Shown: one piece after another, positions 1 through 64,000 of the stretch
Layout: each line of letters begins with the position of its first letter
Position numbering within the stretch: the first letter of the stretch is position 1
NCBI RefSeq assembly: GCF_000336635.1
Contig: NZ_AOLY01000009.1
Location: forward strand, 111,199 to 175,198
DNA from: Haloarcula japonica DSM 6131
Lineage (GTDB): Archaea; Halobacteriota; Halobacteria; Halobacteriales; Haloarculaceae
DNA: 64,000 nucleotides
Direction of reading: 5' to 3'
Program-made: the position numbers and the translations under genes
The notes under the pieces: model-generated
Seen by the model: only the letters and a program-made list of their open reading frames with translations
What the model was told of the DNA's origin: nothing
Database searches by the model: none

Positions 1-76
1 TTTCGTCGTTTTGGTGTGGTGTATGGGCGAAATTCGACCGAAAATCACGGTCTAACAGTATTACTGTGAGTATTAG

Positions 77-670
77 CTAAAGACGAATGATGCTGAAGTG
101 CATCACTTTGTTGATCTTCAGAATGGAGATTATGACGTCGAATGGGTTAACGAGGATCTAAAAGTAGTAACGCCGGAAACGGTTACTCGTCATGCGAAGC
201 GTATAATTAACGAATTCCCGCATAAACGACTCATAATTCACTATCTTCAGCCACACCATCCCTTTATTGGTCCGACAGGTAGTGAACACCTCTCTCACCA
301 ATCGAACTCGCTTCGAGAAGTGGTCAAGTTGAGTGAGAAAGATGTTAACCGCAAGCTAGTACGAGAGGCCTACGCCGAAAACGTTGAGCAAGTGGCTGCT
401 GCAGTCGATAATCTCTTACCGGAGTTGACTGGCAAGACTGTTATTACAGCAGACCATGGTGAAATGCTGGGAGAGCGCTTCCGGTATGTGCCGATCCGTG
501 GATACGGGCACCCGTTTGGGGTCTACAATGAGTACACGACAAAAGTACCGTGGAACGTTATCGAGACTGGTGAACGAAAAGATATCATCGACGAAAAGCC
601 GACTCAAGATATAAATGTAGATCTGGATGCTGTTGATGATCAACTCCGAAATCTTGGTTATGTTCTGTGA
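77..670 (+). pseudogene. Sulfatase-like (alkaline phosphatase superfamily) gene lacking its 5' part
   Basis: The reading frame opens at 77, just after an in-frame TAG at 74-76, and the first usable start is GTG at 98, giving 190 residues. The protein keeps the C-terminal half of a sulfatase/phosphatase fold: an HYLQPHHPFIGP segment, a TADHGEMLGE metal-binding motif, and a tail ending LRNLGYVL like the intact sulfatase at 4173. It lacks the N-terminal metal-binding aspartate and the nucleophile segment. Homology seems to begin before the GTG (residues EVHHFVDL), so the gene is probably decapitated and not simply short. None of the three frames upstream in the window (1-97) supplies the missing half. 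It could be a 3' fragment whose head lies outside the window after a rearrangement. No activity is expected. Confidence 0.6.
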
Positions 671-739
671 GATATCTGGATTAAGGATGCAATGCTACAT
701 TAGTGCTTACGTGCGTAACCATACGTCGTCAACGATATT

Positions 740-1528
740 ATGACCGATTTAGAGATTTCTCCCAGTACAGTCAACGAGATCGATGTTTGCATTCCAACTT
801 GGAATAGTGAACAGGTCTTGAGAACATCATTGGATCATCTCGCACAGAGTGAAGATAAGTCTCTTGTCGATATATCTTGCCTATATATCATTGATAATAA
901 TAGTGAAGATGGAACGGTAAAAATTGCACAAGAGGCTGCGGAAGAATATGGGTGGGAGATATCCATATTCTGTGAAAAAACTAACCTTTCCGAGGCCCGC
1001 AAACTTGCGGTCTCAAAAGCCAGTGCAGACTGGATTCTATTTCTTGACGACGATGTTCGAATTGAGCCAGCATATCTCTCCAATCTTGCTGCCGCTGCTG
1101 CCCCCCTTGTTGGAGGGGTACAAGGAATAAAGAAGACAAATACATCAAAACACAACTCTAACTGGGTTAGATGGCGATCTCACCGGTCTGGTACTCATGC
1201 CACACTTCTTCGCCGGAAAACAGTAGACGGAATTAATATTCCGAAGGAAATCACGGTATTGGAGGATGAGTATATCCGGAAGTATGTTGAAGAGAATGGG
1301 TGGCTATGGGTATACAATCATCAATCTATCTATAGACATGATAATATGGGCCGTCACCCACCGAGCTGGGAACAGGGTTATCTGGCAGGGAAATACGATC
1401 TGATGTCCTTTTGTTTAGTTCTCAGATCATCATTAGCAACTGTCAAAAGCGGGAAATATATATTAGAAGGTTTAAAACAAATTTGCGGTTGGCTGGCTGG
1501 TAGAATTAAGAGGGAACGGGATAATTAA
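740..1528 (+). CDS. Family 2 glycosyltransferase
   Basis: This 262-residue protein has the GT-A fold of GT2 enzymes. The N-terminus carries the nucleotide-sugar segment VCIPTWNSE, followed by IIDNNSEDGT, and the metal-binding DDD triplet lies at residues 103-105 in FLDDDVRIEP. It probably transfers a sugar to a lipid-linked or polymeric acceptor at the inner face of the membrane. The acceptor and donor cannot be read from sequence. The C-terminus is basic and may lie on the membrane. Its stop shares one base with the start of the next gene (TAATG), so the two are almost certainly co-transcribed. Base composition is AT-rich compared with the core genes to the right, suggesting transfer with the surface-glycan cluster. 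Confidence 0.85.
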   Translation: MTDLEISPSTVNEIDVCIPTWNSEQVLRTSLDHLAQSEDKSLVDISCLYIIDNNSEDGTVKIAQEAAEEYGWEISIFCEKTNLSEARKLAVSKASADWILFLDDDVRIEPAYLSNLAAAAAPLVGGVQGIKKTNTSKHNSNWVRWRSHRSGTHATLLRRKTVDGINIPKEITVLEDEYIRKYVEENGWLWVYNHQSIYRHDNMGRHPPSWEQGYLAGKYDLMSFCLVLRSSLATVKSGKYILEGLKQICGWLAGRIKRERDN

Positions 1529-2934
1529 TGAGAAGTGGCAAGCCGTCTGAGCGATCAAAGAGGGAGATAAATGATAACAAGAATATTCCAAATGTTGCCG
1601 TGTTTTTCCCACTCGTATTCATTCTTACATATGGAATATTCACTATTATAACCGGGTTGGAAATGTGGATTGGTGCTATTGTGGTTCTTTTTTCAGCGAT
1701 CGCGCTCCATTTTATAACATACACCAGTTTTACCATCCCAATAGTCTTGTCGGTTATTGTTCTTTCGCTTACTGCCCCGTTTTTTTTGATTTTTCCAAAA
1801 GCTGCCATTGTAGCCACTTCCGGCGTGATAGCATACTACATATATAGATTCTACTATACTTCTTCCCCACTGTTTGTTGGTTCGGCTGTTGTATATCTTG
1901 TAGGTACCCTCCTGAATTTAGTATTTAATTCTACTCCACTACCTTCTCCCGATGCGGCTCAATATTATGGGCGAGTGAGAAACTTTGGGACAATTAGTGA
2001 ATATTTAGTGCACCTTATCCAGTTGGCTCAGGAGGATATCTCATTATTAAAGAGTTCTATGCAAACGTTCCCTGCATTTTACCTTCCTCTGTACAAATCG
2101 TATGGGTTTGAATCACCAGCCGTATTTGTGGTCATAAATATGGTCTTATGGGTCACTACAGTTCTTCTATTTAAAGAACTCATTAAATATTATCTTACAG
2201 AATCTGCTAATGTGTCCCCGGGCATAGTATCGGCTATGTTACTATTAAGTCCAACTGCAATGTACTGGTCAAGTACATTCTTGAAGGATATAACGAGTGT
2301 TTTTCTTTGTATGTTAGCTACGTACCTTTTCTTTCGCAAACGAGCTATAATGTTTCTTATCGTAGTGTTAGTTGCTACATCGATACGTCTTTATTCAATA
2401 GCAATTATCAGCATCTACATTGCAACGATTATGTGGAGTCCATTACTACTTGGAATCGGACTCTTTGGAAGCGCTATATTTACGCTGATATATACTGGTA
2501 ATATAGTCACACTATTCAACTCAATTCTAGTCTTTGGATACTTTTTTGTGAGTCCACATCCTGTCCAGATTGAAAATTGGTTGACTCCAAGATTAATTCC
2601 GCGATTGATAGAAGCAGTTCTGTATGCAGGTGGCCTATTTATATCAGGGCGATTTGCGGTAACAAGTCGAAAACTCCGAAATCATTATCTTATATTGACC
2701 GCTGGAATTTTGATTTATTCATTGGTAATTGTATCTGTTGCATACCGCTATACCGTCTTCCAGCGCGGTTTACCATATGGATTTGGCACAGCTGGAGAGA
2801 ATATCCTCCGGAAAATGTTGCCAATACTTCCGCTAATAGCAGTTTGGATGAGTATCACCGTTTCAAATATGAAGTATCCGAGGCTGTCTATTTCCTCAAG
2901 AAATCAATCTAATGAATCATCATACCGGGAATGA
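1528..2934 (+). CDS. Polytopic membrane protein, possible polysaccharide polymerase or lipid-linked sugar transferase
   Basis: The 468-residue protein is made almost entirely of hydrophobic helices (roughly ten to twelve). A longer extracellular loop around residues 140-190 contains PDAAQYYGR. A motif near residue 250 reads MYWSSTFLKD and is followed by a helix and a short RKR turn. Polytopic proteins with such a W-S-x-x-x-x-K-D segment in glycan clusters are often Wzy/EpsG-like polymerases or GT-C type enzymes. The assignment is by architecture and context, not by a diagnostic motif. It starts on the last base of the GT2 stop codon. Its 3' end overlaps the convergent GT4 gene by 31 bases. 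Codon use is markedly AT-rich. Confidence 0.7.
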   Translation: MRSGKPSERSKREINDNKNIPNVAVFFPLVFILTYGIFTIITGLEMWIGAIVVLFSAIALHFITYTSFTIPIVLSVIVLSLTAPFFLIFPKAAIVATSGVIAYYIYRFYYTSSPLFVGSAVVYLVGTLLNLVFNSTPLPSPDAAQYYGRVRNFGTISEYLVHLIQLAQEDISLLKSSMQTFPAFYLPLYKSYGFESPAVFVVINMVLWVTTVLLFKELIKYYLTESANVSPGIVSAMLLLSPTAMYWSSTFLKDITSVFLCMLATYLFFRKRAIMFLIVVLVATSIRLYSIAIISIYIATIMWSPLLLGIGLFGSAIFTLIYTGNIVTLFNSILVFGYFFVSPHPVQIENWLTPRLIPRLIEAVLYAGGLFISGRFAVTSRKLRNHYLILTAGILIYSLVIVSVAYRYTVFQRGLPYGFGTAGENILRKMLPILPLIAVWMSITVSNMKYPRLSISSRNQSNESSYRE

Positions 2935-4100
2935 ATATTAGAGAGAAATCTCTCATAATCCTCAACATATGCCTTGAGAGAGAACTTATCTTGGATACGT
3001 TTATATCCTCTCTCGCTCATCTGCTGTGCAGTCCTCTCGTCAGAGAGAATCTGTATGATACGATCAGCAATCGCTTGCGAATCTTTAGGAGGTATAAGAT
3101 ATCCAGTCTCACCATCGATCACGATATCAGCCGTTCCACCGACATTTGTTGCAATGACTGGAACTTTCATTGCCATTGCCTCCCGGACTGCTCCCGGAAT
3201 ACCCTCGTTCAATGACGGCAACACGAAAACATCAAGAGCGCTTAAGAATTGAGGCATATCGTCGACCCATCCCATAAATTCTACGCATTCTTCGATTCCC
3301 AATTCATGTACTTTAGATCGCAGTTCCTGCTTGTGAGCTTTGTGCCCGTCCGGAGCTTCCCCCGCAATCCGAAGTACTACATTTCGTTGTCTTTCAAGTA
3401 CTGCAGGCAGTGCCTCAATAAGATATCTCAAGCCTTTGCGCGGCGTTAGTGAGGCAGCAGTCCCGATCCGTATTATATCATTCGGAGGCTGGAACCGCGT
3501 CGGGTCAAATTTATTAGTGTCAATACCTTTATGGAATATTGTGAATTTGTCTTTGTGGTGTTTGAACCGATTTTCACCAAAGACATGCTTTGCTTGTTCC
3601 TTGGATTCAATGAATACGTGATCGACTGTCCGCAATGATATCCACTGAAGCTTTTTTACTATCCCATCGTCTTCTATTCCGAGTCCGATATTCCATATTG
3701 CAGGCGTTCGGCTCAAGTTAAGGTATGGGAATAGTGTCAGCACTGCACGCATATTCTGGCACCATATGACATCTGCTCTGTCGAGACAAGGTTTTGCGTC
3801 TCGATTAAATTGAGCGATCCGAAATAGTGCTGGGAACTGAAGCAAGGGATTAGATAGCAAAGTGCGATTATATGTATCGAGACTCCCGCGAAATGGGACT
3901 ACTGCAACCTCAATGTCTCGTTCCCTAGCGCGCTCACACAGTTCGTTTTCGGTCTGTGTGAGTATGGTGGGTTTAAATCGATGTTTGTCGATTGAATCTA
4001 ACAGACGTAGCAACATTTTTTCACCGCCACCCAACTTTCCACTACCTATATGAAAAAACACAACTCGTATCTGGGAGTCCATCGTTGTGATGTCGGACAT
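2904..4100 (-). CDS. Family 4 glycosyltransferase (GT-B)
   Basis: The protein is 398 residues if started at ATG 4100 (MSDITTMDSQIR). ATG 4082 is an alternative. The open frame extends further upstream, but it would overlap the divergent sulfatase gene and carries no family sequence. The N-terminal domain has the glycine-rich acceptor loop GSGKLGGGEKML. The C-terminal domain has RIGTAASLTPRKGL and the EX7E donor motif in PSLNEGIPGAVREAMA, both typical of GT4 retaining transferases using nucleotide sugars. It likely acts in the cytoplasm on a lipid-linked glycan. It is divergent from the sulfatase at 4173 with about 70 bases between starts, so the two share a promoter region. Confidence 0.88.
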   Translation of the reverse strand: MSDITTMDSQIRVVFFHIGSGKLGGGEKMLLRLLDSIDKHRFKPTILTQTENELCERARERDIEVAVVPFRGSLDTYNRTLLSNPLLQFPALFRIAQFNRDAKPCLDRADVIWCQNMRAVLTLFPYLNLSRTPAIWNIGLGIEDDGIVKKLQWISLRTVDHVFIESKEQAKHVFGENRFKHHKDKFTIFHKGIDTNKFDPTRFQPPNDIIRIGTAASLTPRKGLRYLIEALPAVLERQRNVVLRIAGEAPDGHKAHKQELRSKVHELGIEECVEFMGWVDDMPQFLSALDVFVLPSLNEGIPGAVREAMAMKVPVIATNVGGTADIVIDGETGYLIPPKDSQAIADRIIQILSDERTAQQMSERGYKRIQDKFSLKAYVEDYERFLSNIHSRYDDSLD

Positions 4101-4172
4101 AGCCTGTGAAAAGTAAAGTATATTCTGTTCCAATGGATTGGGCCTAACACGACATCCCATATAGCCACAAGT

Positions 4173-5612
4173 ATGCCTGAACACAATATTGTCATATTGA
4201 TTGCTGATACGCTCCGATATCATGACTTTCCGGTCTCTTCGCATTTTAACGACCATATATTGGGAACACGTGCTACTCAGGCCTTCACATCTGCCCCCTG
4301 GACTCTCCCTTCCCACGCGTCTATCTTCACTGGAACCACCCCATCGAAACATGGCGCACACGCAGGTCACAAGCACCTTGACAACAATCTCATCACACTC
4401 CCTGAAATTCTCCAAACTCACGACTATGAGACCGTTGCCGTCTCAAACAACACCTGGATCAGCGAGGAATTCGGTTTCGGTCGTGGCTTTGATACCTTCT
4501 ATAAGAACTGGCAGTATGTCCAAACCACTACCGACCTCGGGAAAATCGCTCAGATGGAAAACGGGCTTGATATGTTCAAAAAAGCAACGAAAGCTGTTTT
4601 GGATGGAAATCCGATAGCAAATATATTAAACGCAGTCTATGGCCAGTTCTTCCGTCGTGCAAACGACGATGGCGCTGCTCGCACCAACAAATGGATCAAA
4701 GATTGGCTCACGAGTAGAGACGATTCACGTCCGTTCTTTCTATTCGTCAATTATCTCGAACCACATCTTGAGTACCGGCCGCCAGAAGCACATGCAAAAC
4801 AGTACCTGCCCGAAGGCATTACTTACGAAGACGCAATGGAGACCCCACAGGACGCTTGGGGATACATTGCTGGTACCGTTGAGATGACCGACGAAAACTT
4901 CGAGATTCTTCGGGCACTGTACCAAGCCGAGATTTCCTATCTCGAAGAGAAAATCGAAGCGACTATTAATCTGCTTAAAGCTGAGGGAGAGTGGGACGAC
5001 ACACTGTTCATTGTTACGAGCGACCACGGTGAAAACATTGGCGAACACGGTCTGATGGACCACCAATATGCACTTTATGATACACTGTTGCATGTCCCGC
5101 TGTACGTGCACGGTGGCCCCTTCGAGGATAATGTCCGGAAAGATCTCGTCCAATTAATCGATATTGCTCCGACGATTCTTGATACAATCAATATCGACGC
5201 CCCAGAAGCGCACGACCAATTCCAGGGCATCTCGTTTCATCCCGACACCAACCAATCCCGCGAGTACGTCACTGCCGAGTACATAGCACCACAGCCATCC
5301 ATGGACGCCTTGGAAACTAAAATCGGCGATCTACCGGAACACATCTATGAATACGATCGCGCTCTCAGAGCGATCCGCACACATCAGTACAAGTACATCC
5401 GTGGTTCTGACGGCACCCACGAACTATATGACATCCGGGACGATCCCGACGAGCAGACCAATCTTGTGGACACCAAGCCAGACGTTGTTGAGAAGCTCGA
5501 TACGACATTAGACGAGTGGCTCAACTCGTTCGAAAAAACAGAACGATCGGAAGACGTTTTGATGGACGATGACACAAGATCTCGGCTGGAAGACCTCGGA
5601 TACCTCCAATGA
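4173..5612 (+). CDS. Sulfatase-fold hydrolase/transferase (alkaline phosphatase superfamily)
   Basis: This 479-residue intact member carries the metal-binding D12 in ILIADTLR, the nucleophile segment APWTLPSHASIF, and D284-H285 in TSDHGENIGEHG. The nucleophile position (residue 44) is threonine, not the cysteine or serine converted to formylglycine in true sulfatases. This favours a phosphatase, phosphodiesterase or phospho-group transferase. In glycan clusters such enzymes often add or remove charged groups on surface sugars. No signal peptide is visible, so it may act inside the cell or be exported by an unknown route. The C-terminus RLEDLGYLQ matches a broken copy at 7556-7820. It lies just upstream of asnB (41-base gap) and is probably in the same transcript. 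Confidence 0.82.
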   Translation: MPEHNIVILIADTLRYHDFPVSSHFNDHILGTRATQAFTSAPWTLPSHASIFTGTTPSKHGAHAGHKHLDNNLITLPEILQTHDYETVAVSNNTWISEEFGFGRGFDTFYKNWQYVQTTTDLGKIAQMENGLDMFKKATKAVLDGNPIANILNAVYGQFFRRANDDGAARTNKWIKDWLTSRDDSRPFFLFVNYLEPHLEYRPPEAHAKQYLPEGITYEDAMETPQDAWGYIAGTVEMTDENFEILRALYQAEISYLEEKIEATINLLKAEGEWDDTLFIVTSDHGENIGEHGLMDHQYALYDTLLHVPLYVHGGPFEDNVRKDLVQLIDIAPTILDTINIDAPEAHDQFQGISFHPDTNQSREYVTAEYIAPQPSMDALETKIGDLPEHIYEYDRALRAIRTHQYKYIRGSDGTHELYDIRDDPDEQTNLVDTKPDVVEKLDTTLDEWLNSFEKTERSEDVLMDDDTRSRLEDLGYLQ

Positions 5613-5653
5613 TGGTCTTTATATATTGGACCATACAAATCTGACTCATCTCA

Positions 5654-7552
5654 ATGTGTGGAATTTCTGGCCTCTATTCGACGAGTAACTCCCCGGACAC
5701 ACGGATTCTAGAACAGATGAACGACTGCCTCAACTATCGGGGCCCGGACGAGTCAGGCTACTTTTTCGATGGGCCGGTTGGACTTGCACATCGCCGCTTG
5801 AGCATCGTGGGTCTCGGTACCGGTCGTCAACCGATCTTCAACGAGGACGAAACTATCAGCGTCATCTTCAACGGCGAGATATATAATTATCCTGAGTTGC
5901 GAAACAATCTCGAACCGCGACACACCTTTGACACCGACACCGATACTGAGGTTCTGGTCCACCTCTACGAAGAACATGGACTATCGTTCGTCAAATACTT
6001 GCGCGGGATGTTTGCCTTTGCCATCTGGGATACCGACAAAGACCGGCTCCTCCTCGCTCGGGACCGCATGGGTATCAAACCGCTCTTGCTTGCTGACGAT
6101 GGCGATACGACCGCCTTTGCCTCAGAACTCCCGGCGCTCCTCGAATCCAGCATCGATCATGGCGGCCTCAACCAACAAGCTATCTCAGAGTATTTTGCGT
6201 TCGGCCAGATTCCCGCACCGCGAACGATATTCAACAACGTCCGGAAGGTCGAGCCCGGCGAACTCGTCATCATCGACGATGGTGATCGGACTCACGAACA
6301 GTTCTATACGCCATCTATCGAACGGCGGGAGCCGTCTTTCGAGGACGCTGTCGACACACTCCGAAGTCGAATCGACGACGCCGTCGAACGACGGCTGATG
6401 AGTGACGTTCCACTGGGCGCATTTTTGAGTGGCGGTATCGACTCAAGCATCATCGTTGGGACGATGGCCGAGCTGATCGACGAGCAAGTTCGGACGTTCA
6501 CAGTCGGTTTCGATCAGTCGCTCTTTGATGAGTCGTGGGCCGCCCGTGAAGTCGCTGATTTCCACGGCACCGACCACACTAAGTTCACCGTGACCCCGGA
6601 CGATGTTCGGGACACGATCCCGACCGTGCTAGACAGGCTTGGAGAACCATTCGCGGATCCGTCGCTCATCCCGACTTACATCGTCTCGCGCGAAACCAGC
6701 CAGAACGTCAAAGTCGCACTTTCGGGAGACGGTGCTGATGAACTCTTTGCCGGGTACAGCAAGTACCGCGGGGAGTACTACTCCAAGTATTATCGCAGTC
6801 TTCCGAGGTCTCTCCGGGCAAATCTGATTACGCCTGCTATCAACGGGCTGGAAGCCTCTCGATCCGGCCACCGTGGAGAACTCGTTCGCAAAGCGCAGAA
6901 ATTCATCCGTGGTGATGAGGAGATCGTGTCCGATCGCCACTTCGAGTGGAATCGAATTTGCTCCGAGGACACTGAACGGACGCTGACTACCGGTAGCCCG
7001 GTCGTAGCCGGAGAGGAACGCATGCGGGAGGAACACCGACATCATGTAACAACCCTTCCAGAGAACAGGCGCGACGATATGTCCCGGATTCTGGCGGTTG
7101 ATACGCGGTTCGGGCTCCCGAACCAGATCCTCCAGAAGACCGACCTTGCGAGTATGTATAATTCTCTCGAAGTCCGTGTACCGTTCCTTGATCGAGCTAT
7201 CGTTGAGTATGCTCTGTCGCTCCCAAGTGAGTACAAGATCACTCGAACTAAACAAAAGCGCGTGCTAAAGCGTGCTTTCGAGGATCGTTTACCGGACTCG
7301 ATCCTAGAACGAAACAAGCAAGGATTCGATATGCCAATTGGCGAGTGGTTTAAGAACGAGCTTGCCGGGGAGTTTCGTGATACGATCACAGGAATGGATA
7401 GCAAACTATTCAACCACAGAGAAGTGCTGGATGTCTGTGACGAACATGTGGATGGCAACCACGACCATAGCAAATTCCTTTGGAGTGCCTATGTCTTCGC
7501 CAGATGGCACAATCGGATGGTCGATTCTGGTGTACTCTCATCCTCATCCTGA
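5654..7552 (+). CDS. asnB: Asparagine synthase (glutamine-hydrolysing) family amidotransferase
   Basis: The 632-residue enzyme starts MCGISG, so Cys2 becomes the N-terminal nucleophile of the class II glutaminase domain. The synthetase half carries the ATP pyrophosphatase loop SGGIDSS at residues 259-265 and a later SGDGADELFAGY motif. It would use glutamine, ATP and a carboxylate (aspartate in the classic reaction) to make an amide. AsnB-type proteins placed inside polysaccharide clusters are often thought to amidate sugar acids or peptides, so the substrate here may not be aspartate. It follows the sulfatase closely. Directly after its stop lies the tail of a second sulfatase, which points to a recombination junction. 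Confidence 0.9.
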   Translation: MCGISGLYSTSNSPDTRILEQMNDCLNYRGPDESGYFFDGPVGLAHRRLSIVGLGTGRQPIFNEDETISVIFNGEIYNYPELRNNLEPRHTFDTDTDTEVLVHLYEEHGLSFVKYLRGMFAFAIWDTDKDRLLLARDRMGIKPLLLADDGDTTAFASELPALLESSIDHGGLNQQAISEYFAFGQIPAPRTIFNNVRKVEPGELVIIDDGDRTHEQFYTPSIERREPSFEDAVDTLRSRIDDAVERRLMSDVPLGAFLSGGIDSSIIVGTMAELIDEQVRTFTVGFDQSLFDESWAAREVADFHGTDHTKFTVTPDDVRDTIPTVLDRLGEPFADPSLIPTYIVSRETSQNVKVALSGDGADELFAGYSKYRGEYYSKYYRSLPRSLRANLITPAINGLEASRSGHRGELVRKAQKFIRGDEEIVSDRHFEWNRICSEDTERTLTTGSPVVAGEERMREEHRHHVTTLPENRRDDMSRILAVDTRFGLPNQILQKTDLASMYNSLEVRVPFLDRAIVEYALSLPSEYKITRTKQKRVLKRAFEDRLPDSILERNKQGFDMPIGEWFKNELAGEFRDTITGMDSKLFNHREVLDVCDEHVDGNHDHSKFLWSAYVFARWHNRMVDSGVLSSSS

Positions 7553-7555
7553 GGT

Positions 7556-7820
7556 CTCCCTGAACACTACCTCTCGCCCAGAACGATCCGCACGGACCGT
7601 TACAAGTACATTTGCGACGCGGACGGCACGACGGAACTCTACAGCGGTCCGGTCGATTACGACGAAACAACTGACCTATCAGACACACGAAGACATTGTC
7701 GCCGAACTCGGCATAACATTAGACGAGTGCCCCGACTCCTTCGAACAGGCCGACCCAGCCGGGATGACGACAATGTCTGCGAATGCGAAGGACAGCTTGG
7801 AGGACCTTGGATATCTGCAG
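7556..7820 (+). pseudogene. 3' remnant of a second sulfatase gene
   Basis: Translation from 7556 gives LPEHYLSPRTIRTDRYKY and then DADGTTELY, matching LPEH...AIRTHQYKY and DGTHELY of the intact sulfatase at 4173. Near 7660-7685 the reading frame must shift once; it then continues EDIVAELGITLDE and ends SLEDLGYLQ, the same tail as the intact copy, with its stop codon lost. The match covers about the last 90 residues. The fragment begins 3 bases after the asnB stop. It is non-functional and records a duplication or replacement event. Confidence 0.7.
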
Positions 7821-7855
7821 GAGTATTCGTCATGTGGGCACCCACTCGACGATCC

Positions 7856-8959
7856 TCACAGTTCACCACCGTTTCGACGGCACCCGCCATCGCTACACAA
7901 CCCTTCCAGAACCATCGTCGTCCGCTCGACGGTTTCCGCCCAGTCGAACTGTCCCTCAACCTGCACCCGCGGATCGGCCACACCACCGTCGATTACCGTC
8001 TCGAGTCCCTCAACGAACCCAGGGACGTCGCCGACAGGTACGATCACGCCGCCGTCGCCGATAACGGACGCAACCTGCTCCAGATCGCTGACCACGACCG
8101 GAACGCCCGAGGCCATCGCCTCCAGCACTGTCCGGGGCAACCCCTCGGCACGACTGGGCAAGATCAGCGCGTCCGCGGCCCGGTACACCGCCGGCATTTC
8201 CTCGTAGGGAAGCTGTCCGAGGAACTCGGCATGGTCCTCGTCCCTCCCGGACCGCAGCGGTCCCTCGCCGGCCACGTACAGTTTCGCGTTCCGCTCTTCA
8301 GATAGTTGCGAGACCGCCGCCACCGCGTCGCCGGGCCGTTTGCCCTCAACCAACCGCCCGACGAACAGTACTACGGGCCCATCGTGATCGATCCGGTCGC
8401 TCTCGGGACCATTGGGCCGGAACCGCTCGGTGTCGATCCCGTTGTGGACGACCTCTATCCGGGAATTGACACCGAACTCCCGCACCCGGTCACGATCCTC
8501 GTCAGTGTAACAGAAAACCACATCAGCTCGGTTGAAGGTCCAGCGCCCTATGCTCCGCAGGTACAGGTCGAACAGCCACTTGGGTGCGTTCTGCGAGTAG
8601 AGTCCGTGATTCGTAATTGCCAGTGGAATATCGCCCAGTCGTCGCTTCAATGCCGCCAGATTCGTCGAGAAATACAGGTGCGAGTGAGCATGTATCACGT
8701 CGAAATCGAAAGTCTCACGAAGGAACCGTGCCACGTTCAGTGAGATAGAATTGCCTATTAATTCGACCGACGGTGATCGACGCACCACCGTGTATCCGTC
8801 CCTCTCTTCATACCGTGGCAAACTCTCGTCGTCCGAGACTGTCAGCACCGTTACGTCGTGCCCCATCGCTGCCTGATCGCGACTCATTGCGTGGACATGG
8901 TAGGTCCCACCGCCGGGTACCTCGGGATACAGGTTTTGTGCCACGCGAAGAATACGCAT
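7856..8959 (-). CDS. Family 4 glycosyltransferase (GT-B)
   Basis: The protein is 367 residues from ATG 8959 (MRILRVAQNLYPEVPGGG). A longer frame to 9013 exists, but its extra 18 residues overlap the preceding gene and are not family-like. Features are the GGG acceptor loop, DVIHAHSHLYFS, HNGIDTERF, VLFVGRLVEGKRP, and the EX7E motif in PSRAEGLPRTVLEAMASG. It is predicted to transfer a sugar from a nucleotide donor during assembly of a surface glycan. The start codon lies two bases after the stop of the deleted epimerase gene, an operon arrangement that presumably predates the epimerase damage. GC content is higher than in the first 5 kb, closer to the core genome. Confidence 0.87.
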   Translation of the reverse strand: MRILRVAQNLYPEVPGGGTYHVHAMSRDQAAMGHDVTVLTVSDDESLPRYEERDGYTVVRRSPSVELIGNSISLNVARFLRETFDFDVIHAHSHLYFSTNLAALKRRLGDIPLAITNHGLYSQNAPKWLFDLYLRSIGRWTFNRADVVFCYTDEDRDRVREFGVNSRIEVVHNGIDTERFRPNGPESDRIDHDGPVVLFVGRLVEGKRPGDAVAAVSQLSEERNAKLYVAGEGPLRSGRDEDHAEFLGQLPYEEMPAVYRAADALILPSRAEGLPRTVLEAMASGVPVVVSDLEQVASVIGDGGVIVPVGDVPGFVEGLETVIDGGVADPRVQVEGQFDWAETVERTTMVLEGLCSDGGCRRNGGEL

Positions 8960-8961
8960 TG

Positions 8962-9300
8962 TCAACCCTCCAGAATCCACGGCTCGTACCACTCTCGATT
9001 CAATCGGTACCACTCGACGGATTCCGCGACGCCCTCCCGGATCGCTTGACGTAGCTTGTAGCCGATCAACTCTGAGGGCTTTGAGCTGTCGGCGTCTCGG
9101 ACGTCGCCTTCAGCGAGGCGATAAGAGCTGTCGCCCTTGCCGGCGCGGTTTTGGCAGAGTTCGACGGTGTATTTTCTCTCTGGTGTACCGTAGAAGGGAC
9201 CGAAATTGTTCAAGACGACGACGTCGTGATCATCAATGACGAAGAGCCTTGCAGGATGGCCGCCGATGAACCCGGCACCGCTGGTGACAGGAATTTGCAT
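8962..9300 (-). pseudogene. NAD-dependent sugar-nucleotide epimerase with a large internal deletion
   Basis: The 112-residue frame begins with a Rossmann nucleotide-binding turn, here TSGAGFIGGH, followed by HDVVVLNNFGPFY and EGDVRD, as in UDP-glucose 4-epimerase/dehydratases of the extended SDR family. It then jumps directly to the family's C-terminal end (SELIGYKLRQAIREGVAE...VEWYR). About two thirds of a normal protein of roughly 310-330 residues is missing, including the Y-x-x-x-K active site. The frame stays open across the deletion. It could not be an active epimerase. It was probably once co-transcribed with the GT4 gene that starts two bases downstream. Confidence 0.75.
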
Positions 9301-9509
9301 TATCCAATCCGAACTGGGCTATCGTAAAAGGTGTACTGTATTCACGTTATTCGATAGAAGCATCTGCCTCGGCAATACAGACCTCACTAATTCCTTAGCC
9401 TCATTCTAATACGGTCTATAATGGACAGAGCAGAGAACGCGAATAAATGTTTATTTTCGCAGCAACGACAAACTTGGGTAGTTTATTGACTTTCCCTCCA
9501 GAATGATAT

Positions 9510-10680
9510 TTGATTTTAACAGTCGGCTGGCCTAAAGAAATTGTAGGGCGTGATGAGGAGCTACAGCAGTATATTGCCGCGTTGCAGCCGGTAATCAACG
9601 GCGACCAACCATCGAACATTTTTATACGGAAAAGCTGGTGTTGGCAAGACCGCATGCACACGCTATCTTCTTGCCGAACAGAAGTCGGATGCGGCCGAGT
9701 ACGATATCGACGTGACAACGATTCGGACGAACTGTGAGGACCTGAGCACAAGCTATCAGGTTGCAATCCAGCTGGTGAATGAGCTCCGTACACCTACGAA
9801 TCAAATAAAGCCGACCGGGTACCCGCGACGACAGGTAAACGAGTGGCTCTGGGACGAACTCGATTCCATCGGTGGGACGATTGTCATCGTTTTTGACGAA
9901 GTCGAACATATTGAAGATGACTCAATCTTGTACCAGATCCCCCGTGCGCGAGCGAATGGAAACCTTAGCCAATGCAGAGTTGGCATCATTGGCATTTCAA
10001 ACGATTTTAAGTACCGCGAACGACTCAGTTCGAAGGTCCAATCGAGCCTCTGTGAAAAGGAACTTCAGTTTCCAGCGTACGACGCGAGTGAACTTCGCGA
10101 TATCCTTCGCCAGCGTGCTGAGATCGCTTTTTATGATAGCGTCGTCCCACAGGAGGTAATTGCAAAATGTACTGCCTTCGGTGCAAAAGACGCTGGCGAC
10201 GCCCGCTAGAGCCTTGACCTCTTGATGGAAGCGGGTGACATTGCGGTTGAGGAAAACGCCACGAACCTCACTGAAGCCCATGTGGATGCTGCACGAACCG
10301 CGCTTGAACGAAGTCGTATCGCTGAGGGCGTTGCTGGACTTACACAACATGGCCATCTGGTACTGTATGCACTTCTGATGCTCCACGAGGAGGGCGACAC
10401 GCCAGTTCGGGCGCGAACGATTCAGGATCGATACGAAGTCATCTGTGACCGGGCAGCAACAAATGCACTCGTTCCCCGGCGGATGCGCGACCACCTGAAC
10501 GAACTCGCCATGCTGGGGATCGCCGATCGCGTTGAGCGGAATAAGGGTGAAGTTGGAGGGCGATATTATGAGTACGCACTTGATGTGAATCCTGATCTCC
10601 TTGTTGAGGCGCTTAGCGAAACGATGGATATCGTTGGAGTTACCGATCAAATACAGCAACGTCTTGACCGGAGCTACTGA
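9510..10680 (+). pseudogene. orc1: Orc1/Cdc6 replication initiator, broken by a frameshift and a stop
   Basis: The N-terminal frame from TTG 9510 reads EIVGRDEEL...LQPVINGDQPSNIF, typical of haloarchaeal Orc1/Cdc6 just before the Walker A loop. In the T-run at 9618-9624 the frame shifts, and the next frame continues YGKAGVGKT. The Walker B region reads VIVFDEVEHI. A TAG at 10207-10209 interrupts the same frame after GDAR, and translation beyond it gives the lid region and a C-terminal winged helix (ALLMLHEEGDTPVRARTIQ) up to 10680. The usual first 20 or so residues are also missing. Intact homologues bind ORB repeats to open the origin, and two ORB-like repeats lie directly downstream. Function is lost unless the errors are sequencing artefacts. 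Confidence 0.85.
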
Positions 10681-10714
10681 GTCTTGCTTGAGGCGAGATC
10701 GCCTGACTGCCACC

Positions 10715-10738
10715 GGAGACACTGGACACAGTGGGGTG
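10715..10738 (+). repeat. ORB-like origin repeat, copy 1
   Basis: The core ACACTGGACACAGTGGGGTG is 35 bases past the stop of the orc1 pseudogene. It shares the TGGA..C core and the downstream G-run seen in archaeal origin recognition boxes. A second copy in the same orientation lies 79 bases further on. Assignment as an ORB rests on this likeness and on the neighbouring initiator gene. Confidence 0.5.
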
Positions 10739-10792
10739 GGTGGGATAATCTCCCTCCATGATCAGAACACACAGCCGAAGCCATCTCCTCTT

Positions 10793-10817
10793 CAGAGACA
10801 CTGGACACAATGGGGTG
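10793..10817 (+). repeat. ORB-like origin repeat, copy 2
   Basis: The core ACACTGGACACAATGGGGTG differs from copy 1 at one base in the twenty-base core and is in direct orientation. A weaker inverted match, GTCCCCACACGCGAAACAC, lies at 10991-11009. Such repeats are the binding sites of Orc1/Cdc6 at haloarchaeal origins; here they would be relict or cross-recognised by an initiator encoded elsewhere. Confidence 0.5.
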
Positions 10818-11711
10818 AGTGCCCACTACACGATGACTGGACCCGGCTTCATTCGGGACAGAGGTGTGGTTCAAATATGTACTCTCTATCCGTTTTGGTG
10901 AGGCGCTGTCTGACTCACTCAAACTCCGTCAAATGGCGCCATCATATGCGAATCCAGCCGATTGATTACCCGGTCAGCGCACCTCAGGCAGTCCCCACAC
11001 GCGAAACACTCGACACGGTTAGGTATTGAGCGCTCACCTCCTCTTGCTCTATTGATCCGCTGGCTCATCTATTATATCCTCGTACTTTTCTGAGGAAGAG
11101 GAGGAAAGCATACTAAATGTACTCTCTCTTCAGCGTGTTGGCCTCCGTGCTCGCCTCTGAGCCGACCAGAATGACACCCGGGACTGATTGTCTGACGACA
11201 ATGTACCGATGGCTCGTTCCACTCTCGAATCCCCTGATATCACTCGACAGACTCTCCAACGCCTGTGGACTGTAGCAGCGGCATCACTGGAAGGTCAGTG
11301 CGTCCGGAACAAGTCAGGGGGTGATTCCGTCAAAGCCGCTGTCGAAACTCAACACTCTGTCTCGGGGCATTCGACCGTCGTGACGGTCATTGCGTCGGTG
11401 AAACTGAGTTCATGATCAGCTGGGTCTATTAGGTGGACACGGCACAACCGAAGAGAGTTGGAGACGAGTGGAGTAGTTCGATAGCCGAAGGGTACCCTGA
11501 TCCGCGGATGCGCCGCCCTACTTCGAGACCAGCTTCAACAACTCGTCCACATCTGCGTCAGCGCGACTGTTCCGTCGTGGATGTAGTCACTTGTCACCAC
11601 CTGACTGTATTCAGCAGACGAAAAGACGGCACTCAGGGTGTCAGTACGACCGTGTGTCGACTGGCGTCGGTGCCGCGATGGGCGTGGAACACGCCAGTGG
11701 TGAGAAGACGC
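10818..11711. other. Non-coding or degraded stretch
   Basis: Apart from the weak inverted ORB-like match at 10991-11009, I could not find a credible gene on either strand. Short open frames (for example 11188-11415 and 11433-11864 on the plus strand) lack recognisable motifs and haloarchaeal acidic composition. The stretch is best read as decayed DNA of the mobile-element relict. Confidence 0.4.
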
Positions 11712-11909
11712 TCAGCGGTACAGGATATGATCAATGTCGTCTTTTGTTGTTCCGACATCGGAGAGAATCATTCTTTGGTGGAATTCCTTAATCTCCGCTT
11801 CGTTCAGGGTCGTTGTTCCATTTCGGAACGAATCAACGAACTCCGAGCGGGAGTCAACTGCTGACTGAATCAGTGTTGAGAGGATTTCTTGTTGAGTGAC
11901 TTTGTTGTT
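11712..11909 (-). pseudogene. Remnant coding segment of unknown family
   Basis: Reading the minus strand from 11909 to the TGA at 11712-11714 gives about 65 residues with believable protein composition (QEILSTLIQSAVDSR, LNEAEIKEFHQRM, KDDIDHILYR). There is no start codon before the segment, and an in-frame TAA precedes it at 11910-11912. It looks like the C-terminal part of a decayed gene. I do not recognise the family. Confidence 0.3.
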
Positions 11910-12121
11910 TTAAGCCGAATCTCTACTTGTAGCTCTTCGAGCTTGGATTTTTGTCCTCATCTATCTTGACTGCTGTTGATATACATTCGAGTTGTAGGTG
12001 TAACCTGGTTAAGATTTTTTACCGAAATCAGAACTGGTCAATCGGAATCACAGATCGAAATACTGGGTTCCAGCGGGGACGTAATTGTCATGTGATTCAG
12101 TCAACTGACGTCGATCACGGC

Positions 12122-12463
12122 TCATATACCATCTCGATTTGGCTTATCAAACTCACTAGATTTTTTATCTCCCTTCAGATCATCTCTGTCGATTGTGTCA
12201 CTGTCCACCCGCGCTGGTTTGCCACCACAGGTCGTCACCCGTTCGCGACCGACTAGGCGCCAGTGACAGCCAGTCCACGTTTCTTCATACCGATCCCATC
12301 CGAGACGATCCGGGCACGGCTCAAACCGCACCCGTCGCTGCGTGCCACTGTAGTCTCTGTACCGAATTTCGAGAGACTTGCCTGTCGGTGGTTGATCAGT
12401 TGCTGTACCGTCAGTGCCCGGCTCCGAACAGACATTCGTGTCCAGACATGTTTTGTGGCGCAC
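12122..12463 (-). CDS. Hypothetical protein, possibly relict
   Basis: This 113-residue frame has a believable core (LEIRYRDYSGTQRRVRFEP, WDRYEETWTGCHWRLVGRE) resembling small haloarchaeal beta-rich proteins of unknown function. The first 30 residues and the last 30 look random, so the gene may be a decayed core with a chance start and stop. It sits between degraded genes with no operon partner. Function is unknown. Confidence 0.35.
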   Translation of the reverse strand: MRHKTCLDTNVCSEPGTDGTATDQPPTGKSLEIRYRDYSGTQRRVRFEPCPDRLGWDRYEETWTGCHWRLVGRERVTTCGGKPARVDSDTIDRDDLKGDKKSSEFDKPNRDGI

Positions 12464-12645
12464 CGAGAATGCGTTCTATGCGCCACTCCGCCACGCAACT
12501 GAATACTTCTCGCATGTACAATGAGCCTGCTGGAAAATCTCATAGCGAGACTCCCTCGCGTCCACGCAGAAGAGGTCAATTCTCAGTCTTTGGTTGGCCT
12601 CCCCCATAGACTCATTTTGATGGAATAGATACCGTAGAATGAGGA

Positions 12646-12920
12646 ATGGCGTTTGAGCACATTGAGAACATCGAAGACAGGACAGGCGAGACGATTGTCT
12701 GGCGGAGCACCTACCAGACTGACGACCCACGTACCCAAGCGGGTACCGATACGCCCTTGACTACGGCTTTCTTAATGGATGGGGGCCATTCTCCATTACG
12801 ACAACGAGAATCAGGCTCCCGAGCATCACAAACGTGCCTGATGGCATCGAAAAAATCGAATTCCCTGAAATAGTCGAGATCCGTGGACGATTGTTGAACG
12901 AAATTCAGGACCGTCCATGA
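12646..12920 (+). pseudogene. TumE-type toxin gene with frameshifts
   Basis: The start frame reads MAFEHIENIEDRTGETIVW and DDPRTQAGT. The frame then shifts to read YRYALDYGFLNGWGPFSI. The segment HYDNENQAPEHHK lies in another frame, and VPDGIEKIEFPE followed by LLNEIQDRP ends at TGA 12918-12920. Joined together these make a small protein of about 95 residues with the Y-D-N...HHKHVPDG pattern of TumE/DUF6516 toxins. The ATG of the following antitoxin-like gene overlaps the stop (ATGA), as in intact pairs. At least two frameshifts make it non-functional. The TumE identity is my recognition from motif order. Confidence 0.55.
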
Positions 12921-13345
12921 CCACGAACAGACTCAAAATCACGTATGGACAGCGCGAGAAGACCCAGCGAGCGGTTCGCGAACGACTTCGGCGGGCAGAC
13001 GCTGGAGAAGAATTCGACGAACAGGAGCCAGCGTTTATTCTCAACTTTGAGGAGCTTGACGACGTTGAACGACTTATGCGTCGGTTGAATCTACAGCTCT
13101 TGGACGTCACCGCCAGTGAACGCCCCGAAATATTCGTGAGACGGCTCGACTCGTCGAACGCGATTATAAAGAGGTTCACCGGAATCTCAAGGAACTCGAA
13201 GCGATCGGTGTCATTGAGTTCGCAACAGACGGCAATAGCAAACGCCCGATCCTCCGTGAGGGGGCCCGAGGCAATCGACCTCTCGATACCTCTCCAATCG
13301 ACTCCGACACACCAGACTCTACTTCTCCAAGGGACGTCAGCGTGA
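12917..13345 (+). pseudogene. HVO_A0114-type (TumA-like) winged-helix antitoxin gene with two compensating frameshifts
   Basis: The first 65 residues (KITYGQREKTQRAVRERL, FEELDDVERLMRRLNLQLLD) and the last 25 (EAIDLSIPLQ) are in one frame. The DNA-binding middle (ETARLVERDYKEVHRNL, ELEAIGVIEFATDGNSKRP) is in another, entered between 13100 and 13138 and left near the G-run at 13260-13265. The open frame therefore spans the whole gene while its middle is nonsense. Intact members are MarR-like DNA-binding proteins paired with TumE toxins, which matches the overlapping upstream gene. The alternative is two sequencing errors. Confidence 0.6.
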
Positions 13346-13619
13346 GAACGAACCAGTGTGGGAGCGATCACAGGTCCGGTGACTCTTGACTTCTTGTAAT
13401 CTACACATAGTTTGTGACATCAGGTACGTGTGTCAGGTGTTACTGCCGGTGCGCCCGCTATGTGGCCGTCCTGCTCATTCACTGCCTGTGTTTTCTCTCT
13501 GATGCACATTTTCAGTGGACACGCAAATGATTTACCGGGTAAGTATGCCCGCTGAATATCTGTTCGCACTCATACCGATATAGACTTGAGGTGAAACCAA
13601 GCCTAACTTATGTGCCCGA

Positions 13620-16600
13620 TTGAATTTTCCCACGATTAAATTATCAAGACTGATTTTGGTGACCGAACAGTTAACAAGCGCCTCGCTTGATACTGTTTTG
13701 ATATCAACTCCGAATGACATCACAGGGAATTACTTTCTCGTTGAACCCTCTGATGATCGTATAGATCCACAAACTGGCGTTGAGGCATGTCGAACACTGA
13801 GCCAACTCCAACCAGATAGTGGGTGGCGAAGTCAACTCCCGCTGGCGGCTGAGCCATAGCCTTACACATACGAATGGACGGTGACGGCACATCCACAGGA
13901 AAGTGGGACAGCGTTGCAGTATTACGTCGGTACAGACGAAGTGCTTGGCACCGAAACGCTCAAAACACACCTCCGGACGATGTTTCCGAACAGCTACGAA
14001 CTCAAGCAACAATCAAACTGTGCGCCGTTGTCGCAGTTCCGCTCGCCGGACTGGGCCTACGCCGCGGAGGCAGTCGGCGCGCTACAGTGCTACAGCGATT
14101 GGTTCACGCAGCTCCAATCATTTGGCTCACACGACGACACAAGTAGTCGACATCCGATGACAGCCATGCTCGAGGCACTACAAGACAGCGAGACACCTTG
14201 TCCGCTACAGATTTGCGCTCAACCCACTGACAAGCTCTCGGCTATACAAAACAGGATATTAAATTCCATCTCGAACGAGACTGCAAGCGGGCAAATGCAC
14301 CGCTTGTTAGGTCTGTTATATGGTCCCCTCCAGAAAAGAAACCGAGGGAGGAGCTAGATTATGAATCCCGCAACCGACTGTCTCATCTTGAGGCGAAAGA
14401 GTCAGATGCGTTTGCGGTGTCGATTCGGGTGCTGATCGGTGACGGTAGTAACGCCCTCTGACCGCCGACAGACTGGCTTCGGTTATGGGGACGATAAGCG
14501 GCGAATACTACAAAATCAACGGAAAGTGTCATGAAGAGACCGAACGTGTCCGTGAGGCGATCCAACAACGTCGTATTGTTACCCCGACATACAAGTACGT
14601 CCCGGGGCCGATTCCAAGCAACCGAGACATGTCACGTGGGCTCGTTGTTGACTACAAAGAATTGGGGAGCATTATATTCCCTGACAGTGATGACCTGACC
14701 GATCCAACTCGACGCGCCCTCAACACTAAATCTGATACGACGGGGTTTACAACGCCACCAGCGCCGGAGATGCTTGATTCGTACCAGCACGGACCGTCGC
14801 TTGGATGCGTCCGCAACAGCGAGGGAATCGTCGAAACACAACCGTTTGCCTCCCGCCAAAGCTCCAGCAACTACACACGCTACTCGTCGGCAGCACCGGC
14901 AGCGGGAAGGCTGGTATCGCGGAAAACGCCATATTGGACAACAGCGAATCGACTAATGGTGCGGATATCGCTCTCATCCCAAAAGGTGATGAGATGGCTA
15001 CAGAGTTGCTCCGATCACACTATGCCCGTCATGGCTCCTTAGATAACGTGTACTATTTCGAGTGCTCGGAAACGCTACCAGCACTCTCTGTACTTGATAT
15101 CCGACCGGAACTCGAGGCCGGCATTCCGCGTTCCAGTGCGGTCGCAAACACCATTGACCAGTACATCAGCCTACTGCGGGCACCCATGCCTGAGAACAGC
15201 TATGATGCAGCCGTCCGTTCGCCGGATGTAATCCGGTTCTTGTTGCAAGCGCAGTTCGATGTACGGCATGGCAGCGATGCCTTCACACATGCTGATCTGA
15301 AGGCTGCGGCGATGCGACTCCAAAATGACCGGACAATGCCGACCGTCGACGATGAGACACTCGAGCGAAATCTCACGACTCTCCTCAACACCAGTGACCG
15401 GACGTTTCAGAAGCTCATGGGCGGGGTGATGACACGACTAGATACGGTCTCCCAAGACGCCCGACTCCGTGCACCATTCAATCATCTCCCTGAGGATGAA
15501 GCCGAGCGGTTTGATCTCGTGGACCTGCTCGACGAAGGCGCCCTGATAATCTTGGATATGGGTGAGTTCGATTCACAGGAGACGAAACAGGCAATTACGC
15601 AGGTGGTGCTGTCGAACCTCTGGAGCGCGCTCAAGCGTCGAGTCAGATATACCAATGATACCGAAACCGACCTGCCGCTGGTCAACCTGTATCTCGAGGA
15701 AGCTGCTACCTTCGAGGAGCTCGACCTCCTCGGGGAGTTGCTTGATCAAAGCCGGAGTTTCGGCATCGATCTCACCCTGATCACTCAGTTCCCTGCGCAA
15801 TTCAAGCATACATCTCCCGGCACGTACGAGCGGCTGCTCAACAACGTTGGCACGGTCGTTGCCTCTCAGGTTGAGTGCGATCGGCCACTGGCAGAGGCGC
15901 TTGCAACTGAGAAGTATACTGCCGACGAAATCGAGAACAAACTGGGATCAGTCCCGCGAGGGGAGTGGCTAGTGTCTCTTCCCGGCGCATATGGTGCCTC
16001 AAAGCCTGACCCGTTCCAGATAACCGCTCCATCACTGCCCGCTGGCCATCCGGAGTCTGAGACCTTCGATGACCTCCCACATGTGGAGGTTACGACCGCT
16101 ATCGCTGACTGGGTCGACACCGTTAGCTCTCGGTATATGGAGCACGCATACGTCAACGACCTCGAGTCACCAGTTGTTGAGGTGGTTCGCTACTATGAAC
16201 CCGGGCAGGGCAAGTCACCACACATCCCAGTCGAGACGGCCATGGACGGGACGGACGATCCAGAGCAGGCTGCCGACCGGACCGATCAGCGTCGATTCGA
16301 TGTCGTTGGGCTTGACGCTGAGGGTGAGATTGTCATTGTCGGGGAAGCCGAGCATCTGAACAACGATGTCGCCGAGGCAGTCGCCGCGGATTTCGATAAG
16401 ATGACTGCCTGTGGCCCTGTGGAGGTAATTTGGGTTGTCCCGTCACGCTCTGCTGTGACTCTCATTGTCGAGGCGCTCAACGATCCTCCCGAAGGATCCT
16501 CTCGAGTCGAAAAAAAAAACGTACAGTTCTGGAACACCCCCCAAGCAGTATTGTATTGACGAATCGGGGCTATCACAGATGATGACATTCAGCACGCTCC

Positions 16601-16647
16601 GCGATCGGCTGCCCGAGCGATCACAATCCGAATCACCCTCATCATAG
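13620..16647 (+). pseudogene. Conjugation-type HerA/VirD4-like ATPase, multiply broken
   Basis: This is a large haloarchaeal ATPase gene in pieces. Residues from about 13620 (LDTVLISTPND) run to a TAG at 13857-13859, and the same frame continues PYTYEWTV...YYVGTDEVLG to 14357. DYESRNRLSHLEAKESDAF is in a shifted frame to about 14455. SGEYYKINGKCHEE continues in a third frame from 14497 to about 14780. The longest piece (14805-16559, 584 residues) carries LLVGSTGSGK, where the Walker A threonine/serine is replaced by alanine, then LVDLLDEGALIILDMG and LYLEEAATFEELDLLGELLDQSRSFG. The true C-terminus (MMTFSTLRDRLPERS) lies in yet another frame, ending 16645-16647. Intact relatives power DNA transfer in integrative or plasmid elements. 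Confidence 0.75.
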
Positions 16648-17028
16648 CCACATACCGGCTATTGTCGGCTATCTATCTAGTTCACACTCCGCAGATACTC
16701 CACAATAAAGAGAGTGATATTGGAAGTGTGAGTGAATGATATAGGCTTCGCCAGTTGAGAGATATCCCATCACAGAAGTGGGTGGTCGGACATGCCAGTA
16801 GTGCGAATGGGCCAAGCGCGCCCGTAACCGTGCTTGCTAGTTAGGGGGTAATCAGCAGTACTATTGGTAAATTGTGCTATAGAGTTGCCAGACTATCATT
16901 TGATGAAGTGTCCACATTCCCAGATATATGTGTATTAACGGTCGTTTTTCGAAGTATGAAAACCGAATAGATAGCTTGAGTCATTCACACTATCACGACT
17001 TTGACGGTAGCAGAAGTGTGAAGCGACG
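16648..17028. other. Intergenic region without recognised gene
   Basis: This AT-richer stretch separates the decayed element from the next intact gene. I found no coding frame with protein-like composition on either strand, no tRNA and no transposase. Short TA-rich boxes such as TATAGAG near 16878 could be promoters but have no clear gene to serve. Confidence 0.4.
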
Positions 17029-17478
17029 TCAGGACGAGTTGTCTTTGGTAGACTCCGACTCATCATCCCCAGTGCGCGTTTCTTCTGGTGGCTCCGGCGG
17101 TGTCAACACAGCGACTGCGAGTTCATAGCCCTGCGTCTCCGAAAGTGGGTCGAACACGTCCGATGCAACCCGCTCGAATACACGTCTTGTGACCGGCCCC
17201 ACTTTCGAGTGGCGCCACGCGTCCTTGATATGTGGAATGAGTCTGTCCATCAGTGCGATAAAGGGCCCAACAGCATACGTCTCTCGAAGGTCGATGATGA
17301 TGACTTCCGGGTCAGGTTCCTTCGTGAGCCAGCGATAGCAATACGACTTCCGAACAAACTCACCTGTACGTGCACTGACCGCCCGCCCGGCACTGATGAC
17401 CTTTGACCCGTCACTAATCGCACTGACTTTCTTCCCGACCGCTTCAATAGGGCTCAATGACCCGGATTCCCCTGACAT
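17029..17478 (-). CDS. Conserved haloarchaeal hypothetical protein
   Basis: The 149-residue protein has no membrane helix clear enough to call. Its middle reads EPDPEVIIIDLRETYAVGPFIALMDRL, a hydrophobic strand followed by an amphipathic helix, and the C-terminus is an acidic disordered tail (EETRTGDDESESTKD). It lies 48 bases downstream of the DUF4330 gene on the same strand and is probably its operon partner. The spacing suggests translation as a second cistron. I do not recognise a domain. A role at the membrane with the DUF4330 protein is a guess from location only. Confidence 0.65.
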   Translation of the reverse strand: MSGESGSLSPIEAVGKKVSAISDGSKVISAGRAVSARTGEFVRKSYCYRWLTKEPDPEVIIIDLRETYAVGPFIALMDRLIPHIKDAWRHSKVGPVTRRVFERVASDVFDPLSETQGYELAVAVLTPPEPPEETRTGDDESESTKDNSS

Positions 17479-17526
17479 CCGATATACACTGGTTTGGGTG
17501 ATCCAACATACCGTTTGTGATGTGGT

Positions 17527-18942
17527 TCAGAGCCCGATACTCACGACCGTCGCTTCGATAGTGATCGTCCCCAAATTGATGACCACTGTCGAGCCCTGCT
17601 GAATGGATTCGCCTTTGAACTGGACACCGCTTGTCGTTTCACGGACTCGGAGTTCGGTCGTGATGGTAATATCGCGTAGGTACGGGTGGTCGGCAACGGT
17701 GACGGAGCCGTTTTCGCCCGTTGTGATGATAACGGACGGTTCAGTACTGACGCGACTCACGCGAGCGACCGTCTGGCCGCCACTGGTTTCGGTCATCCCG
17801 GGCCTAATCGCATCGGCCATGTCCGCGCGCATGTCGGTCATCCGCAGGGTGACCGTCCGATTGGTGAGCGTCCCGCGCGGTTCGAGTGTACCGACGCGGT
17901 CGATGGTGCCGGAGAGGTCGTAGCTCTCAGTCGAGACAGTGATGTTGTTCCCGCGCTGGACTATGGCGTTCCCGAACTGCTGGCGACCGTTGCTTTCGAT
18001 GGTTGCCAGCGAGAGACCGACGAGCGCGCGCTTGCGGTCGGGATTCCGTGTTGCATACGTAGTAACGGTCTGTACTTCGGCTGCCTCATACCCGGCAACG
18101 GTGGCGACGTCGCCCGTAGCGATACGATCAGCTGTCTCGGCATCGACAGTCGTCTCAAATAGCACGTCAGTAGTCGCCGGCTGGAGACCGCTTCCGACCT
18201 GTTTTATACGGCCATCAAGCGTGTAGTCCTCGGCCGGGAGTGTGACTGTCTGGCCACGTCGGACCTGGGTACCGCCGAACCGGCGGTCGGATTGCTGCGT
18301 GTGGGTGTCGAGATCAGCTTCGACAAAGACGGTCTGTTCAGTTGTGTTTCCAGCTGTGTATGCAGCCACGTCTTCGATGGTTGCAACGGTGCGGCCAGCG
18401 AGTCGGATCTCGTCACCGGGGGTAACGTCCTGGGCTTCGGCGGTGGCCATGGTGTCCCTGAGAACCACAGTCGTGTCCTCTTGGGCGAGGCTATTGTCAC
18501 CACCCACAGCACGAATCTGGCCGCTTACTTCGTACCGACTTGTCGCGATAGTCAGTGCCCGGCCGAGGCGAGGGGGCGCATCCGTGTATGTGAGGCTGTC
18601 ACCATCGGGTGACCCCTGCAGTGTGGCTCGCAGGATGACGCGTGTTTGATCGTCCTGCGGTGTCAGGTGAACGTCTGTAATCGTAAGTTCCGAATCGCCG
18701 CCGGGACTGTACGTATCACCTTCAGTGATCTCAGAAACGATGTACGACGGTTGTGTCCCGAGATCGAGGGTGACATTGGTTGTATTCGGTTCCGGTGACT
18801 CTGACTCCGGCTGGAGAACGAGCGCAACGCCTGCCGTGACGACCGCAACGACGAGCAGGACGGCTAGCGCATCGACGACGTTGACGAGGCCGAAAAGGTT
18901 CCCATTCTCGTCAAGGAGGGTCGACGAACGACTATCTGCCAT
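17527..18942 (-). CDS. DUF4330 family membrane-anchored protein
   Basis: The protein is 471 residues from ATG 18942 (MADSRSSTLLDENG). An upstream start at 19032 would add 30 polar residues and is less likely. The N-terminus has the DUF4330 signature: a D-E-N-G-x-L-F-G-x-V-N-V-V-D segment followed by one transmembrane helix (LAVLLVVAVVTAGVALVL). Outside the membrane are four related units, each with a G-x-x-(V/I)-x-x-G pair and a closing Y-x-(L/V)-x-G-x-I-x-x-V-G, for example at DYTLDGRIKQVG and SYDLSGTIDRVG. The repeat is beta-rich and may form a surface scaffold. The function of DUF4330 is unknown. The divergent neighbour at 19283 is an HTH regulator. Confidence 0.8.
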   Translation of the reverse strand: MADSRSSTLLDENGNLFGLVNVVDALAVLLVVAVVTAGVALVLQPESESPEPNTTNVTLDLGTQPSYIVSEITEGDTYSPGGDSELTITDVHLTPQDDQTRVILRATLQGSPDGDSLTYTDAPPRLGRALTIATSRYEVSGQIRAVGGDNSLAQEDTTVVLRDTMATAEAQDVTPGDEIRLAGRTVATIEDVAAYTAGNTTEQTVFVEADLDTHTQQSDRRFGGTQVRRGQTVTLPAEDYTLDGRIKQVGSGLQPATTDVLFETTVDAETADRIATGDVATVAGYEAAEVQTVTTYATRNPDRKRALVGLSLATIESNGRQQFGNAIVQRGNNITVSTESYDLSGTIDRVGTLEPRGTLTNRTVTLRMTDMRADMADAIRPGMTETSGGQTVARVSRVSTEPSVIITTGENGSVTVADHPYLRDITITTELRVRETTSGVQFKGESIQQGSTVVINLGTITIEATVVSIGL

Positions 18943-19282
18943 GCTGTAGGGATTTCTTCCGAGTGGTTTGGGTGTTTCGTTGTCTTCCTCCCTGTTTGAG
19001 TGTGACTGTTCTCGATTCCGGACTGCACCCAACCACCCACGCTCAGAAAGTGGAAATGTACCATACCGATATAATCTAAGCAGTGATACAGCTGCTTGTG
19101 CGGGACTATCGACGTTCTCTGAGCCATACTACCGGTAGAGCCTCCCAAAATTGGTCTGTGGAGATTTTTTATCAAAAGAAATCAGTCTATATCGACAGGT
19201 GAGTAAGCAAGCGATTCCACCAAGTGACTATTAATATAGCCTCTCGATTTTTAGACACTATCTGTATAGTGGCAATGTCCTT

Positions 19283-20065
19283 GTGCCCGATTCGTCTGGT
19301 GTCCACATGCGCAACACCGGCGACCAGGGGTCGGCAACCGAGGCAAACCAGCCAGTCGATGGGGCTGGATACGGGCCGGCAAGCCCATCGGAGACGGATG
19401 GGACACCACGGGAGAAAAGTCTCTGCGTCGACCTGTGCCTGAGTCACCCGGAACTGATTTTGGCGGATGCAATCGAGAGCAGTCCGGACGTGACAGTCCG
19501 TCCGGAGCAGATGGTTAGCGACGGCACGTCGAGTTTTCTGGTGATAGAGGTAACGGGTGAACACCTAGACCAGTTCGAAACAGAACTGGCGAGGGATAGC
19601 ACGGTATGCGATCCCGTCGTGTTAGACTGGACGGAAACGAACCGCGTCTATCGTGTCGAGGTGGCCGACAGCGCCATCCGGGTCACGCCTTCACTCGTCC
19701 GTGCTGGTGGGCGTGCGCTTGACATCGAAGGGACAGGTGGACAGTGGCTGGTACACGCACAGTTTCGGTCGCGGGCAGCACTGTCGCAGTTCCGATCCGA
19801 GTGCTCTGAACGGGATATCTCATTTAGACTTGACCGACTGTACTGGACCTCCGAAGAGGCAAACGCCGGTGCATGCGGGCTGACCGCAGATCAGCAAGTC
19901 GCACTGGAGACGGCACACAGAGAGGGGTACTTCGACGTGCCCCGTGGCATCTCACAGGCAGAACTGGCGGACAAACTCGACATTTCGCCATCGGCGATGT
20001 CACAGCGGATTCGGCGCGGGATGGATCAGGTCGTTGGCTCGGAGCTCGGACTATCCGATGAGTAA
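19283..20065 (+). CDS. Bat-type HTH transcriptional regulator
   Basis: The protein is 260 residues from GTG 19283, or 252 from ATG 19307 (MRNTGDQG), which may be the true start. The N-terminal part (SLCVDLCLSHPELILADAIE and following) matches the ligand/effector-like domain of bacterio-opsin-activator type regulators. The C-terminal 60 residues contain GLTADQQVALETAHREGYFDVPR and ISQAELADKLDISPSAMSQRIRRG, the HTH_10 domain that binds DNA. No GAF or PAS sensor is present. It is divergent from the DUF4330 gene, with a 340-base shared upstream region rich in TA boxes, and could control that gene. Confidence 0.82.
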   Translation: MPDSSGVHMRNTGDQGSATEANQPVDGAGYGPASPSETDGTPREKSLCVDLCLSHPELILADAIESSPDVTVRPEQMVSDGTSSFLVIEVTGEHLDQFETELARDSTVCDPVVLDWTETNRVYRVEVADSAIRVTPSLVRAGGRALDIEGTGGQWLVHAQFRSRAALSQFRSECSERDISFRLDRLYWTSEEANAGACGLTADQQVALETAHREGYFDVPRGISQAELADKLDISPSAMSQRIRRGMDQVVGSELGLSDE

Positions 20066-20173
20066 GCAGTCGGGACATAGCAACAACTATCACTGAATCA
20101 TCAAGTGTGTCTAGAAGTGACAAGGAGGCTATGTGCCAAAAAGGATATTGCCCCGCTGTGACACTCGTACTGT

Positions 20174-21877
20174 ATGAGACACCGGATCGTGAGCGGGATC
20201 TGCGCTTTACTCCTCCTCTTGACAGTCGCGTCTGTCTCCGTAGGTGTCGCTGCCGCAACGGACGCCGGGCAGTATGCTGAATACACAGCGACGGGCAACG
20301 AAACAGTGCCAGCGATACAGTCGGCCGAGCCCACACAGGCTGTTGCGGACGGGCCGAACGGAACCGCGTTCGTCTGGGAGCAGATAGACAGCGAGCAGGT
20401 CAGCGAGTATCGGATTGCAGTGACCGTTAGTTCGCCGCAAGAAAACCTCTCGGTCTGTGCGCGTGCGAACGGGTCGTTGAACTGTACGTCGGTCGGCCCG
20501 AACGGAACTGCGACCCTCACGACTCCTGGGGCGGCGGGACTCGATGATCTCTCTATCGCTCTTTACAATACGAGCGCTGACACCACGCTAGATCGGCAGT
20601 CGGTGTCTCTGCAGCCGATTCAGCGAGCCGGTGATATTGACGACGACGGGCTCAACAACAGCAACGAGGTGGTCCAAGAGACGAATCTCACTGATGCTGA
20701 CACTGACGACGACGGGCTGACGGATGGTGCGGAGGTCCACCAGCACGGGACAGTCCCAACAGCCGCAGATACTGACGAAGACGGTGTCGGTGACAGGGCT
20801 GAGATTCAACAGGGAACCGACCCGCGACAGGGCGACACGGACGGCGACGGGCTGTCGGACGAACGCGAACTGTCACTCGGGACGAATCCGACCGTCGCCG
20901 ATACTGACGGCGATGGACTGTCCGACCAGCGAGAGGCGTCCGGAAAGACCGACCCGACCGACGCAGACACGGACGACGACGGCGTCGCCGACGGCCGGGA
21001 GCTGGAGATCGGCACGAACCCGGTACAGGCTGACACGGACGATGACGAAGTCGCCGATGGGCGAGAGCTAGCCATAGGCACGGACCCGACAGTCGCAGAC
21101 ACCGACGGAGATGGGGTAACAGACGGGGCAGAACTCGAAGCGGGAACTGCACCGACCAAGAGCGATACGGACGGTGACGGCCTCAACGACGGAAAGGAAC
21201 TGGCGGCTGGCACGTCCCCGACCACCGTCGATACGGACGGCGATGGTCTCAGCGACGGACGCGAGATTTCAGGCCTTGGAACGGACCCGCTCGCAGCCGA
21301 CTCGGACGGTGACTTCCTGACCGACCAGCAGGAAATCGTCTGGGGAACGAACCCGAACAGCGTGCTGACGCCGGCCTGGGTGACGAGTTCGCTTCTTGGG
21401 TTCCTCATTGGAATCGGGCTGACAGTCGTATCAATCAGGCGTGGCTGGGTCACGGAGCTGTCCGTGGCAGCCAGACTGTTCATCTATCGCCACCTCGAAC
21501 TGGACCGGGAGATAATCGCGGTCAACCGTGAAATCGAAGCGACGGACAGGGTTGCCGAAGCTGACCGTCCAGATGTCGACGCGGACACCGCGGCTGAAGC
21601 CTTCGAGCAAGCCGACCGGGAACTCACCCCCGACGCGCGGCTCGTGAAACTGATGCTGCAAGTCGAGAACGGCCGTCTGCACCAGACTGATATCGTCGAG
21701 GCGACGGACTGGTCGAAAGCGAAGGTCAGCCGCCTCCTGTCGCGGATGGTCGACGACGACGAGGTCGTAAAGATCCGTCTCGGCAGGGAGAACCTCATCT
21801 GTCTGGAACGGGCAAAGCCTGCAGCGGCGAACTCGCCACACGCGGGCGATATCAAGCCACCGACGCCCGGCGGATAA
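20174..21877 (+). CDS. Transmembrane winged-helix regulator with extracellular TSP3 calcium-binding repeats
   Basis: The 567-residue protein has four parts. Residues 1-28 are a Sec signal peptide (ALLLLLTVASVSVGVAAA). Residues 29-150 are a beta-rich ectodomain with N-glycosylation-type NGT/NLS sequons. Residues about 153-390 contain eleven thrombospondin type 3 units of the form DTDGDGLSDGRE, expected to bind calcium. One transmembrane helix (SSLLGFLIGIGLTVVSI, about 400-420) follows, and the cytoplasmic end has a winged helix, QVENGRLHQTDIVEATDWSKAKVSRLLSRM (split here as VENGRLHQTDIVE and WSKAKVSRLL). The layout suggests direct signalling from outside to DNA. The target is unknown. A hairpin with a T-run follows the stop. 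Confidence 0.85.
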   Translation: MRHRIVSGICALLLLLTVASVSVGVAAATDAGQYAEYTATGNETVPAIQSAEPTQAVADGPNGTAFVWEQIDSEQVSEYRIAVTVSSPQENLSVCARANGSLNCTSVGPNGTATLTTPGAAGLDDLSIALYNTSADTTLDRQSVSLQPIQRAGDIDDDGLNNSNEVVQETNLTDADTDDDGLTDGAEVHQHGTVPTAADTDEDGVGDRAEIQQGTDPRQGDTDGDGLSDERELSLGTNPTVADTDGDGLSDQREASGKTDPTDADTDDDGVADGRELEIGTNPVQADTDDDEVADGRELAIGTDPTVADTDGDGVTDGAELEAGTAPTKSDTDGDGLNDGKELAAGTSPTTVDTDGDGLSDGREISGLGTDPLAADSDGDFLTDQQEIVWGTNPNSVLTPAWVTSSLLGFLIGIGLTVVSIRRGWVTELSVAARLFIYRHLELDREIIAVNREIEATDRVAEADRPDVDADTAAEAFEQADRELTPDARLVKLMLQVENGRLHQTDIVEATDWSKAKVSRLLSRMVDDDEVVKIRLGRENLICLERAKPAAANSPHAGDIKPPTPGG

Positions 21878-21903
21878 ACCGGTTCACGTCCCGGATAGCC
21901 GGT

Positions 21904-21938
21904 CGGTAGTGGCATCACTGTTCACTACCGGCGTTTTT
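21904..21938 (+). terminator. Stem-loop with T-run after the TSP3 gene
   Basis: CGGTAGTG at 21904-21911 pairs with CACTACCG at 21923-21930, and GCGTTTTT follows. It begins 27 bases after the stop of the TSP3 regulator. T-runs are the main archaeal termination signal; the hairpin is additional. Confidence 0.5.
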
Positions 21939-22349
21939 CGGATGTGTCTCCGTCATCTGCAACTGTCACAACAGTTGTCACTGAAGCCACACCGATAGCC
22001 GGTAGACGCATGGAAACGATAATTTCCGTCTGTTGGCCCTTCTATAACCAACAAACGGCGGAATCCGTCCGAGATACAATGCCTACCGCAACTGCCCGTA
22101 TGCCCATTTGTAGATCTTATTTGCCGCTGTAGTGGTGAAACAATTTAGTATGCTGTGTGAAACAGCGGTGGAACGGAGCTCTTAACCCGAAACCCCCGGA
22201 AAATAGGTTTATAGCCTTCAGAACGCTGTTTTATCGTGCGCTGGTCCCTGGTAAGTCGGCCATTATCGACCCGTTAAATCGGTGAAACAGTCGCAATCGG
22301 CGGAACAGTCGACCCGGTATATGTCGATTGCTGAAAAAGCAGAGGGCAC
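21939..22349. promoter_or_regulatory. Leader and promoter region of the winged-helix pair
   Basis: No gene is supported here. A perfect inverted repeat AACTGT-CACA-ACAGTT lies at 21961-21976, with a further TGTCAC just after. A TATA-like box TTTATA at 22208-22213 is preceded by a purine-rich stretch that could serve as BRE. It would give a leader of about 110 bases for the gene at 22350. The palindrome is a candidate regulator site but is far (about 250 bases) from the TATA box. Confidence 0.35.
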
Positions 22350-23063
22350 ATGTCCATAGCTGAAACGACTTCCGAACCCACGACAACTGAGGCCGAGGAG
22401 TCCGCGACGGAGGAATCGTCATCTGCGGAGTCCACATCGGACGACGAGCTCACCCGCGACGACCTTTTCCACGTCCTCCAGTGTCGTCGCCGCCGTCTGG
22501 TCCTCAAATACCTCCACGAACACCCCGGTGGTGAGCCGGCCGATATGAGCGACATCGCAGAACACATCGCAGCGCTGGAACACGACACGACGGTCGACTC
22601 GCTCCGCTCGAAACAGCGCCAGCGCGTCTACATCGCGCTGTACCAGTCTCATCTCCCAAAGATGGACGATGCGGGCGTCATCAACTACAACCAGGACCGG
22701 GGACTCGTCGAAGCGACCGCACTCGCGAACTCCTTCCACAAATATCTCGACGAGGAACCATCACTTCTGTCGACGTCGGCTGCGGAGTCGACGCCGTCGA
22801 CCCAGCCCATCACCGAGCATGATCGGATAGATGCTCGCGCGTCGGCCGACAAGCGATGGTCAAGTCGGTATCTCGGGACTGCGTGTGCGACACTGATTAC
22901 GGTCGGTGGACTCGCACTTAGCGGGATCACAGTGCCGGGCGTCGCAGTCGCACTCGTCGTGAGCGTAGTGTTCGTAGCGCTGGCGGTGAGTCATCGACTC
23001 TCACTGTCGGCACCACAGTCGCTTGCTGACCGTCTACGGGCCGGTTTCGATACGGAGAGCTGA
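22350..23063 (+). CDS. Membrane-anchored DUF7344-type winged-helix protein
   Basis: This 237-residue protein begins with about 35 acidic, serine- and threonine-rich residues. A winged helix follows (RDDLFHVLQCRRRRLVLKYL), with the family feature RQRVYIALYQSHLPKMDDAGVINYNQDRGLV at roughly residues 90-122. The C-terminal 70 residues contain two transmembrane helices (ACATLITVGGLALSGI and VALVVSVVFVALAVS). The family is widespread in haloarchaea and is presumed to bind DNA or sense at the membrane; its targets are not known. A paralogue follows on the same strand, so the two are probably an operon. Confidence 0.8.
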   Translation: MSIAETTSEPTTTEAEESATEESSSAESTSDDELTRDDLFHVLQCRRRRLVLKYLHEHPGGEPADMSDIAEHIAALEHDTTVDSLRSKQRQRVYIALYQSHLPKMDDAGVINYNQDRGLVEATALANSFHKYLDEEPSLLSTSAAESTPSTQPITEHDRIDARASADKRWSSRYLGTACATLITVGGLALSGITVPGVAVALVVSVVFVALAVSHRLSLSAPQSLADRLRAGFDTES

Positions 23064-23098
23064 GCTACGTACAGATGTGTGCACACAGCGCGACATCT

Positions 23099-23105
23099 GG
23101 GAGGT
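23099..23105 (+). promoter_or_regulatory. Shine-Dalgarno site fixing the start at 23115
   Basis: GGGAGGT lies 9 bases before ATG 23115. It supports that start over the in-frame upstream ATG at 23079. Such a strong site is uncommon in this window, where many genes are leaderless or overlap. Confidence 0.65.
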
Positions 23106-23114
23106 AAGAAACAG

Positions 23115-23675
23115 ATGCGACTGACAGCGGGACTTGACGCCGTCCGTGATGCCGGAAAAACGACTGAGCCTCCAGATCAGCCCGGCCTTGTTGACGCGAC
23201 GATATTCGATATTCTCGGTAACGAGCGCCGTCGCGCCTGCTTGCACTGCCTTGCTGAACACGAGGGAGCGCTATCTGTTAGTGCGCTGGGAAAACAGGTG
23301 GCGCGCGCCGTCGCCGATGCAGAGGCCGATAGTGACGAGCTTTACGACAGTGTGTACATTTCACTCTGTCAGACACACCTGCCAAAGCTTGACGCTGTCG
23401 GGCTGGTAGAATACGAGCAAAACCGAAAACGAGTCCGTCAGGGTCCCAGATTCGATGCTATCAGAGACCAGTTCGAAGCGGCCCGCACAACAGAGAAACA
23501 GTCAAGCGATGGTATTCGAGCCGAGATCATCGTGCCTATTCTGACGGTGGCGATAGGCGCAGCCGCAATCCTGAGTCCACCGGCAGCCAGAACCGTACTG
23601 CTTTTCGGACTCGTTGCGATTCACGTTCTCGTCCTCATATTTGCGTCCACGTCTCCGTTCACAATCAGTCATTGA
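23115..23675 (+). CDS. Membrane-anchored DUF7344-type winged-helix protein, second copy
   Basis: The protein is 186 residues from ATG 23115, chosen because of the GGGAGGT site just upstream. The winged helix reads VDATIFDILGNERRRACLHCL with SVYISLCQTHLPKLDAVGLVEYEQNRKRV, aligning with the gene at 22350. Two C-terminal hydrophobic helices (EIIVPILTVAIGAAAIL and TVLLFGLVAIHVLVLIF) anchor it. It differs from the first copy by a short N-terminus and two cysteines in the first helix region (RACLHCL). The pair probably arose by tandem duplication and may form a heterodimer. Targets are unknown. Confidence 0.78.
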   Translation: MRLTAGLDAVRDAGKTTEPPDQPGLVDATIFDILGNERRRACLHCLAEHEGALSVSALGKQVARAVADAEADSDELYDSVYISLCQTHLPKLDAVGLVEYEQNRKRVRQGPRFDAIRDQFEAARTTEKQSSDGIRAEIIVPILTVAIGAAAILSPPAARTVLLFGLVAIHVLVLIFASTSPFTISH

Positions 23676-24217
23676 GCCCGTCCGCATGTTCAGAAGTGAG
23701 ACATTCACTGACCAGCGATGGGAAAGTAGTCACCTGCTACTATAGTGAACGTTCAGCCAGACGGTTGCTGCGTGTTAGACAGGGCCTCGATCAGAGACCT
23801 GTGGATATACTGTGGCACAGCTTTTGAGAGCGGTCCCCTGAACTGACCAGTAGAAGTACGCGTCTACCGGGGAGGCAGCGGGCGTAAAGAAGCATATAAT
23901 CAAACGGTGGGGAGACAGAGACAGCGTGTATGACCGACTACGCAAATATGCGAAAGGCGATTGAAGAGACGAAAGAGTCGTTTGATGCGGTCGAACGGTT
24001 CCAACGTCGGTCAGCCCTCTGTCCTTGGTTGAATGTGCCGCTTCGGGATGAGTCGTAAGCAGGCCGTAGGCTACGTCTTGATCGATACATCGGATCTCGT
24101 ACACGGCCGGTGGTGATAGCTCGTCCGTTCCGGGAACGGTGGCTCGCCGGCCGGATGAAAATACACTTCACCCATCGGTGGAAAGCTGGTGCATATGTAT
24201 CAGGCGGAGGCACAGTC
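23676..24217. other. Intergenic region before trkA
   Basis: Apart from a possible 42-codon gene at 23930-24058, I see no coding frame. The open frame of trkA extends upstream to 24110, but that part (RPFRERWLAGRMKIHF) is not family-like and is probably leader. A TATA-like CATATAATC lies at 23893-23901 and would suit the small gene. Confidence 0.35.
23930..24058 (+). CDS. Possible 42-residue small protein
   Basis: ATG 23930 to TAA 24056-24058 encodes a mostly helical peptide (MTDYANMRKAIEETKESFD, then RFQRRSALCPWLNVPLRDES). The start lies about 30 bases downstream of a TATA-like box at 23893-23901, which fits a leaderless or short-leader archaeal transcript. I do not recognise it. The amphipathic N-terminal helix is protein-like, but chance cannot be excluded. 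Confidence 0.35.
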   Translation: MTDYANMRKAIEETKESFDAVERFQRRSALCPWLNVPLRDES

Positions 24218-25549
24218 GTGTATATCGTAATCGTCGGCGCGGGCGAGGTCGGCTCGAATATCGCTGAGAGCCTCGCAGAAAGCCACGAGGTTGCCGTCGT
24301 AGATATTGATCCTGATCGTGTGGAGAGCCTGATGTACGAAGCCGATGTGCTCGGTGTCGAAGGGGATGGTGCGGAACTCGACACCCTCTCGGAGGCCGGT
24401 ATCGAGAAAGCCGACGTTCTCATCGCCAGTACCGACGATGACGAGACGAACATCGTCACCTGTGGGACGGCGGTAACGGCAGCTGACCCGTTCACCATTT
24501 CCCGCGTCAAAAGCGCGAAATTCCTCCGGACGTGGGAGAAGTCCGGGGGCGCTTTCGGCGTGGACCACATGGTCGCGACGAACCTGCTCACTGCGGAGAA
24601 CATCGCCCGCGTCATCGGGCTTCCCGGCGCGCGTGACGTGGAAACGTTCGTCGACGGGCAGGTCCAGATGGGGGAGTTTGGAGTTCGCGAGTCCAGTCCA
24701 ATCGCGGACCAAACCGTCGCGGAGGCTGACCGCTACGAATCCCTGACCTTCGCCGCCGTATTGCGCGACGACGAGGTTATCATCCCGCGCGGGGAGACGG
24801 TAATCAAAGCAGGCGACGACATCGTCGTCATCGGAAGTCGTGAGAGCGTTCGCCAGTTCGCGACCGAAATCGCGCCGGAGTCAGAGGCGACCCAGAACGT
24901 CCTCATCGTCGGGGGAAGTGATGTCGGGTATCACACTGCACGACTGCTCCAGGATCGTGGCATCAAGCCACGGCTCATCGAACAAGACCACGACAGGGCG
25001 CGCGAACTCGCGGAGGACCTGCAGGGAACCACCGTGCTGGAGAGTGATGCAACGGATAGCGAATTCCTCGAACGCGAACACGTCTCAGACGCCGATGCCG
25101 TGGTTGCGACGCTCGACAGCGACGAAAAGAACCTCCTAGTGACGCTGCTGGCCAAGCGACTTGGTGCGGAGCGAACCGTTGCCGTCGTCAACTCCGGCGA
25201 GTACGTCGACCTGTTCGAAGCCGTCGGCGTCGACGTGGCTGTCAATCCCCGAGAGACGACCGCCGAAGAGATCACGCGGTTCACCCGGGAATACGACGCG
25301 ACGAAGGTGGCTATCATCGAATCCGACCGCGCCGAGGTGCTGGAAATCGAGGTATCCGCCGACAGCGTCCTCGCTGGGCGGCCGATTCAAGAGTCTGTAC
25401 AGGAACTGCCGACTGGCGTGGTCATCGGGGCTATCAGCCGCGGCGGCGAACTGGTCATTCCCCGCGGTGACACCGTCATCGAACCCGGCGATCACGTCGT
25501 AGTGTTCGTCGACGCCGACTGCCTGAAAGCGGTCAACGACAAATTGTAG
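24218..25549 (+). CDS. trkA: Trk potassium uptake regulatory subunit TrkA
   Basis: The protein is 443 residues from GTG 24218 (reading VYIVIVGAGEVG), the usual family length. Upstream in-frame residues are not conserved-looking. It has two RCK halves: an NAD-binding Rossmann domain with GAGEVG near residue 8 followed by a TrkA-C domain, and a second Rossmann domain with VGGSDVG followed by another TrkA-C (VLAGRPIQE...VVVFVD). Each acidic end-of-strand-two residue (DIDPDR, EQDHDR) fits NAD(H) binding. It gates a TrkH-type channel for K+ uptake, a central need for a salt-in haloarchaeon. The channel gene is not adjacent in this window. Confidence 0.93.
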   Translation: MYIVIVGAGEVGSNIAESLAESHEVAVVDIDPDRVESLMYEADVLGVEGDGAELDTLSEAGIEKADVLIASTDDDETNIVTCGTAVTAADPFTISRVKSAKFLRTWEKSGGAFGVDHMVATNLLTAENIARVIGLPGARDVETFVDGQVQMGEFGVRESSPIADQTVAEADRYESLTFAAVLRDDEVIIPRGETVIKAGDDIVVIGSRESVRQFATEIAPESEATQNVLIVGGSDVGYHTARLLQDRGIKPRLIEQDHDRARELAEDLQGTTVLESDATDSEFLEREHVSDADAVVATLDSDEKNLLVTLLAKRLGAERTVAVVNSGEYVDLFEAVGVDVAVNPRETTAEEITRFTREYDATKVAIIESDRAEVLEIEVSADSVLAGRPIQESVQELPTGVVIGAISRGGELVIPRGDTVIEPGDHVVVFVDADCLKAVNDKL

Positions 25550-25606
25550 CCGCGCTGAGGGAGTCGCTCCCAAGGGACTAAACCCATCTCCCGCCTCAGC
25601 TAGTGT

Positions 25607-25918
25607 ATGTCTCCCGTTGCGGACCGTATCGTGCTCTCATTTGCCCCCAGCACCGCCGATGGAGACCCGTGGTCCGGCATCGATACCGAGTGGATCGCCG
25701 ACGAACTCCGCGGGGACACCTATCGACAGTACCTCCGACGCGCCCGCGGCGGGCCGGTGGCCGTCGGCGAGGAGTGGGACGAATTCGTGAGCTGTGGCTG
25801 TGCAACGCCACAGGACGTGGTGTTGCGCGTCGAGCGCGTCGAGGGCGGAACGGTACTCGGCGACGCGACGACGCTGGACGTTCATCCCCGTGACGACGCC
25901 GAGGCAGTGTCACAGTAG
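25607..25918 (+). CDS. Conserved haloarchaeal hypothetical protein
   Basis: The 103-residue acidic protein begins MSPVADRIVLSFAP. It contains EWDEFVSCGCATPQDVVLRVE, with a CGC pair that could bind a metal or form a disulfide. No membrane helix or known domain is evident. It starts 57 bases after trkA and precedes phoU on the same strand, so it may share the trkA transcript. Function is unknown. Confidence 0.65.
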   Translation: MSPVADRIVLSFAPSTADGDPWSGIDTEWIADELRGDTYRQYLRRARGGPVAVGEEWDEFVSCGCATPQDVVLRVERVEGGTVLGDATTLDVHPRDDAEAVSQ

Positions 25919-26044
25919 TCGGTTCTCGCTGTCGAGCATGCCTGTCCCTGCATAGCACGCCCGTTGCCACGGTCATCCCGGACGGTATCGGGAGATATTG
26001 GGAGAAGGGAAAGGCTGATGCATGCCACCAGCACATTCCGGACT

Positions 26045-26725
26045 ATGCCACGCGATTCCTATCAGGAGGGACTGAACTCGCTCCGCGAGGATGTCCTTTA
26101 TATGTCAGAGATCGTCCTCGAGCGGCTCCGGCTCGGTCTGGACGCACTCGAACAAAAAGACGAGGAGATGGCTCGGGAAGTCATCGAGGGTGACCACGAG
26201 ATCAATCAGCTGTATCTCGACCTCGAACAGGACTGTATCGACCTGCTGGCGCTGCAACAGCCGGTCGCGTCCGACCTCCGCTTTATCGCCGCGTCGTTCA
26301 AGATCATCACCGACCTCGAACGGATCGGTGACCTCGCAACGAACCTCGGCGAGTACTCGCTCACTGCTGAACGCGACGTGTTCCCCGAGGTCGACATTCA
26401 GGATGTCGCCGACGTCACCATCGAGATGGTCGAAAACGCCATGGAAGCCTACAGCGATCAGGATGCCGACCAGTGCTATACCATCGCTGACATCGACGAC
26501 GAGGTCGACGAACGGTGTGAGGCGGCCTCCGAGACGGTCGTGCGCGACCTCATCGAGCGCGAGATCGACGCCGACTCCAGTGAAGCCGAGATCGAGCAAC
26601 TGATGGCCGACGTGTCGCGGCTCCTGCTGACGATTCGTGACATCGAGCGCGTTGGGGACCACGCTGTCAACATCGCCGCGCGGACGTTGTACATGGTCGA
26701 GAACGACGACGACCTCATCTACTGA
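26045..26725 (+). CDS. phoU: Phosphate uptake regulator PhoU
   Basis: The protein is 226 residues from ATG 26045 (MPRDSYQEGLNSLREDV). It has two three-helix PhoU repeats, each with the family's metal-binding pattern: ITDLERIGDLATNL in the first and IRDIERVGDHAVNIA in the second. PhoU proteins damp phosphate transport through PstB and a sensor kinase in bacteria. In archaea the partner is uncertain. It is not beside pstSCAB, which has its own AbrB-PhoU protein at 45216. Closeness to trkA may point to a role in ion transport control. A T-run and strong palindromes follow the stop. Confidence 0.9.
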   Translation: MPRDSYQEGLNSLREDVLYMSEIVLERLRLGLDALEQKDEEMAREVIEGDHEINQLYLDLEQDCIDLLALQQPVASDLRFIAASFKIITDLERIGDLATNLGEYSLTAERDVFPEVDIQDVADVTIEMVENAMEAYSDQDADQCYTIADIDDEVDERCEAASETVVRDLIEREIDADSSEAEIEQLMADVSRLLLTIRDIERVGDHAVNIAARTLYMVENDDDLIY

Positions 26726-26726
26726 A

Positions 26727-26843
26727 CCTTTTTCCTCGTTGGGTTCGCGCTACGCGCGAACCGCGCCTCGAAAAACGTTCATGAAAAAGGCCGAGCACGG
26801 CACGCCGTGCTCGGTGAAACCGCGCTCGCTCCGCTTGCGCGGT
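26727..26843. repeat. Cluster of nested palindromes (REP-like)
   Basis: Three perfect inverted repeats lie in 117 bases: GGTTCGCGC pairs with GCGCGAACC at 26742-26762 (3-base loop), CCGAGCACGGC pairs with GCCGTGCTCGG at 26791-26814 (2-base loop), and ACCGCGC pairs with GCGCGGT at 26819-26843. An outer pair CCTTTTTC (26727-26734) and GAAAAAGG (26783-26790) encloses the first hairpin. The cluster sits between convergent phoU and radB and could end transcription from both sides. The rest of the gap to 27014 is GC-rich, with further short palindromes and no gene. Confidence 0.65.
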
Positions 26844-27014
26844 ATGCATCAACTGCGAACCATAGCAGCACAAAACCGCGACAACCACTCGCCTCCCCAG
26901 CCGACTGCGTTGCTCGGCTCGTTTCGCTCGCCTGTGCGACTCGTCCCTCGCGCTTGCGACGCGGCCGTCGCCGCGACGGCGCGCGCCCAACAGCGGACCC
27001 TCTCAACCAAAATC

Positions 27015-27725
27015 TTACTGCGGCGTTTCGGGCGTGTCGTCGCCCACAAGGCCCGAGTCGGTGATGCGGAACTGGGCCGTATCACCGGCCGGTTTGGCGC
27101 GGTGTTTCTCCAAGGTCGCGCGCCGGTTGCCGCCGCGGAACCGGTCCAACCGGACGATAGCGCCCGACCAGTGGTTCAGGGTGTGGCCGCCAAGCGCCGT
27201 CGAGCGGTCGCTGTCCGGGTCGGTAAACACCTGATTCGTGTATAGGACGGCGATGTCGTGTTTGCGGGCCAGCGAGAGCAGGTGGGTTATCTGGCGGGCC
27301 ACGTCCCGCAGCGTCTCGCCGCCGTCCTCGTCGTCCCGGCGGAGCCGGTAGAACCCGGTTGCACTGTCGAGGACGATGAGTTCGACCTCGGCGGCGAACT
27401 CGGCGGCGTCCTGAACGGCCTCGGCCTGCTCATCGTAGTCAAGTGCCTCGGTGATGATGAGCCGGCCGGCGAGGTCGTCCACGGTCTGGGCGGTCCCGCG
27501 TGCACGGCCGCTGGCGACTTGTTCCATGCGGTCGGCCGAGAGGCCCTCGGTGTCGATGTACAGCGCCGCGTCGCCGGCAGCGGCGACTTCCATCACTGCC
27601 GACAGCGCGAAATTGGTCTTCCCGGCCGCTGGCGGGCCGTACACCTGCGTGACCGCGCCGCGTTCCAGCCCACCACCCAGAAGATCGTCGATTGCGTCAC
27701 ACCCGGTCGGGACGTACTCGCTCAC
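27015..27725 (-). CDS. radB: DNA repair and recombination protein RadB
   Basis: The 236-residue protein is a RecA/RadA paralogue with only the core ATPase domain. The Walker A loop is YGPPAAGKTN and the Walker B strand is VELIVLDSATGF. It lacks the N-terminal helix-hairpin-helix domain of RadA, which is the defining difference. RadB is a recombination mediator thought to help RadA load on single-stranded DNA. Length matches euryarchaeal RadB. It is convergent with phoU across the palindromic cluster; the gene to its right (27765) is on the same strand, 39 bases away. Confidence 0.93.
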   Translation of the reverse strand: MSEYVPTGCDAIDDLLGGGLERGAVTQVYGPPAAGKTNFALSAVMEVAAAGDAALYIDTEGLSADRMEQVASGRARGTAQTVDDLAGRLIITEALDYDEQAEAVQDAAEFAAEVELIVLDSATGFYRLRRDDEDGGETLRDVARQITHLLSLARKHDIAVLYTNQVFTDPDSDRSTALGGHTLNHWSGAIVRLDRFRGGNRRATLEKHRAKPAGDTAQFRITDSGLVGDDTPETPQ

Positions 27726-27764
27726 GACGGGGGGTTAGTCAGGTTCGGATAAAAACGCTCGCAC

Positions 27765-28646
27765 CTACGCCGCCGAGAGATAGCGGGCCAGAGCGGCCGC
27801 AACCACGTCGGGGTCGTCCAAGTCGTCGAGCGCGAACCGATCATCGAACCACCATGACCGGTGGACGACCAGCGCGTCCGTAGTGCGGGTATAGCCCGTA
27901 TATCGCTCCCACGGGAGCAGGCGTCTGGCGACGGGCAGTCGCTGTTCTAGCCCCTCGGCGGTGACGGCGTACTCTCTGGGCTGGGTCTGCATGAATATCC
28001 CTATCCCTACCGGAAACAGTATCTGTGCGAACGTCAGTGGCCAGAGCTCCGGTGTGACGTACACCGAGGCGAACCCGGCGACACCGACCGCCCACAGCGG
28101 CAGTACCAGGGCCAACAGGCGGTTCCGTGCCGCCTCGGGCCAGCCGGCGGTGAACACACAGTGGCGCTCGCTATCCGCGAGGTGGGTGTCGGTGTATCGC
28201 GTACGAGCCATCACACCTAACACGCTCCCGAGAGCCATCGCGCCCATCCCCGAGAACATGGCGAGTACGCCGACAACACCGGCCCAGTCGAGTGAGAGCA
28301 GGCCTGTGAAGGCATACCCCAGACTGACAAGTCCCGGAACCCAGCGAGTCCGTGTCGCTCCAAGACGACGAGGGAGGCTCCCGAACCGCTCAGTCGTCCA
28401 CCAGCCGACCCCAGTTGCGACAGCGACCATCGCGATCACCGTTCCGTATAATACGGCTGCGTCCCCGGAGACGAGACGGGCGACGGCGAAGACAGTCGGC
28501 GCTATCGCCAGCAGCGCGACGTAGAGACCGATGACGAGAGCGAAAAGCGGTCCCCCGATGGCTCCGCGGTGGTCTCGACGGTGGAGGGCGGCATATCGCC
28601 ACAATGTCCACGCTCGGACAAAACTCTCCGGGGCCGGAGGCCACAA
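27765..28646 (-). CDS. Conserved membrane protein of unknown function
   Basis: The 293-residue protein has six or so hydrophobic helices (for example PLFALVIGLYVALLAIAPTV, VLYGTVIAMVAVATGVGWW and LLALVLPLWAVGVAGF) and a polar C-terminal domain of about 70 residues ending in ALARYLSAA. From ATG 28646 its first codons overlap the divergent gene at 28604 by 43 bases, so the true start may lie further in. No transport or enzyme motif was recognised. It is in tandem with radB on the minus strand; no functional tie is evident. Confidence 0.7.
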   Translation of the reverse strand: MWPPAPESFVRAWTLWRYAALHRRDHRGAIGGPLFALVIGLYVALLAIAPTVFAVARLVSGDAAVLYGTVIAMVAVATGVGWWTTERFGSLPRRLGATRTRWVPGLVSLGYAFTGLLSLDWAGVVGVLAMFSGMGAMALGSVLGVMARTRYTDTHLADSERHCVFTAGWPEAARNRLLALVLPLWAVGVAGFASVYVTPELWPLTFAQILFPVGIGIFMQTQPREYAVTAEGLEQRLPVARRLLPWERYTGYTRTTDALVVHRSWWFDDRFALDDLDDPDVVAAALARYLSAA

Positions 28647-29446
28647 CGGTAAGTAGACACCGGACCAAGCGCCGGCCAGTGATAGTCGTCGCTACCGAGG
28701 ACTTCGAAGTGTACCACGGCGTCGTCAACGAGCTACGCGACCGTGGCGTGGCGTTCACGACTATCGAACCGGGCGACGAATGGCCCGAGGAGGCGGATGT
28801 CGCGGTCATCGCGGCCGGGGAATCGGTCGAAATCCCCGATGGCGTAGATCTCGTGCAGGCGGACCCGGACGCGCCGCGTCGAGCCGTCGAAACTGTCATC
28901 TCGACACTCCGGGGTGGTGACGGTCGCACCGTCATCGGTATCGACCCCGGTGAGCGACCGGGCGTCGCGATTCTCCACGGCGACATGGTTGTCGCGGCGT
29001 TTCAGGTGCCCGCGGCGGAAATCACCGAAATCGTCCGCGAGGAAGTCGAGGACGCTGTCGACCCGGTCGTTCGCATCGGCGACGGCGCGCGACTCGTCGG
29101 CGCGCGCATCATCGACGAGATCCAGTCTGTGCCGGTAGAACTGGTCGACGAAACGGGGACGACGCCGTACCTCGGCTCCGGCGCGCGCGGGATGGGTGAC
29201 GTACTGGCCGCGGTCAACATTGCCCGGCTCGACGGCGAGGAAATCGAGAGCCGAACCATCGAGCCCACGGCCGGCGAACTCCAGAAAATCAAGGACCGCT
29301 CGCGGGAGGCAAGCGAGACGAACCGGGCGATCAGCGAGGATCTCGCCCGACAAGTCGCGACCGGTGCGCTCACCGTCGAGGAAGCGCTGGCGGAACACGA
29401 CAGGGACAGTCCGACCGACGACGAGGGCGAACCCGACACCGGATAG
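28604..29446 (+). CDS. RuvC/RNase H-fold protein of unknown function
   Basis: The 280-residue protein has a first domain (residues about 25-100) with VIVVATEDFEVYHGVV and an EEADVAVIAAGE strand. A second domain opens with VIGIDPGERPGVAIL, the beta1 D-x-G motif of RuvC-like resolvases. GMGDVLAAVNIA near residue 200 resembles the closing acidic helix (D-x-x-A-A-x-x-I-A) of that fold. The helical tail (SREASETNRAISEDLARQV) is polar. It might cut branched DNA; the idea rests on fold motifs only. It is divergent from the membrane protein gene and convergent with larC. Confidence 0.72.
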   Translation: MSTLGQNSPGPEATTVSRHRTKRRPVIVVATEDFEVYHGVVNELRDRGVAFTTIEPGDEWPEEADVAVIAAGESVEIPDGVDLVQADPDAPRRAVETVISTLRGGDGRTVIGIDPGERPGVAILHGDMVVAAFQVPAAEITEIVREEVEDAVDPVVRIGDGARLVGARIIDEIQSVPVELVDETGTTPYLGSGARGMGDVLAAVNIARLDGEEIESRTIEPTAGELQKIKDRSREASETNRAISEDLARQVATGALTVEEALAEHDRDSPTDDEGEPDTG

Positions 29447-29448
29447 CG

Positions 29449-30780
29449 CTACTCTCGGACCATCCGTTCGGCCCGCCGCTGGATTTCGCGAACGGGGAGA
29501 TCAGTGGCGTCCGCGACCGCCGCGGCGTCGTCGTACTCCGTGCTCACGTCGAACACCGTGCCGTCGGTGTCGCTTGCAATCTTGACCGTTACCTCGAACT
29601 GTTCGCCGTCAACGGAGAGCACAACTGTCTCGTACTCCCGGTCGGCAACCCAGCGGTGGCCGGCCCCGGACTCGCGCACGCCGAGTGTGCCGGTCGCTTC
29701 GGCGAGGCGGCGCGCGACCCGCTCAGCCTCTTCCGGCTTACAGATGACCTTCACGATGTGGCCGGGCCGGGACTTCTTCATCGTCGTCGGCACTATCGAT
29801 ACGTCGCGAGCGCCGACGTCCGGGAGCGTGCGCTGGAGGTCGCCCAGCACCTCCGGCGAAACGTCGTCGACGTTCGTTTCGAGGACCGTGATTTCGTCGC
29901 GGCGGAGCTGCCCCGCGCCGTCGCCGACCAGCGCCCGCAGGACGTTAGGGCGGTCGTCGAGATCCCAGCCGCCAGCACCGTAGCCCGACGCCTCGACATC
30001 GAGCGACGGCAGCGATTCGGTCCCCTCCGCGATGTGGGCGAGAATCGCCGCACCGGTCGGCGTCACCAGTTCCCTGTCGATGGGACCGCCCTGCAGAGAC
30101 CAGTCGGCTTGCTCCGCGATTTCGACCACTGCGGGGGTCGGGACCGGATAGGTGCCGTGGCTCATCTCGACGGTGCCGCCACCGGTCGACAGCGGCGTCG
30201 TCACGACCCGGTCGACGTCGAGGTCGTCCAGCAGGAGGCAGGCCCCGACGATGTCAGCGATGGCGTCGTCGGCCCCGACCTCGTGGAAGTGCGTGCCGTC
30301 GAGGTCCGTCCCGTGGACCGACGCCTCGGCCTCGCCGAGTATCTCAAAGATCGCCAGTGCGTCCGCGCTGACGGCCTTCGGGAGGTCCATCCCTTCAACG
30401 AGCTCGACGACCTCGGCGTATGTTCGGCTCGGCCCGTGGCCCTCGGCGTGGGTGTGGTCATGGTCGCCGTGGGCGTGGGAATGTGCGTCGTCGTCCTTGG
30501 TGTGGCCGTGCCCCTCGTCATGGTCGTGGGAGTGAGAACCCGAGTGATCGTCGTGAGCGTGGTCGTGAGATCCATCGGCGTCGCTAGCAGCGTCGGTCAG
30601 CAGTACGTCGACGCGTGTTGCAGCAATCCCGCAGCGGTCAACCTCGGAAGCGGCGTACTCGATGTCCAGCGCGTCCTCGACCGGCGACAGGGCCTCGCGG
30701 TCGGCCCCGGCGGCCAGTAGTGCCCCCAACAGCATGTCGCCGGCGGCACCCATCCGGCCGTCAAAAGCGAGTGTTCGCAT
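29449..30780 (-). CDS. larC: Nickel-pincer cofactor biosynthesis protein LarC
   Basis: The 443-residue protein starts MRTLAFDGRMGAAGDMLLGALL, the LarC N-terminal signature. A histidine- and aspartate-rich insert at about residues 71-117 (HDHAHDDHSGSHSHDHDEGH) would bind nickel. The C-terminal half contains ETNVDDVSPEVLG and KKSRPGHIVKVICKPE. LarC inserts nickel into the pyridinium dithiocarboxylate pincer cofactor used by lactate racemase-type enzymes. In some bacteria it is made by programmed frameshifting of larC1 and larC2; here it is one continuous frame. No larA, larB or larE is next to it. It ends two bases from the convergent RuvC-fold gene. Confidence 0.92.
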   Translation of the reverse strand: MRTLAFDGRMGAAGDMLLGALLAAGADREALSPVEDALDIEYAASEVDRCGIAATRVDVLLTDAASDADGSHDHAHDDHSGSHSHDHDEGHGHTKDDDAHSHAHGDHDHTHAEGHGPSRTYAEVVELVEGMDLPKAVSADALAIFEILGEAEASVHGTDLDGTHFHEVGADDAIADIVGACLLLDDLDVDRVVTTPLSTGGGTVEMSHGTYPVPTPAVVEIAEQADWSLQGGPIDRELVTPTGAAILAHIAEGTESLPSLDVEASGYGAGGWDLDDRPNVLRALVGDGAGQLRRDEITVLETNVDDVSPEVLGDLQRTLPDVGARDVSIVPTTMKKSRPGHIVKVICKPEEAERVARRLAEATGTLGVRESGAGHRWVADREYETVVLSVDGEQFEVTVKIASDTDGTVFDVSTEYDDAAAVADATDLPVREIQRRAERMVRE

Positions 30781-30854
30781 ACACGGGGCGTCGCGCCCCG
30801 CGAGTAAAAGCCCTCATACTACGGTTCCATCCGGGCGTCGCGACGACCGACGGA

Positions 30855-31271
30855 TCAGGTCTGGCGGACGATATGGATATCGTAGGACTCGCCGTCCGTG
30901 ACTTCGCCGATGGGGACCACGATGTCTTCGGTGTCGTCGCTGCCGAGGAACACGACGCTGGCGTCAACATCGCGGGCGGTCTGTCTGATCGTCGTCGACA
31001 GTTCGCTGGTGGAGTGGGCGCTCACGTCGTCGTAGCGGAGTTCGGAGTCGTCGGTCGCCTCCTCGATCTTGCGTCGGAGGTCGTCCGCGGCGGTTTCGGC
31101 GGCGAAGTCTTCGGTCGGGTCGACGCGGCGGCGGCGCTCGGCGTAGTCGGCCCCGGTCGGGATGAACGCGACGGCGACGACATCCTCGTCGAGGGCCGCG
31201 GCGTAGGAAACGGCACGGTCGAGCGCGGCGTCCGCGAGCGGTGATCCGTCGAAGGGAACGAGAAATACCAT
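30855..31271 (-). CDS. Universal stress protein, UspA family
   Basis: The protein is 138 residues from ATG 31271 (MVFLVPFDGSPLADAALDRA). It has the Rossmann-like UspA fold: a first strand ending in FDGS, DVVAVAFIP, then VDASVVFLGSDDTED and a final strand YDIHIVRQT. The usual ATP-binding G-x2-G-x9-G-S/T motif is not intact near the C-terminus, so it is probably a non-nucleotide-binding type. It is divergent from the CDC48 gene with 200 bases between. The role is unspecified stress response. Confidence 0.85.
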   Translation of the reverse strand: MVFLVPFDGSPLADAALDRAVSYAAALDEDVVAVAFIPTGADYAERRRRVDPTEDFAAETAADDLRRKIEEATDDSELRYDDVSAHSTSELSTTIRQTARDVDASVVFLGSDDTEDIVVPIGEVTDGESYDIHIVRQT

Positions 31272-31471
31272 ATCGGCGCTATCGCGTCCAGCCTTATGAA
31301 ACGCGGCGATGGCGGCAGCCTGTGTTACCGCCACCCCGGCCGGAGGATATTAGCCCCTGATATGCGGTGTGTTATTAGGTGTCATATAAACCCGTCGCCG
31401 TGCGTCTTGCCCGCCGGTAGCATAAAGCATATCTCCGGGGCTACCCGAGTTCGTTGTAAGCAGGCTCTACT

Positions 31472-33697
31472 ATGAACGAAGTCCAATTGGAAGTGGCGAA
31501 AGCGTACCCGAACGACTCGGGGCGCGGTATCGCCAGACTCGATCCCGACACGTTGTTGCACCTCAAGCTCTCTCCCGGCGACATCATCGAGATCGAAGGG
31601 AGCGACACGACCGCGGCCAAGGTGTGGCGGGCCGACCGGCAGGACTGGAACACTGACACCGTCCGCATCGACGGCTTCACGCGACAGAACGCCGACGTGG
31701 GCATCGGCGAGCGCGTCACCATCCGGAAGGCTGAGGCCGAGAAAGCCGACAAGCTCGTCCTCGCGCCGCCGGAGGAAGCGTCCGTCCAGTTCGGCTCCGA
31801 CGCCGCCGGCATGGTCAAACGACAGATACTGAAGCGGCCGGTCGTCGAGCGCGACATCGTTCCGGTGATGTCCTCGACGAACCACCCGTTCATGCGCTCG
31901 CCTGGACAGGCTATCCCGCTCATCGCCGTCGAGACCGAGCCCGAGGGTGTCTGTCTCATCACCGAGGACACCGAGGTGGAACTCCGCGAGGAACCGATCT
32001 CCGGCTTCGAGAAGACCGGCGGCGGTATCACCTACGAGGACATCGGCGGCCTTCAGAACGAAATCCAGCGGGTGCGAGAGATGGTCGAGCTGCCGATGAA
32101 ACACCCCCAGATCTTCAAGAAGCTCGGCATCGAGCCGCCACAGGGGGTGTTGCTCCACGGGCCACCCGGCACCGGGAAGACGCTGCTTGCGAAGGCTGTC
32201 GCCAACGAGACATCCGCTAGCTTCTTCTCTATTGCCGGCCCCGAGATCATCTCGAAATACTACGGTGAGTCCGAACAGCAGTTACGCGAGATTTTCGAGG
32301 ACGCGAGCGAGGAATCGCCCTCGATCATCTTCATCGACGAGCTGGACTCCATCGCGCCCAAGCGCGAGGACGTGACCGGCGAGGTCGAGCGCCGCGTCGT
32401 CGCCCAACTACTGACGATGATGGACGGCCTCGAATCACGGGGCCAGGTCATTGTCATCGCCGCGACGAACCGCGTCGATAGCGTGGACCCGGCGCTCCGT
32501 CGTCCAGGCCGCTTCGACCGCGAAATCGAGATCGGCGTTCCGGACGAGGTCGGTCGGGAGGAAATCCTCCAGATCCATACCCGCGGGATGCCGCTGTCCG
32601 ACGACGTGAACCTCGCCAAGCTGGCGACGGACACGCACGGCTTCGTCGGGGCCGACATCGAGAGCCTGACCAAGGAAGCCGCGATGAAGGCGCTCCGGCG
32701 CTACCTCCCCGAAATCGACCTCGACGAAGAGGACATCCCGCCGAGCCTCATCGACCGGATGATAATCAAGCGGGACGACTTCAAGGGTGCACTCAACGAG
32801 GTGAGTCCATCGGCGATGCGGGAGGTGCTGGTCGAACTCCCGAAGATGTCCTGGGACAACGTCGGCGGCCTCAGCGGACCCAAAGAACAGGTCCAGGAGG
32901 CCGTCGAGTGGCCGATGAACTCCCCGGAGAAGTTCGAGCGCATGGGCGTGACGCCGCCGTCGGGGGTGTTGCTCTACGGCCCGCCCGGCACCGGGAAGAC
33001 GCTCATGGCGAAGGCCGTCGCCAACGAGACCGACGCGAACTTCATCTCGGTCCGTGGCCCGCAGCTGCTGAGCAAGTGGGTCGGCGAGAGCGAGAAGGCC
33101 ATCCGGCAGACGTTCCGGAAGGCCCGCCAGGTCGCCCCGACCATCATCTTCTTCGACGAACTCGACTCGCTGGCACCGGGTCGGGGCGGCGAGATGGGGT
33201 CGAACGTCTCCGAACGTGTCGTCAATCAGCTCCTGACCGAACTCGACGGGCTCGAAGAGATGGAGGACGTGATGGTCATCGGCGCGACCAACCGGCCGGA
33301 CATGATCGACCCGGCGCTGATCCGTTCGGGTCGATTCGACCGGCTGGTGATGATCGGCGAGCCCGATATCGAGGGCCGCGAGCAGATCCTGAAGATCCAC
33401 ACGGACGACACGCCGCTGTCGCCCGATGTGAGCCTGCGCGAACTGGCCGAGGTCAGCGACGGGTTCGTCGGCTCGGACCTCGAATCCATCGCACGGGAGG
33501 CCGCCATCGAGGCGCTCCGCGAGGACGACGACGCGGAGGAAGTCGAGATGCGCCACTTCCGGCAGGCGATGGACAGCGTGCGTCCGACCATCACCGACGA
33601 CATCCGCGACTACTACGAGCAGATGGAAGAAGAGTTCAGAGGCGGCTCCAGCCCGCAGCGTCAGGCTGGAACCGGCGGCCGGATCGGCTTCCAGTAA
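31472..33697 (+). CDS. CDC48/VCP-like AAA ATPase
   Basis: The 741-residue protein has the double-psi-barrel N domain (residues 1-90, starting [17 protein letters not shown]) and then two AAA modules. Walker A lysines are K236 (GPPGTGKT) and K509 (GPPGTGKT). Walker B motifs are [14 protein letters not shown] in D1 and [15 protein letters not shown] in D2. Each module ends with the arginine-finger region ([21 protein letters not shown]). It forms hexamers that unfold or extract proteins, probably feeding the archaeal proteasome. The C-terminus is short and polar. Upstream, 31380-31390 is TA-rich (TCATATAAA) and is a likely promoter. Confidence 0.95.
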
Positions 33698-33883
33698 CTC
33701 CGGCGTCCTCGGTTCCTGTTGCCCGCTGCGGTTCGAACACGGTTTTCATTGTCGTCGCGCTTCGGTAGCGGTGCATCTCCCGTAGCTGCACAATACCCGT
33801 GTATAATTATTAGATAAATTATAAAACCGGTGTTTGTTTCTCCTTTCGAAGCCCCCTTTCGGATGCCAAGTGTATGAGGGGTG

Positions 33884-34897
33884 ATGTCGAACACAAACCG
33901 CGTTTACCGGCTAGCGAAGCGCCCCGAAGGGACCCCCGACCACGATACGTTCGAGCTTTCCGAGGAAGAAATCCCGGAGCCGGGGCCCGGTGAGGTGCTC
34001 ATCAAGACGCTGTACCTCTCCGTCGATCCGTACATGCGCGACCGGATGCGCGACAGCGAATCGTATGCGGACCCGTGGGACGTGGGCGATGCGCTCAAGG
34101 GTGCCGTCGTCGGTGAGGTCGTCGAATCTAATGGCGCACGCTTCGACGAAGGCGATGTCGTCACCGGTGAGCTAGAGTGGGCGGAGTACGCCACAGCACC
34201 CGGACCGGTACTTACGGAGGTCAATCCGGAACTCGCACCGATTTCGACGGCACTCGGCGTTCTAGGGATGCCAGGCCTGACAGCGTACTTCGGCACGCGT
34301 GAAGTCGCACAGCCCTCGGCCGGGGACACCTTCGTCGTCACTGGAGCTGCCGGGGCCGTCGGCTCCGTGGCAGGACAACTCGCCAAGCTTCAGGGCGCAC
34401 GCGTCGTCGGCTTCGCCGGCTCCGACGAGAAGGTCTCGTTCCTCGAAGATGACCTCGGCTTCGACGCGGGCATCAACTACAAGACGACCGACGACTACCG
34501 GGCCGCGCTGGACGAGGCCGCGCCGGACGGTGTCGACGCTTACTTCGACAACGTCGGCGGACCGATCACCGACGCGGTGTTCACCCGACTCAACACCGAT
34601 GCACGCGTCGCCGTCTGCGGACAGATTTCACTGTACAACAGCGAGGACGTTCCGATGGGGCCGCGCAAGCTGACACAGGTCATCCAGTCCCGTGCGACCG
34701 TCGAGGGCCTCCTCGTCTCCGACTTCGAGCCGCGGTTCGAGGAAGCGACGAAGCAGCTCGGTCAGTGGGTCGCCTCAGGCGACATCTCCTACCGAGAAAC
34801 CGTCACTGAAGGCATCGAGAACGCGCCCGACGCGTTCCTCGGGCTGTTCGAGGGTGAGAACATTGGCAAGCAACTCGTACAGGTCGCCGAGCGGTAG
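33884..34897 (+). CDS. NADP-dependent medium-chain oxidoreductase (zinc-independent MDR, alkenal/prostaglandin reductase type)
   Basis: The protein is 337 residues from ATG 33884; a GTG lies one codon earlier. The N-terminal catalytic domain has YLSVDPYMRDRM, the hallmark of the leukotriene B4 dehydrogenase/alkenal reductase branch. The coenzyme domain has VTGAAGAVGSVAGQLAKLQGARV (pieces VTGAAGAVGS and QLAKLQGARV). No zinc ligands are present. It likely reduces double bonds of enones or quinone-like compounds. It stands alone, and the upstream 160 bases include AT-rich TATAATTATTAG boxes near 33801-33814. Confidence 0.88.
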   Translation: MSNTNRVYRLAKRPEGTPDHDTFELSEEEIPEPGPGEVLIKTLYLSVDPYMRDRMRDSESYADPWDVGDALKGAVVGEVVESNGARFDEGDVVTGELEWAEYATAPGPVLTEVNPELAPISTALGVLGMPGLTAYFGTREVAQPSAGDTFVVTGAAGAVGSVAGQLAKLQGARVVGFAGSDEKVSFLEDDLGFDAGINYKTTDDYRAALDEAAPDGVDAYFDNVGGPITDAVFTRLNTDARVAVCGQISLYNSEDVPMGPRKLTQVIQSRATVEGLLVSDFEPRFEEATKQLGQWVASGDISYRETVTEGIENAPDAFLGLFEGENIGKQLVQVAER

Positions 34898-34915
34898 AAA
34901 AGAGCGACTATCCGG

Positions 34916-36058
34916 TTATAGTTCGCCGAGTTTGCGGAGGAGTTGGCCGCGGTACTCCTCGTCGGCCTGGACGCCTTTCAGTTCGAGAACGTTACGCTCT
35001 AGCTTATCGAGCGCGACGTTGAACGCGGTCTCGGCCCCGTAGCCCTCACCGGAGCCGGCCGCCTGGCCCTTGTTGGTCCGGAGCCGGATCTGGCACTGGA
35101 TGAGCGGCGTGCCACGGAGCTTCTCCTTGTGCTCGTGGAACCGGACGTGGGCGTGCTGGACCTGCATCGCTCCGTACTTGTCCGCGACTGCCTCGATGTC
35201 GGACCGGATATCCGCACGGGAGATGGTATCCAGCAGTTTGATGTTCGTAATCTGGACGTCCATGTGTTCCTCCTCGGTGTAGGTCAGCGCGCGGAGCACG
35301 TCGGTTTTCGTGAGGATGCCGGCGACGTGGGTGTCGTCGTCTTCCGGCGTGACGACGAGTCCGGCGAAGTCGTTTTCGAGCATCCGCGCAACGGCGTCCT
35401 CGACAGAGTCGCCAAGTTTCGCCGTCTCCACCGGGCTGCTCATCACGTCGTAGACGGGCATATCGAGCACGCGCTCAATCTCGCCAGAGCGGTCGCCCCG
35501 CGTCGTTTTGTTCATGTCTCGGACGACGACGTCGACGATATCGTGGCGCGTGACCATCCCGGTCAGGCCGTCGTCGTCACCGAGTACCGGAAGCCGGGAG
35601 ATGCCGTGTTTCCGGAGGAGATTGACGACTTGTCCGACGTTGGTGTCTTCCGACACCGTGATGACATCCCGCGTGTAGATGTCCTCGACGCGCAGCGCGT
35701 CGAGATTGTCGAGAACCGCATCGAGGATATCGTCCTCGGTGACGATACCCCAGAGCTCGCCCGCCTCGAACACCGGCGCGAGCTTGACACCACCCTCGAC
35801 GAGGACGCGCGCGACTTCGCGCACGTCATCGGTGCGCTCGACTTTCGGTGCCGAGCGCGTCATCGCCCCCGCTTTCGCGTTGTCCTCGACATGGGACTGG
35901 ACCAGCTGTTTCTGCGTGATAACGCCAGCGTAGTCACCGTCTTCCGTGACGATGATGCCCTTGGGATTCTCGCGTTCGAAGATAGACCGGACTTTCCCCA
36001 GGCGCTTGCTGGCGTCAACCTCGACAAACTCTCTGGTGGCGATATCAGCAATATCCAT
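34916..36058 (-). CDS. Four-CBS-domain protein with HPF/S30AE-like C-terminal domain
   Basis: This 380-residue protein has four CBS domains (about 1-55, 62-116, 124-180 and 200-258), each with the strand ending G(I/M)VT followed by a (K/E/R)-x-x-(L/I) helix, which bind adenosyl ligands as two Bateman pairs. The last 115 residues (VQITNIKLLDTISRADIR, then VQHAHVRFHEHKEKLRG, and GYGAETAFNVALDKLERNVLE) resemble a ribosome hibernation (HPF/S30AE) fold. Such a layout suggests a nucleotide-sensing factor that acts on the ribosome; related archaeal proteins are reported to dimerise 30S subunits, but I have not checked this. It ends 18 bases from the convergent oxidoreductase gene. Confidence 0.82.
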   Translation of the reverse strand: MDIADIATREFVEVDASKRLGKVRSIFERENPKGIIVTEDGDYAGVITQKQLVQSHVEDNAKAGAMTRSAPKVERTDDVREVARVLVEGGVKLAPVFEAGELWGIVTEDDILDAVLDNLDALRVEDIYTRDVITVSEDTNVGQVVNLLRKHGISRLPVLGDDDGLTGMVTRHDIVDVVVRDMNKTTRGDRSGEIERVLDMPVYDVMSSPVETAKLGDSVEDAVARMLENDFAGLVVTPEDDDTHVAGILTKTDVLRALTYTEEEHMDVQITNIKLLDTISRADIRSDIEAVADKYGAMQVQHAHVRFHEHKEKLRGTPLIQCQIRLRTNKGQAAGSGEGYGAETAFNVALDKLERNVLELKGVQADEEYRGQLLRKLGEL

Positions 36059-36166
36059 CGTTCTTCACAGTTCGTAGATTCGACGTGTGGGGTTATCAAG
36101 GTTGGTTTAGTCCCAGGGAACCAAGAGACGAACTAAGCTTTAGGCCCTTGGATCTAAGGTCCGTGT

Positions 36167-36487
36167 ATGCTGCCCGACATCGGCGTCTTTGGCCCCTACA
36201 CCTATCTGGTCACAGAGGTGGTCTGGGGGACTGTTGCGCTCGCGTTGCTCTGGCGTGCGAACGCCCTCCGGATGGCAGCCAAAACAATCGTTGTGCTCTA
36301 TCCGATTGCCTACGTCTGGGACTGGTACACCCTCACCGTCGGTGTCTTCGCGATCAAACTCCGAACTGGTGTCGACTTGCTCGGAATTCCAATCGAAGAA
36401 CATATCTTCATGATTGTCGTTCCCGCACTCATCCTCGGTATCCATGAGAACCTCCACGGTCTTTCGTCCGAGTCAAACAGCGAATAG
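36167..36487 (+). CDS. Single lycopene-cyclase-domain membrane protein
   Basis: This 106-residue protein has three transmembrane helices and the cyclase-domain signature GVDLLGIPIEEHIFMIVVP, where the acidic IPIEEH segment is the likely active site. Full archaeal lycopene cyclases contain two such domains in one chain or two subunits. This gene has one, so it may act as a homodimer, need a partner elsewhere, or do something else to isoprenoids. The start is ATG 36167, preceded by a TTTAGG box at 36140-36145. It is divergent from the CBS gene. Confidence 0.75.
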   Translation: MLPDIGVFGPYTYLVTEVVWGTVALALLWRANALRMAAKTIVVLYPIAYVWDWYTLTVGVFAIKLRTGVDLLGIPIEEHIFMIVVPALILGIHENLHGLSSESNSE

Positions 36488-36667
36488 TTAGAAAACGTAT
36501 ATCGTTTTCAGCTGTTAACCACTCTTGGAACAGCGTTACAACTGGAAGAACACCATCCACAGAAACTGCTGATTTCACCCGTACTCAGTCTTGAGGAAGC
36601 CATCTGTACTGTGCAGACATCTCTCACAGTATCTATATGTGTCAGCCGAGAGTGCTGTCTGATAGCT

Positions 36668-37159
36668 ATGAGTGATACTATCCCGACACCTCACATCGAG
36701 TTATATGTCCGGTCGATGCTGCCCGACGGCGCACACGAACGACAGGAAGCGGTCATCGACCGACTCCAGATGCTCAACGAGAACGACCACATCGACGGGC
36801 TCAACGTCATCGTCTGGGGCAAACAGATCGCACCGCAGTCGGCTGCCGCACGGACAGAGGAAGGCAAGTATATTCTGAACCGCGTCGCCGAGTTCAAGCA
36901 GTGGGCACTGACCAACAACGTCTCGCTGGAATCCTTCTATCAGGACACGACCGTTGACTCAGAGGTGGCGGAGTCGGCGTACGACGCCATGGCGCTGCCC
37001 GTCATGGGGCTGGCTGAGTACGACGGCAGCGAACTCGTCCACGTCGCACCCTGTACGAAAGACGACGTCGTCCACACGATCATGGACCGTCTCGATCGCC
37101 TCGAAGCGGGCCAGCCACCCGCCCTCGATCAGGAGCGCGGCGACGTGAGCGTCGTCTAA
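36668..37159 (+). CDS. Conserved haloarchaeal protein of unknown function
   Basis: The protein is 163 residues from ATG 36668 (MSDTIPTPHIELYVRSMLPDG). Earlier in-frame codons read poorly and overlap promoter-like DNA. The middle has DGLNVIVWGKQIAPQSAAARTEEGKYILNRV and the end has ELVHVAPCTKDDVVHTIMDRLDRLEAG, a pattern I associate with small haloarchaeal regulators. No HTH is clear. It is convergent with the winged-helix gene at 37172, 12 bases apart. Confidence 0.7.
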   Translation: MSDTIPTPHIELYVRSMLPDGAHERQEAVIDRLQMLNENDHIDGLNVIVWGKQIAPQSAAARTEEGKYILNRVAEFKQWALTNNVSLESFYQDTTVDSEVAESAYDAMALPVMGLAEYDGSELVHVAPCTKDDVVHTIMDRLDRLEAGQPPALDQERGDVSVV

Positions 37160-37171
37160 CGGGGCCAGCAG

Positions 37172-37525
37172 TTACGAGGACCGGACCGTTTCGATATACG
37201 ATTCGAACTCGTCTGTCGCCGACAGCACGTCGAGCACTTCTTCTGGGTCTCCAGTCAGTTCGTATCCTGGTCGCCCTTTCCCCGTCGGCGACTCCGTCTT
37301 TTGGTCGCTCAGCAGTCCCTCATCCGCCAGCTGGCTCAGCGCAGAGATGACCCGCTGGCGCTCGACGCCGCCGAACGGCTGTCGGTCGATGTCCGCGAGA
37401 TGTGCTTTCGCCGTCTGAGTCACATGATAGGAGTGGGCTGGCGTTTCGCCGGCCGTTTCGAGTTCTGCAACCGCCAGTAGGACGAACTGTTCGAACGCGT
37501 CCGCCGACTGGACCAGATCTCTCAT
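37172..37525 (-). CDS. Small winged-helix protein
   Basis: The 117-residue protein is predicted to be mainly helical with a winged-helix core: RQPFGGVERQRVISALSQLADEGLLSDQKTES, followed by a GKGRPGYELTG wing and a helical tail (EVLDVLSATDEFESYIETVR). The start is ATG 37525 (MRDLVQSADAFEQFVLLAVAEL). The overall plan resembles the C-terminal domain of Orc1/Cdc6 or a PadR-like regulator, but the ATPase part is absent. It is probably a DNA-binding protein; the target is unknown. From 37526 to 37789 I see no gene. Confidence 0.7.
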   Translation of the reverse strand: MRDLVQSADAFEQFVLLAVAELETAGETPAHSYHVTQTAKAHLADIDRQPFGGVERQRVISALSQLADEGLLSDQKTESPTGKGRPGYELTGDPEEVLDVLSATDEFESYIETVRSS

Positions 37526-37789
37526 ATAGATGACTCTAACGCGGTTGGGGCAAGAAACTATGGGACGACGCTGTCGGCCCGCCGGTCTTATTTCGACCCT
37601 GACGGCCTGGTGGTCTTATCTTGGCTCTATCGAAACGCACCAGGTCGGAACCACTGTCCCGACGGCGATAGAACTGATTCGGGAGGATTGTGATCCACGT
37701 TGGGACGTATCACTTGTACACGACTCGTCTGGTTCGACTCCACCGGTCGCTGCCGACTCGCTCCGCTCGGGAGGAAGCGACAGTAGAAA

Positions 37790-37864
37790 TGGGTTCGGGC
37801 GGATTTGAACCGCCGGCCTCCTCCATGTCAAGGAGGTGTCATAACCGACCTAGACCACGAACCC
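37790..37864 (-). tRNA. tRNA-Val (anticodon GAC)
   Basis: The minus strand folds as a cloverleaf. The acceptor stem GGGTTCG pairs with CGAACCC and is followed by discriminator A. The D stem is GTC/GAC. The anticodon stem CCTCC/GGAGG holds loop TTGACAT, giving anticodon GAC (valine). The T arm is GGCGG-TTCAAAT-CCGCC. There is no intron and CCA is not encoded. A TATA-like AATTATA lies about 38 bases upstream, at 37902-37908 on the plus strand as TATAATT. Confidence 0.95.
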
Positions 37865-37982
37865 TCACTCCGAGGTACACCACATTGTTTCCGGTGGGTA
37901 TAATTGAAGGTTTCGAATTCCGTATCGCCACGTTGTCTGTTGATTGCCCACACATACACGTCAGTAAGTAGGGGTCCCGATA

Positions 37983-38011
37983 GGCTTAAGTCAATGTACG
38001 GATTTGTACAT
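37983..38011 (+). promoter_or_regulatory. Promoter and palindromic operator candidate of the trp operon
   Basis: A TATA-like GGCTTAAG at 37983-37990 is followed by a perfect inverted repeat: ATGTAC at 37994-37999 and GTACAT at 38006-38011, separated by GGATTT. The repeat lies where transcription is expected to start, about 32 bases before trpD. A repressor bound there would block initiation. The regulator is not known. Confidence 0.45.
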
Positions 38012-38042
38012 CACAACACGAAAGAGTTCATTGGTGAATACA

Positions 38043-39038
38043 ATGCAAGAGTATATTGAACGCGTCACTGACGGTGATGACCTGACACAGGACGAGGCTC
38101 GGGCCGTTGCGACGACTGTCTTCGAGGATGCGACCGAGGCACAGATCGGTGCGCTCCTGACGGCGCTACGGGCAAAGGGGGAGACGGAGGCCGAGATCGC
38201 CGGCTTTGCCGAGGGGATGCGCGACGCCGCACGGACCATCCGACCGGACCGCGAAGGACTTGTCGACACCTGCGGGACCGGTGGCGACGACTACAACACG
38301 ATCAACGTCTCGACGACGAGTGCTATCGTCGCGGCCGGGGCTGGCGTCCCCATCGCCAAACACGGGAACTACTCTGTCTCGTCATCTTCGGGGAGCGCCG
38401 ACGTGCTCGAAGAGGTCGGCGTCGACATCGAGGCCGAGCCGCCGGAGGTAGAGGAGACGATTGAACGAGACGGTATCGGCTTCATGCTCGCGCCCGTGTT
38501 CCACCCGGCGATGAAGGCCGTTATCGGCCCGCGCAAGGAACTCGGGATGCGGACTGTGTTCAACATACTCGGCCCGCTGACGAACCCCGCCGACGCGGAC
38601 GCACAGGTGCTGGGCGTCTACGACCCGGCCCTCGTGCCCGTGATGGCAGAGGCACTGGCCCGACTGGATGTCGAGCGGGCGCTGGTCGTCCACGGTGACG
38701 GCCTCGACGAGATCGCGGTCCACGGCGAGACGGTTGTCGCGGAAGTCACCGGCGACCGGATCGAGGAGTACACCATCACTCCGGAGGACATGGGGCTTGA
38801 AACACGCGATATCGAGGCTATCTCCGGGGGATCGCCAGAAGAGAATGCTGCCGACCTCCGTGGCATCGTCACTGGTGAAGTGACCGGTGCAAAGCAGGAC
38901 ATCATCCTCGCCAACGCCGGCGCAGCCATCTACGTCGCCGGCGTCGCCGACACGCACGAAGAAGGGGTCGAGCAAGCCCGACAGGCCATCGAGTCGGGTG
39001 CGGCGGCCGACAAACTCGACGACCTGATCGGGGCATGA
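38043..39038 (+). CDS. trpD: Anthranilate phosphoribosyltransferase
   Basis: The protein is 331 residues from ATG 38043 (MQEYIERVTDGDDLTQDEA). It has the glycine-rich phosphoribosyl-binding segment DTCGTGGDDYNTINVST and the KHGNYSVSS motif, and ends EEGVEQARQAIESG. It joins anthranilate to PRPP in the second step of tryptophan synthesis. It is first in the operon trpD-trpF-trpE-trpG; the stop overlaps the trpF start by four bases (ATGA). The upstream region holds a palindromic operator candidate, consistent with repression by tryptophan supply. Confidence 0.95.
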   Translation: MQEYIERVTDGDDLTQDEARAVATTVFEDATEAQIGALLTALRAKGETEAEIAGFAEGMRDAARTIRPDREGLVDTCGTGGDDYNTINVSTTSAIVAAGAGVPIAKHGNYSVSSSSGSADVLEEVGVDIEAEPPEVEETIERDGIGFMLAPVFHPAMKAVIGPRKELGMRTVFNILGPLTNPADADAQVLGVYDPALVPVMAEALARLDVERALVVHGDGLDEIAVHGETVVAEVTGDRIEEYTITPEDMGLETRDIEAISGGSPEENAADLRGIVTGEVTGAKQDIILANAGAAIYVAGVADTHEEGVEQARQAIESGAAADKLDDLIGA

Positions 39039-39679
39039 CGCGCGTGAAAATCTGTGGCGTGACGGACGAGAAGGACCGCGACGCCGTCGTCGCGGCCGGC
39101 GCTGACGCGGTCGGCGTGATCCACGGCGTCCCGGTCGACACACCGCGGGAGGTCAACGAAGCTACTGCCGAGCGACTCGCTGACGGCATCCCGCCGTTCG
39201 TGACGAGCGTGCTGGTGACGATGCCGACAACGGTCCAGGAGGCCGTCAGGCGTATCGACGGCATCGAACCCGACGCGGTACAGGTCCACGACGGCCTTTC
39301 GCCGGCGGAACTCGGGGCTCTCGACAGCCGGATTACCCAGAACATCGTCGCTGTGGTTGAGGCAGGCGAGCCAGCCATCAAGGACTACGCTGCCCACGCT
39401 GACGCCCTGCTCGTCGATTCGGTCGACGCCGACGGCGGCGGCGGCACGGGCGAGACACACGACTGGGAGCGCACGCACGACCTCGTCGACTCGCTGGACG
39501 TGCCGGTCGTGCTGGCCGGCGGCCTGACCCCTGAGAACGTGGCCGAGGCCGTCGAGGCGGTCGAGCCGTTCGCCGTCGACGTGGCGAGCGGCGTGGAATC
39601 CTCGGGTGGGAAGAAAGACCACGACGCTGTCCGGCGGTTCGTCCGGAACGCAAAGCGGGCATCGGAGGGCGCGGTATGA
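39035..39679 (+). CDS. trpF: Phosphoribosylanthranilate isomerase
   Basis: The 214-residue TIM barrel starts MTRVKICGVTDEKDRDAVV, the K-I-C-G motif containing the catalytic cysteine (C8). The second catalytic residue is the aspartate in LLVDSVDADGGGGTGETHDW, and the phosphate-binding end reads VLAGGLTPENV and DVASGVESSGGKKDHD. It converts phosphoribosylanthranilate to the CdRP ketose, third step of tryptophan synthesis. It overlaps trpD and trpE by four bases each, so translation is coupled. Confidence 0.95.
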   Translation: MTRVKICGVTDEKDRDAVVAAGADAVGVIHGVPVDTPREVNEATAERLADGIPPFVTSVLVTMPTTVQEAVRRIDGIEPDAVQVHDGLSPAELGALDSRITQNIVAVVEAGEPAIKDYAAHADALLVDSVDADGGGGTGETHDWERTHDLVDSLDVPVVLAGGLTPENVAEAVEAVEPFAVDVASGVESSGGKKDHDAVRRFVRNAKRASEGAV

Positions 39680-41280
39680 CCCTCGACATCTCTCGCGAGG
39701 AGTTCGTCGAACACGCCAAGGCTGACCGACCGGTCGTCGTCAGGGCGGCCGCAGAACTAACCGTCGACGTGGAGCCGCTGACCGCGTACGCGGCCCTGAC
39801 CGGCCGCACGAGTGACGTGGCCGCGAACGACTACACGTTCCTGCTGGAAAGCGCCGAGAAGGTCGCCTCCAGCGATCCCGACGGCGCGTTCGCGCCGGAG
39901 ACGGACGACCGCCACGCCCGCTTCTCCTTCGTCGGCTACGACCCGCGTGCCGTCGTCACTGTGACCGGCGACGAGAGCGAGGTCGAGGCGTTCGACGACC
40001 GCTACGCCGACCTCGTGACGACCGACGGCGGCGATGTGGTTGATGACCTCCGGGCGGCGATGCCCGACGTGGCGCTGCGGAATTTCCCGGAGATGGACCG
40101 CCAGCACCTCGAAGGCGGTCTCGTCGGTTTCCTCTCCTATGACGCCGTCTACGACCTCTGGCTCGACGAGGTCGGCCTGGACCGGCCCGACTCGCGGTTC
40201 CCGGACGCCCAGTTCGTCCTCACCACGTCGACGGTCCGCTTCGACCACGTCGAGGAGACCGTCTCGCTCGTGTTCACGCCGGTCGTCCGCCAGGGCGAGG
40301 ACGCGGGCGAGCGATACGACGAACTGGTCGCCGAGGCCGAGCGCGTCGAAGCTGTCCTCTCGGACCTTTCTCCCCTGGAGACTGGCGGCTTCCGCCGCGA
40401 GGACGAGGTCGCCGGCCCGCAGGACGAGTACGAGGACGCCGTCGAGCGTGCCAAGGAGTACGTCCTCTCGGGCGACATCTACCAGGGCGTCATCTCGCGG
40501 ACCCGCGAACTGTACGGCGAGGTCGACCCGCTGGGGTTCTACGAGGCGCTCCGGGCAGTGAACCCGTCGCCGTACATGTACCTGCTGGGCTACGACGACC
40601 TGACCATCGTCGGCGCGAGCCCGGAGACACTGGTCTCCGTCGCCGGCGACCACGTCGTCTCGAACCCCATCGCGGGGACGTGCTCGCGCGGGAACTCCCC
40701 CGTCGAGGACCGCCGCCTCGCCGGCGAGATGCTTGCCGACGGGAAAGAGCGGGCCGAACACACGATGCTCGTCGACCTCGCGCGCAACGACGTGCGCCGG
40801 GTCGCCGAGGCCGGCAGCGTCCGCGTCCCGGAGTTCATGAACGTCCTCAAGTACAGCCACGTCCAGCACATTGAGTCGACGGTGACAGGGCGACTCGCCG
40901 CGGACAAGGACGCCTTCGACGCCGCCCGTGCGACGTTCCCGGCAGGGACCCTCTCCGGTGCGCCGAAGATCCGCGCCATGGAGATCATCGATGAGCTCGA
41001 ACGCTCGCCGCGCGGTCCCTACGGCGGCGGCGTCGGTTACTTCGACTGGGACGGTGACACCGACTTCGCCATCGTCATCCGCTCGGCGACGGTCGAAGAC
41101 GAGGGCGACCGGGACCGCATCACCGTGCAGGCCGGGGCCGGCATCGTCGCGGATTCCGACCCCGAAAGCGAATACGTCGAGACCGAGCAGAAGATGGACG
41201 GCGTGCTGACAGCGCTTGAGGAAATCGAAGCGACAGGCGACCACTCATCCGCTGACACCCCCGAAGAGGTGACCCGATGA
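39676..41280 (+). CDS. trpE: Anthranilate synthase component I
   Basis: The 534-residue chorismate-binding enzyme has the core motifs SGDIYQGVISR, NPSPYMYLL, SPETLVSV, IAGTCSRG, ERAEHTMLVDLARNDV, GTLSGAPKIRAMEII and GPYGGGVGYFDW. The N-terminal feedback region includes LLESAEKVASSD, where L-L-E-S is the tryptophan-binding element, so inhibition by tryptophan is expected. With TrpG it forms anthranilate from chorismate and glutamine. It starts four bases inside trpF and overlaps trpG the same way. The C-terminal 30 residues are acidic and variable. Confidence 0.95.
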   Translation: MTLDISREEFVEHAKADRPVVVRAAAELTVDVEPLTAYAALTGRTSDVAANDYTFLLESAEKVASSDPDGAFAPETDDRHARFSFVGYDPRAVVTVTGDESEVEAFDDRYADLVTTDGGDVVDDLRAAMPDVALRNFPEMDRQHLEGGLVGFLSYDAVYDLWLDEVGLDRPDSRFPDAQFVLTTSTVRFDHVEETVSLVFTPVVRQGEDAGERYDELVAEAERVEAVLSDLSPLETGGFRREDEVAGPQDEYEDAVERAKEYVLSGDIYQGVISRTRELYGEVDPLGFYEALRAVNPSPYMYLLGYDDLTIVGASPETLVSVAGDHVVSNPIAGTCSRGNSPVEDRRLAGEMLADGKERAEHTMLVDLARNDVRRVAEAGSVRVPEFMNVLKYSHVQHIESTVTGRLAADKDAFDAARATFPAGTLSGAPKIRAMEIIDELERSPRGPYGGGVGYFDWDGDTDFAIVIRSATVEDEGDRDRITVQAGAGIVADSDPESEYVETEQKMDGVLTALEEIEATGDHSSADTPEEVTR

Positions 41281-41900
41281 GCGCATCACAACCCGCTGGT
41301 GAAGACGCCGTCAGGGACAACCTCCGGGTGCTGTTCGTGGACAACTTCGACTCCTTTACGTACAACCTCGTCGAGTACGTTTCCGAACACGCCGAGACCG
41401 AGGTCGTCCGAAACACCGCAACGCTCGACGACGTTGAGGCGTTCGACCCTGACGCAATCATCCTCTCGCCGGGTCCGGGCCACCCGAAGAACGAACGGGA
41501 CGTCGGTGTCACGCTCGACGTCCTCCGGGAGGTCAGCCCCGATGTGCCGACGCTGGGCGTCTGTCTCGGCCTCGAATCGGCGGTGTACGCCTACGGCGGC
41601 ACCATCGGCCGCGCGCCGGAGCCGGTTCACGGCAAGGCGTTTCCCATCGACCACGACGAGCAGGGTGTCTTCGAGGGACTGGAACAGGGGTTCCAGGGCG
41701 GGCGCTACCACTCGCTCATCGCTGAGGACGTTCCCGAGGAGTTCGTCGTCAGCGCGACGACGGAGACCGAGGACGGCACAGAACTGGTGATGGGCGTCCG
41801 CCACCGCGAGTACCCCATCGAAGCCGTACAGTTCCATCCCGAGTCAGTCCTGACCGCGGTCGGCCACGACGTGATCCGGAATTTCCTTTCCGGGCTTTAG
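41277..41900 (+). CDS. trpG: Anthranilate synthase component II (glutamine amidotransferase)
   Basis: The 207-residue class I glutaminase starts from ATG 41277 in the ATGA overlap with trpE. Motifs are FVDNFDSFTYNLVEY, ILSPGPGHPKN, the nucleophile elbow GVCLGLES, and VQFHPESVLT with the catalytic histidine and glutamate. The residues after the nucleophile differ from the usual CLGHQ: leucine replaces histidine and glutamate replaces glutamine. It supplies ammonia to TrpE. Last gene of the operon, it ends four bases into the small convergent gene at 41897. Confidence 0.93.
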   Translation: MSASQPAGEDAVRDNLRVLFVDNFDSFTYNLVEYVSEHAETEVVRNTATLDDVEAFDPDAIILSPGPGHPKNERDVGVTLDVLREVSPDVPTLGVCLGLESAVYAYGGTIGRAPEPVHGKAFPIDHDEQGVFEGLEQGFQGGRYHSLIAEDVPEEFVVSATTETEDGTELVMGVRHREYPIEAVQFHPESVLTAVGHDVIRNFLSGL

Positions 41901-42085
41901 ATCACCTGAAAGCCGAGGATTCCGAGCACCCAGAGGACAGCAACAGCGATGATAGCGATGATGACGAGCCGCCACGCCACTTTCATGACGAGTCGGCCGA
42001 CCAGCAGTACTACGGCGATAGCCAGCAAGCCGACGAGTAACGCTGGCAGCGACGGAAGCGCTCCAAGCTGGAGGAGTGGCAACAT
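41897..42085 (-). CDS. Small two-helix membrane protein
   Basis: The protein is 62 residues from ATG 42085 (MLPLLQLGALPSLPALLVGL). It consists of two long hydrophobic helices, LPALLVGLLAIAVVLLVGRL and WRLVIIAIIAVAVLWVLGIL, with a short MKVA turn between. No motif beyond that. It is convergent with trpG, overlapping by four bases. An alternative start at 42181 would add non-family-like residues. Function is unknown. Confidence 0.6.
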   Translation of the reverse strand: MLPLLQLGALPSLPALLVGLLAIAVVLLVGRLVMKVAWRLVIIAIIAVAVLWVLGILGFQVI

Positions 42086-42222
42086 AGTATAGTGAGGAAT
42101 GCCCACGGGGAAATACTTCGTGGCTGTCTCGGGGTTTTCGGCTATCTGTGTTCGTCTTGCCAGACTAACTATCGCAGTCACGCCGCCAAAGATTCAAACC
42201 AACAGCTATGCTACTTGCTATC

Positions 42223-42423
42223 ATGAGCGTAGCCGGACTGTGTGAACTCTGTGAGCGTCCCGACGTGGACCACACCTGCGACAGGTGCGGGCGTCTCGTC
42301 TGTGACCGTCACTGGGACGGGGACATCGGGATGTGCGTCGAGTGTGGTGCGGAGGTCGGCCAGCCGGGCGACCGGGTATCGCCAGAGAATATGCCCGATG
42401 GCGTGGACACGTACCGCTTCTGA
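42223..42423 (+). CDS. Small zinc-finger protein (HIT/B-box-like)
   Basis: The protein is 66 residues from ATG 42223 (MSVAGLCELCERPDVDHTCD). The cysteines and histidines CELC, HTCDRCGRLVCDRH and CVEC form two interleaved metal sites, as in HIT- or B-box-type fingers. The C-terminus is a short polar tail (ENMPDGVDTYRF). It probably mediates a protein contact. It abuts pyrF tail to tail, one base apart. Confidence 0.72.
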   Translation: MSVAGLCELCERPDVDHTCDRCGRLVCDRHWDGDIGMCVECGAEVGQPGDRVSPENMPDGVDTYRF

Positions 42424-42424
42424 G

Positions 42425-43258
42425 TTAGCGGAACTGGTTCAGTCGCTGTTTGAGTTGTTTTGCGGACTGGCCGGCGGCCTTGAAGAACGCGTCGCCGGAG
42501 TCATCGCGCCGCGTGTCGGCGTCCTCGCCGGCGAAGATGATGCCCCGCGAGGAGTTGACGAGGCCGACGCCGTCCGCGAGGCCGTGTTCGACAGCCGCTT
42601 CGGCGTCACCGCCCTGTGCGCCGACGCCGGGAACGAGGAACGGGATGTCCGGGACCAGTTCGCGGATTGCTTCGAGTTCGTCGGGGTTGGTCGCGCCGAC
42701 GACGAGGCCGACGTTCCCGTTGCCGTTCCAGAGGTCCGCGAGGTGGACCACGCGCTCGTACAGCTTTTCGCCGGAGGCCAGTTCGAGGTCCTGGAGGTCC
42801 TCACCACCGGGGTTGGAGGTGCGCCCGAGGACGAACACGCCCTTCTCGGCCCGCTGGAGGAACGGCTCCAGCGAGTCCCGCCCGAGGAAGGGATTAACGG
42901 TGATAGCGTCGGCTGCAGGCCCCTCCTCGTCGTCGAGAACCTGGGCGTACTGCCGTGCGGTGTTGCCGATATCTCCCCGCTTGGCGTCTAACAGGACCGG
43001 GACGTCCTTCCCGTGTGCGTAGGCGATTGTCTCTTCGAGGGCACGCCAGCCGTCGGGGTCCTCGTAGAAGGCGGCGTTCGGCTTGTAGCAGGCGGCGTGT
43101 TCGTGGGTCGCGTCGATAATCCGGCGGTTGAACTGCCAGCGCGGGAGGGCAGCGTCCAGCACGCTGTCGGGGAGACGGTCGGGGTCCGGGTCAAGCCCGA
43201 CCGACACCACGCTGTCGGCGGCCGCGATGCGGTCCGCGAGACGATCGAAGAAGTGCAT
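42425..43258 (-). CDS. pyrF: Orotidine 5'-phosphate decarboxylase (type 2)
   Basis: The 277-residue protein is a TIM barrel with the catalytic D-x-K-x-x-D tetrad in LLDAKRGDIGNT and the phosphate-binding VPGVGAQGGDAEAA and VNSSRGIIFAG. The N-terminus (FFDRLADRIAAADSVVSVGLDPDPDRLP) identifies the long type 2 branch. It makes UMP from OMP in pyrimidine synthesis. It is not near other pyr genes in this window. The start codon ATG 43258 is 121 bases from the divergent gene at 43380. Confidence 0.95.
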   Translation of the reverse strand: MHFFDRLADRIAAADSVVSVGLDPDPDRLPDSVLDAALPRWQFNRRIIDATHEHAACYKPNAAFYEDPDGWRALEETIAYAHGKDVPVLLDAKRGDIGNTARQYAQVLDDEEGPAADAITVNPFLGRDSLEPFLQRAEKGVFVLGRTSNPGGEDLQDLELASGEKLYERVVHLADLWNGNGNVGLVVGATNPDELEAIRELVPDIPFLVPGVGAQGGDAEAAVEHGLADGVGLVNSSRGIIFAGEDADTRRDDSGDAFFKAAGQSAKQLKQRLNQFR

Positions 43259-43379
43259 AGATACCGCGGCGGCTGGCAGCGATACAAGCGTTTCCTTCTC
43301 GTGTCGTAGGCCGCGCCCTCGGAATCAGATTTGATATTTTTGCCCCGGTCTATTTTACACCGCAGGTAGAAGCCCGCTC

Positions 43380-43862
43380 ATGGACCATTTCATGGATGTC
43401 GGCCATGTGGCCGAGACCCTCCCGGACCTGAGCGAAGCCCTGGAAGACCCGCGGCTACGGCAGTTCGGGCTTGTCGGCGGCGTCGGACTCGTCGGCGTCG
43501 GCGCGCTGCTGTCGCTCGCGCCCGCGTCTGGGCAGTGGCTGTTCTGGTCGTACGCCGTCGCCGCGACGCTGGTGTTCATTGGCGTCCCGCTGCTGTGTCT
43601 CGGCCTCGCCGCTCCCGACCCGGAGCCAGGGTCGCTGTTCCATCTCGGTATCGAACTGACGACGACACAGCGTCGGGCCGTCGCGCTGGGCTCGCTCTGT
43701 ATCACCATAACACCGATTGTCATCGCCGTCGGAACGCCGCTCGGCCTCCCGACGCTAGTGCTTGCTATCGCTGCCGCGACAGCGGTACTCGGTTCCGTGC
43801 TCGTCCTCACCGGCTTCATCGCGTGGACGTCCGCGGCTATCGCTGAGCCGAGCCGCCACTGA
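43380..43862 (+). CDS. Conserved membrane protein of unknown function
   Basis: The 160-residue protein begins with a polar head (MDHFMDVGHVAETLPDLSEAL). Four hydrophobic helices follow: LVGGVGLVGVGALLSLAP, WSYAVAATLVFIGVPLLCL, VALGSLCITITPIVIAVG and VLAIAAATAVLGSVLVLTGF. Between helices two and three is a proline-rich acidic loop (APDPEPGSLFHLGIELT). No known domain is recognised. It stands alone, divergent from pyrF and convergent with the gene at 43920. Confidence 0.7.
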   Translation: MDHFMDVGHVAETLPDLSEALEDPRLRQFGLVGGVGLVGVGALLSLAPASGQWLFWSYAVAATLVFIGVPLLCLGLAAPDPEPGSLFHLGIELTTTQRRAVALGSLCITITPIVIAVGTPLGLPTLVLAIAAATAVLGSVLVLTGFIAWTSAAIAEPSRH

Positions 43863-43919
43863 TATCTGGTATCTGAGTCCGAAACCGCAGTCTCGGTTCC
43901 TTCGTTCGAAAAAGCCGTC

Positions 43920-44264
43920 TTACCCCGAGAGAGTCTCCTCCAGCACGTCGACCGCGGCTTTCACCGCCGCGCCGCTGTGAACAACAATGGTTGTCCCGTC
44001 GGTTGTGATATCGTCACGTTCCGGTACGGTTGCGGGCTCCTCGTTCAGCACCAGGCGGGCCGTTTCCGGGGTTACCTCGACGACTGCCACTTCGGTGTCG
44101 TCAGCCGCCACGCGGTAGGCGAAGGCCCCCGCCGGCGTCGGGTCGACGTCCCTGTCCGCATCGACGACGGAAACGTCGGCAAGCGGCCCACGCTGGAGAC
44201 CGGTCAGTTCCGAGGCGAGCAACTGCCCGATCCGTCGACCGTCAGAAATGCTGTCTTTGACCAT
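43920..44264 (-). CDS. Conserved haloarchaeal hypothetical protein
   Basis: The 114-residue acidic protein starts MVKDSISDGRRIGQLLASEL. It contains two short beta segments (AFAYRVAADDTEVAVVEV, DGTTIVVHSGAAVKAAVDVL) and no membrane helix. Its ATG shares the last base of the upstream DUF2240 gene, so the two are translationally coupled and probably act together. Function is unknown. Confidence 0.72.
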   Translation of the reverse strand: MVKDSISDGRRIGQLLASELTGLQRGPLADVSVVDADRDVDPTPAGAFAYRVAADDTEVAVVEVTPETARLVLNEEPATVPERDDITTDGTTIVVHSGAAVKAAVDVLEETLSG

Positions 44265-44704
44265 TAGAGGTCCTCCCGAACGTCCACAGCGATGGCTTCG
44301 ACGTCGATACCCTCGCTGCGCGCGTACACGACGGCCGCGGCCTCAAGCGTGACACCGATGTCGGACTGGAGCGTATTGATGCCGGCGACGGCAGTCTGTT
44401 TCTCGATGCCGGCCTCGACGACGGCGTCGAGCACCCGTTCGAATGTCGACCGCGACTGCAGGATTTCCTCGCCAGGCGTGAACCCATCCGGGATATCGGT
44501 GTGAGTGGCGTCGAAGGCGACGACGAGGTCGTCGTCGTCCCGTTCGACCAACCCCTCGCTTGCGGCCACGTCGACCAGCGTCTTGGCCTGGTCGGGCGAG
44601 AACCAGTTCCGGTCCAGCGAGAGCGCGACGACGAACTCACTTTCCGCCATCCGGTCGGTTCCACGCTGGCGGAACGGCGCGGCGACGGCCGTCTTCAGAC
44701 TCAT
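44264..44704 (-). CDS. DUF2240 family protein
   Basis: The 146-residue protein starts MSLKTAVAAPFRQRGTDRM. Its first half reads LSLDRNWFSPDQAKTLVDVAASEGLVE, a winged-helix-like segment, and the second half is helical (ERVLDAVVEAGIEKQTAVAGI, then LEAAAVVYARSEGIDVEAIA). DUF2240 is an archaeal family without assigned function; the helix layout suggests nucleic-acid binding. It is first of a two-gene operon with 43920 and divergent from rps8e 90 bases away. Confidence 0.82.
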   Translation of the reverse strand: MSLKTAVAAPFRQRGTDRMAESEFVVALSLDRNWFSPDQAKTLVDVAASEGLVERDDDDLVVAFDATHTDIPDGFTPGEEILQSRSTFERVLDAVVEAGIEKQTAVAGINTLQSDIGVTLEAAAVVYARSEGIDVEAIAVDVREDL

Positions 44705-44794
44705 CGTCAGAGCAACCGGTCGGCGCGGAGGTAACGATTACGATGGCGAGTCGGCATCGAACGGTTCAAGTAGCCGCTGGGTCTTCCTTCCCGT

Positions 44795-45166
44795 ATGAAA
44801 GACCAGGGACGCTCCCCTCGCAAGCGGACAGGCGGCCGCCGACGACCGAACCACAAGAAGAAGAAACACGAGCTCGGCAAGGACACCGTCGAGACGCAGG
44901 TCGGCGAGCAGCGACTGAAAACTGTCGACTCCCGCGGTAACACCCAGAAGGTCCGTGCGGTCAAGACCAACGTTGCGAGCATCGCCGACGGCGCGGAAAC
45001 CATCGAAGCGACCATCGAGAACGTCGTCGAGAACCCGTCGAACCCGAACTACGCCCGGCGAAACATCATCACGAAAGGCGCAATCCTCGAAACTTCCGAG
45101 GGACGTGCCCGCGTGACCTCCCGCCCTGGGCAGCAGGGTCAGGTCAACGCCGTGCTGGTCGAGTAA
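44795..45166 (+). CDS. rps8e: 30S ribosomal protein S8e
   Basis: The 123-residue protein has the S8e pattern: a basic N-terminus RSPRKRTGGRRRPNHKKKK, the central VRAVKTNVASI, the ENPSNPNYARRNIITKGAI segment and a C-terminal RARVTSRPGQQGQVNAVLVE. It binds 16S rRNA in the small-subunit platform. Length is normal for haloarchaea. It is a single-gene unit between DUF2240 (divergent) and the AbrB-PhoU gene (convergent). Confidence 0.95.
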   Translation: MKDQGRSPRKRTGGRRRPNHKKKKHELGKDTVETQVGEQRLKTVDSRGNTQKVRAVKTNVASIADGAETIEATIENVVENPSNPNYARRNIITKGAILETSEGRARVTSRPGQQGQVNAVLVE

Positions 45167-45215
45167 TCCGGCACGCAAGCAGCTTTTGCAGCTGTCCACG
45201 GACTCGGAGCGTCAG

Positions 45216-46214
45216 CTATGGCCGCGGGGCTGCCTTCTGGAGCGCGCTCTCGGCGATGTTGCCACCGTAGTCGGCAGTTCGGGACAGCGAGTCGACGACG
45301 CGGCCAAGTAGCTGTGCGCTCTGTGGGTCTAGCTCTCTGACTTTTCCGTCGACCTCGCGGGCGGTTTCGTCGACCTCGGGGATACGAGAGCGAGCCTCGT
45401 TTGCCAGTTCGACGGCCTCGTCGTTGTCGTCAGCTAACAGCGCATCCATCGCGGTTTCGGGAACGGCGATAGCCTCGGTCTCCAGCTGGTCGAGAAGGTC
45501 GGCGGTTTCACCGGTGATTTCGTTGATTTCCTGTGAGAGGCTGGCGATCTTGGTCGCGTGGTCGGCGATACGTTCGAGTTGCCGGGCGCTGGACTGGTAA
45601 TCGAACACTGTCTCGCGTGGGAAGCCGATCTCGTTGGCAGCCGTCGGATTGCGAAGGACGGTGCGAAACACACGCGAAACCATGTACCAGAGGCGGTCGA
45701 CGTCGTCGTCGCGTTGCATCACGTCTTCGGCGAGGTCGTTGTCATCCTCGATGAGCGCCTCGACAGCATCGGAGAGCATCGTTAGCGACACCAGCCGCAT
45801 ACGCGTAATGGCGTTGAGAACGGAGAGTTCCGAGGAGTCCAGCAGGTCCTGTAGAACGACCCGGTCAGCTGTCTCCTCGATCATCTCCAGACCGACCAGT
45901 CCCTGCGTCGCATCACGGATGATGCGTCGCTGCTCGGCCGTTATCCGAGCGGCTTCCAATCGGATGATATCGAAGCCGCTGACGTACATCGTCATCACTG
46001 CCCGCGTGAGTTCGTGCCTGTTTTCGAGGCCAGTCACGTCCAGCGTTCCCTCGACGTGGTCGTCGCCGTGCTGCGGCGAGACCAGTAGCAGGTCGTCTTC
46101 AGCGTAAAACTCGACGATACTGCCGCTCTCGACACCATTCTCCGTCGCCCACTCCTTCGGTAGTGAGACAGTGTACGTGGACCCGCCCGTCAACTGTACT
46201 TTGCGCGTCTCCAT
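45216..46214 (-). CDS. AbrB-PhoU fusion regulator of phosphate uptake
   Basis: The protein is 332 residues from ATG 46214 (METRKVQLTGGSTYTVSLPK). The first 50 residues are an AbrB/SpoVT swapped-hairpin DNA-binding domain (TVSLPKEWATENGVESGSIV). The rest is a PhoU-type helical domain with RQLERIADHATKIASL and DSLSRTADYGGNIAESAL, the two metal-binding repeat ends. The fusion suggests a transcription factor that reads phosphate status, unlike the plain PhoU at 26045. It is divergent from pstS, so it likely controls both itself and the pst operon through the shared region. Confidence 0.9.
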   Translation of the reverse strand: METRKVQLTGGSTYTVSLPKEWATENGVESGSIVEFYAEDDLLLVSPQHGDDHVEGTLDVTGLENRHELTRAVMTMYVSGFDIIRLEAARITAEQRRIIRDATQGLVGLEMIEETADRVVLQDLLDSSELSVLNAITRMRLVSLTMLSDAVEALIEDDNDLAEDVMQRDDDVDRLWYMVSRVFRTVLRNPTAANEIGFPRETVFDYQSSARQLERIADHATKIASLSQEINEITGETADLLDQLETEAIAVPETAMDALLADDNDEAVELANEARSRIPEVDETAREVDGKVRELDPQSAQLLGRVVDSLSRTADYGGNIAESALQKAAPRP

Positions 46215-46525
46215 AGTACTCTGAATACGCGCCGAGGATTTATAAAATATACTGCGACTATATATCAACGGTCGGAAATCTGGCTTGCGCTGTCATGGAA
46301 TCACGACACACGATGCGGGCGCTCAGCCAAGTGGTCCGCTAGCAACAGTACACCCAATGAATTGTTGCCATTATTGGGTTGCAATCGGCTTCAGACACCT
46401 GTTACGCGGGATTCGGGGTGTAATACAGTAGCGCCACATAATAATATATAGTGGTATATAGCGTTTATATCTGGATATAGGGCTAATAGTAGGGTACTTA
46501 TCCGCTCTGTAACTTCCATCAGGTG
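46215..46525. promoter_or_regulatory. Divergent phosphate-regulon promoter with phased TATATAG repeats
   Basis: TATATAG occurs at 46445-46451 and 46455-46461, ten bases apart, with GATATAG at 46474-46480 nearly two turns further on, all facing pstS. An inverted copy CTATATA lies at 46258-46264 near the PhoU side, next to TTTATAAAATATA (46239-46251), the likely TATA box of the minus-strand gene. The repeats are candidate sites for a phosphate regulator such as the AbrB-PhoU protein. No gene lies in this stretch. Confidence 0.5.
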
Positions 46526-47533
46526 ATGACAGATTCACCGAGCTGTGGTCTCTCTCGCCGTCGTTTTTTAACAAGTTCTGGTGCAATCGGGACACTGGCG
46601 CTGGCTGGTTGTGTCCAGAATACGAGCCGTGGCGACGGCAGTGGCTCCGATGGCAGTGGGTCTGACGGGGACTCTGACGGGCTTTCGGGGCAGGTCATTA
46701 TCAAGGGCAGCAGTACCGTGTTCCCAATCTCCGACGCGATGGCTGAGGAGTTCATGGAGGAACACGGAAACGTCAACGTCACCGTCGACTCCACGGGGAG
46801 CGGTGGCGGTTTCGAGAACTGGTTCTGTCCCGGCGACTCCGATATCAACGGGGCTTCCCGCCCCATCAGCGACGCCGAGATCGAGCAGTGTTCGGGCAAC
46901 GACGTCGAGCCTGTCGAGTTCGAGATCGCGGGCGATGCCCTGACCGTCGCGGTCAACAACGACGCCGACTGGGTCGACTGCATAACCTTCGACGAGCTGC
47001 GCCAGATCTGGAGCGACGAAGCGGGCGTCACGAACTGGTCGGACGTACGCGACGAGTGGCCTGACCTGGAGATCGAACGCTACGGCCCGGCGTCGACGTC
47101 CGGGACGTTCGACTACTTCAACGAGAACGTCGTCGGTGAAGACACTGAACACACGACCGAGTACCAGCCGACCGAGGAGGACGAGACTATCGTCAAAGGG
47201 ATCCGTGACAACGAGGGTGGGATGGGGTATTTCGGCTTCGCATACTACAACTCCAACTCCGAGGCGGTGAAAGCCGTCGAAGTCAAGGCGGAAGACGGCG
47301 GCGAATGTACACCTCCGAGCCTGGCAAACGCCAAGGACGGTTCCTATCCGCTAGCCCGACCGCTGTTCATTTACGCGGCCGAGTCAGCGCTTCAGCGAGA
47401 GGAAGTGTACGAATTCATCGAGTTCTACCTCGAACAAGCTGAAACCGATATGGTCCAGGATATCGGGTACGTGCCGTCGAGCGCCGAGCAGCGCGACGAG
47501 AACCTCGAAAAGCTGGACGAGGTCGCTGGCTAA
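46526..47533 (+). CDS. pstS: Phosphate ABC transporter substrate-binding lipoprotein PstS
   Basis: The protein is 335 residues from ATG 46526; a GTG lies one codon upstream. The N-terminus has a twin-arginine motif (SRRRFLTSS) and a lipobox (LALAGC), so it is exported folded by Tat and lipid-anchored at the cysteine. A glycine/serine/aspartate linker follows. The binding domain shows GSSTVFPISDAMAEEF, DSTGSGGGFENWFC, INGASRPIS and YGPASTSGTFDYF, which are the phosphate-binding loops. It captures phosphate for PstCAB and is first in the operon, downstream of the phased repeats. Confidence 0.94.
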   Translation: MTDSPSCGLSRRRFLTSSGAIGTLALAGCVQNTSRGDGSGSDGSGSDGDSDGLSGQVIIKGSSTVFPISDAMAEEFMEEHGNVNVTVDSTGSGGGFENWFCPGDSDINGASRPISDAEIEQCSGNDVEPVEFEIAGDALTVAVNNDADWVDCITFDELRQIWSDEAGVTNWSDVRDEWPDLEIERYGPASTSGTFDYFNENVVGEDTEHTTEYQPTEEDETIVKGIRDNEGGMGYFGFAYYNSNSEAVKAVEVKAEDGGECTPPSLANAKDGSYPLARPLFIYAAESALQREEVYEFIEFYLEQAETDMVQDIGYVPSSAEQRDENLEKLDEVAG

Positions 47534-47584
47534 CACAGTATAGAATCGGCTTACTCACATGGATACATTATTGGAGACAACACA

Positions 47585-48517
47585 ATGAGCACCGAGACGC
47601 CCGGGCCGGATATTACGTCCAGACCGACCGGACGTGCAGCACGCGAGCGTATGTACCGATATGTCTTGCTCCTGTGTGCTGCCGCGTCGATTCTCGTCAC
47701 CGTCAGCATCGTCGTGTTGCTCGCACGCGACGCGATTACGTTCTTTACGCTGGTGAACCCAGTCGACTTCTTCACCGGAACAGAGTTCCTCATCAGTCGG
47801 AACGTATACGGGTTGCTCCCGTTGTTGAGCGGCACGCTGTTGGTCACGGTGATATCCGCCGTCATCGCACTCCCGACGGGTGTCGCGGCCGCGGTCTATC
47901 TCAGCGAGTACGCCAGCGACCAGATGCGCTCAGTTCTGAAACCGGGTCTGGAAATTCTGGCCGGTATCCCGACAGTCGTCTACGGTATCTTCGCGCTCGT
48001 GTACGTGACACCGTTCCTCCAGACCATCGGGCTCCCGGTCAACACGTTCAACATCCTCAGCGCTTCCATCATGGTCGGTATCATGATTATCCCGATGGTC
48101 TCCAGTCTAAGCGAGGACGCGATGAGTTCTGTCCCGGACTCGCTACGACAGGCCGGCTACGGGATGGGTGCGACGAAGTTCGAGGTGACTACCGGCGTCG
48201 TTGTCCCCGCGGCGGCCTCGGGCATCTTCTCCTCGTTCATTCTCGCCCTGTCGCGGGCTATCGGCGAGACGATGATTGTCGTCGTCGCGGCCGGCAGCCG
48301 GCCACGGATGCTGAACTTCTCGGACCCGCTCGCGAACCTCTTCCAGGGGTACCAGCCGATGACGGCGGCGATGGTTCAGATCAACAGCGCCGATAGCGTC
48401 AGTCAGCTGGGCTTTACCAGTCTCTTCGCTATCGGCCTGACGCTGTTCGTCATTACGTTCCTGTTGAACCTGCTGAGCAACCGAATCGCGGCGCGCTACC
48501 GGGAGGAGTACGAATGA
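47585..48517 (+). CDS. pstC: Phosphate ABC transporter permease PstC
   Basis: The 310-residue protein has six transmembrane helices with the permease cytoplasmic loop motif SLRQAGYGMGATKFEVTTGVVVP (EAA loop) that docks on PstB. The sequence LEILAGIPTVVYGIFALVYV is typical of the PstC/PstA pair. The N-terminal helix is followed by an extracellular stretch (FFTGTEFLISRNVYGLLPLL). It begins 51 bases after pstS and is followed by pstA 19 bases on, in one operon. Confidence 0.94.
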   Translation: MSTETPGPDITSRPTGRAARERMYRYVLLLCAAASILVTVSIVVLLARDAITFFTLVNPVDFFTGTEFLISRNVYGLLPLLSGTLLVTVISAVIALPTGVAAAVYLSEYASDQMRSVLKPGLEILAGIPTVVYGIFALVYVTPFLQTIGLPVNTFNILSASIMVGIMIIPMVSSLSEDAMSSVPDSLRQAGYGMGATKFEVTTGVVVPAAASGIFSSFILALSRAIGETMIVVVAAGSRPRMLNFSDPLANLFQGYQPMTAAMVQINSADSVSQLGFTSLFAIGLTLFVITFLLNLLSNRIAARYREEYE

Positions 48518-48536
48518 ACACTGGGGGACTGAACTG

Positions 48537-50237
48537 ATGGCAACACGAGAACCTGAAACAGGCTGGCACGGGGAGAACAGCGATGTCAACCACCTGCGTG
48601 GGCGTGCCTTCGAGGCGACCTGTCTCGCGGCGACCGCGTTCGGACTCGTGTCCGTCATGCTTCTCCTGCTGTTCGTCGCCAACGACGCGTTTCGGCCCTT
48701 TTCGGCCGACGCGGGCTGGCTGGCGACCTACGCCGCTACCGTGGTGGTCCCGCTGGCCGCACTGGCCGTCTACTACTATCGACTCGACGAACCGGCCGGT
48801 GAGGTCGCATACGTCACCAGCGGACTCCCGGTTGTCGGACTCCTACTTACGGGCGGGTTTGCAGTGCTGTTCATCGAATTGCTCTCCGTGCTCGAATGGT
48901 TCGCGCTCCTCATCTCGCTGGTCGTGGCCGGCGGCCTGATCGTCGCCCACGGCCGACTGCGGCCGAAGGCGGCGCTCGAACGTCTTGGTGTCGTGTTCCT
49001 CTCTCCAGTCATCACCGTCTTCGGTCTGCCACCCACCAGATTCAACTGGTTCGTCACCGACGCCGCCGCGGCGCTCGGCCTCGATTTCGGGCTGTACTAC
49101 CGCGTGATCAGCCTCCGGGAAGCGATCATGCTGCTCCCGTTCGTACCCACGGATTGGGCCATGCTGCTCCTGACGCTCGTGCTCCCGGTCGCCGGCGCCG
49201 CTGGCTGGTTCGTCAAACAGCGACGCGAGTCGCGGCGTGACGGCCTGGCCGTCGTCGGGATGACGACGGCAGTTGCGGTGCTGGGCGTCGTCGCTGGGCC
49301 ACTACTCGGGATTGGGACTGACGTGTGGCTGCTTATAGTCACGTTCGCCGTACTCCCGCTTGGTGTCTACGTCGAAGGCGTGATCCGTCGTGGCGAGGGC
49401 GTCTGCGGCCTCGCCTTCCCGGTCGTCGCCGTGCTGGGCGTGGTCGTCGGCGGCGTCGTCACCGGCGCGCTTGGGTTCGCCGGACCGGACCCCTGGCTCG
49501 ACTGGGGGTTCCTGACGAGCGCGACCTCGCGGACCGCCGCTGATGCCGGTATCTACCCTGCGATGGTCGGTTCAGTAATGATGATTATCGTGATCGTGCT
49601 CACTACCTTCCCAGTCGGCGTCGGGGCGGCGATTTACCTCGAGGAGTACGCCCCCTCACAAGGATTGATGGGCAAGTTCGTCACGCTCATCGAGATCAAC
49701 ATCGGGAACCTCGCCGGTGTCCCATCGGTCGTGTACGGCCTGCTCGGACTGGCGCTTTTCATCCGGGTGCTCCAGTGGCCCCAGGGGTCCATCATCGTCG
49801 CCGGCCTCGCCGTCGGCCTGCTGATACTCCCGATTGTAATCATCTCAGCCCAGGAGGCGATCCGATCCGTTCCCGACTCGTTCCGACAGGCGTCCTACGG
49901 AATGGGAGCGACCCGCTGGCAGACGATCCGCCAGGTCGTTCTCCCCGAAGCACTCCCGGGGATTCTGACCGGAACGATACTGGCGCTGGGTCGGGCTATC
50001 GGCGAGACGGCCCCGCTGCTGATGATTGGGGCGGCAGCGTCGGTCCGGCTCGCGCCGAACAGCTTCTTCGACGTAGCGAGTATGATGCCCCGCCAGATTT
50101 TCTCGTGGTCGTCGGAGCTGGATCCGTCGTTCCGCCACGGCGTGCTGGCGGCCGGCGTGATTACACTGCTTGCGGTGTTGCTGGTGATGAACGCGACAGC
50201 GATTGTCATCCGGAACCGGTATCAGCGAACAGGATAA
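48537..50237 (+). CDS. pstA: Phosphate ABC transporter permease PstA, long form
   Basis: The protein is 566 residues, nearly twice the 280-300 residues of typical PstA. The C-terminal half (from about residue 340) is the normal permease with GNLAGVPSVVYGLLGLALFI and the EAA loop SFRQASYGMGATRWQTIRQVVLP. The N-terminal half adds about seven extra hydrophobic helices (GLPVVGLLLTGGFAVLFIELL, MLLPFVPTDWAMLLLTLVLP and others). This extension looks haloarchaeal. The PstA function is inferred from the C-terminal half and from gene order pstS-C-A-B. Confidence 0.93.
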   Translation: MATREPETGWHGENSDVNHLRGRAFEATCLAATAFGLVSVMLLLLFVANDAFRPFSADAGWLATYAATVVVPLAALAVYYYRLDEPAGEVAYVTSGLPVVGLLLTGGFAVLFIELLSVLEWFALLISLVVAGGLIVAHGRLRPKAALERLGVVFLSPVITVFGLPPTRFNWFVTDAAAALGLDFGLYYRVISLREAIMLLPFVPTDWAMLLLTLVLPVAGAAGWFVKQRRESRRDGLAVVGMTTAVAVLGVVAGPLLGIGTDVWLLIVTFAVLPLGVYVEGVIRRGEGVCGLAFPVVAVLGVVVGGVVTGALGFAGPDPWLDWGFLTSATSRTAADAGIYPAMVGSVMMIIVIVLTTFPVGVGAAIYLEEYAPSQGLMGKFVTLIEINIGNLAGVPSVVYGLLGLALFIRVLQWPQGSIIVAGLAVGLLILPIVIISAQEAIRSVPDSFRQASYGMGATRWQTIRQVVLPEALPGILTGTILALGRAIGETAPLLMIGAAASVRLAPNSFFDVASMMPRQIFSWSSELDPSFRHGVLAAGVITLLAVLLVMNATAIVIRNRYQRTG

Positions 50238-50240
50238 TTC

Positions 50241-51140
50241 ATGACAGAGAACGAGATGACGAGCAACGACAGTACCGAGCCCACACCGACTACTGAAACG
50301 GCCGCGTCGTCACCGGACCCGTCTGGCGACCCCCTCATCGAACAGTCGATTGACGTAGAGGGAACCGGCGACACCGCGGGCGAGACGGGAGAGCCAGTCA
50401 TCGAGTCCCGCGACCTGAACGTGTTCTACGGCGAGACGCAGGCGCTACAGGGTATCGACTTGGCCATCCCGGAAAAACAGGTGACGGCCATGATCGGTCC
50501 CTCCGGCTGTGGCAAGTCCACGTTCCTGCGGTGTATCAACCGCATGAACGATCTCATCGACGCGGCGCGGGTTGAGGGAGACCTCTACTTCGAGGGGAAA
50601 AACGTCTACGATGCCGACGTGGACCCGGTGGCGCTGCGGCGACGCATCGGAATGGTGTTCCAGCACCCGAACCCCTTCCCCAAGAGCATCTACGACAACG
50701 TCGCTTACGGCCTCCGTATTCAGGACCAGACGGAGGACATAGACGAGAAAGTCGAGACGGCACTCAAGCGGGCCGCGCTGTGGGACGAAGTCAAAGACCA
50801 ACTGGACAAGAGCGCGCTCGACCTCTCAGGTGGTCAGCAACAGCGGCTCTGCATCGCTCGCGCTATCGCCGTCGACCCGGATGTCATTCTGATGGACGAA
50901 CCGGCGTCGGCGCTTGACCCAATCGCCACCTCGAAGATCGAGGACCTCATCGAGGAACTGGCCGAAGAGTTCACTGTCGTTATCGTTACTCACAACATGC
51001 AGCAGGCGGCTCGCATCTCCGACAAAACCGCGGTCTTCCTCACCGGTGGTGAACTCGTCGAGTTCGATGATACGGACAAGATCTTCGAGAACCCCGAGAG
51101 CCAGCGCGTCGAGGACTACATCACCGGCAAGTTCGGATAG
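50241..51140 (+). CDS. pstB: Phosphate ABC transporter ATP-binding protein PstB
   Basis: The 299-residue ATPase begins with a 50-residue acidic, threonine-rich tail and then the ABC domain: Walker [10 protein letters not shown], the phosphate-specific [21 protein letters not shown], the signature [16 protein letters not shown], Walker [14 protein letters not shown], and H-loop VTHNMQQA. It ends DYITGKFG, as in PstB of other species. It starts 4 bases after the pstA stop and is last in the operon; a T-run follows at 51157-51161. Confidence 0.96.
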
Positions 51141-51156
51141 TCGTCTCTCGCGGCCG

Positions 51157-51161
51157 TTTTT
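51157..51161 (+). terminator. T-run after pstB
   Basis: Five consecutive Ts at 51157-51161, in CCGTTTTTGTC, lie 17 bases after the pstB stop and just before the convergent gene's stop. Oligo-T is the usual archaeal termination signal. It is a weak call. Confidence 0.35.
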
Positions 51162-51169
51162 GTCACCGC

Positions 51170-52015
51170 TTACCGCCCCAGCGTCGCTTCCGTGTCGATG
51201 CCGTACACCGCCTTCGGTGTCTCGACGTGTGCTGTTCTGACCGCGTCTTCGTGCCCGTTTTCGAGTAGCCAGCGGACGCGCCGCGGCACGGTCTTCGGTC
51301 CAAGCACCGCGCCGGGGCGGTCCGGATCGTCGATGTAGTCGGTCTCCATCAGGAACGGTTCGTCAGTCTCGACTGCGGTTTCCAGTTCGTCTTTGTCTGC
51401 AAGTACTGATTTGACCGGGCCACGGAGTCGGCCCCCGGAGTAGTGTTTGACGACCTGCATGCGGTCGAGGCCACGGTCTTCGGCCCAGCGAGCAACGTCT
51501 TCGAAGTCTTCGCCGCCTTCTGTATGGAGTTGTATCGCACAACCAACGTCGGCGGCGCGTTCGAACCCGTGACACATCACTTCGTTCGCGGCTTCCCAGA
51601 CAGCGTCGTCTACGTCGTAGTGTGGACGGCCGGACTTCATCGCGAGCGCATCACCGCTATCGACGTACTCCGCCGCCACATCGAGGCCAGTCTGCATGAT
51701 ATCTCGCGCTTCCGGCGGCGTGTAGCCGTCGCCGACGAGTTTCGAAATCAGCGCCGGGTGGACACCGAGGACGGGCCAGGCGCGACCGTCCAGCACCTCG
51801 GTCGCTGCGGCGGCGGCCTCCACGGTGAGGTCGAACACCTCGCGGAAGATTGCCTCGTCGGTGCCCTTCTCGACGAGGTGCCACGACGGCTTGTTGAGCA
51901 CCAGCAGGTGTGTTCCGCCCTGAGACGCGAACTCCTCGGCTGCCGCGACGTTCCGTCCGTTGACCGGATCGAGGTGGAGATGGTTGTCCAGTACCGGCGT
52001 GTCGTCGATGTCCAT
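51170..52015 (-). CDS. TatD-family metal-dependent hydrolase
   Basis: The 281-residue protein starts MDIDDTPVLDNHLHLDPVNG, the H-x-H metal-binding motif of amidohydrolase-type TatD enzymes. Further ligands lie in VLGVHPALI, CAIQLHTEGGEDF, VVKHYSGG and LMETDYIDDPDRP. In bacteria such enzymes are 3'-5' DNases or act on unknown small substrates; which applies here is open. It is convergent with pstB. To its right on the same strand is the NYN gene, 52 bases away. Confidence 0.88.
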   Translation of the reverse strand: MDIDDTPVLDNHLHLDPVNGRNVAAAEEFASQGGTHLLVLNKPSWHLVEKGTDEAIFREVFDLTVEAAAAATEVLDGRAWPVLGVHPALISKLVGDGYTPPEARDIMQTGLDVAAEYVDSGDALAMKSGRPHYDVDDAVWEAANEVMCHGFERAADVGCAIQLHTEGGEDFEDVARWAEDRGLDRMQVVKHYSGGRLRGPVKSVLADKDELETAVETDEPFLMETDYIDDPDRPGAVLGPKTVPRRVRWLLENGHEDAVRTAHVETPKAVYGIDTEATLGR

Positions 52016-52067
52016 AGATGCTCAATGGCACTGGCCGAAAAAACAGTTGGCGTCACGGACTTCGGAT

Positions 52068-52514
52068 CTAAAGTGTCACTGCGTCTTCAGCCGCGTTGCG
52101 TAACGCGTCGGAGCGGCCGTACTCACCCGGCGCGATGGCGACCGTTCTGACCCCCTCCCGGGCGGCTACTTCCAGCGCTGGCTTGAAATCCGTGTCCCGC
52201 GAGGCGACGGCTAGTACGTTGATTTGTCCCGAGGCGACGGCATCAGTCGCGTCAACGGCGAGTCGGACATCAACGTCACCGCTGGTGGTCCGAACCTCGA
52301 AACCCCTGGCCTCGGCGGCCTGAATCAGTCCCGGCGAGGCGTTCTGGTCAACGTAGAGGCGAGTGACCGACAACGGGCCGTACTCGGCCGCGGTATCCCG
52401 GACCTCGTCGAGGTCGACATCGAACTCAGATCTGAGCACGTTCGGCCCGTCGACGAACAGTCCAACGCGCTGTTTCGGGTCTTTCTCCTCGAATATCCGA
52501 CGGAACAGCTTCAT
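52068..52514 (-). CDS. NYN-domain (PIN-like) protein
   Basis: The protein is 148 residues from ATG 52514 (MKLFRRIFEEKDPKQRVGLF). A longer frame upstream is not family-like. The core has LFVDGPNVLR, SGDVDVRLAVDATDAV and VASRDTDFKPALEVA, whose aspartates form the NYN metal-binding site. These are RNase-type PIN relatives found in most archaea, probably acting on RNA. It lies downstream of a shared region with the divergent histidine kinase (160 bases), and upstream of the TatD-type gene, so the two could be co-transcribed. Confidence 0.87.
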   Translation of the reverse strand: MKLFRRIFEEKDPKQRVGLFVDGPNVLRSEFDVDLDEVRDTAAEYGPLSVTRLYVDQNASPGLIQAAEARGFEVRTTSGDVDVRLAVDATDAVASGQINVLAVASRDTDFKPALEVAAREGVRTVAIAPGEYGRSDALRNAAEDAVTL

Positions 52515-52673
52515 GCGCCCCTTTCGCCGCCCGGCCCGCTTATGCGTGCCGCTTCGCTCTGTAAACTGCTCCCCGCTATATAGAATAATATGGTAACACT
52601 TAGGACGATACCTACCAGACGTTACGGACGTATTTCCGTGCGGAGTTGGCCAGCAGCAAGTGTAATTTGACAT

Positions 52674-54467
52674 ATGAGCAACGAACCTCTTCACGACCGA
52701 GACGTGCTAAACGGACTCTGTGAGATAATTTCCGATCCGGCTATCGTACTAAACGCTGACGGCTCTTTTGTCGATGTCATCCACAACGCCCACAACGGGG
52801 CATTATTTTTCAAAGATCCGGAAACACTGCTGGGAACAGATCTCTGGGACGTGTTCTCTACAGCACAGGCTGACCAGTTTTACGCGATTATCGAGGACGT
52901 TTTAGAAACAGGTGAACAGCGGCACATCGAGTATCAGCTATCACTCGACCACAGAGAGCGACACTTCGAGGCGCGCGTCACGCCGGTCGGCGGTAACGAC
53001 GCCGAACGCGTGCTATGGCTGGCGGAAGATATCACACAGCGTAAGCAGCGGCGAGAAAAGCAAGCCCTCATTGAGCGGGTGTTCGAGGTCAGCCCCGTCG
53101 GTATCGTCGTCGTAGAACGGTCCGGCAGAATTTCGCTGGCTAACGACCGCGCCGAGGAGCTACTCGGTCTCGAACGCGAGAAAATCCCTCAGCGGCGATA
53201 TAACCAACCGGAGTGGAATATCTTCTACGAAGACGGGACCCCGATCCCTGAATCGGACCATCTGGTTACGCAGGTGTTCGAATCGGGCGAACCGGTGTTC
53301 GGATTCGAGCACTGGATAAAACTCGACAACGGGAGCGAGCGGTGGCTTTCGAGCAATGCCGCGCCGATATTCGGTGATGACGGAACCATCGAGCGGGTCG
53401 TCGTTGGTCTTGACGACGCAACGGGATTGAAACAGCGGGAGGAACAACTGGAGTGGCTCGTCGGGACCGAGACCTTGGCTGACGTTGGCGGGTGGGAGCT
53501 CGATCTGGAGACGGATATGATAGCGGGAACTGCCGGGATGAAGCGCCTCTATGGAACACCGGAGTACAATCCGACGCTTGAAGAGGCCCTTGAGCAGTAT
53601 CACCCCAACGATAGAGCGGCCGTTCGCGACGCTATCGAGACCTGTCGTGAAACCGGCGAACCGATGGAGTTGGAGGCACGCCGCCAGACCGCTGACGGAA
53701 CCGAGCGGTGGTTCCGACTCCGGGCGGAAAAAACGGTCCGGGACGGGACACCGAAACTACGAGGCATCGTTCGCGACATCACGCAGGATAAAGAGCGAGA
53801 GCAGCGGCTCATGGTCATGAGTCGGATTCTCCGGCACAACATCCGAAACAAGCTGACCGTGATACGGGGTAATTCGAGACTCCTCAAAGAAGAACTCGGC
53901 TCGCCTGATTTTTCCGTTGGCGCTGCCAGCGGACACATCGACAGAATCGAAAAGGCCTCGAAAGAACTTGACTCGTTGGCCGAGCGAGCACGGACGTTCG
54001 ACCGGGTCATCGAACGGGATCTCCGGAGTGGGACACTTCACCTCCAGCAGGCCCTCACCGATATCCGGGACGAATTCACACCGCAGTATCCCGAAGCTAC
54101 CATTGAAGTTGTGCCGACCGACGCGGAAGTATCGGGCGACAGGATGGCTATCGACCTGATACTTGAGATCCTTGTCGAAAACGCCATCGAATACAGCGAT
54201 CTGCCCGATCCGACGGTCAAGCTTACGACCGAAGAGACCCCGTCGGGCCAAGTGACAGTCAGCGTCGATACCGACGGGTCCGGTATCCCAGATATGGAAC
54301 GCAATGTCCTGGCCTCGGAAACCGAGGGGCCAGTGGCACACAGCCGTGGACTCGGACTGTGGGCGGTTACGTGGCTTGTCCGACGCCTCGGTGGGTCCGT
54401 GACAATCGATGAGGACCATGACGGAACGCGGGTCGAACTCGTGTTCCCGCTGGCGCGAAGCGAGTAA
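52674..54467 (+). CDS. PAS-domain sensor histidine kinase
   Basis: The 597-residue soluble kinase has three PAS/PAC repeats (about 10-125, 135-260 and 270-375), each closed by a linker such as REDITQRKQRRE or RDITQDKEREQ. The dimerisation helix RILRHNIRNKLTVIRG has phosphoacceptor histidine H388. The ATPase domain includes ILVENAIEYSDLP (N box), DGSGIP (G1 box) and GLGLWAVTWLVRRLGG (G2 box). No transmembrane helix is present, so it senses something inside the cell such as redox or light-related cues. No cognate response regulator is adjacent. Confidence 0.92.
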   Translation: MSNEPLHDRDVLNGLCEIISDPAIVLNADGSFVDVIHNAHNGALFFKDPETLLGTDLWDVFSTAQADQFYAIIEDVLETGEQRHIEYQLSLDHRERHFEARVTPVGGNDAERVLWLAEDITQRKQRREKQALIERVFEVSPVGIVVVERSGRISLANDRAEELLGLEREKIPQRRYNQPEWNIFYEDGTPIPESDHLVTQVFESGEPVFGFEHWIKLDNGSERWLSSNAAPIFGDDGTIERVVVGLDDATGLKQREEQLEWLVGTETLADVGGWELDLETDMIAGTAGMKRLYGTPEYNPTLEEALEQYHPNDRAAVRDAIETCRETGEPMELEARRQTADGTERWFRLRAEKTVRDGTPKLRGIVRDITQDKEREQRLMVMSRILRHNIRNKLTVIRGNSRLLKEELGSPDFSVGAASGHIDRIEKASKELDSLAERARTFDRVIERDLRSGTLHLQQALTDIRDEFTPQYPEATIEVVPTDAEVSGDRMAIDLILEILVENAIEYSDLPDPTVKLTTEETPSGQVTVSVDTDGSGIPDMERNVLASETEGPVAHSRGLGLWAVTWLVRRLGGSVTIDEDHDGTRVELVFPLARSE

Positions 54468-54611
54468 CGAAGACGACGGCTTATTTTCTGTCCCGGTCTT
54501 GTCGTCCTGTCTGGCGCAATCCCCAATTTGATATCGTGGTATCTGGTTTATCAGCGGCCCACAGGCGGTGAAGGGCCAAACGGTAAGACCACTCGGTTCG
54601 ACAAGCCGGGT

Positions 54612-55703
54612 ATGACACTGCGGGCACCACCGCTCTCTGCGGTTCACCGGCGATCTGACGCTTCGTTCACTGATTTCGGCGGGTGGGAGATGCCGGTCGA
54701 GTTCGAATCGATCCGCATCGAACACGAGGCAGTCCGAAACGAGGCCGGGAAGTTCGACGTTTCGCACATGGGACAGATAACCGTGGCCGGTCCGGACGCG
54801 GCGACGCTGACACAGCGGCTGACTACAAACGACGTGACCGTGTTGGACCCGGGCGAGGCCCACTACGCGGCCATCACAGACGAGGACGGAATCATGCTGG
54901 ACGACACCGTCGTCTACCGGCTGCCGGAAGGCGCAGCCGATGAGTTCCTATTCATCCCGAACGCCGGGCACGACGGAGAGATGACCGAACGGTGGCTCTC
55001 TGAGCGGGACGGGCGGGGGCTCGACGCGACGGTGACGAACCGGACCGAGGAGTACGCGATGCTCGCCGTTCAGGGGCCTGACGCGCCGGACCTGCTGGCG
55101 GCCGAGACGGATGTCTCCCTCGCTGCCCTGTCGCGGTTCGAGGTGGCTGACGGGACTGTCGCCGGCATCGACTCGCTGATCGCTCGGACGGGCTACACCG
55201 GCGAACGCGGCTTCGAAATCCTCTGTCCGCCCGACGGTGCCGAGGTGGTCTGGGACGCGTTGGAGTGCCAGCCCTGCGGGCTCGGCGCGCGCGACACCCT
55301 CCGCCTAGAAATGGGCTTTCTGCTCTCCGGTCAGGAGTTCCATCCGGTCGATGAGCCCAGAACACCATACGAGGCCGGCATCGGCTGGACGGTCGCGCTC
55401 GATACGGAGTTCGTCGGTCGGGACGCACTGGAGGGCGTCGCCGCGGAGGGCCCCGAAGAGAAGCTCATCGGCATCGAACTCATCGACCGCGGCGTCCCGC
55501 GCCACGGGTACGACGTGACGACTCCTGACGGAGAGCCCATCGGGCACGTTACCAGCGGAACGATGAGTCCGACGCTCGGAGCACCGATTGCTCTCGCCTA
55601 CGTCCCGGCGGCGTACGCCGAACCAGACGAGTCCGTCCGCGTCGTCGTCCGCGGCGAACCGAAGAAAGCACGTACCAGGAGCACACCATTCCTCGATAGA
55701 TGA
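54612..55703 (+). CDS. gcvT: Glycine cleavage system T protein (aminomethyltransferase)
   Basis: The protein is 363 residues from ATG 54612 ([19 protein letters not shown]). It shows [52 protein letters not shown] and [18 protein letters not shown], all GcvT landmarks for folate and aminomethyl binding. It takes the aminomethyl group from lipoylated GcvH and makes methylene-THF and ammonia. It overlaps gcvH by four bases (ATGA) and heads the cluster T-H-PA-PB. Confidence 0.95.
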
Positions 55704-56083
55704 GTTTCGACGTTCCCGACGACCTGCGATATCTGGAGTCACACGAATGGGTACGCGTCGCCGGCGACACTGCCGAGATCGGAATCACGGCGTTCGCACA
55801 GGACGAACTCGGCGACGTGGTGTTCGTCGAGCTGCCCGAGGAAGGGGCGGAGCTGACAGCTGGCGAGGACTTCGGCGTCGTGGAGTCCATCAAGGCTGTG
55901 TCCGACGTGTACGCCCCCGTCTCCGGCACCGTCACAGCAGTCAACGACCGACTCCGCGACGAACCGGAGCTGCTGAACGAGGACCCGTTCGGTGACGGCT
56001 GGATGCTCGAGGTCGAGGTAGCCGACGAGAGCGAAACCGCCGACCTGCTCTCACCCGACGCGTACCGCGACCAGATCGAGTAA
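55700..56083 (+). CDS. gcvH: Glycine cleavage system H protein
   Basis: The 127-residue carrier has the lipoylation site K65 in [16 protein letters not shown], preceded by the [12 protein letters not shown] strand. It shuttles the aminomethyl intermediate between GcvP, GcvT and the dihydrolipoyl dehydrogenase (not in this window). The start codon overlaps the gcvT stop. A 106-base gap separates it from the chosen gcvPA start. Confidence 0.95.
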
Positions 56084-56189
56084 CCCCCGGTGGCAGCGGT
56101 CCCTACGGGGGTGAAAGGAGTAACCTAATGTGGACACGGTCGTTAGCTGCCGATATCATGTCACCCCGGCGCTACTGGGTGGTTCTCCA

Positions 56190-57533
56190 ATGAGCGATAG
56201 TGATTCACATGCGACAGGCAGTCCGTACGCACCGCAGACGGCCGCAGAGACCGCGGCGATGCTCGATGCAGTCGGGGCCGACGACCTCGAATCCCTGTTC
56301 GACGTTCCCGAGTCCGTCGCCTTCGACGGGGAGTTCGGCATCGACACCCGGAGCGAACGGGCGACGCGTCGGGAAGTCGCTCGCCTCCTGGGTCGTAACG
56401 CCGACCTCTCCGAGTTTCTCGGCCGTGGCCACTACGACCATTACGTCCCGAGCGTCGTCGACGACCTCGCCAGCCGCTCGGAGTTCCTGACCTCATATAC
56501 GCAGTATCAGCCCGAGGTCGCACAGGGCTTTCTCCAAGCGTTGTTCGAGTTCCAGTCGATGCTGGTCGAGCTCACGGGCCTTGACGTCGCCAACTGCTCG
56601 ATGTACGACGACGCGACGGCACTGGGCGAGGCTGCGACGCTCTCCCAGCGCGTCCGCTCGGTGTCCGGTGACCGGATTCTGGTTCCCGAACACCTCCGGG
56701 AGGGCAAACGCGCCGTCCTGTCGAACTACACTGAAGGGCCGGACCTCACGGTCGAACCCTACCCGATGACTGACGGCGTCGTCGACGTGCCGGCACTGTC
56801 CGACCAGATCGGCGACGACACCGCGATGGTGTACGCCGAGTCGCCGACGGTCCGGGGCGTTATCGAGGAGCGCCTCGACGCTATCGGCGACCTTGCCCAC
56901 GAACATGAGGCGCTGTTCTGCATCGGCTCGGACCCAATAGCTTTGTGCCTGCTGGAGCGGCCGGCCGATGTCGGAGCCGACGTGGTCGTCGGCGACGCCG
57001 CGTCGCTGGGGACCGGCACGGCATACGGATTCGGCCTCGGAATGTTCGTCACCCGCGAGGAGTATCTGCGGCAGGTCCCCGGCCGGCTCGTCGGGGCCAG
57101 CGAAGACGCCGCCGACCGCCGCGCGTACACGCTAACACTCCAGACCCGGGAGCAGCACATCCGCAAGGAGCGGGCTACCTCAAACATCTGCACGAACCAG
57201 GCGTGGGTCGCGCTCCGGACCGCGATGCACGCCGCGTGGCTCGGCCCGGACGGGCTGGTCGAACTCGCCGAGGACTGCGTGACCCGCGCCCGTGACCTGG
57301 CCGGCCGCCTCGACGACATCGTCGGCGTGAAAGCGCCGGTTCACGGCCGTCACCACTTCCGGGAGTTCCTCGCCCGCACGGACCAGCCCGCAAGCGCAAT
57401 CGTTGCCGACCTCGCGGCCGAGGGCTTCGCGGTCCACGCGGTCGACGACCATCTGGTACAGGTATGTGTGACCGAAACCACTGCCGATGCCACAGACGAG
57501 TTCGTCGCGGCGTTCCGGGAGGTGGCGAAATGA
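56190..57533 (+). CDS. gcvPA: Glycine dehydrogenase (decarboxylating) subunit 1
   Basis: The protein is 447 residues from ATG 56190 ([20 protein letters not shown]); an upstream in-frame start at 56130 gives unlikely residues. It matches the N-terminal half of Gcv[52 protein letters not shown] and RREQHIRKE-like [21 protein letters not shown]. It pairs with GcvPB to decarboxylate glycine with PLP held by the partner. Its stop (TGA 57531-57533) overlaps an ATG at 57530 that is out of frame with gcvPB. Confidence 0.94.
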
Positions 57534-57550
57534 CACTCGCCGCACTGCGT

Positions 57551-57691
57551 TCGGCGAAACACCGTGGGACAAACCGCGTCCCACGAGCTTCACGCTCGAC
57601 TCGGGGGTGTCTCTTCGCCTCGTGCTACTCGGCGAAACACCGTGGGACAAACCGCGTCCCACGAGCTTCACGCTCGACACGGGGGTGTCTC
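57551..57691. repeat. Tandem palindromic element, two 63-bp units with 78-bp period
   Basis: Unit 1 is 57551-57613 and unit 2 is 57629-57691; they differ at one base. Each has nested arms: ACACC with GGTGT on the outside, GTGGGAC with GTCCCAC (57564-57584 in unit 1), and CGAGC with GCTCG (57584-57598). It lies between gcvPA and the GTG start of gcvPB. Tandem nested palindromes like this resemble REP/BIME-type mobile or regulatory repeats. Confidence 0.75.
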
Positions 57692-57693
57692 GC

Positions 57694-59115
57694 GTGAAAT
57701 ACGACCAGGCACGCTGGACCGACGACAGCGACGACCTGTACGAACCGCTGCTCTCGGAGAAGGCGAGCAAAACGGTCGACATCGAGGACTCGCCACTGCC
57801 CGATGACCTGACGCGGGACAGCCTCTCACTGCCGGACCCGGCCGAGCCCGAACTGGCCCGCCACTACACGCGCCTCTCACAGATGAACTACGGCGTCGAG
57901 AGCGGGCCGTTCCCACTTGGCTCCTGTACGATGAAGTACAACCCCTCCTTCACCGAAGACGTGGCCGCACGGGCAGACGCCGCGATCCACCCGGACCGGC
58001 CCGATTCGACGGTTCAGGGGACGCTGGCGCTGTGTCACCGGCTTCAGGACTATCTGGGTCGTATCGGCGGGATGGACGCTGTGACGCTACAGCCACCAGC
58101 CGGCGCGGCCGGTGAGTTCACCGGAATCCAGATTGCGAAGGCCTACCACGATCACAACGACGACGAGCGCTCGGAGGTCGTCATCCCGGACTCGGCACAC
58201 GGCACGAACTTCGCGACGGCGGCGATGGCCGGCTACGAGGTCGTGGAGCTACCGAGCGGCGACGACGGTCGCGTCGACATCGAGGCACTGGAGGCGGCCG
58301 TCGGCGACGACACCGCCGCGCTGATGCTCACAAACCCCAACACGCTGGGGCTGTTCGAGCGCGATATCGAACACATCGCCGACATCGTCCACGACGCCGG
58401 CGGTCTGCTGTACTACGACGGCGCGAACCTCAATGCCCTGCTCGGGCGCGCTCGCCCCGGCGATATGGGCTTCGACGTGATGCACTACAACGTCCACAAG
58501 ACGTTCGCGACGCCCCACGGCGGCGGCGGTCCCGGGGCCGGCCCGGTCGGCGTCCGCGAGGAACTGGCCCAGTTCCTCCCGAACCCACACGTCAGGGAGC
58601 GCGGCGGCAACTACGAACACTACGAACCGGACCACTCGATTGGGAAGATCCACGGCTTCTACGGCAACTGGCCGGTACTGCTCAAGACCTTCGCGTACAT
58701 CGCCAGGCTGGGCGACGAGGGCCTGCGAGACGCCAGCGCGAAGGCCGTCCTGAATGCGAACTACCTCGCCGAGCAGATTGAGTACGAGGTGCCCTTTGGT
58801 CCGTTCCATCACGAGTTCGTGGCCAGCGCGGGCGAGCAGGACGCCGCCGATGCGGCCAAGCGGATGCTCGACTACGGCGTCCACCCGCCGACGACGAAAT
58901 GGCCCGAGATCGTCGACGAGGCGCTGATGACAGAGCCCACGGAAGGAGAAACCAAGCGCTCGCTTGACCAGCTCGCGGCCGCGTTCAACGCTGTGGCCGG
59001 CGATTCCGATGCCGAGTTGGCCGACGCGCCGTCGCGTCCAGCGGCGAAACGCATCGACCAGGCGACTGCGGCCCGGAACCCGCGGCTTTCCTGGCAGGCG
59101 CTTGACGACACGTAG
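57694..59115 (+). CDS. gcvPB: Glycine dehydrogenase (decarboxylating) subunit 2
   Basis: The protein is 473 residues from GTG 57694 (VKYDQARWTDDSDDLYEPLL); family proteins begin with this sequence. The open frame runs back to 57487 through the palindromic element, but those residues are repeats and not family sequence. The PLP lysine lies in MHYNVHKTFATPHGGGGPG; other landmarks are SGPFPLGSCTMKYNP and DSAHGTNFATAAMAG. It forms the alpha2beta2-type P-protein with GcvPA. A GTG start, unlike the ATGA overlaps elsewhere in the window, may follow from insertion of the repeat. Confidence 0.93.
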   Translation: MKYDQARWTDDSDDLYEPLLSEKASKTVDIEDSPLPDDLTRDSLSLPDPAEPELARHYTRLSQMNYGVESGPFPLGSCTMKYNPSFTEDVAARADAAIHPDRPDSTVQGTLALCHRLQDYLGRIGGMDAVTLQPPAGAAGEFTGIQIAKAYHDHNDDERSEVVIPDSAHGTNFATAAMAGYEVVELPSGDDGRVDIEALEAAVGDDTAALMLTNPNTLGLFERDIEHIADIVHDAGGLLYYDGANLNALLGRARPGDMGFDVMHYNVHKTFATPHGGGGPGAGPVGVREELAQFLPNPHVRERGGNYEHYEPDHSIGKIHGFYGNWPVLLKTFAYIARLGDEGLRDASAKAVLNANYLAEQIEYEVPFGPFHHEFVASAGEQDAADAAKRMLDYGVHPPTTKWPEIVDEALMTEPTEGETKRSLDQLAAAFNAVAGDSDAELADAPSRPAAKRIDQATAARNPRLSWQALDDT

Positions 59116-59191
59116 CTGCTCGTTTCGATAATTGATACTTCCGCCCGAGCGTATATGCCACCCCACCGAATAGCATCGACAACACTACGCT

Positions 59192-62100
59192 ATGTCCGAT
59201 ACGCCGAGCCTGTTGTCTGTTGGCCTTGCGAACGGGGATGCGGACACAGCACTCCATGACGGGTCATTCACAGTAACACAGGTCGACACCGCGGCCGCCA
59301 CTCTGGCGGAACTGGCCGACCGGACCTATGACGCTGTGGTCTGTGAACAGGATTTGCCGGGCGAGGAAACCGGCTTGGACGTGCTGACGGCGATACGCAA
59401 GGAAGATGACATGCTCCCGGTCGTCCTCACCACGGCTGCCCCCGACGGCGTCGTCGCCGCGCGCGCGACGCAGTTGAATGCCACCGAGTACGTCCCGCGG
59501 AGCGACGTGGACCTGGCCGACCGGGTGTTCGACGTGATAGCCCAACAGCGGTCGGGCAGGGCTGCGACCGGCTCAGATGAGCTAACGACCACCAGTGATG
59601 ACTCGTCCTCAGACTTGCCCGCGGAACTGGCCGACTCCTTCGACGCGATCGCTGGCAGCATCTCTGATGCTGTCGTCACGATCGACGCCGAGAGCGAAAT
59701 CGTCTACGCCAACGCGGGACTCGCTGACCTGACGGGATACGCCCGCGACGACCTGGTCGGCGACGATTTCACGCGGCTCATTCCCGAACACTTGCGCAGC
59801 GCCCACCGAGAGGGCCTGAACCGATACCTGCAAACCGACGAGCAAAACGTCGACTGGGAGTACCTCGAACTCCCACTCGTAACCGCCGACGGGGAGGAAC
59901 TGACCGTTGCCGTCTCCTTCGGTGACTTCGAGCGTGACGGCCGCTGGTACTGTACCGGCGTGCTCCGAGACATCTCCGACCGGAAGGAGCGCGAGCGCGA
60001 GCTCGAAGAGACGAACCAGCGACTCGACTTGGTCCTTAACGGAACGAACACCGGCGTTTACGAGTGGAACCTCGGAACCGACGCGGTGACACTGGACGAT
60101 TCGACTGCGGAACTGCTTGGCACGACGACAGCGGCGTTCGACGGTGATCTTGAGGCGCTGGAAGCGCTCGTTCACCCCGACGATGTGGCGTCGCTCCACA
60201 CGGCGTTCGAGCAGGTCCGTGGCCCCGCCGACCAGTTCGAGACGGCGGTCCGGACCGTCGCCGACGGTGAGACACGGTGGATTCTCACCCGCGGTATCGT
60301 CCAGGAGCGGGACGCACAGGCACCTCGAATCGTGGCTATCGCCACGGACATCACCGACCGGAAGAAGCGCGAGCGCGCGCTCGAAACCAACAACGATGCG
60401 CTCCGGGCGCTGACAGAGCTCACGACGGTGAGCGGGCTCTCCGAGTCTGAAACCGTCGAACGAGCGCTCGAAATCGGGCTGGAACGACTGGGGCTCTCGT
60501 TTGGTTACCTGAGCTGTGTTTCGGATGATGTCCACGAGATAGTGACGACAGCCGGCGAGCACCCCGAACTTGAACCGGGCCTGCAAACTGACCTCGAAGA
60601 CACCTACTGCCGGCGGGTTCTGGAGACGGGCGACCTACTCACTATTGCTGACGCCGAGGACGAGGGGTGGGCTGCTCTCCACGAGCAAAGCGGTATCGCC
60701 TGCTACGTGGGCGGGCGCATCACTGTCGGTGGCGAGCCCTACGGGACGCTGTGTTTCGGTGCCGAAACACCCCGAGCAACGCCGTACTCCGAGAACGAAA
60801 CGGCGTTCATCGAACTGCTGGTCGAGTGGGTGAATCGCGAACTCGAACGCCGCCACCGCGAGGACGAACTCGAACGGTACGAGAACATCATCGAAGCGGT
60901 CGACGACGGCGTGTACGCGCTCGACTCCGAGGGCCATTTCGAGTTCGTCAACCAGGCGATGACGGCGCTGACGGGCTACTCCAAGTCGGAGCTCCTCGGC
61001 TCGTACACCGGCTTCATCAAGAACGACGCCGTCGTCGAGCGCGCCGAATCAATCGTTCAGGAGATGATCTTCGAGGACCGCGACGACGAGGAGTCGTTCG
61101 AACTGGCGATCCAGCAGGCGTCGGGTAGCGAGTTCCCCGCTGAGGACCATATGACGCTGCTGTACGATGACGACGGACGGTTCGACGGCACCGCGGGCGT
61201 CATTCGAGATATCACGGAACAGAAACGGCGTGACAAGGCGCTATCCGGACTCTTGGGTACGACCCGGTCGCTCATGCAGGCCCAGACACCCGAGGCGGTC
61301 GCCGAGACGGTCATCGAGGCGACCGAGTCGGACCTCGGGTTCGACCACTCGCTCGTCAGGCTGTACGACGAGGAATCGGACACGCTCCGACCAGTCGCTG
61401 CCAGCGACGAAGTGCCGGAGCGGCCGGTGTACGACGCCGATGAGGGGTTCCCCGGGGAGGCGTTCCAGGGCGGCAAATCGCTAGTCATCGACGAGTTCGA
61501 GCGGGTCGACAACTACGACACCGACGCCCTTGCGGCGACGATGTACCTCCCGATAGGCGACCACGGGGTCGTGAGCATCGGTGCGAGACGGGGCCACGAG
61601 TTCACTGATTCGGACGTCTCCGTCGCGGAGATCCTCGCCTCCAACGCGGCCGCGGCGTTCGACCGTGTCGAGCGCGAGCGGAGCCTGTTGCGGTACGAGT
61701 CAGTGGTCGAGAACGTCCGTGATATGATGTACGTCCTCGACGACGACGGTCGGTTCCAACTGGTCACCGAACCGCTCGCGGAGTGGCTCGGCTACGAGCG
61801 AGCGGCGCTTCTGGGCCAACACCCGCGAATTGTCCTCGATCAGGACGCGATTGACGAGTTTACGTGTCGTATTGGCGATCTCTGTCAGCAGGGCGGAACC
61901 GGGGCGGTCAAGCTCGAAACGGCGCTGGAAACGGCACACGGAGAGACGCGTCCGGCAGAGATCGAGGTGTCGCTGCTCGATGCGGACCAGTTCCGCGGAA
62001 CCGTCGGCGTCGTCCGGGACCTGACCGAACTCAAGCAGGCACGAGCGGAGCTGGAGGACGAGCGCGACCGGTTCTCGTACCTGTTCAACACGCTTCCCGA

Positions 62101-63076
62101 CGCCGTCATCGAGACGGAGACGGTTGCGGGCGAGTCGGTCGTCAGATCAGTCAACCCCGCGTTCTCCGACGTGTTCGGGTACGGGCAGGACACGGCTGTC
62201 GACAGCCCCCTCTCCGACCTTCTCCGCCCACCGGACACCACGCACGACGAACTGCCTCGGTTCGATGACAAGCAGACGAACGGCGACCCCTTCCAGACCG
62301 AACTCCGACTAATGACCGAGACGGGGTTCCGTGACTTCCTCTTCCGGGGCGTGCCGTACAGCCGGGACGGCGACAGCGTCCGCGGGTTCGGTATCTACAC
62401 CGATATCACCGACCAGCGGGAGCGCGAGCGCCGGTTGAAACTGCTCAACCGCGTCCTCCGGCACAACCTCCGGAACGACCTGACTGTCGTCCTCGGGATG
62501 GCTGACGCGCTAGAGGAGCGAATCGGCGACGAGGACCGCCTCGCCATTCTTCACAGGCTCCAGCGGAAGGCCGAGGAGATGGCGTCGCTGAGCGAGCGCG
62601 CACGCGATATGGAGCGCTCCGTTCGTCGCGACCAGTACGGCACGGACCCAGTCGACGTGCACGCCGCTGTCTCGGATATCGTGTCTTCGTATCGTGACGA
62701 GCACGCTGGCCGAATCGAGACAGACCTCCCGGATGCGACGGTTGCAGCGGGCGACGGGCGACTCCATCGAATCCTCAGCGAACTCCTCGAAAACAGCCTC
62801 GAACACGCTGGCGACGACCCGTCAGTCCGCATCGATGTCCAGGCGGACCCGCGCACCGTCTCGATCACAGTCGCCGACGACGGCCCGGGGATTCCACAGC
62901 ACGAACTCGACGTCGTGACCGGCGACGAACCGATCACGCAACTGCACCACGGGACCGGACTCGGCCTGTGGCTGGTCGTCTGGGTGACCGAGACCTACGG
63001 CGGCACAGTTGACTTTGGTAGCAGTTCGGACGGCGGAACGGTCGTCACGCTGGAACTGCCTCGGATAGACGCCTAG
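59192..63076 (+). CDS. Large hybrid sensor histidine kinase with degenerate receiver, PAS and GAF domains
   Basis: The protein has 1294 residues. Residues 1-120 form a receiver-like domain (AVVCEQDLPGEE) in which glutamate replaces the phosphoacceptor aspartate and arginine the conserved lysine (TEYVPRSD). PAS/PAC units follow (about 150-270, 275-395), then a GAF-like domain (about 400-550), a PAS (about 560-680), a second GAF (about 680-830), and two more PAS (about 835-950, 955-1080). The kinase core has RVLRHNLRNDLTVVLG with H1091, LLENSLEHAGDDP, DGPGIP and GTGLGLWLVVW. It has no transmembrane helix. It is convergent with a response regulator gene whose 3' end overlaps by four bases. Confidence 0.9.
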   Translation: MSDTPSLLSVGLANGDADTALHDGSFTVTQVDTAAATLAELADRTYDAVVCEQDLPGEETGLDVLTAIRKEDDMLPVVLTTAAPDGVVAARATQLNATEYVPRSDVDLADRVFDVIAQQRSGRAATGSDELTTTSDDSSSDLPAELADSFDAIAGSISDAVVTIDAESEIVYANAGLADLTGYARDDLVGDDFTRLIPEHLRSAHREGLNRYLQTDEQNVDWEYLELPLVTADGEELTVAVSFGDFERDGRWYCTGVLRDISDRKERERELEETNQRLDLVLNGTNTGVYEWNLGTDAVTLDDSTAELLGTTTAAFDGDLEALEALVHPDDVASLHTAFEQVRGPADQFETAVRTVADGETRWILTRGIVQERDAQAPRIVAIATDITDRKKRERALETNNDALRALTELTTVSGLSESETVERALEIGLERLGLSFGYLSCVSDDVHEIVTTAGEHPELEPGLQTDLEDTYCRRVLETGDLLTIADAEDEGWAALHEQSGIACYVGGRITVGGEPYGTLCFGAETPRATPYSENETAFIELLVEWVNRELERRHREDELERYENIIEAVDDGVYALDSEGHFEFVNQAMTALTGYSKSELLGSYTGFIKNDAVVERAESIVQEMIFEDRDDEESFELAIQQASGSEFPAEDHMTLLYDDDGRFDGTAGVIRDITEQKRRDKALSGLLGTTRSLMQAQTPEAVAETVIEATESDLGFDHSLVRLYDEESDTLRPVAASDEVPERPVYDADEGFPGEAFQGGKSLVIDEFERVDNYDTDALAATMYLPIGDHGVVSIGARRGHEFTDSDVSVAEILASNAAAAFDRVERERSLLRYESVVENVRDMMYVLDDDGRFQLVTEPLAEWLGYERAALLGQHPRIVLDQDAIDEFTCRIGDLCQQGGTGAVKLETALETAHGETRPAEIEVSLLDADQFRGTVGVVRDLTELKQARAELEDERDRFSYLFNTLPDAVIETETVAGESVVRSVNPAFSDVFGYGQDTAVDSPLSDLLRPPDTTHDELPRFDDKQTNGDPFQTELRLMTETGFRDFLFRGVPYSRDGDSVRGFGIYTDITDQRERERRLKLLNRVLRHNLRNDLTVVLGMADALEERIGDEDRLAILHRLQRKAEEMASLSERARDMERSVRRDQYGTDPVDVHAAVSDIVSSYRDEHAGRIETDLPDATVAAGDGRLHRILSELLENSLEHAGDDPSVRIDVQADPRTVSITVADDGPGIPQHELDVVTGDEPITQLHHGTGLGLWLVVWVTETYGGTVDFGSSSDGGTVVTLELPRIDA

Positions 63077-63441
63077 ATGGTGTCGCGAATCCGGTCGGCG
63101 AGGACGCTGTACTGCTCCGTGCCCGTTCCTTTCTGGACCACGGCAGTGACGCCGTGTTCTGCGGCGGCATCTGCGACGTCATCGTGTTCGCGGGCCGTAA
63201 ACAGCAGAAACGGGATGTCGACGTCGTTATCCCGGAGCGCGCGACACAACTCCATTCCGTCGAGCCGGGGCATCTTGTAGTCACTGACGACGGCATCGAA
63301 GTCACCGTCAGTTGCCAGGTCCAGTGCCGCTTCTGGGTCGGCCTCCGTCGTTATCTCGAACCCGTCTTCCTGTCCCAGAAACGTCCCGACGATCTCCAGA
63401 ACGTCTACGTCTTCGTCTACCAGTAGGACCTCGATACTCAT
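63073..63441 (-). CDS. Stand-alone response regulator receiver protein
   Basis: The protein is 122 residues from ATG 63441 (MSIEVLLVDEDVDVLEIVG). It has a normal receiver: acidic pair in VDEDVD, phosphoacceptor aspartate in AVVSDYKMPRLDGMEL, threonine in LLFTARE, and lysine in TAVVQKG. No output domain follows. It may receive phosphate from the large kinase whose gene converges on it. The two 3' ends overlap by four bases (63073-63076). Confidence 0.88.
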   Translation of the reverse strand: MSIEVLLVDEDVDVLEIVGTFLGQEDGFEITTEADPEAALDLATDGDFDAVVSDYKMPRLDGMELCRALRDNDVDIPFLLFTAREHDDVADAAAEHGVTAVVQKGTGTEQYSVLADRIRDTI

Positions 63442-63479
63442 CGGTTCTATGTCCGTGGTTCCCCGGTAAAAACTCTCGG

Positions 63480-63683
63480 TCACCGCATCGCATCTAGGTC
63501 GACGACGATTTCCTTGTCCACAGTAATCCACGTCGACAGCTTGGCAATGCCGGAGAGCCCCCGCGGCGACACGGTACAGCGGTCCGGTTCACCGGTGTAC
63601 TCAACCACGGTCATCGACAGGTCGTGTGGGGTCTGTGTTCGCTCGGTAGTCGCGTTCCCTGCACCGTGCGGGTCGAGACTCAT
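63480..63683 (-). CDS. Small conserved haloarchaeal protein (DUF7511-like)
   Basis: The 67-residue protein has YTGEPDRCTVSPRGLSGIAKLSTWITVDKEIVVDLDAMR-type features, best seen in the pieces YTGEPDRCTV, LSTWITVDKE and VVDLDAMR. This pattern is common in haloarchaea and I associate it with DUF7511. Function is unknown. The start is ATG 63683, 39 bases upstream of and on the same strand as the response regulator, so they may be one transcript. Confidence 0.7.
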   Translation of the reverse strand: MSLDPHGAGNATTERTQTPHDLSMTVVEYTGEPDRCTVSPRGLSGIAKLSTWITVDKEIVVDLDAMR

Positions 63684-63751
63684 CGGTAGCAGATATCTCT
63701 CGGGGACGGTGTAAAACGGCTGCTAAGAGGTCTCTATACCGCTCCGGAGAG

Positions 63752-63922
63752 CTATGCTGCCTGTCCGGTGTCGACTTCGCCGTCGATGCGGACGAACCCG
63801 TAATCACACTCAGGGCAGTGCCATTTGATCTTGGTCCCCAGGTGCATCGTCGTGCTCGCGACCTTCCAGAAGTCGCGGTACTCTTCGCATTCAGGACAGT
63901 AGTGTTCGAGTTCGAGGCCCAT
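63752..63922 (-). CDS. Small zinc-ribbon protein (DUF7838-like)
   Basis: The protein is 56 residues from ATG 63922 (MGLELEHYCPECEEYRDFW). Two C-P-E-C knuckles (HYCPECEEY and WHCPECDYGF) form one zinc ribbon. The tail (VRIDGEVDTGQAA) is acidic. A longer in-frame start at 63988 adds unlikely residues. Function is unknown; such ribbons often bind nucleic acid or a partner protein. Nothing else is seen to the end of the window. Confidence 0.75.
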   Translation of the reverse strand: MGLELEHYCPECEEYRDFWKVASTTMHLGTKIKWHCPECDYGFVRIDGEVDTGQAA

Positions 63923-64000
63923 ACCCAGTTGTTTCCGCGGGGGTACAGTTGAATTTCCCGGTTCCACTCGGGGCGTCGAAGCAGGCAAACCGCTCGAACC

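Follow-up and report, generated by a model that had tools for sequence, protein, structure and literature searches.

A TSP3-bearing predicted membrane regulator of Haloarcula japonica, its DUF7344 partner and a candidate operator

Relation to described membrane-bound regulators

Little is known of how archaea convert signals from outside the cell into transcription. Transmembrane transcription regulators (TTRs), a ToxR/CadC-like class in which single-pass proteins are the commonest, were surveyed by Demey et al. 2023 (PMC10269533), and ArnR and ArnR1 of Sulfolobus (PMC6396743) are membrane-bound one-component regulators of surface structures with an N-terminal helix-turn-helix. A window of 64,000 nucleotides from Haloarcula japonica DSM 6131 (the whole stretch of DNA that was analysed) contains a receptor gene that, as in the TTRs, combines a membrane span and a DNA-binding domain in one protein; it differs from them in that its DNA-binding domain is C-terminal and is accompanied by a signal peptide and a TSP3 ectodomain, and the words calcium and thrombospondin are absent from the survey (PMC10269533). 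The membrane span is predicted, and a cytoplasmic DNA-binding domain is predicted from DUF7343, from MarR/IclR matches, and from sequon and charge bias; by these two sequence criteria the receptor belongs to the TTRs, and it is predicted to work like them. ArnR and ArnR1 are likewise archaeal membrane-bound helix-turn-helix regulators, as the receptor is predicted to be, and differ from it in the terminus that carries the helix-turn-helix and in their targets. To our knowledge, neither has a TSP3 ectodomain.

The 22-residue repeat of the receptor is shared with the myxobacterial TSP3_bac proteins CglD and MtsD, which by annotation are not transcription regulators; against the NCBIfam models, the receptor scored far below the cut-offs for CglD (84 against 400) and MtsD (63 against 800) and is a member of neither equivalog. 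Three DUF7345-TM-DUF7343 paralogs in the same genome share its signal peptide, outer domain, single span, and C-terminal DUF7343. They differ in the ectodomain (DUF7345, which all three match and the receptor does not at E up to 1, in place of the N-terminal domain and TSP3 units), in the recognition helix (VSM, VSQ, or TSQ rather than VSR), and in having neither an adjacent DUF7344 gene nor a GAAAC array. DUF7343 and DUF7344 are named in no paper of the literature searched, and as far as that literature shows, the combination of TSP3 ectodomain, C-terminal DUF7343 output, DUF7344 partner, and operator is undescribed; it also yielded no described target of any comparable membrane-bound winged-helix protein from haloarchaea.

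Architecture, topology, and conservation of the receptor

A sequence-only reading of the gene had proposed a one-piece protein with eleven DTDGDG-type units outside, one helix, and a winged helix inside. The open reading frame, Pfam, and hydropathy agree on this layout (Table 1), and eleven TSP3 (EF-like) units with a period of 22-23 residues were counted between residues 154 and 387. Pfam TSP3_bac (PF18884) was matched in 10 stretches with an E value of 7.7e-52 (173.1 bits, curated cut-off 25) and DUF7343 (PF24034) with an E value of 1.4e-22 (79.7 bits, curated cut-off 27.6), and the only two hydropathic segments are those of the signal peptide and the span. No Pfam family matched the N-terminal outer domain. 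TSP3 units at the level of the receptor occur in only one other open frame of the 4.28 Mb genome, and DUF7343 exceeds its cut-off at six places. An AlphaFold model of the full receptor, run with six close orthologs, was unusable (mean pLDDT 35); the winged helix modelled alone was of low confidence (pLDDT 61), and Foldseek returned no match to it in the PDB below E 0.9. No argument below draws on either model.

Table 1. Features of the receptor locus, in window coordinates
Feature	Coordinates	Strand	Basis
TSP3-TM-winged-helix receptor gene, 567 aa	20174..21877	+	ORF, Pfam, hydropathy
Signal peptide, residues 1-28	20174..20257	+	hydropathy 2.49 at residues 5-23
N-terminal outer domain, residues 29-153	20258..20632	+	Cys 95 and Cys 104 conserved, 7 sequons, weakly constrained
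11 TSP3 units, EF-hand-like D-x-D-x-D-G-x-x-D-x-x-E, residues 154-396	20633..21361	+	Pfam, repeat analysis
Single membrane span, residues 403-421, then positive residues	21380..21436	+	hydropathy
Cytoplasmic linker, residues 422-485	21437..21628	+	homolog comparison
DUF7343 winged helix, residues 487-544	21632..21805	+	Pfam, 20-homolog comparison
Distal repeat block GAAACA, GAAACA, GGAACG, spacings 22 and 11	22135..22175	+	ortholog comparison, motif scan
Proximal candidate operator GGTGAAACAGTCG-n5-GGCGGAACAGTCG, immediately before the TATA-like element	22281..22311	+	conservation, motif scan
TATA-like element GGTATATG, almost unchanged among Haloarcula orthologs	22316..22323	+	ortholog alignment
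First DUF7344 membrane winged-helix protein, 237 aa, conserved partner	22350..23063	+	Pfam over cut-off
Second DUF7344 protein, 198 aa, separated from the first by 15 bp	23079..23675	+	Pfam over cut-off

One span after the signal peptide is conserved in 26 homologs. Counted over these sequences, which are related and not independent, the 9756 outer residues contain 190 N-glycosylation sequons and the 4048 inner residues contain none (71 and 9.4, respectively, were expected from composition-preserving shuffles), and lysine and arginine within 15 flanking positions number 0-1 before the span (3 in the protein of locus L095) and 1-5 after it, the direction being uniform. Because of this sequon and charge bias the DUF7343 domain is predicted to be cytoplasmic; a winged helix outside the cell, which would speak against the proposed layout, is the opposite of what the sequences indicate. 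The description of the receptor as a single-pass membrane regulator with its winged helix inside is well supported by these predictions.

Receptor orthologs of 564-572 aa with 66-100% identity and exactly 11 units were found in 15 of 32 Haloarcula genomes, and a 47-57% identical form in 3 further ones; the architecture is also present in other haloarchaeal genera and families, and the unit number ranges from 7 to 12 across the 26 compared proteins. Two candidate homologs, L103 and L104, were left out because they lack the TSP3 architecture of the receptor. Since the reading frame, unit number, and coordinating residues are all kept in the 15 Haloarcula genomes and the dN/dS is ~0.2, the receptor is not a chance open reading frame. 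The strongest purifying selection is on the winged helix (dN/dS 0.02-0.15, the lowest), whereas the N-terminal domain (0.22-0.43) is among the most relaxed parts. W513-S514-K515, V518-S519-R520, and G537-R538 of the winged helix are invariant in 20 diverse homologs, in which the EF-loop ligand residues and a juxtamembrane LTPAW.TS motif (majority residue) are also prominent; the cytoplasmic linker varies widely in length and sequence. Concerted turnover of the TSP3 repeats was considered and rejected, as the best match of most units is the unit in the corresponding position of the 66% ortholog. In a tree of winged-helix domains the TSP3 type is placed apart from the DUF7345-type paralogs with modest support and long branches, and the one apparent exception, L065, itself has TSP3 units; with that modest support, the tree would be compatible with a single origin. 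No relative was found on viral contigs, and a defence-system library gave nothing of note.

The DUF7343 domain of the receptor matched HTH_IclR and MarR_2 below cut-off; both were over cut-off in the homolog of locus L096, and MarR_2 was so in a DUF7343 gene on contig C45. A family profile search found structure 3zmd, which we take to be a MarR-type regulator, at E 6e-4. The residue after VS in the recognition helix is R in the TSP3-type and C45 proteins and M or Q in the DUF7345-type paralogs, and it correlates with a GAAAC array, which accompanies the former and not the latter. DNA binding by the receptor winged helix is a prediction, to which a candidate operator can now be added.

The DUF7344 partner and the repeat array

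The two further membrane-anchored winged-helix genes that had been noticed beside the receptor both belong to DUF7344, in a partnership that is conserved, and both proteins carry C-terminal hydrophobic segments that would suit an anchor of two spans. A DUF7344 gene lies downstream on the same strand in all 18 receptor-bearing Haloarcula genomes and at 8 loci outside the genus, lies on the other side of the receptor in L094 and L105, and is absent from L095, L096, L097, and L143. In most other genera the two remain adjacent, including at loci that share none of their remaining neighbours; the second DUF7344 gene is present in most, not all, orthologous loci. Orthologs of the first were found in the same 18 Haloarcula genomes and in genome G022. 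By this distribution, the receptor and DUF7344 are a co-inherited pair. Weaker DUF7344 paralogs occur elsewhere, with ~14 DUF7344 sites in the 4.28 Mb genome. The receptor-DUF7344 gap was ~300-790 bp in the loci measured, and the two are therefore probably separate transcription units. The module-type DUF7344 gene of G022 (locus L167), a genome with no receptor match, has a decayed-looking promoter array and represents a natural uncoupled case.

Within the receptor-DUF7344 intergenic region of Haloarcula orthologs, a ~60-bp block before the first DUF7344 start is nearly invariant, the 66% ortholog included, and contains GGTGAAACAGTCG-n5-GGCGGAACAGTCG beside GGTATATG; most of the rest of the region is not so constant. 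A conserved array of direct GNAAC(A/G) repeats with roughly helical spacing is present at this promoter, and related arrays were found before DUF7344 in other genera. GAAAC ranked first in an unbiased 5-mer test, occurring in 11 of 13 module promoters and in 12% of other upstream regions (p 5e-9); the called DUF7344 start of L093 is probably too far downstream, hiding its array in this test. Array sites numbered 44 against 9.1 in shuffles, and close pairs 40 against 0.8, three of the regions in this comparison having been chosen after the motif was seen. The spacings cluster near 9-11, 18-22, and 28-33 bp, a modest helical signal (18 of 2001 random sets were as high). When 182 genes at distant loci were scanned, 9 of the 10 with at least 3 clustered sites were module DUF7344 genes; the tenth, a PGM/PMM gene of L098, was rejected because its array is a local 22-bp tandem repeat. 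Only 6 close-spaced site pairs were found genome-wide, of which one is the DUF7344 promoter and one precedes a membrane DUF7343 gene. Single exact matches to GTGAAACAGT (16 genome-wide, control 1) were mostly inside genes and were rejected as targets, and no target was called from a single site. On contig C45 of the window genome at ~68280-69610 (L132:12278-13514), a two-gene DUF7343 unit encodes a signal-peptide protein followed by a membrane DUF7343 protein and is preceded by three GAAACG at 11-bp spacing; it is possibly a second system with the same operator type. A site just before the TATA-like element is compatible with activation, but repression is possible.

The array might instead be an operator for autoregulation by DUF7344, with the TSP3 receptor controlling DUF7344 by membrane contact and having no DNA binding of its own. 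Such a reading would agree with the array being at the DUF7344 promoter in most lineages and with the predicted membrane anchoring of DUF7344; we regard it as unlikely, however, in view of the other DUF7344 genes of the window genome, which have no array, of L096 and L097, in which there is no DUF7344 and the array is at the receptor's own promoter, of the array at another DUF7343 gene, and of the orphan DUF7344 of G022, with at most a decayed array. Because the array tracks the DUF7343 protein rather than DUF7344, the receptor is preferred as its binder.

Genomic setting and proposed mechanism

In Haloarcula, a BAT/HTH_10 gene flanks the locus on one side and TrkA/PhoU/RadB genes, of which RadB is named from its sequence, flank it on the other. 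Window positions 1-17000 are of lower GC, contain a TrwB/TraD-like ATPase gene (14805-16559), and resemble an integrated element next to the conserved region; a DUF4330 protein encoded on the opposite strand (17527-19032) is at this place in only some Haloarcula genomes. In L089-L093 and L105, the receptor pair is located among glmS, an asparagine-synthase-like gene, a nucleotide sugar dehydrogenase, GT2, and DUF354, and in L098-L101 among glmM, a sulfatase, a sugar-1-phosphate nucleotidylyltransferase, and a polysaccharide gene. In L105 (3098-13600), glmS, PGM/PMM, sugar dehydrogenase, and GT2 genes surround the pair, and the TSP3-DUF7343/DUF7344 order is reversed. The TSP3-DUF7343 protein of L143 (7635-15233) is shorter (388 aa) and has no accompanying DUF7344; a sulfatase and an LPG-synthase-TM-type protein are encoded a few kb away. 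Plasmid-borne pairs, whose receptor copies are annotated only as 'helix-turn-helix domain-containing protein', were found in Haloarcula sp. JP-L23 (L147), Halorussus limi (L148), and Halomicrobium urmianum (L149), together with glmS or glmM, a GlmU-like gene, a sugar dehydrogenase, and GT2 or a sulfatase; these clusters possibly make an amino-sugar/uronic-acid surface polysaccharide.

Since the locus is within polysaccharide genes in several lineages, control of an envelope or matrix polysaccharide is its likely physiology. Array-like sites are also present in the glmS-dehydrogenase intergenic region of L092 and L093 and at the dehydrogenase promoter of L105. The glmS and two sugar-dehydrogenase promoters of the window genome have no array, and this makes direct regulation of polysaccharide genes less likely in Haloarcula. 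The polysaccharide link is thus one of neighbourhood in some lineages, and for the window genome the context is TrkA/PhoU/RadB.

Taken together, the receptor is probably a single-pass transmembrane transcription regulator in which the stalk presents a sensor and the winged helix binds the GAAAC array and controls DUF7344. Permanently bound calcium would stiffen the TSP3 stalk, which would hold the N-terminal domain off the membrane, level with the S-layer or outside it, where it may meet a surface or glycan-related cue. In response, the inner winged helices would change their pairing or position and, still held at the membrane, would bind the repeats with their roughly helical spacing. Transcription of DUF7344 would thereby be switched, and this second membrane-anchored regulator would extend the response. 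More tentatively, the two proteins may form a two-tier, all-membrane cascade, in which the calcium-stiffened TSP3 receptor directly controls DUF7344 via a phased GAAAC operator and the pair, partly carried by plasmids, moves between lineages as a unit that controls surface-polysaccharide loci.

Calcium in the TSP3 units is more likely structural than a signal, as nearly every unit keeps its full ligand set, which suggests saturated structural binding; of the outer parts, the N-terminal domain is the least constrained. The sequence-only reading had proposed possible direct sensing of calcium or of the surface, external calcium filling the units being the signal in the former case; its one-piece regulator with the winged helix inside and its neighbours stand, and calcium as the signal is not supported. 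Eleven EF-like loops with strongly conserved ligand positions, and a Na/Ca exchanger gene adjoining L102, would suit such a sensor, which is nevertheless quite improbable, given that a long array of uniformly intact sites points to saturation in brine, that no calcium gene was recognised at the other loci examined, and that the unit number differs between genera. Release of the winged helix by a protease (regulated intramembrane proteolysis) would be permitted by the type I topology and cytoplasmic linker, neither of which is specific to it, and is very doubtful with a linker so variable and no conserved protease neighbour seen. That the protein acts as a surface adhesin or in a structural role, with a DUF7343 tail for protein contacts rather than DNA, is hardly credible: CglD, MtsD, and other surface proteins do have TSP3 repeats, but here the winged helix is the most constrained part, its recognition-helix residues are invariant, homologs exceed the HTH_IclR and MarR_2 cut-offs, and a repeat array is linked to it.

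The preferred reading, a membrane-held regulator acting on the DUF7344 promoter, concerns a locus that offers a conserved receptor, a partner, and a candidate operator together in genetically tractable haloarchaea, and that links DUF7343 and DUF7344 to envelope polysaccharide gene clusters.
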